Both the position numbers and the translations under genes were made by a program. A stretch of 64,000 nucleotides of DNA from Nymphaea colorata (lineage: Eukaryota > Streptophyta > Magnoliopsida > Nymphaeales > Nymphaeaceae): the NCBI RefSeq assembly GCF_008831285.2, contig NC_045148.1, forward strand, positions 1,362,001 to 1,426,000, read 5' to 3'. Within the stretch, counting starts at the first letter, position 1. The number at the start of each line of letters is the position of its first letter. Shown here one piece after another: positions 1-64,000 of this stretch. Under the pieces are notes generated by a model, which saw only the letters and a list, made by a program, of their open reading frames with translations, ran no database searches and had not been told where the DNA came from.

Positions 1-795
1 GGTTTCATTGGAAATTTCTGCCACCACTTTGATTTTTTGAATTGCCTTTCCATGTCTTTGATTCAGATCGAGCTAGACATGCCATCGTCTCTGGATTTTC
101 TTCATATATTTCTGTTTTAGATGTGGGATTCATAACTTTTCTTCTGGCATATTCTCTTTGAATTGCTTGGCAAACTTGATTATAAATCGGCAAGGGAGTA
201 GTCATGAGAATCTGGCTACGAAGATTCTCATAGTCAGGTCCAAGACCAGCAAGCACTTTAAATATTTTGTCTTCCTCAAATCACTTTTGATAGACATCGG
301 CATCGGCAGTGGCTGGTCTTTATTGGGCGAATTCATCATACAGGTTGTGAAGTTTGTTTAAGTAGAGGCTGGTTTGCTTACTGTCTTTGGTGAGATTGGC
401 AATATCAAGTTGTAGTTGATAGACGCAGGCAAGATTGTTTTGCTTGTTGTACATCTCTCTCAATGTATCTCATATTTCATCATTGTTTCCTTGTATAGAA
501 ATAAACTAGAGATGTGAGGTTCCATAGAATTCATAAGCCAAGCCATTACCATATCATTCTCAGATTCCCAATCTTCGTAGTTGGGATCGTTCTTTGCTGG
601 AGGTGTGATTCATCCACTGATATATCCTACTTTGGATCGCCCGCTTAAGAAGAGATGGTCAGCTTTAGCCCAGCTGAGATAATTAGTGTCGTTGAGGAGA
701 ATAGAAGTGATCTTGAGCATCCCATGGCTCTGATTGTGTCCTCCTTTCATACTGCTGGAGTTGCCGCTGGATTGGTTACTAGACGTATTTGCCAT
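1..795 (-). pseudogene. Copia gag fragment (broken, runs off window)
   Basis: This is the nucleocapsid gene of a Ty1/Copia retrotransposon, read on the minus strand from an ATG at 795 and leaving the window on the left. The first 61 codons (795-610) give the typical start of this gag family, a Ser/Asn-rich leader followed by LLNDTNYLSWAKA. After a stop, the matching gag core continues in pieces down to base 5, including LAGLGPDYENLRSQI and an Arg-rich C-terminal part. At least four stops interrupt it, so it cannot make a full protein. It lies downstream of a protease-integrase fragment on the same strand, the reverse of element order, so it belongs to a different insertion. No LTR is visible here. 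Confidence 0.75.
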
Positions 796-999
796 GGTAG
801 AGGCAGAGTAAGGGAAGCAAACGGCCAGCGATCACTTTCAGCAGAAGCTCCTGTTACAAGTGTGCAGTCGCAGCTTGTGCAGCGTATTGCAAGGTTAATC
901 TCAACAAAGGATAATCAGTTGCCAACTATTGCAGGCAATTTCTTGATGACAGACGATATTTAAAAACAATGGACTACAACTTTCCATATTCTCAAAAAA

Positions 1000-2550
1000 A
1001 ACCAAGATGTGTAGGAATGATCGTCAGACACCTGGGAAGCTATTGATCCTTTGTTCGACAGCTGAAAAATATCAAAACTAACAATGCCACCAGATTGAAA
1101 CACCATAGGTTTGTTGGTTTTGGTTTTTGGTATGAGTTTGAAAAACATCAACAAGAGGAAGAGAGAGAGGAGCTAGAGCAAGAGGAGTAGTAACAAAGCT
1201 AGTGCCTTGATCTTGAGTCTCCCCCTGACTTGGTGCCTCATAAAAGGATTCATTCTCAAAAAAATTTCATGTCTCGAGTCACAAAAAACTTTCTTGATTT
1301 TGGGTCAAAACATTTGTAGCCACTTTTCTTGCTTGAGTACCCAAGGAAGATGCATTTCAAATCTCGTTTTTCAAGTTCATTTGGGAATCTCTCATGTATA
1401 TGCACAAACATTTGCACCCAAAAATTCTAAAATGTCTAATAGAGATTGTTTTGTGCATTAAAACTTCAAGAGGAAGTTGATTTTCAATACTAGAACTGGG
1501 AATTCTATTAGCAAGATAGTAGGTGGTACCAACTGCTTCTACCCAAAAAACTTGAGGCACGTTCATATGCATCATAAGAGCACGGGCAATTTTAAGAAGT
1601 TGTCTGTTTTTTCATTCTAACACCCCATTTTGTTGGGGAGTCCTTGAACACGTAAGTTGAAGTTGTATCCCTTTTTTGTTCATGAATTCCTCAAATTGTT
1701 GGTTCACATACCCCCCCCCGTTATCAGATCGAAGATTCTTAATTTTTGCACCATACTGAGTGTATACCAAATTGTAATAATCTTGGAAAACCTTAAAAGC
1801 TTCACTTTTATTTCAAAAAATATCCATGACATGCAAGATTTATCTTCGATGAAAGACACTTGATACCTGTATCCCATATAGGATTCCATGGGTGCTGGTC
1901 CCCACACGTCTGAATGTACCAAATAAAAAAAATCCATAGATCGTTCAGTGGATGTTTGAAACGGCAGCCTAGTTGACTTCGAATATTTGCAAGCAACACA
2001 AGAGTGTTCGTTAGTGGTGACATTAGGAACACATATTTTCAAGCTTCTGTCTGAAATATGCCCAAGTCTTGCATGCCACATCTGGTATTCTTGCCTCTTC
2101 TTTTCATTATTGGTGTGTACTAGAAATCTTGACTCTGGATTCTCCACCACATAAAGCCCATTTTGTTCCTGTCCTCTACCCATCTCCCTCTTCGTTTCCA
2201 GATCCTGAAATATCACATTTTTGGTTGAGAAAAGAGCCATACAATTGTAGTCTTTGTCAACTTACTAACTACATCAAACTAGTGGAGAGATTTGGTACAT
2301 AAAGAATTGAGGATGATTTGTTTTCAAAAAAAGAAAATTTCTCCGTTCCATCAACTCCAATATGTGATCTGTCGGTTGAGAAGACGGGTTTTTTGTTCAT
2401 ATGATCAATAGTGGTCAGTCTTGTCGGATCATTTGTCATATGATCGGTGGCACCAGTATCAACAAGCCACATAGATTTACTAGAATGAGTGAGAAGGGCA
2501 AGGTTGTTACCTTCAATAGAGTTGCGACCGGTTGAGAAGAGACGAGATTC
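1000..2550 (-). pseudogene. Copia protease-integrase fragment (broken)
   Basis: Internal part of a Ty1/Copia pol polyprotein on the minus strand. In order: aspartic protease at 2472-2269 with the active-site motif VDTGATDHM; the GAG-pre-integrase zinc motif at 2240-1860 (WHARLGHIS, then CVACK); the integrase start with the first catalytic Asp in HSDVWGPAP near 1900; the later core with TPQQNGV near 1640, then VPQVFWVEAVGTTYYLANR (1575-1357) and FLGYSSKKSGYKCFD near 1320. Several frameshifts and stops break it. RT and RNase H are absent after about 1000, where a gag-like stretch of another element follows. It is a truncated dead copy. Confidence 0.8.
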
Positions 2551-2582
2551 GTTTTTGAGAATTTTTGGAAAATTTTCTCTAA

Positions 2583-3054
2583 GTCCTCATTTGTTGCTAT
2601 TTGATCTTCAAAAATAACTATTATACTTGTTTATGTAGATAAAATCATATTGACAGGTGATGATAAAGAGTTCATAGCACACGTCAAAACTTATCTCAAT
2701 CAGCAATTTGAAATAAAAGACCTTGGAACCCTACGGTACTTCTTGGGTATAGAGGTGGCGCACTCAGAAAATGGAATCTTCATATGCCAAAGAAAATATA
2801 CTCTAGACCTTCTAAAGGAAACTAGATGCCTGGGAGCAAAGGCTACAGACACACCTCTTGAGATAAATTGCAAATTAAAGAAAGATGAAGGAGAAGGAAT
2901 TGAAAACATTCAAAGTTTTCAGAAATTGGTTGGGAATCTCATAAACCTGACTGTCACTCGACCAGACATCACTTATGCAGTCTCCCTGGTAAGTCAATTT
3001 ATACACAACCCGAAGTCAAGACACACTGAAGCTGCTCACAGGATCTTGAGATAA
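2583..3054 (+). pseudogene. Copia reverse transcriptase fragment
   Basis: C-terminal half of a Copia reverse transcriptase on the plus strand, opposite to the pieces on its left. The sequence shows LVYVDKIILTGDD (catalytic YVDD changed to YVDK, losing the second Asp), then IKDLGTLRYFLGIEVAHS, and the PDITYAVSLVSQF block that precedes RNase H. It is open for about 140 codons and ends at TAA 3052-3054; there is no RNase H or LTR. It ends where the repeat starting at 3055 begins. The lost metal-binding residue and the truncation make it inactive. Confidence 0.8.
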
Positions 3055-3290
3055 AAGCACAAAACTTAACTTATGGAGCAAGTCTTTAGCTTTCACCATG
3101 CATTTCTTGAGCTCACTATAGATACATACACATGTTCATCTTCTTAATTTGGTTACCATTGAACAACTAGAACAACTTGTAACTATTTCATAAATGTATG
3201 TATCTCAAAAACAAAACTTGTAACTATTTTATAAATGCATGTTTCTTAACAATTGGGGCAGGTTTATAAAATTCTCGTGAAATAGTTTCA

Positions 3291-3470
3291 TGAATCTCAC
3301 TCAATTTTTAGACACATTCAAAAATAGGATAAGCTGCACTTGTGGGGCTGCATGTAGGGGTGGGCATCGAGCCGGCCGGATGAATATGACTCAATTTTTA
3401 GGACACATTCCAAAATAGGATAAGCTATACCTGTGGGACTATGTGTAGGGGTGGGCATCAGGCCGAGTCG
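3291..3470. repeat. 90-bp tandem duplication across a MITE edge
   Basis: Two tandem units of about 90 bp (3291-3380 and 3381-3470). Each holds about 65 bp of host flank followed by the first 25 or so bases of the GC-rich MITE (TAGGGGTGGGCATC). Copy B of the surrounding repeat has only one flank unit and no MITE. Confidence 0.7.
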
Positions 3471-3800
3471 GCCCGTCGGGCCCGAAGCCCGGCCCCGGCC
3501 CGATATCCTGGGTCTCGGCCTGGTTAACAATAAAAAATAAATTTAAATTTTAAAATTATTTTTTATAATATAAAATTTGTTTTTTAATAATAAAATTATG
3601 TTATTAAAATTAAATATATACGTATTTTAAAATATTTAACAAGCCATATCATGCCGGGCCAGGCCGCACCATCGGGCCGGGCCAGGCCACACCATCGGGC
3701 CCGGGCCCAGCCCGAGACCCGGTTTTCCCATCCCGGACCCGGGCCCAACCGGGCTGTGTACCAGGTACCCGGCGGCGGCCCGGCCAGATGCCCACCCTTA
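3446..3800. mobile_element. hAT-type MITE (GC-rich ends)
   Basis: Non-autonomous DNA transposon of 355 bp with terminal inverted repeats TAGGGGTGGGCATC and GATGCCCACCCTTA, GC-rich subterminal parts (repeated GGCCCG and CCGGGC) and an AT-rich middle. The flanks ACTATGTG (3438-3445) and GCTGTGTG (3801-3808) are an 8-bp target duplication with two mismatches. The empty site GCTGTGTG survives at 22638-22645 in copy B. The 8-bp duplication points to hAT. It encodes nothing. Confidence 0.85.
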
Positions 3801-4485
3801 GCTGTGTGAAAGAGATTATTTTTTTTGTATTTTTTATTTGTAATTGACTCTGGTTCGAAAAGAAAAGGAACAATTTGTGGCCCCACTAAAGGCAAATTTA
3901 TTTATTTATGCCAATTATAAAGATCATCAATATAGATAATACAGATGAGTATTATCAATGGCATATATAACAACAAAATCCCGACTTTTCATTTCTTCTA
4001 GAAAAAAAAGGGAACAATTTGTTTCCCCATCAAAGGCAAATCTACATATACCTAATTACCAATTATGAAGACTGCCAAAATAGATAATGAATCTAACAGA
4101 TGACTCTAATATTAAAGGAGACAAATAAAATCGTCGAAGGTTCTCCATTTTCATCTGTTGTAGCACTATTTAAGTGCACCTCGCCCATCGATTATTATCA
4201 AGCACTGGATGATCGACTGCATCATGCCGTCAATCAATCACACAGCTTTTATTCGACTAGATCAGATCAACCATTTTAAATTCAATGACAGGCTTGTTCA
4301 AAAGCTACATTTTTGTAGGCCTGGTACATATAATTCTCTTGTAAATATAACAAAAGCATATAATCTTGACTTGATGTTCTCATGCGTTTTTAGATCTTAC
4401 AAATACTTGAAAATTTGGAACTCGCAGGTTATTGGAGAGATAACAGATGTAAGGTGGTGGTGATGGGGGTGTTGAAATACGCTGA

Positions 4486-5097
4486 CATCATTGTCGAGTG
4501 TAAACCTAGAGTTGTTGGCTTGCCCCTTCCATCCCATCTCTCTCTCCCTCTCTTCCACCTGGTTTGCGTATGAACCCATAATGCGCGAACACAAAACTGG
4601 TTGGTGCAATGTAATGTAACATTCCCTTTTATAACTTCTTTCGGAGTGAGTTGCCTACAGCACTCTGTGCACGCAGACTTTAGTTGGTGCATTCTCCTTC
4701 CACCCTTTTCTTTAACTATCTCATATGTCACACATGCAATAGCAATAGATGGCACTACCTGCAATATTAGAACAGTACTTCAGCCGGCTAAAGTACTTTC
4801 CACACACAACCGGCTGAATTATTGTTCTAATATTGCACGTTGTGCCATCTATTGCTATTGCATTTGTGACATATGAGATAGTTAAAGGGTGGGAGGAGGA
4901 TGCACCAACTAAAGTTTGCTGCATGCACAGAGTGCTGTACACAACTCACTCCAAAAGAAATTATAAAAGGTACACCAACCATATTCATGTTCGCGCATGA
5001 TGGGTTCATATGCAAACATGGTGAAAGAGAGGGATAGAGAGAGATGGGAAAGAAGGGGCATGCGAGCGACTCTAGGTTTACACTCGACAATGACAAT
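4486..5097. repeat. Long palindrome (fold-back repeat), copy A
   Basis: Left arm 4486-4787 and right arm 4810-5097 are reverse complements over about 290-300 bp with a 22-nt spacer. Matched landmarks are CACTCTGTGCACGCAG against CTGCATGCACAGAGTG, CAATATTAGAACAGTA against its reverse complement, and CAGCCGG against CCGGCTG at the centre. A transcript would form a long hairpin. The left arm recurs at 23260-23489 without its right partner. No coding capacity was recognised. Confidence 0.9.
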
Positions 5098-5430
5098 GAT
5101 GATCTCTCCCAAGAGCTTCGCCGCTTCCTCAAGATAATAGAGCCATAGAGGAATCTCGCCACTCAATCCATGGCGTTTCCGTCAACGTCATCATCCGTTC
5201 GGTGTCCCTCATCGATGACTTCAACCGGAAAACTATGGAGCTGCGACATGATGCAGCCTCCTAGCCGGTCATCGCGGAAGATAAATTCTTCTCCAACCTT
5301 GTGAGAGGCTACCCTGACCTCAACTTCGAAACTAACAAATTTTGGGAAACCGTGCACACCAACATGAAGAACTTGAACCAAGAGCTCTATGGCCTACTAG
5401 CGGCTGAGCATTGGGAGTAGGCGAAGGAGA
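5098..5430 (+). other. Coding-looking stretch, unidentified
   Basis: Directly right of the palindrome one plus-strand frame is open for about 85 codons apart from one TAG (near 5262) and reads like a soluble protein: SVSLIDDFNRKTMEL, then GYPDLNFETNKFWETVH and LNQELYGLLAAEHWE before a stop near 5420. The composition is more GC-rich than its surroundings. I do not recognise the family. It may be a decayed exon that moved with the fold-back repeat, or chance. Confidence 0.3.
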
Positions 5431-5439
5431 TAATAGTAT

Positions 5440-5889
5440 TAATGGGGGAGAAAATTTCCTCATGCACACACAAACAAACGAATATGCCGTAAAACAGGAT
5501 CTTGTACATGCTAAATCATTAAATCAATACTTTAAACTGTAGAAGAAACATACCTAAATCCATCTGAACAACCGGATGGTGAGATCGCAGTAGGATCTTC
5601 CACGGTTTGTGCGGAGCACGTGCGGTTTCTCTCAGATGGGGAAGAGACAAAAGCAACCATGCACAACCCTAGGGACCACTACCCTTTTATATTATGAGCA
5701 ATTACGAGTTCAACCCATCAAAGAATTCATAATTGCGTACAAGTATCTATACATTATAAAATTATCCTATACCATATAAAATGACATAATATCCCAAAAT
5801 GCAATCACTTAAGTGAATATTTACATTAAGACAGTCATATGTTTGAAATTTTTCGTTGACATATGTCGGCCCACCAAATGATCCTTACA
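5440..5889 (-). mobile_element. Copia 3' LTR (truncated element)
   Basis: On the minus strand the sequence after the RNase H remnant reads AAGTGGGAGAT (polypurine tract) and then TGTAAGGATCATTTGG, a typical Copia LTR start, so the LTR begins at 5889 and runs leftward. Its left end was placed only roughly, near 5440. There is no partner LTR to the right. It is the 3' end of an element whose 5' part is gone. Confidence 0.65.
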
Positions 5890-6720
5890 ATCTCCCACTT
5901 GGGCTAAATATGTCTTTATACACTCAGACATTACATAAAACCATAGGAGCACATAATTGTTATCTTATTAAACGTCATTTTTCACCAATCTCATCAATGC
6001 TAATATGATCACAAATATTGACATAATCAATAACATAGATCTGGTATGGATGTATAGCATAAGAATTACATGTAATGTGATTACAACATATCTATTCTCA
6101 ATTGGTCTTACTTTAAAACCTTATGTAGATCAAAAACAAAAACACAGAATGGAACCAAAGAACTTTAAATTATATTCTGTAGAAAACTGAATATGTGTTT
6201 ATACATAAGAAGAAAAAAATACAAACTCCCACTAAACCAGCACATCATCCAAGGATAAAACCCCTATATGAACAACATATTCGTGAAAGACCTTGGGTGT
6301 TAAACTTTTAGTAAGCGGATCTGCAATCATAGAGTTTATCTCAATATGCTCTAAAGACACCTGACCATTCTATATCCTCTCTTTAAAAGCCAAAAACATA
6401 ATGTCAATGTGCTTTGACTTTGACAAACTGCGGCTGCTATTAGAATACACAACTGCTGAATTATTGTCACACAATAACCTTAGTGGTCATTCTACACCAT
6501 TCATAATTTATAGCCCCGTGACAAAATTCTGTAACCATAAAGCATTATTGGATGTCTCGTAACATGCTATGAATTCTGCTGCCATAGTTGAAGTAGCTAC
6601 TAGTGTCTGTTTGACACTTTTCCATGAGATAGCTCATCCAGCCAATAGAAATACATAGGTTGAAGTAGACTTTCTACTGTTTTGGCACCCAGCAAAGTCA
6701 GAATCTGAGTCCCTTTAGAA
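5890..6720 (-). pseudogene. Copia RNase H remnant
   Basis: Minus-strand frames give the Copia RNase H in pieces: SDSDFAGCQNSRKST (first catalytic Asp block), AISWKSVKQTLVATSTMAAE, then AVVYSNSSRSLSKSKHIDIM and ADPLTKSLTPKVFHEYV. Stops fall at several places, including before the AISWK block. The order and distance to the LTR at 5889 match the 3' end of a complete element, so this is a truncated, dead insertion. Confidence 0.75.
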
Positions 6721-7195
6721 ATAATGGCAGAAGCCTCTAGGTTTACCTCCATGTCCAGAGTTCTACCACCATGCATGGCTTGTACTTTCATATCGTGCAA
6801 AGAGTTATATCCGAAGGAATCATATTGTGAGTGCATGCATGACTGCAGCCATTTACCTGAATTGTTTGATCAAGGGTCAGTTACTAAGATGATTTCCAAC
6901 TCCTTCTCTCCATATTATACAATGTCTGGAGACGAAGTGACAGAGATTTATTGTCGAGAAAGGCATCACATACAAAATAGAATGGCAAACAAAAAAAAAG
7001 TATTAGACTTAATATCCCTATCCCTGTTCATAATTAAACTTTTCGTATATTACAAGGAAATATAAACAAAGAAGAATTCAAATGCTCTGGCCCCTCTAGC
7101 GCGAGTGAATTTCATAAAAAAGAATTGCCCATAAACATTTTCTCCATGCTCATAACAGTCATAGACCAATGTTAACCTATATGAATGAGGATATG
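6721..7195. other. No gene seen
   Basis: AT-rich DNA. The open frames here are short and show no recognised motif. Confidence 0.5.
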
Positions 7196-7495
7196 TTATT
7201 TCTGAGAGCTTCTTTCAATCATGCAACATGACTTGCTTTTTGTCTTCTTGCGTGCCTGCATGAAACCCGAAATCATTCCAAGAACATGCTGCCCCTGAAT
7301 ATCCAGAATTCCTGATGCCAACACTTCACCAATCGAATCTGGCATCTCTGCAAAGATGACAATTCCCTCCTTTTCTGACCCAGCTGCTGTTAAGTCCAAT
7401 GGTTTAACAGTCTTTCCCAGCAGATTTGAGAATTGATCACAGTTGTCCTTCAGCCTTTGTTTAGCACCATCTTCAATCATGTCTTTCGTCATTGT
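7196..7495 (-). CDS. Unidentified conserved-looking ORF, probable last exon
   Basis: A minus-strand frame runs 98 codons from an ATG at about 7492 to TAA at 7196-7198 (the frame is open to 7588). It reads like a real globular protein: KQRLKDNCDQFSNLLGKTV, LDLTAAGSEKEGIVIFAEMP, DSIGEVLASGILDIQG, then a Lys-rich tail ending near CCMIERSSQK. The tail CCMI... does not form a clear lipidation signal. Codon use and composition are better than the surrounding DNA. I do not recognise the family. It may be the terminal exon of a gene whose other exons are lost. No neighbour supports a function. Confidence 0.4.
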   Translation of the reverse strand, partial: TMTKDMIEDGAKQRLKDNCDQFSNLLGKTVKPLDLTAAGSEKEGIVIFAEMPDSIGEVLASGILDIQGQHVLGMISGFMQARKKTKSKSCCMIERSSQK

Positions 7496-7589
7496 AAAGC
7501 AGAGCAAGAAAGTTAGAATAGCCACTATGTCTGGGTTGAATAGATGGAGTATATATGAGATTTTCTTTTGAACAGATGGAGTATACATT

Positions 7590-8784
7590 GAATGGCAAAA
7601 AAGGATCTTTTCTTTTGATCGTCAATTTCTAACTTTTAAGTCCAAAGTGGTTTTTGTACTTGAAAGTCCATATGGACTGCAAAACTTTTGTCACTCTGAT
7701 TACTTTCTCTTTATATGAGCTCATGATAATTGTCCATTGTTTTCGAAGATATATATTATAGCAAAATTGATTTTGGAAGCACTTCTGTATGTCAACCCTA
7801 GGAAGATGCACAATCTAAGCAGGAGTCTTCTTGGCTTTGTCATCATTTGAACGAATGATTTTAGGTCTTGCAGTCGATATGGTTGATTTATCATGCATCT
7901 TTGCCGACTGATTTTGTATGCCGAGTGGGGCCACTTTTGAGTGTAGTAACCTGTCTAGTGCAGCACCATTTAAAGGGTGTCATTTAAAGGGTGTACACCT
8001 GCCAGTCCAAACCAGATCGGATGTCCTTCTTTAAATTTGAATCCGATCCAATTTCTTAATCGGGTATTAAATTTTTTTTCATATCAGATTTTTTTCATAT
8101 CTTTCTATTTTTCTCTTTATCTTCTCATTGCAACCTTGCGCTTATATGCAAATTCAGACCTAATGTATCCAATTCCGTATGAAGCATACACATGAATTTA
8201 ACTTTCTAATGATGGCCTTACTTGTGACATGTGCTAACCAGAGCGATACCAGTTTTGACATGGAAGAGGTGGCCTCTCACCGTCAGGCTTTGCTAATTGC
8301 TACCACGAAAATTTCTTATGATTATTGTCTCCTATACTCGTTTATTGTTGTGATTAATCTTCAACTGGAAATTAATTATATATTTGGGTACATGATAACT
8401 CATACCTGTGGCCCTTGTCCTCACTTTTTCAAGCTGAATATCAGTTGCTTTCTTCGAAAGAAAAGGCTGCTTGTTTTCAAAATCTATAATCTGTTCATCA
8501 ATAAAATTTAGTGGAAAATTTTTTTATATTTTCTAGTTTATACACTCTTACTTTTTCAGTTACGACGGTGTATGATTTATTGATGATTTTGACATTTTAA
8601 TTATGAATTTTATTGTTAATTTGCAGGTGGCCGGAAGATGAAAGTGAAAGATGAAACTAAGTATATGTTGAAAACATGCAATATTTTTGGTACCTTTCAT
8701 TACTAATTGTATAATTTTTTAACCATGTAAACAATTTGTGATCAATGAAAAATTTGGTTGATCTTTTGTTCAGAGTCCCTTTTC
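7590..8784. other. Non-coding AT-rich stretch
   Basis: No gene recognised. A 14-bp direct repeat (CATTTAAAGGGTGT) lies near 7968-7995, at the edge of a stretch beginning GGGTGTACACC that resembles hAT MITE ends, but no second terminus was found. Confidence 0.4.
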
Positions 8785-8806
8785 TATATATATATATATA
8801 TATATA
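8785..8806. repeat. (TA)n microsatellite
   Basis: Eleven TA units. To its right at 8807-9027 a plus-strand frame is open but has no recognised motif. Confidence 0.9.
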
Positions 8807-9601
8807 GGCAGCGTTTTCGTACCGCTGCAAGAGCAGCAAGTCAGCATAAAACAAGAAGCTGTGGTAATCTGACGTTGGCCGGCATTTATTACACGTCGGG
8901 AAGCATGACAGGTACATTTATGTGTGTCTCATATGCAGAACACGTGTGCAAAAAACAGGGCTTCCTCTTCAAGCATGTGACAAATAACTCAAGGACAGGA
9001 AACAGTGACGCTGGTGGGGTTACATGAAAGTCCACAATAAATGGTATCCAAAACACTATGGGCTTAAGAGAAGTAAGAAAATCTATGACTACCTTTCGAA
9101 GACTTGGACTGGTAATAGGTTGCTGTACACTGTTTAGAACGCTCGTTGAATCATACTACCCAATTAAAGACCCATATGTAAGAAAACATGGTAGGAGAAC
9201 CCATGATCCCCATGCAACAGGCTCACATCTTCCACCAAGCAGCAACAGATCATGTGCCGACTTGCACTAGTGGGTGCAGGTCTGTGCCTGATTGTATTGT
9301 GGGCCTGCCAGTTTGCTGTTTCCAATAAGAACGAGTCACAAATCATTCAACTGAGAATGTGGATCTAAAAAAGTAATCAGCATTTTGAATGAAAAATTGA
9401 TCGAGGGACGCCAGTCTCATGTCTTCTCTTCACTTTCATTTCCACTGCTCTTCTAGAACACAGACAAACAAACAAATAAAAGAAGACATATATCTTGATG
9501 ATATTGGTATCTCATACCAATATTTATTGGCGGCAGATCAGCTGGAGCAACACATGGCGCCCACTTGTTGATGTGGACTTCTGAACGCTTTGTCTGAGAA
9601 A

Positions 9602-10256
9602 AACTGCAGGTGGGATGGTAGAACATGCGTGAAGAACAGTCGGTCCCTGAACAGAAGGCTGCTGAGGTTCTGTAAGAAGCAGTATCTCCCTCCCTACGAG
9701 GTGCAGTTGCGAGTGGAAGGCTCACTAAGGTGAGAGGTGGAAGCAGTTTGCTCTGACAAATGGACAGGGAATCAAGAATGCCTTCTGTTAACAGCTGAAC
9801 TCTGAAAAGGAAATGCTACAAGGTGAAAGAACAAGATATATCTAAATCCAAAAGGAAAAGAGTTCACCCTGATAAGTGGCCGGCTATAAATCAAGATCAA
9901 ATATGTTTGCAAATGGCATCGGGCAGGTTCAAAGAAAGAAAGGAGGTAGCATACCGTGCTAAAGACTCCACAATCTCATCCTCACTCAGGAGTATGTCAG
10001 CAGAGCGGGTGTGTCTACCACTCTTGAAAACTTTGTTCTGCAGAAGAGGATCTTTGTTGAAAACTTCTGTCAACAAAAGAGCATCATGTTGGCTGCTAAC
10101 AACAACGACTCACTGAAACACATTCAGGATATCACTGAAGGAAGGCGTAAGGTTCCTTACACGCTGGTTTCTCTTACTGCCTACATTCAAAGAATTAAAA
10201 TTTTGAGTATCAACCCTGTGCACCATACACCGTCCATTCTGGTTAGACACCTGTGA
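9602..10256 (+). pseudogene. Exon-like block kept in both duplicates
   Basis: Two stretches stay open in the same frame in both copies. The first starts about 9602 and reads CRWDGRTCVKNS, LNRRLLRFCKKQ and YEVQLRVEGSLR, ending at a 5' splice-site-like AAG|GTGAG at 9728. The second (9823-10116, overlapped by another frame to 10256) reads KRVHPDKWPAINQDQICLQM and AKDSTISSS, then TTLENFVLQKRIFVENFC after a frame change. The paralogue at 24410-24530 and 27553-27810 keeps most residues. I do not recognise the family. The frame change suggests a decayed gene fragment. Confidence 0.35.
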
Positions 10257-10329
10257 AGGCTTTTGTGGAGCTGTCTGCTGTACCTTTCTTCTCTTCGGCT
10301 TCCCCTTTTGTGACCTGTATCGTGGTAGC

Positions 10330-12575
10330 CGATTTCTTTTTTGTTGGCTGTATATATTTAATGGTTGAATAAAAGGCTAGGAGGCCTTTTCCCCTCGCAG
10401 GGTTGTTGCGGCAAAAGATTCACCCTCCACCTGTGTGACATTGTTTTTTTATAAAAATTTGTAACTATTTCCTATGTAATTTTAAATTTTTTGAATTCCT
10501 GAAATTTCCCAAGAAAAACTAGCCCTCTGATTAACACCCAAGAAAGAGTTACCAATGAAAACTGACAATCACATTGTGTCCATGCTTCTCTATCTATTGC
10601 ATATCCTCATTTCAACAGTCCATTAACATAATATCTCCATCTATACGTTATACTAATTTGGCACTGTTTTTGCACATAACTGTCTTGGTGCTTTACACAG
10701 ATGCATAATTTGTCCACCAGTAAGGGATTTGACATGGTTCAATACTTTCGGTCTGATCGCACATCAGGCTGACCATGTAGGTATCTTGATGAAAGCGCCT
10801 GACAACATATATAGAAAGGTGATATCTCCTTTCATTCACTGGTGTAAATATGACAAATTGCTACCATCTTGGAGAGGTTATGGTTAGCACAGTGTCTTAT
10901 GAAGGTTTGTGCTAGCGACTCTAAACTCCCTTACTCATAACTCCTTGACCACTATCGTGTACCAGGTCGACGGCTCACAGTTTGATACTTCCCAATTATA
11001 AACCCAAAAAAGGACCTACATTCTACAATTTAGTGGCCCATTTGGGTCCAGATTTTGTTCAAAATGAGCCTAAAAGAAAATCAACTACAGACATCCTAAT
11101 TGTATGCAAAGCAGACAAAGTGCACAAGACAACAGGACAAAGACTATAAGTCCTCCAAGACTCCAATTCACCCACTAAAATCAATTTCTTGAACATGAGA
11201 ATAGAATTCAAGCAAAATGCTGGAACAGCATAGTGTTCCTGGCATAATGACTAGAGTAACATAGGATTCATGAAGCATAGAACCTTAGCATCAAGTGTGC
11301 TCATTTACATGAGTTCCATTCTATGCAAATACTAATACCCTATATTACCAGATTCTGAAATTTTTGAGTGCTACTAAAAAAGAAAAAGCTACCCAATAAT
11401 TTACTTATTAGTTGCTGAGCGGACCCTGCGTGAACCGAGCTATACTAACATTTTAAACTCAGGATATCTCAATAACATAATGGGCAAATTTTACATCTAC
11501 AGAATGTCAAACAACAAATCATCAATGCCTAAAATAGTAAAAGGATGAATAACAAAATGTTTAGGGCCCACAGAGAAGCTGAAAAGAATTTGCTGATCTT
11601 ATTAGACCTGAAAGGTAGCAAAACTTTCAATCACAAATTCACAATACTAAGATCCCCATTCTACAGCAACTCAGATTTCATAAAATTTCAATCTCTAAAC
11701 AACAGACAACATGTGAGTCACTGTATCATATTCCTGAAATGACCTGATATTGGTCAAAACTCTTTTATATAGCACTATTCTGACAACATGGATGTCGTTT
11801 CAGAAAAAGATGGTAGAGGTACCAATAGTTCATGATCTGTTCGACCGCTCCTCCTGCTCTTGCTCTTAAACCTACAAAAAAGCGAGGGACCAAAAAATCA
11901 TCACAGTCGAAGACAAAACATAAAATTTATTTCCTTCTCAAAAGCGAAGTTTAAAAAGTGTGTTTTAACTTTCAAGTTTATTATGTCAAAATTATTAGTC
12001 AGAAAAAGCAGGAATTCCAAGTAATGCAAGAAAGTATCTGCAATTTTCATTATTTGCGTTTCGTGATTCACAATTATATATTAACTGAAAAGTTTCGATA
12101 GAAGATGCTTATCAATCTTCTCACATGAAAGTTTTTTTTCTTTCAAGTTTTCAAGATTGGCTATGTATTTAAAGGTCCCAAAAGTCTACGGGGAAAACCA
12201 AGAAGAGCCAAAAGTATAGCAACCAAAAAATACATAAGCAAGCCTCGTATACAAAGGCCTCAATCAGGCCAACGTTGATTGCAAGATGTCAAGATGCCAT
12301 CCATCTGAATTATCAAAGGGAAGCAGCTACAGTTCCGTCCACGTAAATAACGAGTTTAGCAAATCAATGCATATCGAAATAGGGAAAGAAATGGGACTAC
12401 TAGAGCAAACTCTAGACTTGCATGGAGGCCCTCGGCATGTAGCTACAAGATCATGTGCATCATGTCTACTTCACAAAAGAGAAGATTCTGGCCACTATTT
12501 CGAGACAGAAGAATTCATAAGAACAACATCTTACCAACAGATTTCGGCACTTTGCTCCTAGATGAAACACATTTT
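10330..12575. other. Non-coding stretch missing from unit B
   Basis: AT-rich DNA without recognisable genes. It is present only in unit A; in unit B the flanks join at about 28048. No terminal repeats or target duplication were seen, so a deletion in unit B is more likely than an insertion here. Confidence 0.5.
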
Positions 12576-12778
12576 CTGGTCAACAGTGCAACGTCCGAAA
12601 GAAAGCATTTTCATTTCAGGTTCGCTCCTAATTCTGTATATACGACTACGAACTGCAAAGCCACTATAGAGGTTCAGTTAGCAGTCGTTCCGACGCTACG
12701 CTCGAGCTTCACTTGATGCATGTCACCACTTGCCTACTTTCACGGCTCTCATCATAAAAAAGAGAATTGTATCCTACA

Positions 12779-12898
<120 letters not shown>

Positions 12899-13352
12899 CA
12901 ATAAGAACAATAGTAAAAATAATTTTTTTAAATTGTGTTGTTGGTAGATTAATCTGGTTAACTAGTTTGATGACATACTAGTTAACCAGAAAATCTAGCG
13001 TTTTTACGAAGTTCAAGTAGAAAAAAAAAGCTTCTCTTCCTATATGTTTTCTTGAACTACTATTTACTACGCTTGATAACGCTATGCTTATTTCTAAATG
13101 ATGGTTTCACTCTGAAAATTGGGTTTTTATAGAAAATTGGAAAGGGCCACTCAAAACATTTTTTTTATGAATAACCTAAACGAAATCGGGTTTTTGGCTC
13201 TCGTTTACAAAAATTAGATTTGGGTAAATTGAATTTTCGTCGAGATGACACCCAAATACTCTAAAAACCATAGCGCAATGTAGTAAAAAGCTTTGCCCAA
13301 GTTTGATTTTGGGCTAACATCCATCACTCAAACACACATCAAACTTGTTTTG

Positions 13353-14045
13353 TGTTATAGTTGTTTTCCCCAAAAAGGATGCTTCAACAACAACTAGTAT
13401 GATAGTCAGACATGCACAAAACTGCTGAAAATAGGAATCACAGGGTTGCAAACAATAAGATCGAGTTTCCAATACTAATGTTGTAGCAATATATATCAAA
13501 ATATATGCTAAATAATGCACAAAATAAGATACACCAATTTACGTGGAAAAACCCCCAATAATAGGGTAAAAACCACGGGCAAGAGAAACTTTCTATATAT
13601 CAAGAAATGGAGTTAAATACACCAGCAGCAATATCCCTATTGTTTAAAGAAAAACAGTGAACTCAAGAGAACAATAACTCTCTTTTATATGAATGAAAGA
13701 AAGAGCCTTAAAGATTCAAGAAAGAAATCACCCACTGAAGACTTCCTTCATTTTCTCTTTCTTCTTTGTCTTTCCTCTCTCTTCCTGGCATGCCGATCAA
13801 CCCACGCACTTTGCTGTTATTTCTCCTTCTTCTCTTCCTTGCCTTCCTCTTCCCCTTCTCTTCTTGTTGTGTGCAGCCACAAAAGGGAAGCCTTCTTTTC
13901 TTTTCCCCAAAAGAAAAACCCGATAGAGAGAGAGGGACGTGAGAGAGATTGGGGGCACCATTGGGTGCCCTCCCCTTTTCCTCCGCCCGTCACTCAAGTG
14001 ACGGGTCGGGTCGGGTCCTCTCTTGAGGCTGGACCTGACCCAACA
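13353..14045 (-). repeat. 3' LTR of Copia element 1
   Basis: 693 bp, against 718 bp for the partner at 20475-21192; one 21-base indel lies near 13392. The plus-strand open frames in this LTR are chance. Confidence 0.93.
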
Positions 14046-14097
14046 AACTCTCCCTCCAGCCTTAAGAGAGGGATCATACCTACAAAATGAACAAAAA

Positions 14098-15230
14098 TTA
14101 ATATATTGCCTTAAAGGCAGTCATCCCAACTAAGTCTCTATACATGTCATGTTTTTCTTTAGGTAGAGACTTCGTTATCATATCTGCAGGATTCTTCTCT
14201 GTATGTATCTTCTCTAATTGAATCAGTTTTTGCTCAAGCACATCACAAATCCAATGATATCTAACATCAATGTGCTTGGTCCCTGAGTGAAAAACTGAAT
14301 TCTTCGTCAAGTGTATAGCACTTTGGCTATTACAATGCAACACATAGGTCTTCTGGCTAAGACCTATATCATGAAGAAAAGTCTTTATCCACAACAACTC
14401 TTTACAAGCTTCAGTTGCTGCAATATATTATGCTTCTGTAGTGAAAAGAGCAACACACTACTGCAATCTAGACTACCATGATACTGCTCCCCTATAAAAG
14501 TAAAAACATAACCAGAAAGAGACATTCTAGAGTTCAAGTCACATATCATGTCTGCATCAACAAATCCTTATATCTCTAGATTAGATTCACCAAAACACAA
14601 GCAGTAATTGGAAGTATGTTTATGATACCTTAGGATCCATTTCACTGCTGCCCAATGCTCCTTACCTGAATTTGATAAGAACCTGCTAATTACACCAACT
14701 GTACAAGCCAAGTCTGAATGTGTACAAACCATAGCATACATGAGACTCCCTATATCAGAGGCATATGGAACGTTCTCTATTCTTTCTTTCTCATTTGTTG
14801 ATGATGGACTTTGTTCATTTCCAAATTTAAAATGTACTGCTAAAGGTGTACTTACTGTTTAGGCATCTTTCATGTTGAACTTGCTAAGCACCTTCTCAAT
14901 ATATTTCTCTTGTGATAACCACAACTTCTTGGTCTTCCTATCACGAACAATCCTCATGCTTAATAATTGTTGTGCTGACCCCAAGTCATTCATATCAAAG
15001 AACTTGCCTATGTCCTTCTTCAATTGGCTAATCAATTGACTGCCTTGTCCAACAATAAGCATGTCATCTATATATAACAACAAGATAATAAAGTTACCTG
15101 ATGAAAACTCTTTGATGTTGATACAATGATCTACGGCTGACCTGCGATATTTTTGATTTATCATAAATGCATCAAATTTCTTGTACCATTGTCTAGGTGT
15201 TTGTTTAAGTACATACAAGCTCTTCTTCAA
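14098..15230 (-). pseudogene. Copia element 1: RT C-terminus and RNase H
   Basis: Downstream half of pol. The RT part (15230-14859) shows KSLYVLKQTPRQWYKKFD, then the intact catalytic block LLYIDDMLIVG. RNase H follows in pieces with FVDADMICDLNSRMS, then LHCNSQSAIHL and GTKHIDVRYHWICD at 14397-14098, ending with a stop 53 bases from the LTR. Stops interrupt the middle (near 14857 and 14400-14440). The expected start of this domain is at 17625, beyond the solo LTR. Confidence 0.9.
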
Positions 15231-15241
15231 CTTACAGACCT

Positions 15242-17619
15242 TGTAAGACCCATGTTTTCTTTAAAACTGCCAAGTTTATCAAGTGGAGACAAATGTGGAA
15301 AAAGATGGAGATAAGAGCTGATCTAATCACATTTAATGACAACTAACCATTCATTAACGGCTTTCTTAGAAGAAAGGACTCAACGATAGAAAGAGAGAGA
15401 GAACGTAATGTCCTTCTTCTTGCTCTTTTGTTGGAGTAGAGGTTCGTGGCTGCTGGAAAGGAACCAGAAGCAGAAATTGCCAAGATTTTCAGAGGTATGG
15501 GATTTTTCAGTTAAGGATGGGACATGTAGTCTTGTTATTTTCTACTTGATTTCTGTTTTCTGTGGATAGATATAGTCATATGCATGTTAAAATAGTGAAT
15601 TTCTATATTCATATGCCTAGATTCTTGATGTTTTTATTACTATTCAGTCCGTGAGAAATTGAGGTTTCACTCGACCCTAAAGCAAGTCTCTCTAAGTTAA
15701 GGGCTCTGGTAGAGGATTCAAACCAACGGCAGAGGTAAAACAGAGAGATAATAGTCACATATGGATAAAACGTAATAACTTAGATGCAATGAAAAAGAGG
15801 ACCAATCTAGAACGTCACCGGCAGAGGGCAAGCAGACTCTGCTCGACATACAGTAATCTTAAATCAGCAAACAAATAAGGGAAAAAGGGGAGGAATGACC
15901 TCGTGCTCTATCGACGTGGAGAGCAGTCGCCCAGAAAAACGGGAGGAGAGATGGAAGCGAAGGCTGTTGAGGGCGTTGGTCGGACGATGGACGGCAACTG
16001 CGAGCATTGGTCGGATGGTCAGTGGGCGTGACAGCAGGAGGAGGACAATCTCTCCCTCTGGTCTCGTTTTCTGTGGTGTTGGGTTATTGAAGAACCGGTG
16101 GAACCACCGTCGAACGAAGCAAGGACGCGAGGAAGAAGCTCTCACGCGAGGAGAGAGAAAACGATGCGTAAAATGCAAGAGAAACGAGCGTCGACCGATT
16201 TTATATCAAAGATGAAAAATTACAAAGCGGGTCCACCTTATTATCAAAATTTTCGAAAAAGCTGTTATAATGTTTAAGCGTTCACGCCGCAACGTTTTTG
16301 CTGAAAACCTCTTCAAAAAGAGGCTTGGGAAAGTGATTTTCAGCAAAAACCATGCATTTAATAAGAAATCACGTTTTCGTCCCCTCTAAGTTCTTAAAAA
16401 TTACCAAAAGGGGGTTTTATAAATTAAGAATGAAAAGTTATGTGTTATTGCTCTTTGATGCTCCTAATTGTGTTTAAAATTTTAGAAAGATGGTTCTGAA
16501 ATCAATTTCGAAAAGTTGAAGAGGAAAGTCACGTTTTAAGAATTCAAAGTATAAATTCTCTTGCTTTTGAATGATTATTTTATTTGAGAATTCTTGGCGT
16601 GATGATCTGTATGTTGTTTTTTCCATTCGACTGTGTTTTGTGGCCATTATCAGAAAATGGTTTATTGTTTCTGTCTAAGAAACCAAGCCTAAGGGCGGTT
16701 TCTATGAGAGGTACTAGACAAGGTCTAGTGATGAGAAACCCTTACTTTTGAAATTCGAAGGCGAAACTTGGACTTTGTGCGATGGTTTATGTGAGTGCGA
16801 GCTTTTGTTTTTGCCCAGTGTTTGGTTTTGTCCCGGGAGGGGTGATGCACGAGAATTCTCTTTTGTCGCTCACTCCTTTGTCTGTACTGGAGGGCCCACA
16901 GGGTATTGGGCGGCACAAGGGCCCGGGGTACTGCTGCTGTGTTGGGAGAGAGACATCTCCTAGTCCCTCAAACCGGGTTCCTAGGGGGGCCATGCTGTTG
17001 CAGCGGCGATCTGGGATATCTCAGGATGCTTCACTTCAGGTACCCTCGATCCGTTGGATCGTCTGGTGAAGATATGTTATGTTCTGCCCGTGAGTGCCCA
17101 TGGGGATTTCTGTTGCTCGACACGATGACCATGACATTGTCAGAGAACCACGGTTGGAAGCCTACGAAATTTTGGAGGTTGTGCACACCTCGGTTTTGTT
17201 TATGTTAATGAGTCGTAACTATAATATGTGTTAAGATTTGGAGACTTATGGTTGTGAATCATAAGGTCCTTATATGGATTTGTTTTACGAAATCAAATAT
17301 TATGTTGTTGGGCATGTTCCATTCGTGGCTGGATTTTTCCATACTCAGAGGAATTCTGACCCTTCTTTCTATATCTACAGGTAGTCCTTGATAGTTTTTG
17401 GCTTTGGAGCATCGACCTCAGTCTTGTGATGGACGGGCATTGGCATTCTGGGCACTGCGTTGGTTTTGGAGATTTGTGGTTATTTTTTTTGGGTCCAAGT
17501 ATTTTATTATTGAAATAAAACAATGTCTTATGTTATGGTCATGACTCAATATTGCTTCCGCAATTATTTTTAATAAAGAAAGAAGAAAATTTTTGGTGTC
17601 AAAAAATTGGGTCGTGACA
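15242..17619. mobile_element. Solo LTR, 2378 bp, nested in Copia element 1 (TSD GACCT)
   Basis: Begins TGTAAGACCC and ends GGGTCGTGACA, an 11-base imperfect inverted repeat with TG...CA edges. GACCT at 15237-15241 and 17620-17624 is a perfect 5-bp target duplication; removing the insert and one copy restores the RT reading YKVCKLKKSLY. No primer site, polypurine tract or pol exists inside, so this is a lone LTR left by recombination. AATAAA signals near 17514 and 17573 suggest plus orientation. Such long LTRs fit several Ty3/Gypsy lineages or SIRE-type Copia; I cannot decide. Confidence 0.92.
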
Positions 17620-17624
17620 GACCT

Positions 17625-20429
17625 TGTATTTCTTTCTAGCAATCACAAAACTTTCTGGTTGTGTCATGTAGATTTCTTCCTCTAGATCTCCATGAAAAAA
17701 AGCAGTTTTTAGATCTAACTGCTTCAACTCTAAGTCTAGATATGTCACCAAACCAAGTATTACCCTGATAGATGACATTTTAACCACATGAGAAAAAAAA
17801 ATTATCAAAATCAATACCTATTTCATGCTTGAAAACTTTCACCACTAACCGAGCTTTGTATCTCAACTTGCATTGACCTTCATTTTTAAGTTTGTAGACC
17901 CACTTGTTCAACAACACTTTCTTACCTTTTGGCATCTCTACCAAATCAAAAGTGTGAATCTTATATGTATAATTTATCTCTTACTGCATAACTTGAACTC
18001 ATTCATCTTTATGCACATCATCTAACACCTCTGCATGGCATTTTGGCTCCCCACTATTTGTAAATATAATATATTCATCAGTAAAATATCTAGTAGATGG
18101 TATATGTGTTCTTTTACTTCTTCCCAATTGTTCCTCAATTGAATCTGAATGAGGAGGAAGTTCCCCCTCCAACTCATGCTCATGATCAGTTTGAGTATCC
18201 AAATGGTTGCCATCTATATATTGCTCATCTGCCATGCTTAGATAAAAGCTCTTCAGGTTCTACATAGGTTGGCTCATGAACACCACTATCATTCACATTT
18301 GACTTTATGTTACCCATGATATTTTCAATCGTCTGATCCTCTTTGAAGACAACATCACGTCTCTAGTTGATTTTGTCATTCTTTGAATCTCATAACCTGT
18401 AACCAAATTCATGATCTGCATAACCAAGAAATATTAGAAGAATAGATTTATGATCTAATTTGGTTCTATGTTCTTTTCGTACATGCATAAAAGCTTTGCA
18501 ACCAAAAACTCTGATGTGATCATACTTAACCTCTTCATCTGACCAAACTTTCTGTGGAATATCTCCATTTAGAGGCACTGAAAGAGACATGTTTATTAAA
18601 TAAACTGCAGTACACATTGCCTCTGCCCAAAAATACTTAGACAACTTAGGGCTAAACAGCAAACTTCTAACTCTCTCAATTATAGTTCTATTCATCCTTC
18701 TACAACTTCATTATGCTGTGGAGTATAGGAAATTGTCTGTTCATGTCTAATACATTGCTTTAGACAATAATCTCATAAAGAACATGTTATGTACTTACCA
18801 CCATTATCTGTACGCAGTCTCTTCATCTTCTTACCAGTCTCGCGCTCAACCGCTTTATGAAAAGTCATGAAGATACTACTTACTTAACTTTTGTTTTTCA
18901 TTGTAAAGGCTCATACCTTCCTAGATGCATCATCAATAAATGTAATAAAATATGATGTTTCACCTTTAGATGTCACATTTATAGGTCCATATACATTTGA
19001 ATAAAGTATATTTACTACATTTTTAGTTTTGAAGAGCGAGACTCTATGCAACTTACCAACCAAACAATGATCATAAGGAGATAATTGTGCACCATCTGCC
19101 TTTGGTGACAAATTCTTCTTCGTGAGCAAATCGATTTATCTTTGACTCATGTGACCTAACCTCTTGTGCTACAAATCTGACACCAGTACCTGCATGTACC
19201 TCCACACTACTGATTCGAGACTTCATCCCATACAAAGAACCAAATTTGCAAACTCTATCCAACACTAGTGCCCTCTTTGTCAATTTTCAACCAGTCTGAC
19301 TGAACAAAGTACAATATCCATCTTCACTTAGTTTTCCTACAGAAATCAAATTCATTCTAAGATCTTGAATATGTCTTACATCACGCAAAGTCAACTTGCA
19401 TCACGTGTTTGTCTCAATGCAAACATCTCATATCCCAACAATCTTTGAAGTGTCACTGTTGCCCATGTAAACTACTCCAAGATCACCCGCTCTGTAGGAT
19501 AATAACAACTTTCTACATGGTGTGGTATGATATGAAGCCTTAGTATCTAAAATCCGTATAGAATCACCATTCTGAACTGTAAGACAATCATTTTCTTCAG
19601 ATAAAAATAATACTATCTCATCATCTGAAGCAACTGCAGTGTACTCTTTTGGCTTCACATTCTCTTGACTCTTCTTTTTCTATTCTTTTTCTTCTTTCCA
19701 TTTCCTACAATCAATCGTCTTATGACCTAGAATACTACAGTGAAAGCATTTACCTATCATCGTGGGCCTTGATTTAGACTTACATTTTGATCTGTCCTAC
19801 CATTTGTTACGGCTTTTTTGTATGTCGCTATCTCTCATCACTAGCACTTGTGAGCTACTAGTACCAAGAGACTTTCTCCTTGTTTCTTCATTTAGAATGC
19901 TACTGATTACATGCTTGATCGTAAGCACACCATCTGGAGCGGAGTTGCTCAAAGAAATAACTAAAGTCTCTCAACTGTCGAGAAAAGAACTGATCAATAA
20001 GAGTGTCTGTAACTTATCATCTAATATCATTTTCATAGTTGACAACTGATTGATTATGCTCTGCACTTCATTCAAATGCTTTGACATAGGTTTTCCTTCT
20101 CTAAGTTTCAGATTTACCAATTGTCTAATCAAGAAAGCCTTGTTCCCAGTTGTTTTCATCTTGTAAAGATCATGCAATTTCTACCATAACGACTTTGTGC
20201 TCGTCTCTGTGGATACCAAATGAAAAACACAATCATCTAACCATTGTTTGATGGTGCCAATGGTTTTCCTGTCCAATAAGTTCCTTTTTTCATCTGTCAT
20301 ATTCGCTGGCTTCTGGTTCTCAATGGGTGCATATAGGTCTTTACAATACAACAAATCTTTCATTTTCGCTTTTCATATGGTCCAATTGTTTCCATTTACA
20401 GAGATCATTCTAGTGGGAGTCGACTCCAT
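17625..20429 (-). pseudogene. Copia element 1: gag, protease, integrase, RT N-terminus
   Basis: Reads leftward from an ATG at about 20429. Gag at 20429-19970 includes LLYCKDLYAPIENQ and LIRQLVNLKLREGK, with TGA and TAG codons replacing Trp-type positions. A single zinc knuckle CFHCSILGHKTIDC follows near 19740. The protease has LDTKASYHTT, where the catalytic D-S/T-G-A has become D-T-K-A. The integrase has YSNVYGPI in place of the usual YSDV, losing the first catalytic Asp, then KYFWAEAMCTAVYLINMS at 18695-18390. The RT starts with LDLKTAFFHGDLEEEIYM near 17715. Many frameshifts: a dead polyprotein. Confidence 0.9.
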
Positions 20430-20474
20430 CCTTCAATGAGAATGCACACAACCAATCTGGCTCTGATACCACTT

Positions 20475-21192
20475 TGTTATAGTCGTTTTTCTCAAAAAGA
20501 ACGCTTCAACAACAATAAAATAGGTCAAACCAACCAATATGATAATCGAACATGCACAAAACTGCTGAAAATAGGAATCACAGGGCTGTGAGCATAAGAT
20601 CGTGTCTCCAATACCAATGTTGCAGCAATGTATATCAAAATATATGCTAAATAATGCAGAAAATAAGATACACCAATTTATGTGAAAAAACCCCCAATAA
20701 TGAAGAAAAAAAACCATGGGTAAGAGAGACTTTCTATATATCAAGAAAGTGAGTTAAATACACTAGCAGCAATATTGCTACTGTTTTAAGAAAAACGGTG
20801 AATTCAAGAGAACAATAACACTCTTTTATATGAATGAAAGAAAGAGCCCCAAAGATTCAAGAAAGAAATCATCAAATGAAGACTCCCTTCATTTTCTCTT
20901 GCTTCTTTGTCTTTCCTCTCTCTTCTTGGCATGCCGATCAACCCAAGCACCTTGCTGTGATTTCTCTTTCTCCTCTTCCTTGTCTTCGTCTTCCCATTCT
21001 CTTCTTGTTGTGTGCAGCCATAAGAAGGAAGCCCTCTTTTCTTTTCTCCAAAAGAAAAAACCCGATAGAGAGAGAGGGATGTGAGAGAGATTGGGGGCAT
21101 CATCGGGTGCCCTCCCCTTTTCCTCCGCCCGTCACTTAAGTAATGGGTTGGGTCGGGTCGGGTCCTCTCTTGAGGCTGGATCTGACCCAACA
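20475..21192 (-). repeat. 5' LTR of Copia element 1
   Basis: 718 bp; ends next to the initiator-Met primer site at 20459-20471. The right edge GACCCAACA is followed by the target duplication TTTTG. Confidence 0.93.
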
Positions 21193-21197
21193 TTTTG

Positions 21198-22328
21198 GAC
21201 TGAAAGTCTTCTAGGACCATAAAAGTTTATGTACACCTATATTTTGTCTCTAATTTATTTATTGGCGGTCCATCTGAGCCCTAGCCATTTTCTAGAAGGT
21301 CGTGCCCCTCCGATCCCATCACGTTTGTCTTCTTCGGCACAGGGAATCTGCTTCATCTTTTATGCTACAGGAAGATTTTTCCCATTGAAGCTCAAAAAAC
21401 AAACCATTTCAGGTTAGGATCTCGGCAAGCTCAAGTATTATGGAGGTTGGATATGGTTAGATTCAGTTTTGTAAATTAAAATGTTGAATGGGCCGAACTA
21501 AATGAATTTGACCCAAGTTTGTTGGCATGATAATTGTGTAGGGTTCTTCACCCTATCTTACAGTAAAAATGACGACCCAAACGAGTTTAATTTTGCAGAT
21601 GTTTAATAGAAAAACTTATTTAGGAAGAAATGATTAGTGTATGACTTCTCTCGTATTTGAATGTATAGGAAATGTTCTTCACCAACATTTTTTGTTCAAA
21701 ATGAAGAATGTCAGTCAATTAATTTAACAACTTAGTTGAAACAATATCGGTTGAGGTTGGTAAAAGCAACAAAGCAAAGTGGCGTTAAGCAAAACTACCA
21801 TCTTCTTTCTTTTCCTCGGGTTTAGGGTTGCTTTTGAACATAAGTGGTCTTATGGTACACATTTCAACTTAATTGACATGCATGTTATCGTCGGTACTTA
21901 AGAAAAGTAGTACTTATAGAAACTAAACTGAAGACATATCGTCAGCATTACACTTAGATTGACCAGACCAGCTAGAAAGCACTTGCCATTCATTGGTTAT
22001 TAGGGGCATCCCGAAAATGTCCAGGTTACTATACCTCTTGGGGCTCAATGAAATAAAATGAAATGTTAAACTTGTCATGAGACGAGGTTTAGGCCTCAGA
22101 GATGCTGAAGTGTAAGCTTCAAGATCAATGTAATGAACTGTATAAAAATAATGATGAAATAAAAAAACCAAACTAAGCCAATTTTTATAATTTTACAATA
22201 TAAAAAATTTTGAGACTCTTGTTGAAAAAACTGTTACATGTTTCACAAGACAATTTTGGTACTTAGGGTATTTTGGGACATAACTGATTCATATTTGACA
22301 GATTTGACTTTTTTACCTGAGTTATTGA
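21198..22328. other. No gene seen
   Basis: AT-rich stretch between Copia element 1 and repeat copy B. No recognised coding or transposon sequence. Confidence 0.5.
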
Positions 22329-23489
22329 AAGCACAAAACTTAACTTATGGAGCCAAGTCTTTGGCTTTCACCATGCATTTTCTTGAGCTCACTATAGATA
22401 CATACACATGTTCATCTTCTTAATTTGGTTACCATTGAACAACGAGAATAACTTGTAACTATTTCATAAATGTATGTATCCCGAAAACAAAACTTGTAAC
22501 TATTTTATAAATGCATGTTTCTCAAAAATTGGGGCAGGTTTATAAAATTCTCATGAAATGGTTTCATAAATCTGACTCAATTTTTAGTATTCAAGTTTTA
22601 GGACACATTCAAAGATAGGATAAGTTGTACCTGTGGGGCTGTGTGAGAGAGATTGTTTTTCTTTGTATTTTTTATTTGTAATTGATTCTGGTTCAAAAAG
22701 AAGATGGAACAATGTGTGGCCCCACTAAAGGCAAATTTATTTGTTTATACCAATTATAATGATGGCCAATATAGATAATAAATCTAAGATAAATATTATC
22801 AGTGGCTTATATAACAACAAAATCCCGACTTTTCATCTCTTCTAGTAAAAAAAGGGAACAATTTGTTTCCCCATCAAAGGCAAATCTACAGATACCTAAT
22901 TATCAATTATGAAGACTGCCAAAATAGATAATGAATCTAAAAGATGACTCTAATATTAAAGGAGACAAATAAAATCGTCGGAGGTTCTCCATTTTCATCT
23001 GTTGTAGCACCATTAAGTGCACCTCGCCCATCGATTATTATCAACCACTGGATGATCGACTGCATCACGCCGTCAATCATTCACACTGCTTTCATTCGAC
23101 TAGATCCGATCACACATTTTAAATCCAACGATAGGCTTGTTTAAAAGCTACATTTTTGTAGGCCTGCTACGTATAATTCCCTTGTAAGTACGTGACAATT
23201 TGGAACTCGCATGTGATTGGAGAGATAACAGATGTTGGTGGTGATGGGAGTGTTGAAATACACCGACATCATTGTTGAGTGTAAACCTAGAGCTGCTCGT
23301 GTGCCCCTTCCTTCCCATCTCTCTCTCCCTCTCTTTCACCCAGTTTGCATATGAACCCATTATGCGCAAACACGAAACTGGTTGGTGCAATGTAATGGCA
23401 CCTTCCCTTTTATAATTTCTTTCAGAGTGAGTTGCCTACAACACTCTATGCACGCAGATTTTGGTTGGTGCATCCTCCTCCCACTCTTT
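22329..23489. repeat. Unclassified repeat, copy B
   Basis: Matches 3055-3380, 3801-4690 in the same orientation. It has no MITE; the empty 8-bp site is at 22638-22645. It includes the sequence of the palindrome's left arm but stops at CACTCTTTT (23489), before the arm's inner part, and lacks the right arm. Twenty-three bases later the P450 hairpin starts. Confidence 0.8.
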
Positions 23490-23613
23490 TCCTGATAGCT
23501 CTTTTCTTCGTTATTTGTCACCACGTGAACCGAATGGAAAATTTCCATAATAAATACCAACCTTGTGGTTGGGGCCTCTCCCACAAGCAGTAAGCCAAGG
23601 AAGAACAACATTG

Positions 23614-23805
23614 ATGGCAGCTGCCATGCTCCTTCTTCTGGCTTCTGTAGCTCTGTTCCTCGCATGGGTGGTGGTGAAGACAGTATACTCTGTGTGGTGG
23701 AAGCCAGGCAGTACGCAGAGTTCTTCAAGAGGCAGGGAATCCATGGCTACCCTTACAAACTCCTCGTCGGCAACTCGTGGGAAGAAGCTACTATGTCATG
23801 AGAGA
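23614..23805 (+). pseudogene. CYP72-clan P450 N-terminal exon, left arm
   Basis: Start of a plant cytochrome P450, an ER-anchored heme monooxygenase. From the ATG the frame reads MAAAMLLLLASVALFLAWVV, one membrane anchor, then YSVWWKP. A single-base deletion near 23706 shifts the frame; the next frame continues RQYAEFFKRQGIHGYPYKLL and VGN. The pattern WW.P....FF.RQGI.G.PY..L.G is typical of the CYP72 clan. Only about 64 residues of the usual 500 are present, no heme-binding Cys, no downstream exon. The match of promoter plus first exon suggests a copy of genomic DNA, not of an mRNA. Confidence 0.8.
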
Positions 23806-23974
23806 AGGCCATGGGCTTAGCCGACAAGGAGTTTGTAAGGGTAGCCATGGATTCCTGCCTCTTGAAGAACTCAGCGTACTGCCTGGGCTTCCACCACACA
23901 GAGTATACTATCTTCACCACCACCCACGAGAGGAAGAGAGCTACAGAAGCCAGAAGAAGCACAGCAGCTGCCAT
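23753..23974 (-). pseudogene. CYP72-clan P450 N-terminal exon, right arm
   Basis: Mirror copy of the left-arm exon. It reads MAAAVLLLASVALFLSWVVV, then YSVWWKPRQYAEFFKRQ without the left arm's frameshift, but loses one G in the GGGAATCC stretch, so GIHGYPY is out of frame. The two arms broke at different points, so neither was copied from the other after both were broken. The reading frame runs through the loop to a stop at 23753. Confidence 0.8.
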
Positions 23975-24098
23975 CAATGTTGTTCTTCCTTGGCTTACTG
24001 ACACTGCTTGTGGGAGGGCCCCCTACCACAAGGTTGGTATTTATTATGGAAATTTTCCATTTGGTTCACGTGTTGACAAATCATTTTGGTGTTTATTA

Positions 24099-24530
24099 TA
24101 GAAATTGTGGGCCTGCCAGTTTGCGGCTTCTAATAAGAACGACTCACAAATCGTTCAACTGAGAATGTGGATCTAAAAAGTAATCAGCATTTTGAATGAA
24201 CAATTGATTGAGGGATGCTAGTCTCATGTTTTCTCTTCACCTTCATTTCCATTGCACTTCGAGAACACAAACATACAAACAATTAAAAGAAGGCATATGT
24301 CTTGATGATATTAGTATCTCGTAACAATATGTATTGGCAGCAGATCAGTAGAGCATCACATGGGGCATGTTGATGTGGACTTCTGAATGCTTTGTCTAAG
24401 AAAACATGCAGGTGGGATGGTAGAACATGTGTGAAGAACAGTCTGTCCCTGAATAGAAGGGTGCTGAGGTTATGTAAGAAGCAGTTTCTCCCTCACTATG
24501 AGGTGCAGTTGCGAGTGGAAGGCTCACTAA
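24099..24530. repeat. Segmental duplication, unit B part 1
   Basis: Matches 9296-9728 at about 90 % identity and ends at the TAA target site of the Harbinger element. It carries the same exon-like frame as 9602-9728. Confidence 0.85.
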
Positions 24531-24912
24531 CGCCTTGTTTGGTTGGAGGGAAAGGGAGGGAAAGGAATGGAGAGAAAGGGAGGGAATGGGAATGGAAGGG
24601 AAGATAAAGGGAAAGGAATGGAATGGAAATGAAAGAGGTGATTAAAAAACTTGCTTTGATAGAAAGGAAAGGAAATGAAAGGAAAGACTAAAATCATGTT
24701 TGTATGGACTACATAAAGGAAAAGAAATGATATAATTTATAATACTTTACAGTAATACCCCTAACAATCAAAAAGTTTAAAAAATTGAGAGGTTTGTAAA
24801 AGAAAAGACACATCGAAAAAACAAAACAGAAAAATTACGCACCCCACCTTGCTCATGTGTTTCCCACCCCAATGACGCTTGGATCTTCTACTGTCCCAAA
24901 ATGAGAGCCCTA

Positions 24913-24952
24913 GTATATATAGAGAGAGAGAGAAAGAGAGAGAGGTCTTTGG

Positions 24953-25023
<71 letters not shown>
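24913..25023. repeat. Self-complementary (AG)n...(CT)n(TA)n microsatellite
   Basis: TA, AG, a short GGTCTTTGGATCC spacer, CT, then a long TA run, inside the Harbinger element. The AG and CT blocks are complementary and can fold back. Confidence 0.9.
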
Positions 25024-25026
<3 letters not shown>

Positions 25027-25224
25027 TGAGAGGGAGGTTTTAATGTGAGATAGTCACCAATGGTCATCAAAAACTTACATAAAAAGAGAGTGAAAACATT
25101 AGAACAACAGGGAAATATCGTCTTAAGTAATAACTTTAGATCAATCAAACAAAATGTTGGTAAACAAAGTAATTGTCTAAAGACAAAAAAATCACATAGC
25201 AAAATAAAAAATAACATTCATGTC

Positions 25225-26261
25225 TTAGATAATTCCAGCTCTGCTAAGCATCATGAGTAAAACATTCTTTTGCTTAGAAGAAGGACAATACAAAAATGTT
25301 TCCATCCTATTTTTATCATCAGTAAGATGAAGATATGCTTTGGTTTGTAACTCTTCTTCAAAACCAATAACTTCAAATGCTGAAAATATGTCTTCTTTAG
25401 AATATCTATTTGACTGTCTCGACTTTGGTATGACATTACTTTTTTCAATTGCATTAGCAACTCTCTCGAAAACATCTTTCATTATTTCAATCTCTTTTAA
25501 ATAATCTTCATTTGCACTTCTTGTCCTTTTACGCTTTGACAATGATCCTGTGTTGGGCTCAACTTGGACTTCACACTTGTCTCCTAGGTTGATAAATGGT
25601 TTTAATACTGTTTGATTTTGAGAAACCATTTCATCAATAAGCTGGATTGCCTCGCTAGTATTCTCACACGCTGAAGTCATTCAAATGCGCTTGTCTTTCA
25701 CTATCATCGATCCTTCGCTTGTTGCTCTATCATTACCAAATAAATTTACTAGCTTCTCATAGTTTAGAGCAGGTGTCGTCATTTACTTTTTTGTCATTGG
25801 ATTTGCCTATAAAAAACACACAAAAAAAGATAATGACGTCAAAGCAACTCTTATTTAACATAAAAAGTAATGCTATAAGAAAATAATATTAAATTACTAA
25901 AAAGAAAATAGGTACCTCTATTAGTGGCTTCCATACTTCAGGTTCAGCAGTCCACATATTTGTCATTGAATCAATGCTAAATCCACTCAAAACCTCTTTT
26001 AAAGATGTCATAACAACTACTGAAGTTAGACTTCAACGTTTTCATTCGATTTTTTATGTGACCCTTGGTGAGCATTTTACCCAACTTATCGTTCAGTTCT
26101 ATCACAACATTATCATATGCAGTTGTAGTAAAAGTGTCATTCACTCGATTACCTATTATTTGTTGAAGCAGTAATGCATCAATAAGCACATCATCCATAG
26201 ATTGACTCCATTGTATCTTGTGAGCCTTTCCTTCATCTGTATATATTTGATTCTTCTTCAT
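25225..26261 (-). pseudogene. Harbinger ORF1 (Myb/SANT-like DNA-binding protein), decayed
   Basis: Companion protein of PIF/Harbinger transposition, which binds the element ends with the DDE transposase. Exon 1 (26261 to about 25916) holds the Myb/SANT-like fold: KIQWSQSMDDVLIDALLLQQ, then KGHIKNRMKTLKSNFSSCYD. An extra A in an A-run near 26000 shifts the frame; the corrected frame continues MWTAEPEVWKPLIE to a GT donor. A 109-bp intron ends at TTATAG, and exon 2 (25806-25225) reads LNYEKLVNLFGNDRATSEGS, the basic SKRKRTRSANEDY, and a helical C-terminus. Two in-frame stops (near 25782 and 25681) add to the damage. Not functional. Confidence 0.85.
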
Positions 26262-27455
26262 TGTTATTAGCTAAATGCAAAGTAAAACAAATTTAGGAAA
26301 GACGTTCATAATGAAAAGAAAAAATCATGTGTAATAATAAAAGATCAAGTAATTAAATTCAATGAACAGTCTACTCTCAACAGCTATTTTATCTTAACAT
26401 TGTCATGACAAACTTCTCATTGGGTTTTCCTCTCGATATTGCTTAAGTTTGTTTCCATGAATCTGATTGCACTAGAATCTAGTCAGTCCATACAGTACTG
26501 TTCATAGTTGTCTGCTTGCTCGTCTTATCATTCTATGAAGTTTTTCATACTCATAAAGTGATGGAAGTGATTCCACATGTTGCTGCTGAGTATCTATGTT
26601 GTCATACCCAATCTAACACAATGTTAGAAAGTGCTCGTGGATCTTCCAAAGCCTGTCAATTTATTGTTAATATTTTTTAGATTTATTTGTTTATTTTTAC
26701 ATCAGCATGACAAACTTAAGAGTGTGAAGGTAGATGGGGAAGAGATCGCGTTTGGAGGGCAACAATAAAATACAAAATTTAATAGCAGAAAAAATTTTCA
26801 TGACAGAGTTTATCACTACAGAATAGTTCATGATGAACATAGTCAAAAGAGAACTCTACACTCCTACTATTTATTCTTTGTGAATTAGAAACAACAATTC
26901 CAAACTGGATCCTTCACACTTCATCTGATTAAAAAGTTGTAAGGGCGACCAAAATAAAAAAAAAAATGCAGCACCCAAAATCAAGAAAATGCAGCAACTG
27001 AAAACGGAAAAGGCAGCAACGAAAAGCTCACCTTCTTTTCAGATGGCGTTGGAACAAGGTGTCGCAGCACTCCTCAGACAATGTTGGAACAGGATTGTCA
27101 CAGCAAGTGTGCCCTGTTTCTCATGGAGGGGAAGGAGGCGCAGTAGGTGTGGACTGTTTTTCGTGGAGGGGAAGGAGGCAACAGTTCATGCTTTTTTATA
27201 GAAAAAAAAGGCTCGTGGGTGCAGGGGTATTGTGGGTAGAAAGGGAGGCAACAATTTGTGCTCTTTCCTTTCCCTCCCAATCCCTCCAATTTTGGAGGGA
27301 TTGGATTTACACTACTCTATCATTTCTTTTCCCTCCCTTTCCTTTCCCTCCCCTTGCAGCTAAACACACTTTCTTTTTTCCCTCCTTTATAATTAGCCAA
27401 CCAAGCAAGGAAGGGATTGCCCAATCTCTGCCTTTCCCTTCAACCAAACAGTCGG

Positions 27456-28133
27456 TAAGGTGAGAGATGGAAACAGTTTGCTTAGACAAATGGACAGGGA
27501 ATCAAGAATGCCTTATGTTAACAGCTGAACTCTAAAAAGGAAATGCTACAGGGTGAAATTAAAAAATCCTTGTATATCTAAACCCCAAAGGAAAATAGTT
27601 CACCCTGATAAGTGGCCGGCTGTAAATCAAGATCAAATATGTTTGCAAATGGCATCGGCCAGAGTCAGAGAAAGAAAGGTGGCAGCATACCATGCTAAAG
27701 ACTCCACAATCTCATCTTCACCCAGGGATATGTCAGCAGTGCGGCTGTCTACCACTCTTGAAAATTTTGTTCTGCAAAAGAGGATCTTTGTTGAAGGCTT
27801 CTGTTCATAAAAGAGCATCATGCTGGCTGCTAACAACAACTACTCACTGAAATAGATTCAAGATACCACTGAAGGAAGCCGCAAGGTTCCGTACATGCTG
27901 GTTTCTCTTACTGACTACATTCAAAGAATTAAAACTTTGAGTAACAACCCTGTGCACCATACACCGTCCAATCTAGTTTGACACCTGTGAAGGCTTTTGT
28001 GGAGCTGTCTGCTGTACCTTTCTTCTCTTTGGCTTCCCCTTTTTCCAGTCAATAGTGCAACGTCCTAAAGAAAGCATTCTCAATTCAGGTTCGCTCCTAA
28101 TTCTGTTTCTACGACTACGAACTGCAAAGCCAT
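27456..28133. repeat. Segmental duplication, unit B part 2
   Basis: Matches 9726-10311 then, after a junction near 28048, 12577-12659. The exon-like frame at 27553-27810 parallels 9823-10116 and ends in a stop (FVEGFCS). Confidence 0.85.
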
Positions 28134-28587
28134 TAGAAGACCACACGCCAGGAATAAGAAAGAAAAAAGAGAGAGAAAAGGAGAAGACGACAAGGATTTT
28201 AACATGGTTCAACCTTTGGTCTACGTCCACGAAGGAAGGTGTCTCTTTCTTTTTTTTTAATTTTACAAGACAAGAGACTCTTTTTATAGTCAATTTTCAT
28301 GACCATCAATCCCATATTCGTTGGGATTTGATTTGATTACAGAATCACTAATCCCATATTTGTTGGGATTATATTTGATTACAGAATCACTAATCCCGTA
28401 TTTGTTGGGATTATATTTGATTACAGAATTACACGTTTCCTCTTTTTCAGTTGCTATATATAGATGATCCTCATCTTTTGTAGCAGTCTTAATAGCCTAA
28501 GCGTTATCTTTGGTAGGGACATGATTTGTGGATCTGATATGGGCAAGATTTCCTCCAGCTGTAGATGTGTGATGCAGTGGTTTAATA
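28134..28587 (-). repeat. 3' LTR of Copia element 2
   Basis: 454 bp. Contains three tandem 42-bp units at 28308-28433, each with AATCCC...GGGATT arms. Confidence 0.95.
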
Positions 28588-28607
28588 TTCCCCCTCAAGA
28601 TGAATGT

Positions 28608-30140
28608 TCAGGAAAGAGCGTTAAGCTTGAATCTAAGATTGTCAAAAGTAGATTGAGCAAGTGGCTTGGTGAGGATGTCCGCGAGCTGATCAACACTAGG
28701 TATATAGTGGACTTGAAGATGATTCTTGGCAATATGATCGCGAACAAAGTGAACATCAATCTCAATATGCTTGCTTCTATTATGAAAAACCGGATTAGCG
28801 GAGAGAGAGGCAGCACTGATGTTGTCACACCATAGACGAAAAACGTGTGGCATATTAATATGTAATTCCTTGAGTAAAAACGTGAGCCATAAAACCTCAG
28901 AAGAACAGGAAGCTAGAGCACGGTATTCAGCTTCGGTGCTAGATCGAACAATAGTAGGCTGTTTGTGGGCAGACCAAGAAACAAAAGATGATCCTATAAA
29001 GATGGCAAAACTGCCAGTGGACTTACGATCATCAAGGTTGCTAACCCAGTCTGCATCAGTGTAAGCATCAATGTGAAAAGTGGTGGCCAGCTTTAACAGA
29101 AGACCGCAAGATAGGGTGGCCTTGACATAATGCAAAATGCGTTTGACAGCAGTCATGTGAATAGTAGTAGGTTGTTGCATGTATTGACACACTTTATTGA
29201 CAACAAATGAGAGATCAGGCCGTGTGAGCGTAAGATATTGCAGTGCACCAACAAGTTGTCGATATGGAGTGGGATCGAAAAGAGGCTCCCCGACGTGTTT
29301 TGACAGTTTTAAAGTGGTCGACATAGGCGTGCAGTGAGGTTTTGCATCAATCATATTTGCTTTCTGCAGAAGGTCAAGCATATACTTTTTTTGAGAAAGA
29401 AATAAACCTTCGGAGGAGAAAGTCACTTGAATTCCCAAAAAATAGTGCAGGAGGCCAAGATCTTTAATGCCAAATTCTTGATCTAGAGTATGCATGATGG
29501 ACTTGATCATAGTATCATTATTTCGTGTAATAATAATATCATCAACATCGATCAAGATATATAAATTTTAATCAGATCGCACCCACAGAAAAAGAGAGGA
29601 ATCCACTTTTGAGCCGATGAACCCCAATGTGACCAAGAAATTAGTAAGCTGTTGGTACCAAGCACGGGGAGACTGTTTTAAACCATAAATAGCCTTATGC
29701 AGTTGACAAACATGATGAGGAAAACGATCATCGATGAAGCCCGGTGGTTGAGCCATATATACCTTCTCAGTAAGAACACCATGAAGGAAAGCATTGTGAA
29801 CATCAAGTTGTCGAACAGTCCAGCCAAAAGCAATGGCAATAGTGAAAAAAACACGTATAGAAGTGTGTTTGACTACGGGACTGAAGGTTTCAAAGTAGTC
29901 AACACCATGTTCTTGAGTGTAGCCCTTAGCCACTAAACAAGCCTTGTATCTTTCTATTGTGCCATCAGCTTTTCTTTTAATACGAAAAACTCATTTCGAG
30001 CCAATGATATTAGCAGAGGGAGGCGATGATACAAGAGTCCATGTGTGATTCTTGTGTAGAGCTACAAGTTCATCTTTCATGGCTTGAACCCAATAAGTGT
30101 GCTTCAAGGCTTGAGACGCAGTACGAGGTTCAGTTTCAGA
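28608..30140 (-). pseudogene. Copia element 2: reverse transcriptase and RNase H
   Basis: RT and RNase H of the polyprotein. The RT starts near 30140 (KHTYWVQAMKDELVALHKN), has one in-frame TGA at the GSK-stop-VFRIKR site near 29990, then VAKGYTQEHGVDYFETFSPV and VHNAFLHGVLTEKVYM. A TAA at 29568-29570 precedes LIDVDDIIIT, where the catalytic YVDD has D for Y. The remainder is open for 316 codons: FHIDAYTDADWVSNLDDRKS and SSTEAEYRALASC are RNase H catalytic blocks, followed by SKHIEIDVHFVRDHI. It ends 20 bases from the LTR. Two stops are all that close it. Confidence 0.93.
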
Positions 30141-30142
30141 GA

Positions 30143-31550
30143 TTAGATGGGTGAGATGAACTGCAGGAAGGGGATATTTGGAGATGGTGTAGGTTTTTGG
30201 CTTAAGAGAACCAGTTTGGACCGAGTGAGCATGTGGTGAGAGCGATGCAGTCTAGGGGGTGGTGAAGGGTTTGGCGGTGAAGGATGAGGTGGTGAATAGG
30301 TAGGTGAGGGTGTAGGTTCAGATTGTATATCCTGAACGATGTTGGATGGTGAATGAACGAGAGGGAGTGGTGGTGGGGACGATGTAGTATTTGGTGAATG
30401 GTGCACGGGTGTGAGAGAGGAACGGTTTAAGAGAGGTGGTATGTTTGGGGAGGGCAAAGTAATGAATAGAGGCAGTGGAGGTTTACTTGGTGTAGGTTGG
30501 GCTGGTGATGCCAAGGTTTTAAATGGATATACACTTTCATCAAAACCACATGTCTGCTGATAAGAAGTTTGCTTGTATCTCAATCAAAGCAAATGTATCC
30601 TTTGTGCATGCTGCTATATCCAAAAAAGATATGTTGCTTGCTATGAAACTGTAGTTTATGAGTATTAAAATCACGTAGACAAGGATAGCAGGCACATCCA
30701 AAAACCTTTAGAAACTTATAATTAGGAGATTGTTTGAACAAAACTTGATATGGTGACTTCATTTTGAGAACCCGTGTTGGCATTCTATTGATCAAGAAAA
30801 CAGCAGTTCTAAAGGCAAAGTCCCAATACTTATAAGGTAAATTTGCATGTGCAAATAAAGTTAATCTAATGTCAACAATATGTCTGTGTTTGCTTTCTAT
30901 GCTGCCATTTTATTGGTGAGCATGTGGGCACGCAACTCTATGAACAATACCAATTTATTTGAGATAGGTGGAAACAGTGCGATATTCTCCTCCCCAATCG
31001 CTTTGAAGACAGAAAGAACATCTGATCTACTTTTGATAATATATATCCAAGAGAAACGAGAGAAGGCATCCATGAAATTAACATAATAGCAATAACCATG
31101 AACAGATGTGGTAGCAGCCGGTCCCCAAACATCAGTAAAAATCAAATCAAGTGGAGCATTAATCTTATGTAATGTTTGAGCAAGAGGAAGAACATGACTT
31201 TTCCCTTTTTCGCATGCATCACATATTTGATTATGAGATTTGCCATCAATAGGTAAGTCAAATTTATTCAAAACATGCATCACAATTCTAAAATCAGGAT
31301 GTCCCAAACGACTATGCCAATCACCAATCGAGACCCGTTCTCCTACAAGTGTTGTTTTCTGGCAGGCTCCATGTTGTTGTAACTTCAGCTGATACAATCC
31401 TCCTTTATTTGCTCTCTTAAGAAGTTTCTCCCCTGTTGTCTGATTCTTAACATAGCAATGATTTGCATCAAATTCAAAGACAATGTTATTGTCACGGGCA
31501 AATTTATGCACAGATAGAAGATTTTTAGAGATGGTGGGAACATGCAGCAC
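30143..31550 (-). pseudogene. Copia element 2: integrase with Pro-rich linker
   Basis: Integrase of the polyprotein. The zinc-binding domain (WHSRLGHPD, CDACEKGK) lies near 31320-31200 and the catalytic core starts with IFTDVWGPAATTSVHGY; the frame runs from 31550 to 30897, then shifts. The later core appears at 30795-30580 (MPTRVLKMKSPYQVLF, FLKVFGCACYPCLR, FFGYSSMHKGYICFD). A 146-codon frame at 30583-30143 follows; it is about one third Pro and is the variable linker to RT. At least one frameshift. Confidence 0.9.
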
Positions 31551-31689
31551 ATTGTTTATAAAAAATTTTGAGGCTGGGCTGTAGAGAGAGACATTACCAA
31601 CATTCTTGATTTGAAAACCAGTACCATTTCCAACTCTCAGCTGATCTTGCCCACGATATTCTGAGTGAAAAGAGAGTTTGTTTAGTCAG

Positions 31690-32744
31690 TCGTCACGTGA
31701 TGAGTAGCACCGATGTCGAGATACCAGAATCCATCATCTGTTTGAGGTATGGTTTCCATATGATAAGCTTCTGGGGATGAAGATCCCTTTTGGAACTTGT
31801 ATAACTTGCAACTCAATGTACCATGTCCTGATTTCCTACAAGCTTGACATACAGCTCGACATTAGGAAGCGAAGTGGCCACGATTTCCGCAGGCATGACA
31901 ACTGACATTTTTATCCTGAGGACGGATTCCTGAACGCCCTTTTTGCTGCTCATTTCTTCCACGGTAGTTGAGATTCTTGAAGTTTTGTCGGTGGGCTACA
32001 TAGGCTGAAGGATCCTCAACGTTTCCAGACTTTGAAATTTCAGATTCTTGAATAAGAAGCAAAGAATATAATTCTTCCAAGTTTATGGGATCGACGCGAG
32101 TGCGCAACGAAACTTTCAGGATGCCATATTCATCAGTAGGAAGACCAGAAAGAATATTCATGATAAGATCCTCCTCATCTACTGGTTTGGAAGCCATGGC
32201 TAGCTGATGAGTTATGCCTTTAGCTTTGTGAAAATATGTTGTTATGGATTCATTTCCCTTTTTCAGGTTTTGCAGGGCAGATTTAAGTTGTTGCACCTTT
32301 GCTCTAGATTGAGCAGCATAGATGCGTTTTATGGTAGTCCAGACTTTGTATGACGAGTCGAGACCTACAACTTGACTATGGATGACTTCACTAAGCAACG
32401 AAATGATCCAACTTAACAATAGTTGGTCGCCTCGATGCCATTCCAAGAAAGTTGGATTTAAGATAGTTCTTTTGTCATCTTCACTAGGCAAGTACTCGTC
32501 TGGGCATTTGAACGACCTATCAATATATCCCATCATATTATAACTCTTAAGCATATGAATGAATTGAGATTCCCAAAGCAAGTAGTTGTCGGAAGACAGT
32601 TTGATGGATAAAAAATGCTGAAGAATAGTTGGGGCAGGTATGACGGAGAAGATCAGACCTCAAAATGGCATATTCATTTTGTCGAAACCAGACTTGGTTG
32701 ATGCTGTAGGAGTCTCCTTTTGGGATTGCTTGTTGATTCGCCAT
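31690..32744 (-). pseudogene. Copia element 2: gag and protease start
   Basis: Gag begins at ATG 32742-32744, six bases past the primer site. Its opening frame (MANQQAIPKGDSYS) is shifted against the main gag frame at 32581-31862, which carries LLSEVIHSQVVGLDSSYKVW, IKRIYAAQSRAKVQQLK and the first zinc knuckle CHACGNRGHFAS. A TAA follows directly and the same frame continues with a second knuckle-like CRAVCQACRKSGHGTLSC, then the protease motif YLDIGATHHVTT, where the usual D-T/S-G-A is D-I-G-A. One stop therefore separates the two knuckles. Confidence 0.9.
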
Positions 32745-32761
32745 AACCAGCTCTGATACCA

Positions 32762-33215
32762 TAGAAGACCACATGCCAGGTAGAAGAAAGAAAAGAGAGA
32801 GAGAAAAGGAGAAGACGACAAGGATTTTAACATGGTTCGACCTTTGGTCTACATCCACGAAGGAGGGTATCTCTTTCTTTTTTTTAATTTTACAAGACAA
32901 GAGACTCTCTTTTATAGTCAATTTTCATGACCATCAATCCCATATTCGTTGGGATTTTATTTGATTACAGAATCGTTAATCCCATATTTGTTGGGATTAA
33001 ATTTGATTACAGAATCGCTAATCCCGTATTTTTTGGGATTAGATTTGATTACATAATTACACGTTTCCTCTTTTTCAGTTGCTATACATAGATGATCCTC
33101 ATTTTTTGTAGTAGTCTTAATAGCCTGAGTGTTATCTTTGATAGGGACATGATTTGTGGATCTGATATGGGCGAGATCTCCTCCAGCTGTAGATGTGTGA
33201 TGCAGTGGTTTAATA
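32762..33215 (-). repeat. 5' LTR of Copia element 2
   Basis: 454 bp, same length as its partner. Holds the same three 42-bp units at 32936-33061. Confidence 0.95.
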
Positions 33216-33343
33216 GCCACGATAGTGGTTCACGTAGAAGTCTTTCCGACACTGCCGCTCGAGCTTCACTTGATGTATTTCACCACTTGCCTACTTTCAT
33301 CGCTCTCCTCATAAAAAAGAAAATTTATCTTATAAACTCTCAG

Positions 33344-33346
<3 letters not shown>
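33216..33346. repeat. Segmental duplication, unit B part 3
   Basis: Continues the match to 12660-12780 right after the Copia insertion (GCCACGATAG...CTCGAGCTTCACTTGATG). Homology ends at the microsatellites. Confidence 0.85.

Positions 33347-33389
<43 letters not shown>
33347..33389. repeat. (TA)n microsatellite
   Basis: About 21 TA units. It stands where unit A has its compound CT/TA/AG tract. Confidence 0.9.
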
Positions 33390-33393
<4 letters not shown>

Positions 33394-33779
33394 CAACTGG
33401 CCGCATGTAACAAAGGAAACCACAAGAAACTCAAGTCCTAAGCCAAGAAACAATTGCAGAGAAATATAACAGTTGGTTCTCCTCAGTAACAAATCAACCC
33501 GCATATATCCAGATCAAAAATCTCCATTGTGGGCAAACAACTTCGGAGAAGAAAAAATGTCCATCCCATGAATATCGGGTACCCAGCCCGATTTTTCAAA
33601 CCATTACAGCGGTCTCCTCTTTCCATAATAGGCGGCTGCGAGTACGGAGTATCAATGGTCTAATTGGTAAGTGGTACCGGGTCTGTGATGTACGGATGAT
33701 TTATTTTTTAATAAACATTCTTTATTCAACATTATTATTTCAACTTTTGAGTCAAAGACAACAAACTTGCAAAGAAAAG

Positions 33780-34660
33780 GGCCAAGGCCGGACCTCCGCC
33801 GGCCCATTGCCCAGGTCTAGTTTTGTTAGGCGTTCCGGCCTCTCTAACCCTCACTTTCACCCTCTGGGCTTCGGAGGATCCTCTCAAGTCTCATCGATGG
33901 CGATGGTGAGCTCTCTCTCTCTCTCTCTCTCTCTTTGTGGTTCGGGATGGCGAGAGATTACTGTCAAGTAGAGGAGGATGAGAATTTGTTTTTCTTTAAA
34001 CTTCATTGCGCAAGGGCAATATGCTGTTGGAATTAGGTTCTGCTCGATACTCTTTCTCCCTCTTTCTTTTTTTGTAGAACCCTTGGGATAATGGTGTTGG
34101 CCAGTAGATTCCATGCAAGAGATCGTCCCAATGTAATGTTGTTCTTCCTCTGCACTATCAACTATCGTGATTTCCATTATTTTTTCTCCAAAGATTTAGG
34201 CTGTAAATATTGGAGGACGACTGGAGTTTATGTTTTCTTTCTTATTTTAATTGCGTAAAAGGGGAAAAAACTACAGAGTTTGGCATCAGCTCATTAAGGC
34301 TTTCTAACTCTTGTTTTGCAGGTTTTGTCCTTTCTAATCGCTCATCCTTCCTTCAAGTGATCGCATCTCCTGTTGCCCTTGTTTGAAAGGGGGCGGGGCG
34401 CGAGTGGGAGAATGGGATGAGGAACCACTGTCTTTTTGGACGTCCATGCATCCGTTTTGGACGGAACCGGGTGGCCTAGGTGATTTGATGCATCTATATA
34501 TATATATATATGTATTTGCTTGTGGGATTCTTTAGAGTCTATTTAGAATGTGGGATGATCTTCTAATTTTGTCGTGTTTGTATATAGGTAAAGTATAACT
34601 CAGGCAGAAGGACTTGATCTACGAACTGAGCTAGCACCATGTTGTGTTCCTAAATCAGGT
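33780..34660 (+). other. Exon-like blocks after a CpG-rich leader
   Basis: A GC-rich leader (33780-33900) ends with ATGGCGATG followed by GTGAGC, a 5' splice signal, and a (CT)n run at 33910-33935. Splice-acceptor-like TTTGTAG at 34076 and TTTGCAG at 34320 precede short blocks; another block (34588-34656) is followed by GTGAGA. Joined in frame, the first two blocks give a stop after about 12 codons, so a protein is not supported. It may be the 5' end of a non-coding transcript or a decayed gene. Confidence 0.25.
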
Positions 34661-36900
34661 GAGAAATAGTTGATCGTTCAATAGTTGATGTTGTTTTATA
34701 TAGCTGCTTTCTTCTAAAAAAAAAAAAATCATTTCTTTTGTGATTGATTCGATTGATGTATTGCTTATATGCTTGGTACATGATAACATATGTTGATATT
34801 TGCATTTGGTGAAAAGAAGATAATCCCCTTAGGTTAAAAATCCAATGGTAAAAACACTAAAGTTGTTATAGAAATACTTGTAAAAGTACTGGGATTCCAT
34901 ATTTCTTAGGTTAAAAATCCACTGGTAAAACATATTAAAGTTGCTGTTAAAAATTCCTCATAGTTGTATGCAATTCCACGTTTGAGTTGAACCACATATA
35001 TGGTCAACGAGTCTCAGTTTTGAAGGAGACATTTTTTGTGAAATTTATACCTAAGAGCGCCATTGTATGGGTAACTAGTGATCGCTGAAAATGGACTCTT
35101 TGGTCCCTTTCCCAATTTATGTTTTTTTTTTCTCCTTGAGTAGGAGATGCTCCAAAGCATCTTGGGTCCACAACCATGAATATAGATGGTTTAGACTTGA
35201 ATATTCTAAAACTTTTCAAATCAAATTTGGTCAACATTGGGGCTCTCTGATTCATCTTTTTGAACAGGGGCCACCCCCCACGTGCTTATATGTTTGCTGT
35301 TTAATTATGATACATCCAAAATATTGTAGCACTTGTTTTATGATCAAGTTAGATGTATATTCTTATACCACTGTCCACACTTTTTTATGCGTTTGTAATC
35401 ATATGCAGTACAATCTTGATATAATAAAATATTAAAATTGCATTTTATGGCAATTTATCTCTTAAGTATAGTCTTCTTACATTGACAGGGTATGTTCAGA
35501 TCAGACTTCTTCTCTTGGGTTGTCCCAGAGCACCAAAGTTTCCTCCCAGTGCAATCTTTTGTTAATTTAGAAAAGTATGATGTTCTTAAACACCCTTGTC
35601 ATTTCAAATTTTTTTGGCCTTTAGTTATGAAGTACTTGGTGTCTTTTGTAGCCTTTGGTACAACCAGCTAGTTTCTGTTTTTTGAAATGATTTCTCTTGT
35701 TATACATGAGTTAAAGATGCATTGCATTGTGATTCGGACGGATACTTATGCATATATTAAGAGTAACCACTTTTTTTACTGTTCCTGCTTTATTTGCTTC
35801 ATTGTCATATTTTTAGGAAATAGGTTCATATGGCCCTAGAGTATTGGTGCTTGACAACCTTAGCAAGACAAAAACTTCAAGAACATAGTTCTCTTGATGA
35901 ATCTTCACAATTATCGAGAGAACATGGCCATTTGAAACTTCTAAAAAGTACAGATGAGCAGTAATAAGTAATAAAAAATATATATTTTACCTAATAACAA
36001 AGACTTTCATAGTTATTGTAGTCAAGTAAGTATGTAAAAACATAAATGATGGAACAAAAAGCTTATCTAGAATGTACAAAGAACTAAATAAGAAGTACCT
36101 GCAGTTACCTGAAGAATAAAGTCAAAGGGGAGTGTACCATGTAATTGATTTTTCACAAGGATCTTTTCTGCTGTATTATTTCATTTACTGTTAAGTCTTA
36201 TGCAGAATAAGCAATCCAAATTTTAAAGATAATTTGTTATTTCAGCACAATTTTGATCTATGAGCTGACAGAGAAAAGGAGAGTTTGTTTTTGATAACCT
36301 ATGTACTGAAAGCTTCTCTTTGGGCACCACCTCCTAATGCTTAAGAGAAGTTAGCAGGTGCACTCTTGATCTCCTTCATACTGAGATGTGCATGTTCCTA
36401 CATGAACCCCTACAACTGCTTGAATCTGGCTTTGTCAAGGATAAGTGAGGACCTGAATTTCCTATTATTATGAGAAAAAAGTTTAAATTCCAGTCAGTTC
36501 TTTGAATTTTTGTCTAACTTCTGTTCAATAGACCCTTTTTTATCTAACTTCCGTCCAAACTTCAACATGTGAATTTGTATGATCGGTTGTGTTATCAACA
36601 GGCACTGTGTCGTGGAATATCTAATTTATGTAGCAGATATCATGGCACATCAAATTGTTATTCTCAATCTTGCAATTGCAATCCATCTTTGCATCAAGTA
36701 TTCCATGTTGGTCTTTAAAAAAACATAACTATGAACACTTTTCTTAGGTGAAATGATATAAGCATCATTGGAAACAAGACATATTTTTGAAATTACAAAT
36801 GTTAAGGCAGGGATGAAAGCCATGTCTTCTTGGTGCATATGAAACTACTTAAAAAAATTATAAAACCAAGGTTTCCAGGAGCCAAGAGTGCTGAACATAA
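34660..36900. other. Non-coding stretch with a 78-bp direct repeat
   Basis: AT-rich. AGGTTAAAAATCCA occurs at about 34831 and 34909, starting two diverged 78-bp tandem units. No gene was recognised. Confidence 0.5.
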
Positions 36901-36901
<1 letters not shown>

Positions 36902-36952
<51 letters not shown>

Positions 36953-36989
36953 ATATATATGTCTTTTTTTTTTTGTCTGTGTGTGTGCG

Positions 36990-37030
<41 letters not shown>
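36902..37030. repeat. Two (TA)n runs
   Basis: TA runs at 36902-36948 and 36993-37030, separated by T-rich and (TG)n sequence. Confidence 0.9.
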
Positions 37031-37033
<3 letters not shown>

Positions 37034-37452
37034 GGGCAGAAAGAGGGAGAGGTGTTAATTGTACAATGATTGTATTGTTGGTATTTATAATTTTATATAC
37101 TTTTTTTATAACACTAGCTATATAGATGTGACCTATGTGATTGACAAACTTAAGAAAGAAAAGACAACTGTTTTTGAAGTGTAGATAAAATTTTGTAATC
37201 GAATAAGTTCAAACCATTTATCTATAAATACTTATCGTTCATGTTGGTGTGCTATTCAATGTCCTCTTTTATGTCCTTGTTGTACATTAAGCCTTTCTCT
37301 CATGCGTCAATTGCATGGTGGAAAACCATTGTTAAGGGCAAACATTAACCCTTCTGTCCCTTGGACAGTTAGAATACTCATTTCTGCCTTTCATTTGAAG
37401 TCATTCGAGAAGGAATTGACAGATTAGGAATATGAAAGCAAAAATATCTAAT
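37031..37452. other. No gene seen
   Basis: AT-rich DNA between the TA runs and the hAT elements. Confidence 0.5.
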
Positions 37453-37877
37453 GTTGTAAAAGATATAGCGTAACGCATATCGGTCGGCCCGGCCTATACG
37501 CCATATCATAACGTATCGCAAACATAGCGTACCATATCGTAAAATTAATTTTTAATTTTAAAAAATATTAAAAATAAAAAAAGGACAAAATTATAAAAAA
37601 ATCTAAAAAAATAAACAACTCAAGAAAAATGTATTGAAATATAAAAAAGATCATCATACATAAGAAACATTCATGTGTATCAACAACACATTCAAAAATA
37701 AGAAATTAGAGATTCAAAATAACATAATAAGTATCCATCACAATTTTAAACTTAAAAATTTTATAGAATCTTAGGATTTAGAGTCTTAGGACTTCGGGTC
37801 TTAGGACTTAGATTACATCACAATTTCATAAGTTCAAAATATATAGTTATCATTTTTCATGATTTAACGATAATATC

Positions 37878-40800
37878 CAATGTTGTAAAACGCGTATCAT
37901 AAGTCGTATCGGTCAGTCCTTAAGATACGCTGTATCGTAACGTATCGTAAACGTATCGTAAATTTTTTTGATAAATAATAATTGATCCGAAAAAAATAAA
38001 AAAACTCGGAAAATTCATAAAAAATTACAAAAAATTAAAAATAATAAATTCTTCATAGAAAACATGTTTTAGATAATGATAGACTTATTATTGCTAAATG
38101 TTATAAACTTTCGCATTCACAGTTCATCATTCATAGTTCATAGACATCAAAATTCATAACAATATCATTCAATTTCAATCAACAAAGCATAAGCCATAAA
38201 GTGATAAAACATTCAAATGTTCAACAACCATAGATTCATAACTCTTAAGTGGTTCGATGCATATAATGATTCATCATTCATAATCTTCATCATCATCTTC
38301 TTCATCTTCATCGTCAAGAATTGGAAGATCCTTACCAACATATTCAGCACCAACAGTAGCACTAGCAGACTCTCATTCATCAACAAAGCCTTATGTTGCT
38401 TCAGCTTCAAGGTTGAAGCATTCAAGATCTTCATCATCAAATATTGTAGCTGGTTCTTTCTCATTCCATGGCAGATCGTCAGAGTTTTTCAAGCTGATAG
38501 GATCGAACTCAGATGTGTGCTTCTTTGATGTTGTTTTTTGTAATTCTCTATATTACATAAGAGAAAACTTGTTAATATATAATTTCATATAAATATATTG
38601 TACAAAAAATATAAATATTAAGCTATATTACATTTGTTTCAACCTCATATTATATCGAACAAAGACAAGGTCATTCAACCTTTTATGTTCAAGTCTATTC
38701 CTTGTTTTACTATGGATATGTTGGAACACACTCTAGTTCCTTTCGCATCCACTAGCACTGCATGTCTGGCTGAGGACTTTGATTGCAAAACGTGCTAGGT
38801 TTGGACAATCAAACTCATACCTATTCCACCATAAATCTAAACAAAAATATAATGTTATAATAAATCAATGTGAAAGTTCTAAAAGAATCAAATGTAACAA
38901 ATGCAAAGTAAATTAAACATTTCTATGTATTTACCTGGACGCATGGTTGTCCTGGCTTAAATGGCGACAAGTTGTCTCATGCTCTGATAACAAGTATCAT
39001 ATAGATCCAACTCATTGCTGACAGCTTGTTGTTCTCTAGAATCTGCCACTAACACGTTAATACAATCTAACAAACCACTTAAGACTTTTCTGTCCTTCTT
39101 AAATGTAGGAGAAAATCTAATTGCAGGATTTAGATAGTAAGCTGCTGCATGAAGAGGTTGATGAAGCTGTCTAGTCCACCTTTTATCTATCATCTTCCAT
39201 ATGGGCATATATAACTTTTTCATTCCTTTTAAGTTGTCTCAAATTGCCTCTTTTGGTTTATCCATGGCCTCATATAAGTACCATATGGAAGGCCTATCCT
39301 CGCAGTCAGCTAACCTAAGGACTTTCACTAATGGAACACAAACTTTCAATGGCTTCACACATGATTCCCAAAATTCGTTATTAAATATGATATCCACAAC
39401 TAAAGAAGCATTTCTTTTATGAGCATGTGGATATGCAGCCCATTCTTCACTAGCGAACATCTGCCTCAAAAGAGTTCTTTGTTTCACCACACTCTGCACA
39501 GTCAATACATTTGTGGCAAATCTAGTTTGTGCAGGTCGTATCAATTCAATTTCTTTTGTAAACTTTCTCATCAAACTCAATACATATGCATGATTATAGA
39601 TAAATTTTGTTACCTCTTGACATTGGTCAATATCATGCATCTCATTAAGATCTTGAAGCATAAGATTAACACAATAAGTGGCACATAGACTCCAAAAGAA
39701 TGTTCCATACTTTTGAAATAACAAATGTCATGCATCTCTATAATTTGTAGCATTATCTGTAATAAATTGTACAATATTTGCAGGTCCAACTTCTTGTACG
39801 ATATTATCAAAAACATTGAACAAAATCTCAGCAGTCTTAGGAACATCAGACAAGTCAAGAGATTTCAAGAACATTGTACCTTTAGGGCAATAAACAAGAA
39901 AATTTACAAGTGTTCTTGACCTTGTATCAGTCCATCAATCTGACATAATGAAGCAACTTGTTTCCTTCCAAGATAATTTCAATTGATTGCAATGTTCAGA
40001 TACTTCTTTCACTGTATTTTGAAGAATTTTACCCCTCAACTGATGATATGATGACATTTTTAATCCGGGACTATAGAAGCAATTGCATATGCCATGGCTT
40101 GGAATTGAAAAGAATTAGCTGCATTAAATAGAATACAAGCATCATAAAATCATTTCCCTACCATCTTTTGTGCTTGATATAGCATATCTTTAGATGTCAT
40201 AGCAGCACGAATCTGCGGCTGACCACCTGGGCTAGAATAGGAAGGGAAAAAGCTCTTAATAGAGCTAACACTAGACCTACCAGTAGGAACTCTACCACTA
40301 GGTGTCGCATACCACGCCTGGCCCTATCTGTTGTGTCTCTTCTCTTCCTTCCCGTTATGCCAGATCGACCTCCTTCATACATGATCTATTTTCCTCTACA
40401 ATCTCTACCTCTTGAGGTCTCGAAATCTGTTCTTAGACTGCTATCATCTTCATCATCACATTCATAAGCTTCTTCCTCTTCTTCTTCATCTTTCAAAGGC
40501 TCATTGTAACGTACATCTGCTTCTTCAATTTCTTTTTGTATCCTCTTTTGATGTAAAGCATGAAGCATATCTAAACATTGCTGCACAAATGGAGGCAAAG
40601 GTTTGTTTGGTCTTCCAACACAAGGAGACGCATCTTTGGAGGTTCTTGCCAAATGGTGTTTCATTCTACTAATCCCTCCTGAAAATGTATTTCCACAAAA
40701 GCTACATTTGAGTTTCAACCGGTTATTCTCCTTCACCCTTTCGCCTCATTGCCAGGTAGGATCCATATCTTCAAAAAAAAAACGAAATCTTATGGTAAAC

Positions 40801-41230
40801 TTAATAAAAAATATTAAAAATCTTTTAATCTACAATTGTACGGTAAAAAATTATGAATATATGGTAAAAACATGAGATTTCATACCTTGTGAAGAAGAAA
40901 TGAATAAAACCTCTTTCCTCCCAACGAAAATCAACCACCCACGCACAAATCGACCCTTTAATCTTCGATTTCATGGTGAAAATCGATGTTTTCATGGTGA
41001 AAATTGATGATCTCCCCCCTTGATGCACAATCCCCACGTTACAAATGAAGAACCCTCGGACGTTTTAAAGAAAAAGTGAAAAAGGAGGCGTCGGGTGGCC
41101 CTTTTTCAAAATTACTCTGTATCGTACGATACGTGACCCGATACACCTTCCATTTACGATAGGGGGTGTATCGTACCATAAAAGGAAATCGATATGGTAC
41201 GTATCGTTCGATACAGTACGTACAACATTG
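37878..41230 (-). mobile_element. hAT transposon with exact 8-bp TSD
   Basis: Element of 3353 bp. The ends CAATGTTGTAAAACGCGTATC and, reversed, CAATGTTGTACGTACTGTATC share CAATGTTGTA and GTATC. ATAATATC at 37870-37877 and 41231-41238 is a perfect 8-bp target duplication, diagnostic of hAT. Subterminal DNA is rich in CGTATCG/CGATACG, the usual transposase-binding clusters. It carries one decayed transposase gene on the minus strand. Confidence 0.93.
38630..40736 (-). pseudogene. hAT transposase (BED-DUF659-dimerisation), decayed
   Basis: Plant hAT transposase read leftward. A BED-type zinc finger (KLKCSFCGNTFSGGISRMKH) opens at 40700 and is followed by an acidic stretch. The DUF659 region from about 40100 to 39730 is broken by stops. 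The catalytic-core part at 39724-39239 shows GTFFWSLCATYCVNLMLQDL, then RPAQTRFATNVLTVQSVVKQ and YLYEAMDKPKEAI. 39223-38957 continues with WKMIDKRWTRQLHQPLHAAA. The C-terminal dimerisation block (CSASGCERN, then HSKTRNRLEHKRLNDLVFVR) lies at 38760-38640. All domains are in order, with several frameshifts: a recently dead autonomous copy. Confidence 0.9.
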
Positions 41231-41444
41231 ATAATATCTCCTAAATCGATGAACCCTCAGTTATTTTTTATGAAAAATGGCAGAATCTCTCTCTCCCACG
41301 TCTCTTGGAGTCTTTAAGTTTAAACACAAGAATAGAGAGAGGGAGAAGTGTTTAAAATTTAAAAAATAACAAACTTTGTGTTTTTCCCCGTATCGTACGA
41401 TACAGGCGATATGCTTGGGATACACGAGCATATCGTGTATCGTT

Positions 41445-41481
41445 TTATATATATATATATATAGATATATATATATATATT
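41445..41481. repeat. (TA)n microsatellite
   Basis: TA runs with one GA interruption at the right edge of the outer hAT-like element. Confidence 0.85.
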
Positions 41482-44158
41482 CATATAATGAAAGGTTAGA
41501 TTTTAATCAAACAAAACAGCATATTCATGATTCAAAATTTATAGATTCTAGACAAGAATAAAGTATGAAGCAGAAAACATACTGAAAATCCAAAATATAT
41601 TAAACTTTGACCTAATTTTTGGATATAAAAGGCTTTGACTGAGTAAAAAATGGATGGGTATGGTCCTAAATACGTGGGCCGTACTATTACTGTACCGGCT
41701 TGGTGCAGGTACTGCGCCATTTGAGCAGTAACTGTGTGGCATAACCTGTAAGGTACAAATACTTGTGGCTGACTTGATTAGTCTTACCATTTGGAGATAA
41801 CTTGTTATATTTGTTTGCAATCTTCCTTAATAGCAAATTATAAGTTTTTGGATTTGTTTTTGAGATGAATTCATGTATGCATGGATTGGTTTCATCTGTT
41901 GTATCACCTTTGCTAAATGAGTTAAAAAGCGAAGCGTTAGTGTACTATCTGTTATTTCTCAGTTTTACAGAGTTGAAGTGTATTGAAATTGAAAAACTTT
42001 AATGGCATTCGCATCTTCCATTTTTTTACCTTATTATGTTCTTTGCAACCTTTGTTATTGCAGCTTATGGATATGGTCATTTCCTAGAACCGTCAATAGG
42101 AGTTGCTTCCCTGGACCTCTCCTTACATCTCATATCTTAAATTTCTAGTCTTTGTTGAAAATGGGTCTGCTTTAACCAATATTTGCCTTCTACCCGGATA
42201 TATCCTCCCTTTGACTGTTATTTAAATTAAAAAAATTACATTTGTTATTAAGCTGTAAGAAAATATGCATATGTTTATGCCTATGGCAGTTGATAGTTGT
42301 GAAATTCATCTCTTATTTTGAAACAAAGTAACAAAATACTCATTCAGCTTACTTGACTTCAGGGTTCACGATTTCTATACAAGTACTATTTAAGGGTGAG
42401 GTTAGCCTTTCTTCTCATTTTATTTGGTTTGAAGGGAAATGATGCTGGGTGGAGGATAGACTCTTGAGGAAGCTCATCAGCGAACAAAGATGTCACTGAG
42501 GTGCTGCCCTCTGAGTTTTGGACCAGGTAGTGAGGAAGGAATCAACTGAAGTGGGAAGTTCATCTAAGGCAAGACACTTTCTTTTGTTGTGTATTCTTTT
42601 ATTCAATTATAGGATAAGTGTAAACTGAAGTAAGACAATGTGTTGATGTTTTCTAGATGCATGAAAGGATGTATGACCTGTTGTAGGTGCTCGAACACCC
42701 CTCAACTTGATATGGAGGAAGTGATTGGAAGAAACTAGGTACATAGACAAAAATATGCATGGTTTGAAGCATCGTCCCAGAAAACTTTTTTTGCATTTTA
42801 AACAGTGAGGTGTTTCTTGTGTATAACATTGTGAGCTTGAGAAAAAAAAAAGGAAAAATAATGGTAATTTTTTAACAAATTGAAAAGAAGAAAAAATTAA
42901 AAAATGTAACATAAGTTGAGAAGCTAATGACATAAACATCAAAAAATAAGTAGATTTGCAACAAATAAAAATTTAAAAATAAAAACAAGCAGCTTGGCAA
43001 TAAAAAAAATGAAAAAAAATAGAAAGCATAATTTTTTGTTTCATTTTGTCATTTTTTTTAAAAAAGGTGTTTGTTTAAAGTTTTAAATGGTTGACTTATT
43101 TATTGTGATTTATTTAAAACATGATTTTTTTTAATGCATTTTTTTTTTGTTACTGTGGTTTCAAGTTGTCTAGCTAGGTATGGTGTTTGATTTTTCTCAT
43201 ATTTATTCACATAGCTGCATGTATAGTTAGGTATCTGCCTGCTTGAGTTTGCACAAAAATGTGTTTGCATTCGGACAGTTCAAGTTTCAGTATTATTCAA
43301 CCCCAATTACTCTCTCTTTCATAGTTGGGGTGGGCGGGGGTGGAGAAGAGAAAGAGAGAGAGAGAATGACTTCCCTCTTGGTGCGAGAAAGAAACTTATT
43401 AGTCACCATTACATGACGATCACTTTTAGCGCGAAGTTAGAGGATTCTGCTGTCCGACCAAAAAGTCAGGACATCTGGCCAAATGATTGAAATCAGAAAA
43501 TGCGGCAAAAATGACACCAAACGCACAAAAAAGACCATTCAAAGCCTGGAGAGGCGAAGCGCTACCCAGCAACATGTAAACAAGAAATTGAAGCTCCAAA
43601 AGCATGCTCATAGCAAACACCGGTAACCTGAACAACAATCTTAAGCAATAGACATGCATAAGGACACCGAAAAAATTAGCCAGATCAACCCCACGGCAAG
43701 ACACAAAACCCTACAAAAAAGAGAGAGAAAGAAGTAATCTTGGGTTGGCTAATCTTGAACTTCAACGATCAAGGATGCATTTAAATGGTCTCTTTTTATG
43801 TTATGAAGAAGTTGCTATCTGTTTTGTTGTTCTTTTCACTTATCCTAGTATTTTTTTGTTTATTAGTCTCTAGTTCATAGTTGTGAAATGCATATAGCAG
43901 GCTTGTAAAAATGTGGAGGGCCAAAGATGTACCAAAAGATTGAATGAGAGGCAACTTACAATACTTCTTAAGGTGACATGCAAGAGACCATAGGATAGGC
44001 AAATCAATATTTTGCAGGTATTTGATTTTTTCTGGTGCATAACTTTACATTTATTGACTATTAATGGATCAAATGCTTTGCTAGTCATTAGAAAAAAATG
44101 TTGCATTTAATCGTTTGTAACTGATAGCAGTTTCATTTTTCTTTTTGCCAATGCCCAG
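41482..44158. other. Non-coding AT-rich stretch
   Basis: No gene recognised. Homopolymer-rich DNA at 42840-43170. Confidence 0.5.
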
Positions 44159-44251
44159 GCTGTCTATCACAATGCATAGCAGATCTGTTTACTATGTTAT
44201 GCTTCGAGTGGGAGCACTTGGGATCTTATGCTTCAACAGATGGTAAGTCAT
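44159..44251 (+). other. Candidate exon with good splice sites
   Basis: Acceptor TGCCCAG at 44152-44158 and donor G|GTAAGT at 44252 bound a 93-bp block. One frame is open (LSITMHSRSVYYVMLRVGAL and on) but I do not recognise it, and no matching partner exon was found; the block after TTCCAG at 45402 does not join in a sensible frame. It may belong to a non-coding RNA. Confidence 0.25.
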
Positions 44252-44289
44252 TCTTAAGAACATCCTGTGATTGCCTTTTTAAACTCTTT

Positions 44290-44445
44290 TTTTGGTTGAA
44301 ATTGCAAAGTCATTATTCATTTAATTAGTTGTGTTGAAATTTCAAAGTTAGCATTCATTTAATTAGTTGTTTTGTTAAGCATCGCATCAATTAGTTTTTT
44401 TCTAAAGCATCGCGTCAATTAGTTTTTTTCTAAAGCATTTTGATT
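44290..44445. repeat. Short tandem duplications
   Basis: Two diverged 45-bp units around CATTTAATTAGTTGT, then two 28-bp units of the type AAGCATCGC(A/G)TCAATTAG. Confidence 0.7.
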
Positions 44446-45886
44446 ACTTTTTCTCTGGTTTTGACTCTTTTGAGATCAAACCTAGTTGTCAAGTTGATTA
44501 TCTTGTTAGTTTGGAATCCTGCTTCTGTCTTCTTGTTGGCTTTTGGAAGCATGTCTGTTGAATTTTCTGCCACCTGTATAAAGCAGTATTTCTTTTTTGT
44601 TTTGTTCTTAAGACTGTAGAGTGTAGACATGGCAACAAGCACTGGTATACGTTTGTGCATCACCATTGGCATAGGTGTACACTGGTGACATGAAACAGCA
44701 GATATAGGATCTATAATAATGATATAATTCACCATTTTAGATACTTATACTAGTAATATATATCTGCAGTAGAAGTGTAGAACCTATTAAAGTATCAGCT
44801 GATTATTGTCTGACTTGGTGGGATCTGCAACTACAAAGGCCTTTCTGTAACTTTCTTTGGAAAAGTTTCAGTAAAAGAATCACAGGTTTCTTGAGGAGGA
44901 GGGTTAGATTCACCTGGCTGTAATCCATTCTTCAACAAGTTGACGTGCTAGGCTGAGGTATTAGTAGAATTCGTTAGCTATAGCATCTAAAAGAAAATAT
45001 AGATCCTCCTCTATGTTAAATTCGTGATGTGACATATGGAATGTGCCATCACACTTTCCTTTCCCATTATATAAATAAGCAAAAATTCACATGTTATATA
45101 TATGGGAGCATGCTAGGTTTAATATGAAACTATGTAATTTGAACCAACCCTAAAAAACAACAAAACGAACACCTAAAAGAAAAAAGTTATGGCCACTCAA
45201 ATATGTATTTGGTGTTTGGACCATTTAATATTTTCTTCCCAGGTTCTTCCTTATGATGAAAATTACATCCTCATATATTTATTTATGATATTTTTCTTTT
45301 TTTCCCCATCTTTTCCCTTTGAAACCTACAATCCTAGTTGTAAGTTTATTGAAGGGTCTGCTACTGATAGTTTTCCCTTGCTTTTTTTCGTTTTCCTTCC
45401 AGAAATCACTTGAGGATCTTTGTGCACTTCTGTGTTCTATGGTGGTGCTACAAATGTGGTCATCTGCTTGCCTGAGAAGAAGACTAGCAAACCATCTGTA
45501 TGGGCTTCCTTTCTACACAATTATAAGTTCCTGCATTCTATTAATGATTGATGGTATGTTGTTTTTGTTAATGTTTATTTATCAAATCATGTGGATTTAG
45601 TATGTGTATATATAATGTTTGTTCTTTTGTTTTGTTATCTCATTATGTGATACATGCTAGAAATTACGCTTCATAGGCTATATGATATGCTGATTAGTAC
45701 AAATTCTAGGGGCAAATGAAATATCACAGGTTTTGTATTCATTACTTTACCAATAAGTCTAAATTGTGAACTGCAATGGGTTTCTAATGTATGCACTAAA
45801 GCATGTTTGACTGAATGCTTTTCCTTGAATTCTTTAAATACTAGTGACCTCTTACTTGTTGGTCTACCAATTTTGATGCTTTTGTA
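44446..45886. other. No clear gene
   Basis: A short open plus-strand block follows a TTTCCTTCCAG acceptor at 45402 (KSLEDLCALLCSMVV), without recognised family. The rest is AT-rich. Confidence 0.4.
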
Positions 45887-48800
45887 GACATTGATCCACA
45901 CCTACAACAAGATCCAAACTTCTAACCATAGCCAAAATCCAACTAGACAAGACCATTGATCCAAACTTACAACTCCAACTAAATTCAAAAACTTATAGAT
46001 CAGATATTCAGACTCACAACTAGATCCAAAGCCAATAACTTTTGGATAAGTTACGACCATTGGTCTAGACTCACAAGCATATTTAAATCCTACAATTTTA
46101 AGATCAAACCACTGATCTGCACCTACAACAAATTCAAACTTATAATTAGATTCAAATTGAACTAGACAAGACCGTTGATCTAAAACTACAACTGAAATCA
46201 AATTCAATAACTTCCAAATCAGATAAGACCATTGGTTCAGACTCACAACTAGATCCAAAGCCAATAACTTTTGGATAAGATACAACCATTGATCTAGACT
46301 CACAAGCCCATCCAAAACCTACAATTTTAGGATCATATAAGACCAATGTTCTACACCTACAATATGATCCAAACTCATAATCATGTCCAAATCCAACTAG
46401 ACATGACCATTGATCCAAACCTATAACTCAAACCAAATTCAAAATCTTTTGGATCAGATAAGACCATTGATTCAAACTCAGAATTAGATCCAAAGCCAAT
46501 ACCTTTTCAATTAGATACGACCATTGATCTAGACTCATATGCAAATCCAAATGCCACAATTTTAAGATCACATAAGACCACAATCCACACGTACAATATC
46601 CTAACTTTTAATCATATCCAAATCCAACTAGACAAGACCCTTGTTGCAAACCTACTACTCGAACCAATTTCAAAAAATTTTGAATCAGATAAGACCACTG
46701 ATTTAAACTCACAACTATATCATATCGAAAGCCAATAACTTTTAGATAAGAAATGACCATTGATCTAGACTCACAAGCATATCCAAATCCTACAATTTTA
46801 GGATCAGATAAGACCACCAATCCACACCTACAAGAAGGTTCAAACTTATAACCATTCTCCAATTCCAACTAGACAAGACAATTGATCCAAACTTACAACT
46901 CCAACCAAATTCACGAACCTCTGAATCATATAAGGTTATTGATTCAGGCTCACAATTAGATTCAAAACCAATAACTTTTGGATCACATGTAATCATTGAT
47001 GTACACTCACAAGCATATTCAAATCCTACAATTTTAGGATTAGATAAGGCCATTGATCCACAACTACAACAAGATCCAAACTTATAGGACAATTGATCCA
47101 AGCCTACAACTCTAACCAAATTCTAGAACTTCTGAATAAGATAAGACCATTGAATCAACCTCACTACTTGATCTAAAACCAATAACTTTTGGTCCAGATT
47201 CGACCATTGATCTTGACTCACAAACATATCTAAATCCTATAATTTTAGGATCAGATAAGACCACTGATCCACACCTACAACAAGATCAAAACTTATAATC
47301 ATATCCAAATTCAACTAGACCATTGATGCAAACCTTCAACTCGAACTAAATTCAAGAACTTCTGGATCATATAAGACCATTGATTCAAATTCACAACTTG
47401 ATCTAAATCCAATAACTTTTGGATCAGATAAGACCATTGATCTAGACTCACAAGCATATCCAAATCATACAATTTTAGGATCAAATAAGACCACTAATCC
47501 ACACTAATCCACACCTACAACAAAATCAAAACTTATAATCATAACCAAATTCAACTAGACAAGACCATTGATGCAAACCTACAACTCGAACTAAATTCAA
47601 GAACTTCTTGATTAGATAAGACCACTGATTCATACTCACAATTTGATCCAATGCCAATAACTTTTGGATGAGATACAACCATTGATCTAGACTCACAAGC
47701 ATATCCAAATCCTACAATTTCGGGATCAATTAAGACCTTGATCCACACTTGTGACAAAATCCAAACTTATAATCATATGCAAATCCAACTAGACAAGACC
47801 ATGATCAAGCCTACAACTTGTACCAAATTTAAGGAATTTTGTATCAAATATGACCACTGATTCAGACTCACAACTAGATCCAAAAATAGTGACTTTTGGA
47901 TCATATGCAACTATTGATCTAGACTCACAAGCATAACCAAATATGACAACGTGAGGGTCAGATAAGACCACTGATCCACTCCCTCAACATGTTCCAAACT
48001 TATAACAAGATCCTAATGTAGCTAGAAAAGACCATTGATTCAAAACTACAACTCAAACCAAATTCAAGAACTTCTGGATGAGACAAGACCATTGATTCAT
48101 ACTCACAACTAGATCCAAAGCCAATAACTTTTGGTTCAAATGCAACCACTGATCAAGACTCACAAACACATCCAAATCCAACTAGACAAGACGATTGATC
48201 CAAACCTAAAACTCAAACTAAATTCAAGAACTTCTGGATCAGATAAAACCAGTAATTTTGATTCGCAACTAGATCCAAAACCAATAACTTTTGGATTAGA
48301 TACAACCATTGATCTTGACTCACAAGCATAACTAAATCTTACGATCATGTAAGACCACTGATCCACACCTACAACAAGATCCTAACTTATTGTTATATCC
48401 AAATCCAAGTAGACAAGACCATCAGTCCATACTTACAACTCGAACCAAATTGAAGAACTTTCAAATAAGATAAAGACACTGATTCTGACTCACAAGTAGA
48501 TCCAAAGCCAATAACTTTTGGATGAAATACAACCATTGATCTAGACTCACAACCATATAGAAATACTACAATTTTGAGGTCAAATAAGACCGTTAATCCA
48601 CACCTACAAGAAAATCCAAACTTATAATCATATCCAAAGCGAACTAGACAAGACCATTGATCCAAACCAACAACTCGAGCCAAATTCAAGAACTTCTAGA
48701 TCAAACAAGACCATTGATTCAGACTCACAACAAAATCCAAAGCCAATAACTTTTGGATCAGATACAGCCATTCATCTAGACTCACATGCATATGCAAATC

Positions 48801-50022
48801 TTACAATTTTAGGATCATGTAAGACCACTGATCCATAGCCACAACAAGATCCAAACCTACAACTCGAGTCAAAATTCAAGAACTTTTGGATGAGATAAGA
48901 CCATTAATTCAAACTCACAACTAGATCCAAAGTGCAATAACTTTTCAATTGGATATACCATTGATCTAGATGCTCAAGCATATCCAAATTCCCCAATTTT
49001 AGTATTAGATAAGACTACTAATCCACACCTAAAAGATCCTAACTTGTAATCATATCCAAATCCAACTAGACAAAACCCTTGTTGTAAACCTACTATTAGA
49101 ACCAATTTCAAGAAATTCTGAATCAAATAAGACCATTGATTCATACTCAAAGCTATACCCAAAGCCAAGAACTTTTGGATAAAAAACGACCATTGATCTA
49201 AACTCACAAGCATATCCAAATCCTACAATTTTAGGATTAGGTAAGACCTCTTATCCACACCTACAATAAGATACAAACTTGTAATCATATCCAAACCCAA
49301 CTAGACAAGGCAATTGATTCAAACCTACACCTCAAACCAAATTCAAGAACTTTTGAATCAGATAAGACTATTGATTTAGTCTCACAACTAGCTCCAAAAC
49401 CAACAACTTTTGGATCATATACGACCTTTGATCTAGACTCACAAGCATATTCAAATCCTACAATTTTTGTCTCAAATAAGACCACTGATCGACACCTAGA
49501 ACAAGATTCATACTTGTAATCATATTTAGTTTGATCCAGACAAGACAATTGATCCAAACCTACAATTCGAACCAAATTCAAGAACTTCTGAAAACAAAGG
49601 CCACTAATTCAAACCGACAACTAGATCTAAAACCAATAACTTTTGGATTAGATACGACCATTGATCTAGACTCACAAGCATATCAGGTCCTACAATTTTA
49701 GGATCAGATAAGACCACTAATCCACACCTACAACAAGATCAAAACTTATAATCATGTCCAAATCCAACTAGACAAGACCATTGATCCAAACCTACAACTA
49801 GAATCAAATTGAATAACTTCTCTCAGATAAGACCACTGACTCAAACTCACAATTTGTTCCAAAGCCAATAACTTTTGGATTAGATATGACCATTGATCTA
49901 GACTCTCAAGCATATCTAAATCCTACATTTTTAAGATCAGATAAGACCTCTGATCCACACCTGCTACAAAATCCAAACTTACAATCATATCCAAGTCAAA
50001 CTAGACGTGACCATTGATCCAA
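45887..50022. repeat. Tandem array with four-part higher-order unit (~235 bp, ~18 copies)
   Basis: The whole 4.1 kb is built of diverged monomers of about 57 bp (one of about 64) of the type GACCATTGATC-ACTCACAA-ATCCAAA-TTTTGGATCAGATAA. Four monomer types follow each other in a fixed order, giving a unit of about 235 bp. The marker GATCTAGACTCACAAGC or a near match occurs at 46062, 46291, 46526, 46762, 46998, 47209, 47439, 47684, 47916, 48151, 48311, 48538, 48773, 48963, 49195, 49430, 49663 and 49895. Spacing is mostly 227-245; 160 and 190 mark lost monomers. Minus-strand frames stay open for 60-137 codons because the monomer is a multiple of three; I do not take them as genes. Confidence 0.95.
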
Positions 50023-53000
50023 AGAACGTTTAGTTTGAGAACTTACATTTTTTTATTTATTTCTTTAATGGTAAGACCAGTCTCATGGTTTGGCTTTTAG
50101 TCGGTTAGGCATACTGAAAATGTTTTACTAGTTTTATGCATAAGTTTGTTAGAGTGCATTGCAATGTTCTCGCCAGCTCTGGGATACAATCTGTTACTAC
50201 ATACTGCTATAGTTTTTGTTTTCCTTGTTGTGGAGACTGTTCTCAATTTACATAAACCTATCATTTTAGATGTTATGCTTGTTATAGAATGCCTGACTCA
50301 ATTAGCATCTTTCAAGATGAGGGTGGGCATGTGACTTTGTGATGAGTGACCTGCCCAGTCCTTCAGAATAATCAAGAAAAATGTAAATCATGTTTGTGAA
50401 CTTTTCACCTACATTTCAGATGTCACTGAGAAAATTGATTCTAATGGCAGGGTAAAGGTTTTCATACACATGAAAAGGCGGAAATGTTACAAATCAAGTT
50501 TTCTGTGATCAATATTTTTTGGCAAGTATCTTCTTGGTTGATTTATGGCTGAGGATGTTTTCTGGAAACAATTTTTTCTTTGAGAGTGCTATTGTTTGGG
50601 AAAACGGTAGTTTGGCATGCCTTTTGGATCCATATGGTAGGACAGTTAGCAACTTAAATTCGGTTCAACGTTTGAAAACCCTTATTTGGAAGTTATGGTG
50701 GTTGTATAGTGTTGTTTCACCCTATGTCTCATAGGTACGAGTACGGATGCACAGCTTATGAGAAATTTAGTCTTCATGATGGTAGTTTTTATTTAAAAGT
50801 TGTATTGAAGTTATTTAGAAATCAAATACAGAAATTGTTCATTAAATCCCCTCATTAATACAGTTTTTATGTAGTAGGTTAGTAAATTGGGCTCTCTCTT
50901 TCACACACACATCTATTACGCCTCTTTTTAGTTAATCTTTATTATTATAGCATTAAATATGTTGTTAACATTCATTATTATCATTAATATAGTTTTTATG
51001 TAGTAGGTTCGCAGATTGGGTTGTCTATCCCCCTCTCGTTTATTATGCCCCTTTTTAGCTAATTTTCATTATTATAGCTGTAAATATGCAATTAACATTC
51101 ATTATTATAGCATCTTCATTATTGCAACATTAAATATAGAGTTAAGTTTCATTATTACCATATTAAATAGTATTTAAAAACCCTAAATTTCAACAAAAAG
51201 ACTCGAAAAAAAGGTCAACTTTGACCTACTCTTAAAATAGACAAGTACGGTCCTGGGTACAATGACTGTATTTGGTGCGATTTTATTTTTGACCGTACCC
51301 AGCATCGCACTAGTACTTTGATTTGGGGCATGGACTGCCCATATTTAATTAATTTCCTTTCTCTAAGTGGTTATAAACATTATTCAGATTTATGATTCTT
51401 TTTTCAATCATTTCTGGAAACCTTTCAATCTTTGATGCAATTGTTTGTTATGTTATATGTGTTCATGAAAATGGAGGTTAAGTTGTAATTTACAACTTAT
51501 GTTTATTCATTATGTTGAATAATTGATCTGTTGGCAATTCCATCTTTTTGATGGATAAGTTTTGATTAATGTTTGTGCTGGAATATGTATTAATTTACAA
51601 ATTTGTAAATTGTTATGTTATATGTGTTCAAAAATCTCTTTGTTGGTTTCTGCTAATATTGACCTCCATAATTAAAACATAAAGAACAATGGATTCGTGG
51701 GATTCCTTCTAGTAGTATGCAGTTGAGCATCTGCCTCTGGATAAGGACACAGTACCTCTTAACTGCATTGCTTGTCCATTGTTTTAGTTCCTTTTGCATG
51801 TGTACGGTTTTTATTGGGTGCTGCTAATGTTGTCCTCTAATTAAAGCTTGAAGAACACTGAACTTGCGGTCTTCCTTCCGAAAGTAGTGTAGTGATCATC
51901 TTCTTTTGGGTACATATGGGATACGGGACATACTTAAATGAATTGCTAGTTCTTTGTTGGTTATTTCAAGCTTTTATTGAAATGAGTTGGTAGTTCTTTG
52001 TTGTTTTATTTCAACATTGGTTTTTATTGCTGGTCAGGTTGCATCCCTTATTCTTCCTTGTTCAACCATTATTCATCTTAATCCACATAAATCATTGTCA
52101 TTTTATAGGTCTTGTTTAGTTGACACTCTGTGCTCTTCTATGTCCTATATTTTTCTCAATGAGAGCTGGGTTAGATTCTTAAGCTGAAGCGTTCTTCCTA
52201 TTTTTCTTTGACCTTCCTTCCATTCTTTAGTGCTTGCATTATATAGATATACCATTTTGGCCAGTCAGTTTATAAGCTATTTTTTGTGCCCAGAGGCTTT
52301 TTGATCTTTATGTCAATCTTCTACATATCAAGTTACAACAAGTTCCACCGCTATGCCCTTTTTGAAACGCAATCATTTCACAACACATTCGTCGTTTGCG
52401 TTTCCAACTGAATTGTGGGTTAGAAAAGCTAGTGGTGTTTGGTGGTTTTGTTAACCATTGTGGGTTATAACCATTGTGCTAGCTGCTGTGCTTCAACCTA
52501 TGAAATGTTGGTGTAGATCCTGTCCACTTCTGCTTTCACTTTCAGAAACACACCTATGTTTTGCACGGCTCAAACAAGAATAATCTTTTTCCGACTAACC
52601 CTAGGCTATAACTTAAGCTGGTGTATTTGGTGTGATAAAATAGCTACAATACTCTCAAATAAAATAAATTTTATGATCATTTGTTTATAATCTCTTCAAA
52701 CATACCCAATAATCAGTGGGTCAACTATATGCACTTTAGTTTATTTTTCTAATCTAAACAGTTGGGTGTGACTTTTTTCTGTTTTACCAATTCTAGGACG
52801 TTGTAAGGCAAACTAATGTATCCATGAAGCTATTTTCCTTTTCATGTCGATTTTTAAGAGGCAAAAAAGTAGCCTTTTACTGATTTGATAATCACTTCGA
52901 CAGAAAGTAATCTTTATGGTGGACTTCATTATTAATATTGGGAAAACTTTGGGGAATTTTGGTATGATTTGAAAAATCTCCACCTTTTTGTGTTTTATTA

Positions 53001-54444
53001 TTTTTTAGATAAATGGTTGGTCCCCTTCCGATAGACCTTATGAGTTAATATGCTCGAGCAATAGAGAAGTAATGGAGAAGAGAATTATTGCAACAATGAG
53101 AAAGCCCAAAAGGGACGTAAATCTCCGGGTACAAACCCGATAAAATGTAGAATGCAGCCTTCTTTCACTAATCATTCATGCATGAATCGAAACCCAATTC
53201 ATTACAAATAGTTGACAATCAATATTCATGCAAAACCTACACATGCACGCGAGCAGCTGCTCAGTTTTTGTGAAGGATGCTATTGGTTAGTCCCCCCCTA
53301 AGATAGCGGTGTTGAGCTTCTAGATGCTTATCTGCCAACCAACAAAAGTGGAATTCACTTGGTATGTTCCTCAAGGTTGAATGTTAAGCTCGTTGTCCAA
53401 GGCATTCCTATATATTTCAAGGAGGTTTTACGTAGAATCTGTATTTGCTGTGAAAAAAAAAAAATTTAAATGTTATGACCAGTAAGTTATTGAAAGGCTC
53501 CATCTCATACATAATGGAAAGCTATTTGTTTGGCTATCTGCTTGTATTGAGAGCAACTGAAGTTGTCATGTTTATTATTTCTAGTGAAAGCAAGCATGTT
53601 CTAGGAAGCTTAGGTAGCATTTATTAGTTTATTGCCTTTATGCAATTCATGTATTATCTTTGTCTTAACAGTTCATTTTATTTGCATTAACTCCTGAATA
53701 CTATTATTTTCAGTAAAGTTCTGGTTTTGGTTTTGAAAGAAAAAAAAAAATGCAGCCTATAATATGAGATGCTCGATAAATATGCCATCATAATCCGAAA
53801 TTGTGGCAGCTATTTATGGGACAAATTGTGTTCAATCATAATATGTCCTGAAACCAAGGATGTAAATGGGTCGGTTGATCCAAGGTCGAGCCCAAATTGG
53901 GTCCATGTAGTTAGATCCGGCAACTCCTAAAGGATTTGAACCTGGGCCTGAATCCAAAATACGGTAAATGGCTTGGGGTCAATTATACATAAAATTTTTT
54001 ATCTTAGATGCAGATTTGATTTTAAAATTTCAAGTATGAATGCGAACAGGTGGTATGACTTGAAATGGAAGGGCGTAAAAGGGCTATATGGATCTTTCCT
54101 TATACTGTTAGGAACAAGAACCCCAAAGATTAGAGCAGAATTTGAAGCTGTCATCGTTGGCTACCCATTACATCTTTCATCTATGAGTCATCATTAAGTG
54201 ATTATTTTTAACATTAGTTTGCATGTCACTGTTTAAAAAAAAATGGTGAAAAGGGGTGTTCATATTTGATGCCTAATTAATATGTTAGCAAGTTTTTTGT
54301 GGTAGTTTTTAAATGACTGCCTGATTAGCACGTGAATCTGGAGGGGTAATCTACATAATTACCAGTATGAAAACAAAATATCTAAAGGAAAAAAGAAGAA
54401 TAGAATAATAAAAAAAAAACCATCACTATCTTGCCAAACACAAT
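50023..54444. other. Non-coding stretch with small tandem duplications
   Basis: AT-rich, no gene recognised. A 129-bp unit occurs twice at 50862-51118 (AGTTTTTATGTAGTAGGTT...). A diverged unit of about 180 bp (CTGCTAAT(A/G)TTG...GAAGAACA...) repeats at 51650-51990. Confidence 0.55.
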
Positions 54445-54690
54445 TAAGGGTGGGCATCGGTCCGGGCCGTCAGTGGCCTGGCTTGGGCCAGCATTTTTCG
54501 GGCCTGGGCCAGGCTCGGGCCCGATAGGCCGGCCCGGTTCGTCCGGTTTTAGTTTTAAAAATATATATTTTTTAAATTTTTTATTTTAATAATATATATT
54601 TATTATTAATAAATATATTTTATAATTAAAATTTATTTTTTATTTTTAAACTTGTCAGGGGCCGAGACCCGGGGTATCATGACGGGTAGA
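54445..54690. mobile_element. Partial hAT-type MITE
   Basis: Starts TAAGGGTGGGCATCGG like the MITE at 3446, has GC-rich GGCCCG/CGGGCC stretches and an AT-rich middle, but no matching right end was found. The right edge is approximate. Confidence 0.6.
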
Positions 54691-54879
54691 CCGAGGTTCA
54701 TTGCAACTTCCAATGCCCGTCACTTGCTGCCAGCCCTTGCAGGACAAGGAGACTGGCTCTCTAGTGAGTGTTAAAATAATTTTGACATTTTTTTAATTTA
54801 TAAATAACATGTTTTGGATTTGTAAGGAGAAGTCGGTAAATTATTCCATTAAAATTCGTGTTTTAAATACAGAAGCATC

Positions 54880-55330
54880 AATTCAAGAATTACAGTCAAA
54901 GCTTAACAACCTACTTTAGAAGGGGAGCGGTTTTTTGTAAATTTCTTTTTTAAACGACATTTATTCACTTGCATCTCTAGTTTTTCTTTTTCATTTTATT
55001 TCCTTTTTTACCATTTGGAAGTGCTGGGAGGTATGATCTCTACTTTTATTCACAGCAGATGGATGTGTACACTGACAGTGATTCGAGAATTGCGGTCAAT
55101 AACTATACAACCTACATTAAAAAAGGTGGGCACCATTTTTGTAATTTTTTTTTCTTTTTTATTGTAAACCACATTCAATCACTTGCATCCCTAGTTTCTT
55201 TAAGCATTATGAACTATTTATTGAGTAAATAAGAATAGTTCAATGCTCTGCATATGTGGCAAAATGTTGTATGCATCTTCGAATCTATATACTGATGGTG
55301 ACAACAGTAAAATGCCAACGTGAAGATATT
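54880..55330. repeat. Degenerate tandem repeat (~195 bp)
   Basis: Two diverged units, each with TCAAGAATTACAGTCAA or TCGAGAATTGCGGTCAA, then an AACCTAC block, a T-rich stretch and TTCACTTGCATC(T/C)CTAG; a third partial unit follows near 55300. Confidence 0.7.
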
Positions 55331-56978
55331 CAACCAAGTGTCATTTTTATCCCTTTGTATATTTGCTTTTCATCTTATCTACTGCTAAACATGAGCCGTT
55401 TGTATGTTAATCTATAAGAGGGGGGAGGGCATGAAAGACCTCCCGCTATGGACGAGCCGGAGAAGATATTATCGAGAATTGTTTTTAACATTTAGCTGGT
55501 TTTTTGTGAAAACCTGCTTTAATATAGTCCAGAGGAAAAGTATTCCAACCGAAATGGTTGTTTCTTAAGGATATCCTCTCTTTCTAACAAGTCGGATTTA
55601 AAAGGATAAAACAGAGTAACTGACACGAATATGTTTCGAAAAGTCTTCGAACAATAATGAAGGCTTGTCGCCTCCCATTTCCACCCCCAAAAGTTGGGAC
55701 CCGAGATGAATATTCTGCAAGTCAGAGATGAATTGCTATTGAAGAAATTTACCAATGAAGGTTCGACCTGTGGCGTTACTATTAATGTCAGTAAATACAA
55801 ATAACTGCAGGAGTTTCTAAATTATTCTACAAACACATTCTTGATGAATAAAAATACTAAAATATACTCAGAAGATTAACTTATTCAAAAAAAATAGACA
55901 ATCATAAATTATGCTTTTTTAAGTCACTTTTCTCTACAATTTTGCATTGCATCACATACTTCCTCTTCGCTTGCAAGCACATTAATAGAAAACCGAAATC
56001 GTGAAGAGACCTACCTAGAATTGTGAATTGCGAAGTACTTCTTATATTAAAAGTATTCTCTTGTGATTAGGAGTAAAATGATTTTTAATTCTTTTAATGT
56101 TTCCAAATTCTTTTAATTTCCAAAGATGAAAGCATTTACATGATTTTTGTATGATATTAAAGTAGTTTGTTCAAGCCTCAAAGGTTCTAGTTGGGATATT
56201 GCCGTCTTTACTTTGATTCCCGTGAGTGTTATTCCTTTGGGCCCTGTCGAGCTGAAAGAAGCCTGTTGATCACCTTGGCTCTTACACAACCCAGGATCCC
56301 AAATCAGGATTGGTTCACCCTGGCCCTTGCACAACCCAGGACCCTGATTTAGGAGAAACTAAGGGTTCTTCATGCTTCTTTTCTGCACAGTAGGGTGTTA
56401 ACCTCTCACCCACTTGTAAAATTCAAAAAATGGTTTGTTCAAAATGAAGTGTCCATATACAGTTCGAATGGATTTTGTTGTGAATGCTTAGATGCGATTG
56501 AAATCAGTAGCAAAGATTTGGGAAATGCCCATGAGGTTAGTTTTTGCAGGTTTGATACAGAGTTGAAGTATCGTCTGCAGGGTGGGTTTCCACTGATGTT
56601 AAGATTTAATATGGGTTTGAGGATGCAACAACCGCTTCATGCAAGGGGCTTTAGGCCTCCAGGTTGCGATGTTAATTCGGTCTTTGACGTAATCCTGTAG
56701 CTTGGGTGTTTCACTGCTTAATTAGCTTTTGTTACTCATATTTCTGTCAATACTTTTCTTTGGTCAACAACTTACTCTTTGGTAGATAATAGAAGGGGAT
56801 TTTTTTTTTGTCGAACCCTGCAATGCCATTCTAATGCATACGGATCACATATCTGAGACTTCGCCGAATCTGGGCCCACTTATATGACCCAGAACCAGTA
56901 GCTAGGTGAAAAAGGTTCAAAACAAATACAAACCAATAACATAACTGTAAGCAATGGTATCACAGTACTGACTCTTAA
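55331..56978. other. No clear gene
   Basis: AT-rich DNA. An open frame at 56395-56700 (101 codons, Cys-rich GFCCECLDAIEIS) has no recognised family and is reported only as a possibility. Confidence 0.4.
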
Positions 56979-57244
56979 GGTTGAGTTTGGTTCCCCACAT
57001 ATCAAGGATGCAAGGGAATCTCAAATCTAGATAGTAGAAGTCTATAGTTGTATCAGATCTCAGATATGAGGGAATCTCAAATCCATGGTAGCTAAAATCT
57101 ATAGTTGTAGCAAACTGTGGATCTCACTCCTAGCATGGATTTTAAATCCATACTTTAATGCAAAAAGCATGAATTTAGGGGGACTTGAAAACCTCATATT
57201 TCAAATCTTTATGGATTTGAGATGTGCGGTAATCAAACACAACC
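56979..57244. mobile_element. Tourist-like MITE (PIF/Harbinger, TSD TAA)
   Basis: 266 bp. The ends GGTTGAGTTTGGTTCC and AATCAAACACAACC are inverted repeats close to those of the 24531 element. TAA flanks both sides (56976-56978, 57245-57247). It has internal repeats of GGGAATCTCAAATC and no coding capacity. Confidence 0.88.
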
Positions 57245-57303
57245 TAAGGAAAGAAGTTGACACGGTAGAAAGGAAGCATGTTGGAATCGAAGAGGCAGGT
57301 CCT
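57245..57303 (-). pseudogene. GH17 beta-1,3-glucanase tail, 58 bp
   Basis: Minus-strand frame GLFDSNMLPFYRVNFFP and a TAG stop formed with the MITE edge. It matches the last 17 residues of the better preserved remnant at 58205 (FFHFDMRPVYRLNFFA), with similar nucleotides over about 45 bp. GH17 enzymes hydrolyse beta-1,3-glucan in the cell wall. Only the tail remains. Confidence 0.5.
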
Positions 57304-58204
57304 ACCAATCAATAAGGAGAGAGAGAGAGATATTGTCCCTGAACTTCTGATCTCATATACAGGGAATCCAGTGTGGCACCCCTTCTCTCTCTTCCCAATA
57401 TTTCCAAAATATTCATGGGCACTTGCAGCGTTTGTTTTCCAAAGCTTGAATTAAAAGACCATTTAATAAAGAGCAATTACTAATGGGAATAAGAAAAGAG
57501 TAGTTATTGCTGTAGAGGTCAGGAATATATTGAAAGATTCACGCATTTCTTTTACCCATTTCACATGGATAGAAGATTGGTCAAATGTGACTTATTCTAC
57601 GTTAATTTGACGAAGTGGATATTGCTCAGTTGTTCCTAGAGTCAGACTTCTATTCAGATATACAAAAAACCGAAGCAAGAGTGAATTAAATAAGCTTCAC
57701 ACTTAATCCGATTTAATATATGTAAATTTAAAACTGGCATTGAGAATTCGGTGGGAAAATCCTGTGCCGAATTCACATTCGTTTACAAGGTAGAGATAGT
57801 TTTTATTAATATCTGATATTACACGTAAGAAACAAGCTCTCTGATCATGCATATTTTCCCGAGAAAAACAAGCTTTCAGGGAAAACGTCACCATTCAAAA
57901 CCTGAGAACTATTTTGTATCTTTGGTTCTCACAATCTATTGCATGTCCAGGCATCCTCCTCGTTTCAACACTTTGCGTATATAATATTATTCAGCTATAC
58001 ATTTTACTAATCTGAAGCTATTTATGGCATGCATAAAGCCGTGTTTGTGTTTCATATGTATATATATATATGAAAACCCAAAAACAAAAAACAAAAGAAA
58101 GAAAGAAAAGATGAAAAAGTATGTACTAAGCCAAGATTAAGAAGGTTCACAAATTGCACGAACGAAGAACGTAACTACAAAAGATGACATCACCAGTGCC
58201 TCGA
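57304..58204. other. No gene seen
   Basis: Non-coding DNA between two glucanase tails; a short (GA)n run at 57320-57330 and a TA run near 58058-58070. Confidence 0.5.
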
Positions 58205-58480
58205 TTAAGCGAAGAAATTGAGACGGTAGACAGGTCGCATGTCGAAATGGAAGAAGCCCCACTCCAGCTTATCCGCCGGATCCTTCTCGGAACTGAACAG
58301 AGCAAACAGGTAAGCCTCGATCGGCGTTAGTGGATGCTTTCGGGTAGCCTTCCTCTTCGCCAGATGTCTCACCAGGTTCTGGCCGTAGGCCTACTCAATG
58401 GCAGTTGTGGTGACGTCGGGATCATCACCAGCGGACGGTAGGCCGGCATGGACAGGGCAGTCGCATGCGGACTCAAATTT
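58205..58480 (-). pseudogene. GH17 beta-1,3-glucanase C-terminal fragment
   Basis: Glucan endo-1,3-beta-glucosidase of family GH17, last part only. The minus frame reads AGLPSAGDDPDVTTTAIE (family: ETGWPSAGD; the catalytic Glu and the W are lost here), then a TAG, AYGQNLVRHLAKRKATRKHP, LTPIEAYLFALFSSEKDPAD, and the tail GFFHFDMRPVYRLNFF with a TAA at 58205-58207. About 90 of the usual 320 or more residues remain. It is GC-rich against its surroundings, like the SAUR gene. A dead gene fragment. Confidence 0.75.
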
Positions 58481-60040
58481 TGTTTCAAAACCGCAACACC
58501 GTTCATGTCCCCGAGTTTACTACAGGAGAGAATGATTTGTTTGTTCTCTTCCTTTTTTTCCGTTTGAGCATTTGAGTTTGAAGGAAACTCCAGAGTTGAA
58601 TGCGATGTGGTGACTCACTGGTTTGTTCACATAAAGTAAATGGCCGTATGTTTAGATGTTGATGGTGACCATTGGCGGAGATACATATGGAAAAATTTCA
58701 AAACCATATTGTGAATAAAAATTATATAGGATGTCTACATCATAGGGTTAGGGTTAGTAACTGGACTGCCTCTCAACCAAAAAAATCCCAGTTCCACCAT
58801 TGATGGTGACTATTATTCTTCAAGAACAGCGATTCATGTCTTGCTCCTGCTAAGAACCCTAAGTCGGTTTTATTAACCTGTGGAAAAGACCGTGCCAGTA
58901 ACTAAGAAATGCGAATGTTGAACAAGAATCTGGAACGTGTGCTCAAGCCATACACAACGCAGCACCCCAAAATTTGGTTTCAAATTAAATTTAATGTTCT
59001 GTAGAATGCACATTTTTGTAGATTACGATACTATCTTTGAAGGGGTAATTGCTTATTAGTTTCTCATGAAGGAAGGAAGGAACGCTTTTACAATCTCACT
59101 CAACCTGACTGCGGTTAACTAAAGAGGTTTTTTAAGACGTCCAATGGCAAGGACAGAACGAAGGCGCCAATTAATAAAATAAAAGAGAAAAAGCGTTACA
59201 TGCATCTATCATGCAGATTTGCATGTCAACCAGATTTCAAATCCGAAAAAGAAACCTGTGAATTACAACCTGAATATGGTAGAACTTAACGATAGTTGGA
59301 CTTGGAAACCACTTCTCAAAAATCATATTCCTAGTTAGTTAAATAAATGTAGTCTTATTTAGATCTTCTAAGGTCAAACTTGATAATGCCTAGATGGATT
59401 AGTGTAATCGAAAGAGGGACACACATATGGGCTGGTGTAGGCAGTTGCCCATGGAAGTCCTTCACTGTTTCTTTATTTCTATATTAATATTTTCAAATAT
59501 TTGTTCTGTATACATAGTGCCCCTTTAAAAATAAAATCTATGAATGGTGTAGCCCGCTTAAACCCTTAAGCCATGTTAGTCAGGCTTGGAACTTAAATCT
59601 AATGATGTCAAAAGCTAGGCCAGAATTGAAACGTATGAGACACCATTTGGTCTCTCTATGTCTCTTAAATCTGCTTTCTTAATTGCTCATTGGTTTTTCC
59701 ATTTGGAGAATGGATTGTATATATCCAAATCATTGATTGGATTTTGAATTGATTTAATTAGTTTTCTATAAAAAAAATCTAGATCTCAATTGTATAAAAA
59801 TCCAACCCTTGTGGTGTGAATCCACGACATTCAAATTGCGCTCCCTCTTTCCTTGCTCATCGGAGTCCAAATCTCAGTTAGTCATGAAATCAAATCTCTC
59901 ATCTCTCTCTTTCTTTTCCGGTATGCAACTGCACGGGGTTTGTCTCCCATATTTTCTTTTCATTACCTCCTCTCCTCTCGCTTTTTCCTTTTCAGTCTCT
60001 CTCTCTTTCCATTTTCCGTCAGGGCGACCATCCTCATATG
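58481..60040. other. No gene seen
   Basis: AT-rich upstream region of the SAUR gene. Frames at 59809 onward precede the TATA box and are not part of the protein. Confidence 0.5.
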
Positions 60041-60043
60041 CTC

Positions 60044-60049
60044 TATAAA
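60044..60049 (+). promoter_or_regulatory. TATA box of the SAUR gene
   Basis: TATAAA in CTCTATAAAGCC, 92 bases before the ATG. It decides the start: the in-frame Met at 59853 lies upstream of this box, so the protein begins at 60141. Confidence 0.7.
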
Positions 60050-60140
60050 GCCTGAAAGAACGTGCCTTCGGCTTCTTCCTTTTCCGTCTCATTCTCCCTC
60101 TCTGTTTCCTGCGAGAGACGAGTCTCAACCACCAAGATCA

Positions 60141-60746
60141 ATGTCGACTCCGTCCGGCAAGAAGGGAGACAAGATCCTGCAGATTGTCCACCTAAAAAGG
60201 GTGCTGAAGAAATGGCGGACCTTCTCTTCCTCCTCGACCACCGCCGTCAGCGGCAGCAGCAGCCCCTCCACTCCTACTTGCAGCATGTCGCCCAAGAAGT
60301 TCAGGCGCCGTTCTTTCTCCTCACACGACGGCGACGAAGAGGATGACATCTACCGGGACGCCCACCGCCACCAACGTGAAGGCAAGATCCCTGCCGGCTG
60401 CCTTCCTGTCTACGTCGGGTCGGAGCACCGCCGCTTCGTGATCCCCACGCGCTACCTCAACCTCCCTGTCTTCGCCGCGCTTCTGAAGCAGGCGGAGGAG
60501 GAGTTCGGTTACCAGAGAAGCGGCGCCCTCGCCCTCCCCTGCGACGTCGGGTTCTTCGCCGCTCTCCTCCGCGCGCTCCAGAAGAAGGAGAAGGCATTCG
60601 TCTCCCTTCCTCTCGAGGACGCCCTCCGCTTCGTCGCCGACGCCGAGGCTGGCGGCTGCAGCAAGCAAGCCGGCGCCGTTTCCTCCTATCCTTCTCCAAA
60701 CGACAAGGGTTTCCTCACCCCGTTGCTTCACAAAACCAGGGCCTAA
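60141..60746 (+). CDS. SAUR-like auxin-responsive protein, intact
   Basis: Small Auxin Up RNA protein of 201 residues; single exon, as usual. The SAUR domain spans about residues 84-146 (PAGCLPVYVGSEHRRFVIPT, FAALLKQAEEEFGYQ, LPCDVGFFAALLRAL). The N-terminus has KKGDKILQIVHLKRVLKKW, a conserved basic helix, a Ser-rich linker (28-49), a basic run KKFRRR and an acidic run DGDEEDD. A C-terminal extension after 150 ends DKGFLTPLLHKTRA. Family members promote cell expansion by inhibiting PP2C-D phosphatases, so activating plasma-membrane H+-ATPase. The length, near 200, puts it in the long-SAUR type. Codons are strongly GC-rich; no frame break. Confidence in product is high, in the exact subfamily low. 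Confidence 0.95.
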   Translation: MSTPSGKKGDKILQIVHLKRVLKKWRTFSSSSTTAVSGSSSPSTPTCSMSPKKFRRRSFSSHDGDEEDDIYRDAHRHQREGKIPAGCLPVYVGSEHRRFVIPTRYLNLPVFAALLKQAEEEFGYQRSGALALPCDVGFFAALLRALQKKEKAFVSLPLEDALRFVADAEAGGCSKQAGAVSSYPSPNDKGFLTPLLHKTRA

Positions 60747-63368
60747 ACATAGGGCTCTCTTTGGCGCTCCTACCTTTTTCGGTTTGGGTTCAATAGCAGT
60801 GAAGGGAAAAACTATGATGCTTTCCTTCTAAAAGTCCTTTTTCCCTTTTCGTTTTCTTTTTCTGTAGATCTTCTTCGCAAGTATAGAAAGCAATGTACCA
60901 TCCATGAGCCCGTTGTTTTAAGGGTTCACTGAGATGTAGTTTTCCTCTCATCTTGTTTTTTCTTTTCTTCACCACCATGAACCCTATAACTCACAGTAAT
61001 GGAAGACAATGTTCTTGACTCTTTTGCTTTCGGCTATCACCGCTTTTCATGATTTCATGTGTATCAAAGGGGATCGATCCTTTCGTTTATTCTCTGCCCA
61101 AGATGGAATATGCAGTCTTGTGTTTTATTCATATAGTTTTCCTTGTTCTAGTGTTGGATTCTCTGCTTATTTTTGTATCTTAAGTCAGAGTGGTAACAGA
61201 TATATTGGAGATTTTGCTTTGCAGGAACTATCTTTATAGATTTGCTCTGTAATTACGTTACGATTTTTTTTTCCACTGTCGGTCATTTGGAGAGGAGTCG
61301 TCGTTGTGTTCTGACAGGAAAGGCATCTTTCTAGTGGAAAAAGTAATGTACGAGAAGATTGGTTGTGGGTAGGTTGTGGCATTTCTTCTATTGTAATAGG
61401 AAAAAAAAAAAAAAAAAGAGGCCATGAGATGTAAAGGGGAATATGCTTAATTACGATGATCCTACCCTCTCCTTTGATTGGAAAACAAAAAAAGGATTTC
61501 CTGGTTCATGAATCGCAAAAAGAAGCAAAACTTTACCATTACCCGAAAAGTTGCAGTGTTGAGAGAGAGAGAAAAAAAAAAGAGGGAGAGGGAGGGAGAA
61601 GACTTCAAGTCTTCAACCACCATGCATGATGAGGATAACACCCTCTCTAGAAAGTAGAACTCTGCAGATCGATATGGTTAGAACTTGATTTTTATTTTTT
61701 CATCTTAACATCTTCTACGTTTCACCTCTTTACCATATGCAAATGAGTCAAAGTAAATTCATCCGAGACAAAACCTTGGTATCAAACCAGAACACTTGCA
61801 TGCTAAGCTTCGTCTAGGGCTCCACGTCTCTGTGGATGAACCAATCCCAGCCTGTTGATCATTTCCTGGTGTCAAACTGAGCCAAACTCAAGCCGACTGC
61901 AGAGAGTGTTGTATATACTTTTCTTGAATGAACTGATAAAATAAAGGCAGTTGTGGAAGATCTCTTTCTAACAAACAATCGGTTGAAGATCAAGATGGAA
62001 GATCACTTCTTAAAATCAAGGTTGAAGATCAAGACGAAAGATCACTTCTTAAAATCAAGCAATCGGCAGAAGATAAAATTTAAGAGTTTCCTTGTTTATC
62101 TAAATCAACATCCATGGATCTTAGTAATAACTCCAACTATATATATCAGCAAAGAACTCTTTCTTTGCAGCATCGAGAAGAGAGAGAGTTTTCTCTTTTT
62201 AGGCTGAGTTTAGCCAAAGTTTATTGGAACACAATATTTTAGGGTTTCTTCGTCGATCCTTTGTCATGTCGATGAAGTTCACACGGTTGCTTAACAAGAG
62301 ATGACCTCCAAACCGCAGGGTTTTAAGAATGTTTACATTCAATGAACCGCAACTACTTCCAAGGCCATGTGCTCCAACCAACCAAGCGAACCACTCAAGC
62401 CCTCCCACCCACATTTTTACGCAAGCTTTAGTTTTATTTACTCTAAAAGTTAACAGGCTCGCCTCACCAGCAGGCCATTCCATGGTCGGACCTAAAGGTG
62501 GGTCAGACTTCGGGCCAGGAACCAAAACCACGCAGGGGTAAAATGGTCATTCATAAAAGGGGCAGGATATGTCATTTGGGTAGTGGTCAAATGGACAAGG
62601 CCATGGTCAGTGGGGACTCGAGTGCCAAGGCGCAGGTCTCGTGGACTCCATTAATATTTTTGCTGCGGCTCCAATTTCCAGGCGAAAAAGTTTTTAACGG
62701 CAGAAACGGGAAACACTTGCAATTTTGAATGCGGGCATTTGGCACTGGGGAGGGGAGACTCTAGTTTAGAGAGAGAGAGAGAGGGGTATTATGGTAATAT
62801 TATTATTTATTCAGTGGCAAGATTGTCCTGGCCCTCGCGGTTTCATACTTTTAAATATTGGGGCGTCGTAAGTACGGTTCCGGTATCCTTTCGGCCCCTC
62901 CGCCCGTACGGACCCAAACGACTTTTTATGATAAATATTTTCAGCCGTTTTATAATCCGACACAGGATCCGTAGTACAGAGGAGAGAGAGAGAGAGGGTG
63001 GTTCTTGTAAAATAATGGTACCCGGACGTCGGATCGGTCCCAACCCAGATTTTTCTTTCAAATGAACGGGTTAAGAAATCGAAAATGAGTGTTTTTTATT
63101 TTAAAAATTTATAATAAGAATATAAATATATATAAGTAAAATGATTTTTTTGTATTATGTTGAAATTAAGTAATTAATGACACATGACAACCTTGTTTTG
63201 GCGGGTGAAATTGAGGACTTACCACCGGTGAATTTGAATCGGTCATGCAAATTTTATGACGGTGGTGAATAGACAGATGCAGTTACAGTAAAACTGAAGA
63301 AGAAAGAAGCATAACTACACTTTGGCGTTCACATGAGTAACAAGAATCTGTACATGCTTTGCATAGAT
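60747..63368. other. No gene seen downstream of SAUR
   Basis: 3' region. A poly-A run at 61399-61420, purine-rich stretches near 61560 and (GA)n at 62770 and 62980. No coding or transposon sequence recognised. Confidence 0.5.
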
Positions 63369-63557
63369 CAGGGGCGGAGTGAAGTGGGGGGCTGCCTAGG
63401 CCATGGCCCTACTGCCTAGGCACCACCTCAGTCAAGAATTTTTTTTTATATTAAAAAAATAATATTTTTTAATTAAGTAATATATTTTTTGTATTAGAAT
63501 TCAATTTGACCCTAGACTGCCGACCAGCTCCTAAAAAAAATCATGGCTTCGCCCCTG
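63369..63557. mobile_element. hAT-like MITE with CAGGGGCGGAG ends
   Basis: 189 bp between CAGGGGCGGAG and its near inverted match CTTCGCCCCTG. The core is T/A-rich. I found no convincing 8-bp target duplication, so the edges may be eroded. Confidence 0.6.
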
Positions 63558-63783
63558 GCCCAAACTAATAGACTAATGCAAAGGCCCAGGCATGGGAAAG
63601 AATGGTCCTCACTCTTGAAAAAGAGTTTTTTGCTGCTGGGGAGTGTTAAGTCTCCTTGTATTTCAACTTTTATATTAGTAATCTACTACCAAGATCAAGG
63701 GGGGGACTGTGCTTGATCTTAAATTTGTAGATGTTGCAATCCAGCATTCTTACATGACATCTGAGATGAAATTATGGAGTGTT

Positions 63784-63808
63784 TATATATATATATATAT
63801 ATATATAT
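63784..63808. repeat. (TA)n microsatellite
   Basis: Twelve TA units; a second TA run closes the window at 63978-64000. Confidence 0.9.
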
Positions 63809-64000
63809 CCAGATTATGGTTGAGAGAAAAACAATGAAAAAAATATATGAACTAATACTATATAACAAAAATGTCACCTTCTTTTCTTTATTTTTTTCTT
63901 AATCATCCATCATATTAAATTGAACGGCCTTAATTAGATGGCTGAGTTGTCACCATTCAATTTTCCTCTCACTCTTTTATATATATATATATATATATAT

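Follow-up and report, generated by a model that had tools for sequence, protein, structure and literature searches.

The birth of new silencing loci has mostly been inferred from older, eroded cases. In Nymphaea colorata (genome 408 Mb), the window analyzed here, 64,000 nucleotides of chromosome C11 (C11:1362001-1426000), contains a hairpin built from two inverted copies of the 5' end of a cytochrome P450 gene. The locus raises the question of how such a structure came to stand within a local gene array, and whether it could act on the genes that it resembles. Its main features are listed below; the motifs and start codons were assigned by sequence, and the CACGTG and TATA-like elements are putative.

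Left arm, 23513-23771, plus strand: beginning of exon 1 of a CYP72A397-like gene, preceded by about 100 nt of sequence before the ATG (23614); carries a 6-nt deletion and a 1-nt frameshift of its own.
Right arm, 23820-24081, minus strand: the P450 promoter and exon 1 a second time, in inverted orientation; carries a 3-nt deletion and a 1-nt frameshift of its own.
CACGTG of the left arm, 23522-23527, unstranded: putative G-box-like element.
CACGTG of the right arm, 24067-24072, unstranded: putative element.
TATA-like ATAAATA of the left arm, 23550-23556, plus strand: putative, facing inward.
TATA-like ATAAATA of the right arm, 24038-24044, minus strand: putative, facing inward.
ATG, 23614-23616 (plus strand, left arm) and 23972-23974 (minus strand, right arm).

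The arms (259 and 262 nt) are inverted copies of each other separated by a 48-nt spacer. They differ at 13 of 255 aligned bases and by four arm-specific indels, giving an identity of 94.9 % ungapped or 91.0 % with the 11 gap columns counted; the whole palindrome, including the loop, gave 86.6 % in a gapped self-match. A first pairwise figure of 28/275 takes in unequal inner ends forced into the alignment; arm divergence was counted on alignment columns up to 264 only, in agreement with 13/255. Each arm carries its own 1-nt deletion, and the resulting frameshifts differ. The predicted minimum free energy of 23490-24100 was -476.5 kcal/mol, compared to -184.7 +/- 7.7 kcal/mol in shuffled sequences (n=20, none as low), and folding and self-comparison both returned inverted arms able to form a long stem. 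A search of 20000-27000 against Rfam gave no match at the gathering score and thus no known MIRNA family. The first-pass annotation had described an inverted duplication of a CYP72 promoter and first exon, with arms of 259 and 262 bp at about 95 % identity, a 48-nt loop, differing frameshifts, and CACGTG, a TATA-like box and a P450 start in both arms; the measurements and located motifs agree with this description throughout, and the duplication itself is borne out by matches to CYP72 loci elsewhere in the genome.

These matches came from a genome search with the hairpin as the query, which returned 29 match rows from 13 scored candidates. Among these candidates, twelve places outside the window were matched, and at each of them the two arms aligned in opposite orientations. 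C11 has eight of the twelve (10107815 to 10510044) and C2 has two, with a single place each on C12 and C5. The best match to the left copy and loop (query bases 2-310) was C11:10502143-10502454, at a moderate identity of 90 %, and the nearest relatives of the hairpin are CYP72A397-like genes on the same chromosome, 9.1 Mb away. The gene at C11:10510044 is 83 % identical to the left copy and loop and 87 % identical to the right arm, and identities for six other CYP72 loci at C11:10107-10142 kb range from 76 to 88 % where they align. The P450 similarity of the arms gives out no more than 2 bases short of their outer ends. The C11:10502 kb gene (approximately 10500767-10502454) has exons 1-3 and a portion of exon 4; a match to the last exon was absent from the following 13.8 kb, and this closest CYP72A copy appears to be 3'-truncated. 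In the neighbor at C11:10507-10510 kb, which was called complete, five open pieces follow one another in order; four of these gave Pfam P450 matches, in one case with a score under the family cut-off. Neither exon-1 translation gave a Pfam P450 match, and exon 1 was named from its place in the gene and the whole-protein match. Joining the exons of one donor-family locus (L009) gave a protein with 99 % identity to "cytochrome P450 72A397-like" of N. colorata, and a solved-structure search identified the donor as an ordinary P450. The arms thus have extended similarity to a gene family of the same genome. The parent gene anticipated in the first-pass annotation was found as a CYP72 family, with a closest copy that reaches only 90 % and appears truncated. 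A lone 75-nt match to the P450 start at C12:21912073-21912147 is apparently joined to other sequence.

Divergence between the arms bears on both age and source. The Kimura two-parameter distance is 0.053; taking plant substitution rates of 1.3e-8 to 6.5e-9, the hairpin would be, on a rough estimate, 2-4 million years old. Five of the core substitutions are specific to the left arm and eight to the right, and each of the four core indels is likewise confined to one arm. At 12 sites (columns up to 264), the arms share a base that differs from the C11:10502 kb gene; six of these match the C11:10510 kb gene and are therefore changes of the 10502 kb gene, four are hairpin-lineage changes, and two are ambiguous. 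Four (up to six) substitutions are thus common to both arms and absent from the two nearest genes. The source may have closely resembled one of the sampled genes without being identical to it, or these changes may have accrued in a single-copy insert before inversion. A G-U pair would survive at 2/13 arm differences if the plus strand were transcribed and at 5/13 if the minus strand were; the arm changes are uncompensated, and nothing suggests selection to preserve the stem. The C-to-T changes in the arms fall at CG/CHG sites in 5/5 cases. A locus-specific methylation signature was considered and dropped because other comparisons lean the same way (5/7 in a second hairpin described below; 7/14, 7/13, and 11/16 in the array; 5/7 and 1/2 in P450 genes).

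Could the locus be a working hairpin-siRNA gene, in which a transcript driven by an arm promoter or by read-through would be diced to 21-24 nt products that lower CYP72A397-like transcripts? The near-perfect stem of about 260 bp is what such a gene would need, and the arms share exact 21-mers with P450-type loci. For the C11:10502 kb gene, these number 57/239 in the left arm and 49/242 in the right; for the complete C11:10510 kb gene, the counts are 46 and 48, respectively. At least one exact arm 21-mer occurs in 8 of 11 P450-type loci (one positive locus being the lone C12 fragment, and the two C2 places being taken as one stretch), three share none, and the longest exact run is 62 nt. On these shared 21-mers, targeting of CYP72A genes by the arms is possible. 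Transcription starting about 30 nt beyond a TATA-like box would drop the outer 70 bp and leave a stem of about 190 bp, and a stem of that length would be a likelier substrate for siRNA dicers than for DCL1. The uncompensated arm changes and a C-to-T pattern with no sign of locus-specific methylation also weigh against a working gene, which we consider a tentative prospect with the balance against it. Present small-RNA output from the hairpin is likewise doubtful, and a silencing effect that matters would be improbable. A bacterial promoter scan of the locus has no bearing on plants and was set aside.

The origin of the structure is recorded in more than the arms. The 48-nt loop is itself P450 coding sequence, contributed by both copies:

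Loop, left half, 23772-23795, plus strand: exon 1 of the left copy up to the CTATG junction.
Loop, right half, 23791-23822, minus strand: exon 1 of the right copy past a 41-nt deletion; CTATG overlap with the left copy.

In the left copy, exon 1 continues into the loop up to ...GCTACTATG. The right copy, read on the minus strand, has a 41-nt internal deletion between two GGC trinucleotides and then continues for 32 nt; the two copies overlap by 5 nt at CTATG. Since the loop consists of P450 sequence from both copies meeting at this point, the palindrome is a tail-to-tail structure with unequal ends. The right-hand 32 nt are identical to the C11:10510 kb gene and differ from the C11:10502 kb gene, to which the left-hand piece is closer. 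Two donors are therefore conceivable: P450 fragments inserted separately, or the members of an inverted P450 pair reduced by deletions, would have become neighbors. A short deletion in the C11:10502 kb gene could explain the mismatch of the right loop piece, and both arms share their outer end base as well as substitutions absent from both genes. On balance, this origin is improbable.

The surroundings of the hairpin supply the remaining evidence. The left flank (22328-23491) is part of a local array whose copies lie near C11:1319, 1331, 1354, and 1366 kb, and an open frame of the array (C11:1330576-1331154) scores as DUF677 (PF05055, E 3e-9). Host sequence and a short scar border the palindrome:

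Left host sequence, 22328-23491, plus strand: in blocks common to sister array units (A unit 3054-4710).
Right host sequence, 24104-24530, plus strand: common to A unit 9296-9728 and partly to C1:40401366-40402035.
Scar, 24086-24106, minus strand: repeats arm sequence 23540-23560 at 19 of 21 positions.

The hairpin lies in one array unit (B unit, window 20475-33392) and its sister (A unit, window 3054-14045) shows 87-91 % identity to it across the main blocks, with one block at 76 %; the two units are interrupted by different insertions. At the point equivalent to the hairpin, the A unit carries an inverted promoter arm, and its homology with the B unit picks up again after 4.6 kb. For a locus at C1:40401 kb, alignment with the A unit covers 8903-9245 and 9252-9605 and so spans 9296, but alignment with the B unit starts only at 24104, which points to loss of host sequence from the B unit, with the hairpin now standing in its place. 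The loss is seen on the right side by comparison with C1 and the A unit, and on the left side by comparison with sister units. The scar gave a self-match with an E of 0.042 against the whole window; in a control, 0/120 local 30-mers matched the arms at 19 bases, and the best reached 16. Matches to the left flank (22900-23512) were confined to the local array except for a short one at C11:787134. The right flank proper matched the A unit and one C1 locus, in a search where 40/273 candidates were scored and the match numbers are a lower bound. A dispersed repeat starts at about 24525, its first ~70 bases matching places on many chromosomes; a right flank that is itself dispersed was rejected, as the further matches belong to this separate repeat. 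At the corresponding place in the sister unit, window 4488-5093 forms an inverted repeat (fold z -37.7) whose arms, by eye, resemble head-to-head array-gene promoters with TATA-like boxes facing outward; related repeats lie near C11:1319-1320 and 1354-1355 kb.

Pack-MULEs typically capture gene fragments between inverted repeats, and a transposon of this or a similar type, holding a gene fragment in its terminal inverted repeats, would resemble the P450 hairpin in both respects. Unlike a Pack-MULE, the hairpin has no target-site duplication (no shared word longer than 4 nt within 20 bases on either side), and none was found at the second hairpin or at the outer repeat of the latter (again no shared word longer than 4 nt). 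No other inverted P450 copy was found among the 13 scored candidates, in which the remaining matches are single P450-type loci. Because no target-site duplication was seen and no other inverted copy occurred among the scored candidates, a transposon is very unlikely; P450 similarity reaching to within 2 bases of the outer arm ends and the loss of host sequence argue in the same direction. An assembly artefact is less credible still: missed adapters in long-read libraries can yield palindromic reads, but the arms of this palindrome differ by 13 substitutions and by four indels confined to one arm or the other, its inner ends are unequal, and its flanks are collinear with sister units.

The explanation that we favor, with moderate confidence, is that error-prone repair of a chromosome break made a hairpin from a gene fragment. 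We infer template switching as the process from the structure, the donor family, the host-sequence loss, and the junction features observed above. A break in one unit of the DUF677-type array would have been accompanied by loss of sequence that the sister unit keeps. The gap would then have been filled with the 5' end of a CYP72A397-like gene (about 100 nt upstream plus exon 1), copied in both orientations, one copy each, by template switches guided by microhomology, and a last short backward switch would have preceded joining of the right end. The product would carry two inward-facing putative P450 promoter cores and could in principle be transcribed into a hairpin RNA, and so give rise to siRNAs against CYP72A genes. 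Donor relatives on the same chromosome, the CTATG overlap, the GGC-flanked 41-nt deletion, and the right-edge scar all favor break repair; microhomology and a re-copied scar are found at the junctions alongside the host-sequence loss. The lack of a target-site duplication, a second hairpin of like layout 42 kb away, and the yeast precedent for paired inverted insertions (PMC11724301) add to this. Relatives at 90 % are present, with no exact donor copy among the sampled genes.

Several observations fit break repair less well. The outer ends of the two arms coincide to the base, a result not predicted by a random switch, and the TTTTCTTCGTT stretch at the left junction has no explanation under this reading. 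Because of the four to six arm-shared substitutions absent from the two nearest genes, the direct source may be another or a lost paralog, or a single insert may have been inverted later, and one event is not required. The 4.6 kb of the A unit, set against the hairpin in B, is compatible with one large deletion, with several, or with insertions in A. The arms of the second hairpin, finally, are already chimeric, which for that hairpin suggests that capture came before inversion.

This second hairpin (C11:1342770-1343446; L031:2770-3446) has a like layout and lies outside the window, 42 kb to the left of the P450 hairpin. Its gapped self-match is 88.2 % and its predicted minimum free energy -591.5 kcal/mol; the arms differ at 17/310 positions (a few inner-end bases included), compared to 13/255 in the P450 hairpin. 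Their counterpart (81 and 86 %) is the 5' end of a 168-codon frame without interruptions (C5:2976407-2976697); this frame has two related places near C5:2976 kb, its 168-aa protein gave no Pfam match, and the loop is a downstream piece of the same C5 gene after a 143-nt jump. The arms agree against the C5 gene at 34/280 sites, so that the sampled gene cannot have been the direct source. Over their outer 33 nt, the arms match C11:1296 kb instead of C5; the hairpin is therefore chimeric, and its fusion probably preceded the inversion. It is nested inside an outer inverted repeat (1341820-1342088 / 1343780-1344230).

Five palindromic matches occur in the 126-kb focal region (the two hairpins and three array repeats), compared to none in seven stretches totaling 89.8 kb elsewhere; in one of the seven, a long inverted pair is separated by a 1.7-kb spacer. 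The contrast hints at, but does not prove, a palindrome hot spot, the sample being small and its stretches not randomly chosen. The P450 hairpin and the hairpin from the C5 gene, which gave no Pfam match, are similar in arm divergence, and both adjoin more diverged inverted array promoters, and a second like case 42 kb away raises the question of whether some regions produce such loci repeatedly. On a bolder and improbable reading, 1.31-1.39 Mb would be a "hairpin nursery", in which a break-prone array refills its breaks again and again with tail-to-tail 5' ends of unrelated genes and, from inward promoters, yields dsRNA against each donor. Were this true, with both hairpins giving small RNAs, the region would supply new silencing loci by a natural route, here captured at an early age in a water lily.

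The P450 hairpin belongs to a known class, that of inverted duplications, and its uncommon parts are a readable repair history and a second hairpin nearby. It keeps donor relatives, an insert-free sister site, junction overlaps, and a readable scar; with these repair traces, the proposal that break repair can make a hairpin from the 5' end of a gene becomes directly testable. If siRNAs are made, CYP72A expression in this water lily would be under a recently arisen trans regulator, a counterpart of the YUP case in monkeyflowers.

The inverted-duplication model of young plant MIRNA and hairpin loci is established (Allen et al., as described in PMC3237417), and the loci described there likewise have both arms with extended similarity to a protein gene, adjoining in inverted order. 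The YUP (Mimulus) and SULF (Antirrhinum) siRNA loci are similar in being incomplete or inverted copies of protein genes, the gene copied in YUP being a CYP450 homologue, and both have known siRNAs and phenotypes according to PMC12371187. For the Tpd1 hairpin RNA of maize and teosinte, another long hairpin and possible hp-siRNA source, 22-nt siRNAs and a drive phenotype are reported (PMC11390486). The P450 hairpin differs from the MIRNA-model loci in a nearest relative 9 Mb away and a site that lost host sequence. On the repair side, breaks in yeast can acquire paired inverted insertions from one locus, and these templated insertions resemble the P450 hairpin in having two inverted pieces from one locus and microhomology; local foldback duplications in that report are mostly 5-34 bp, whereas the arms in this plant are 260 bp (PMC11724301). 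Among the literature matches listed, judged by titles and abstract openings, there was no report on Nymphaea hairpins.

Elsewhere in the window, a tandem repeat array of about 4.1 kb (45886-50023) has a period of about 235 with a 57-nt sub-period. Pieces of a Ty1-copia-like reverse transcriptase, integrase, and gag lie on the minus strand at 28608-32659 and a SAUR-like open frame on the plus strand at 59820-60746, both named by eye from open frames; a relative of the latter at C11:1311132-1311662 scores as Auxin_inducible.
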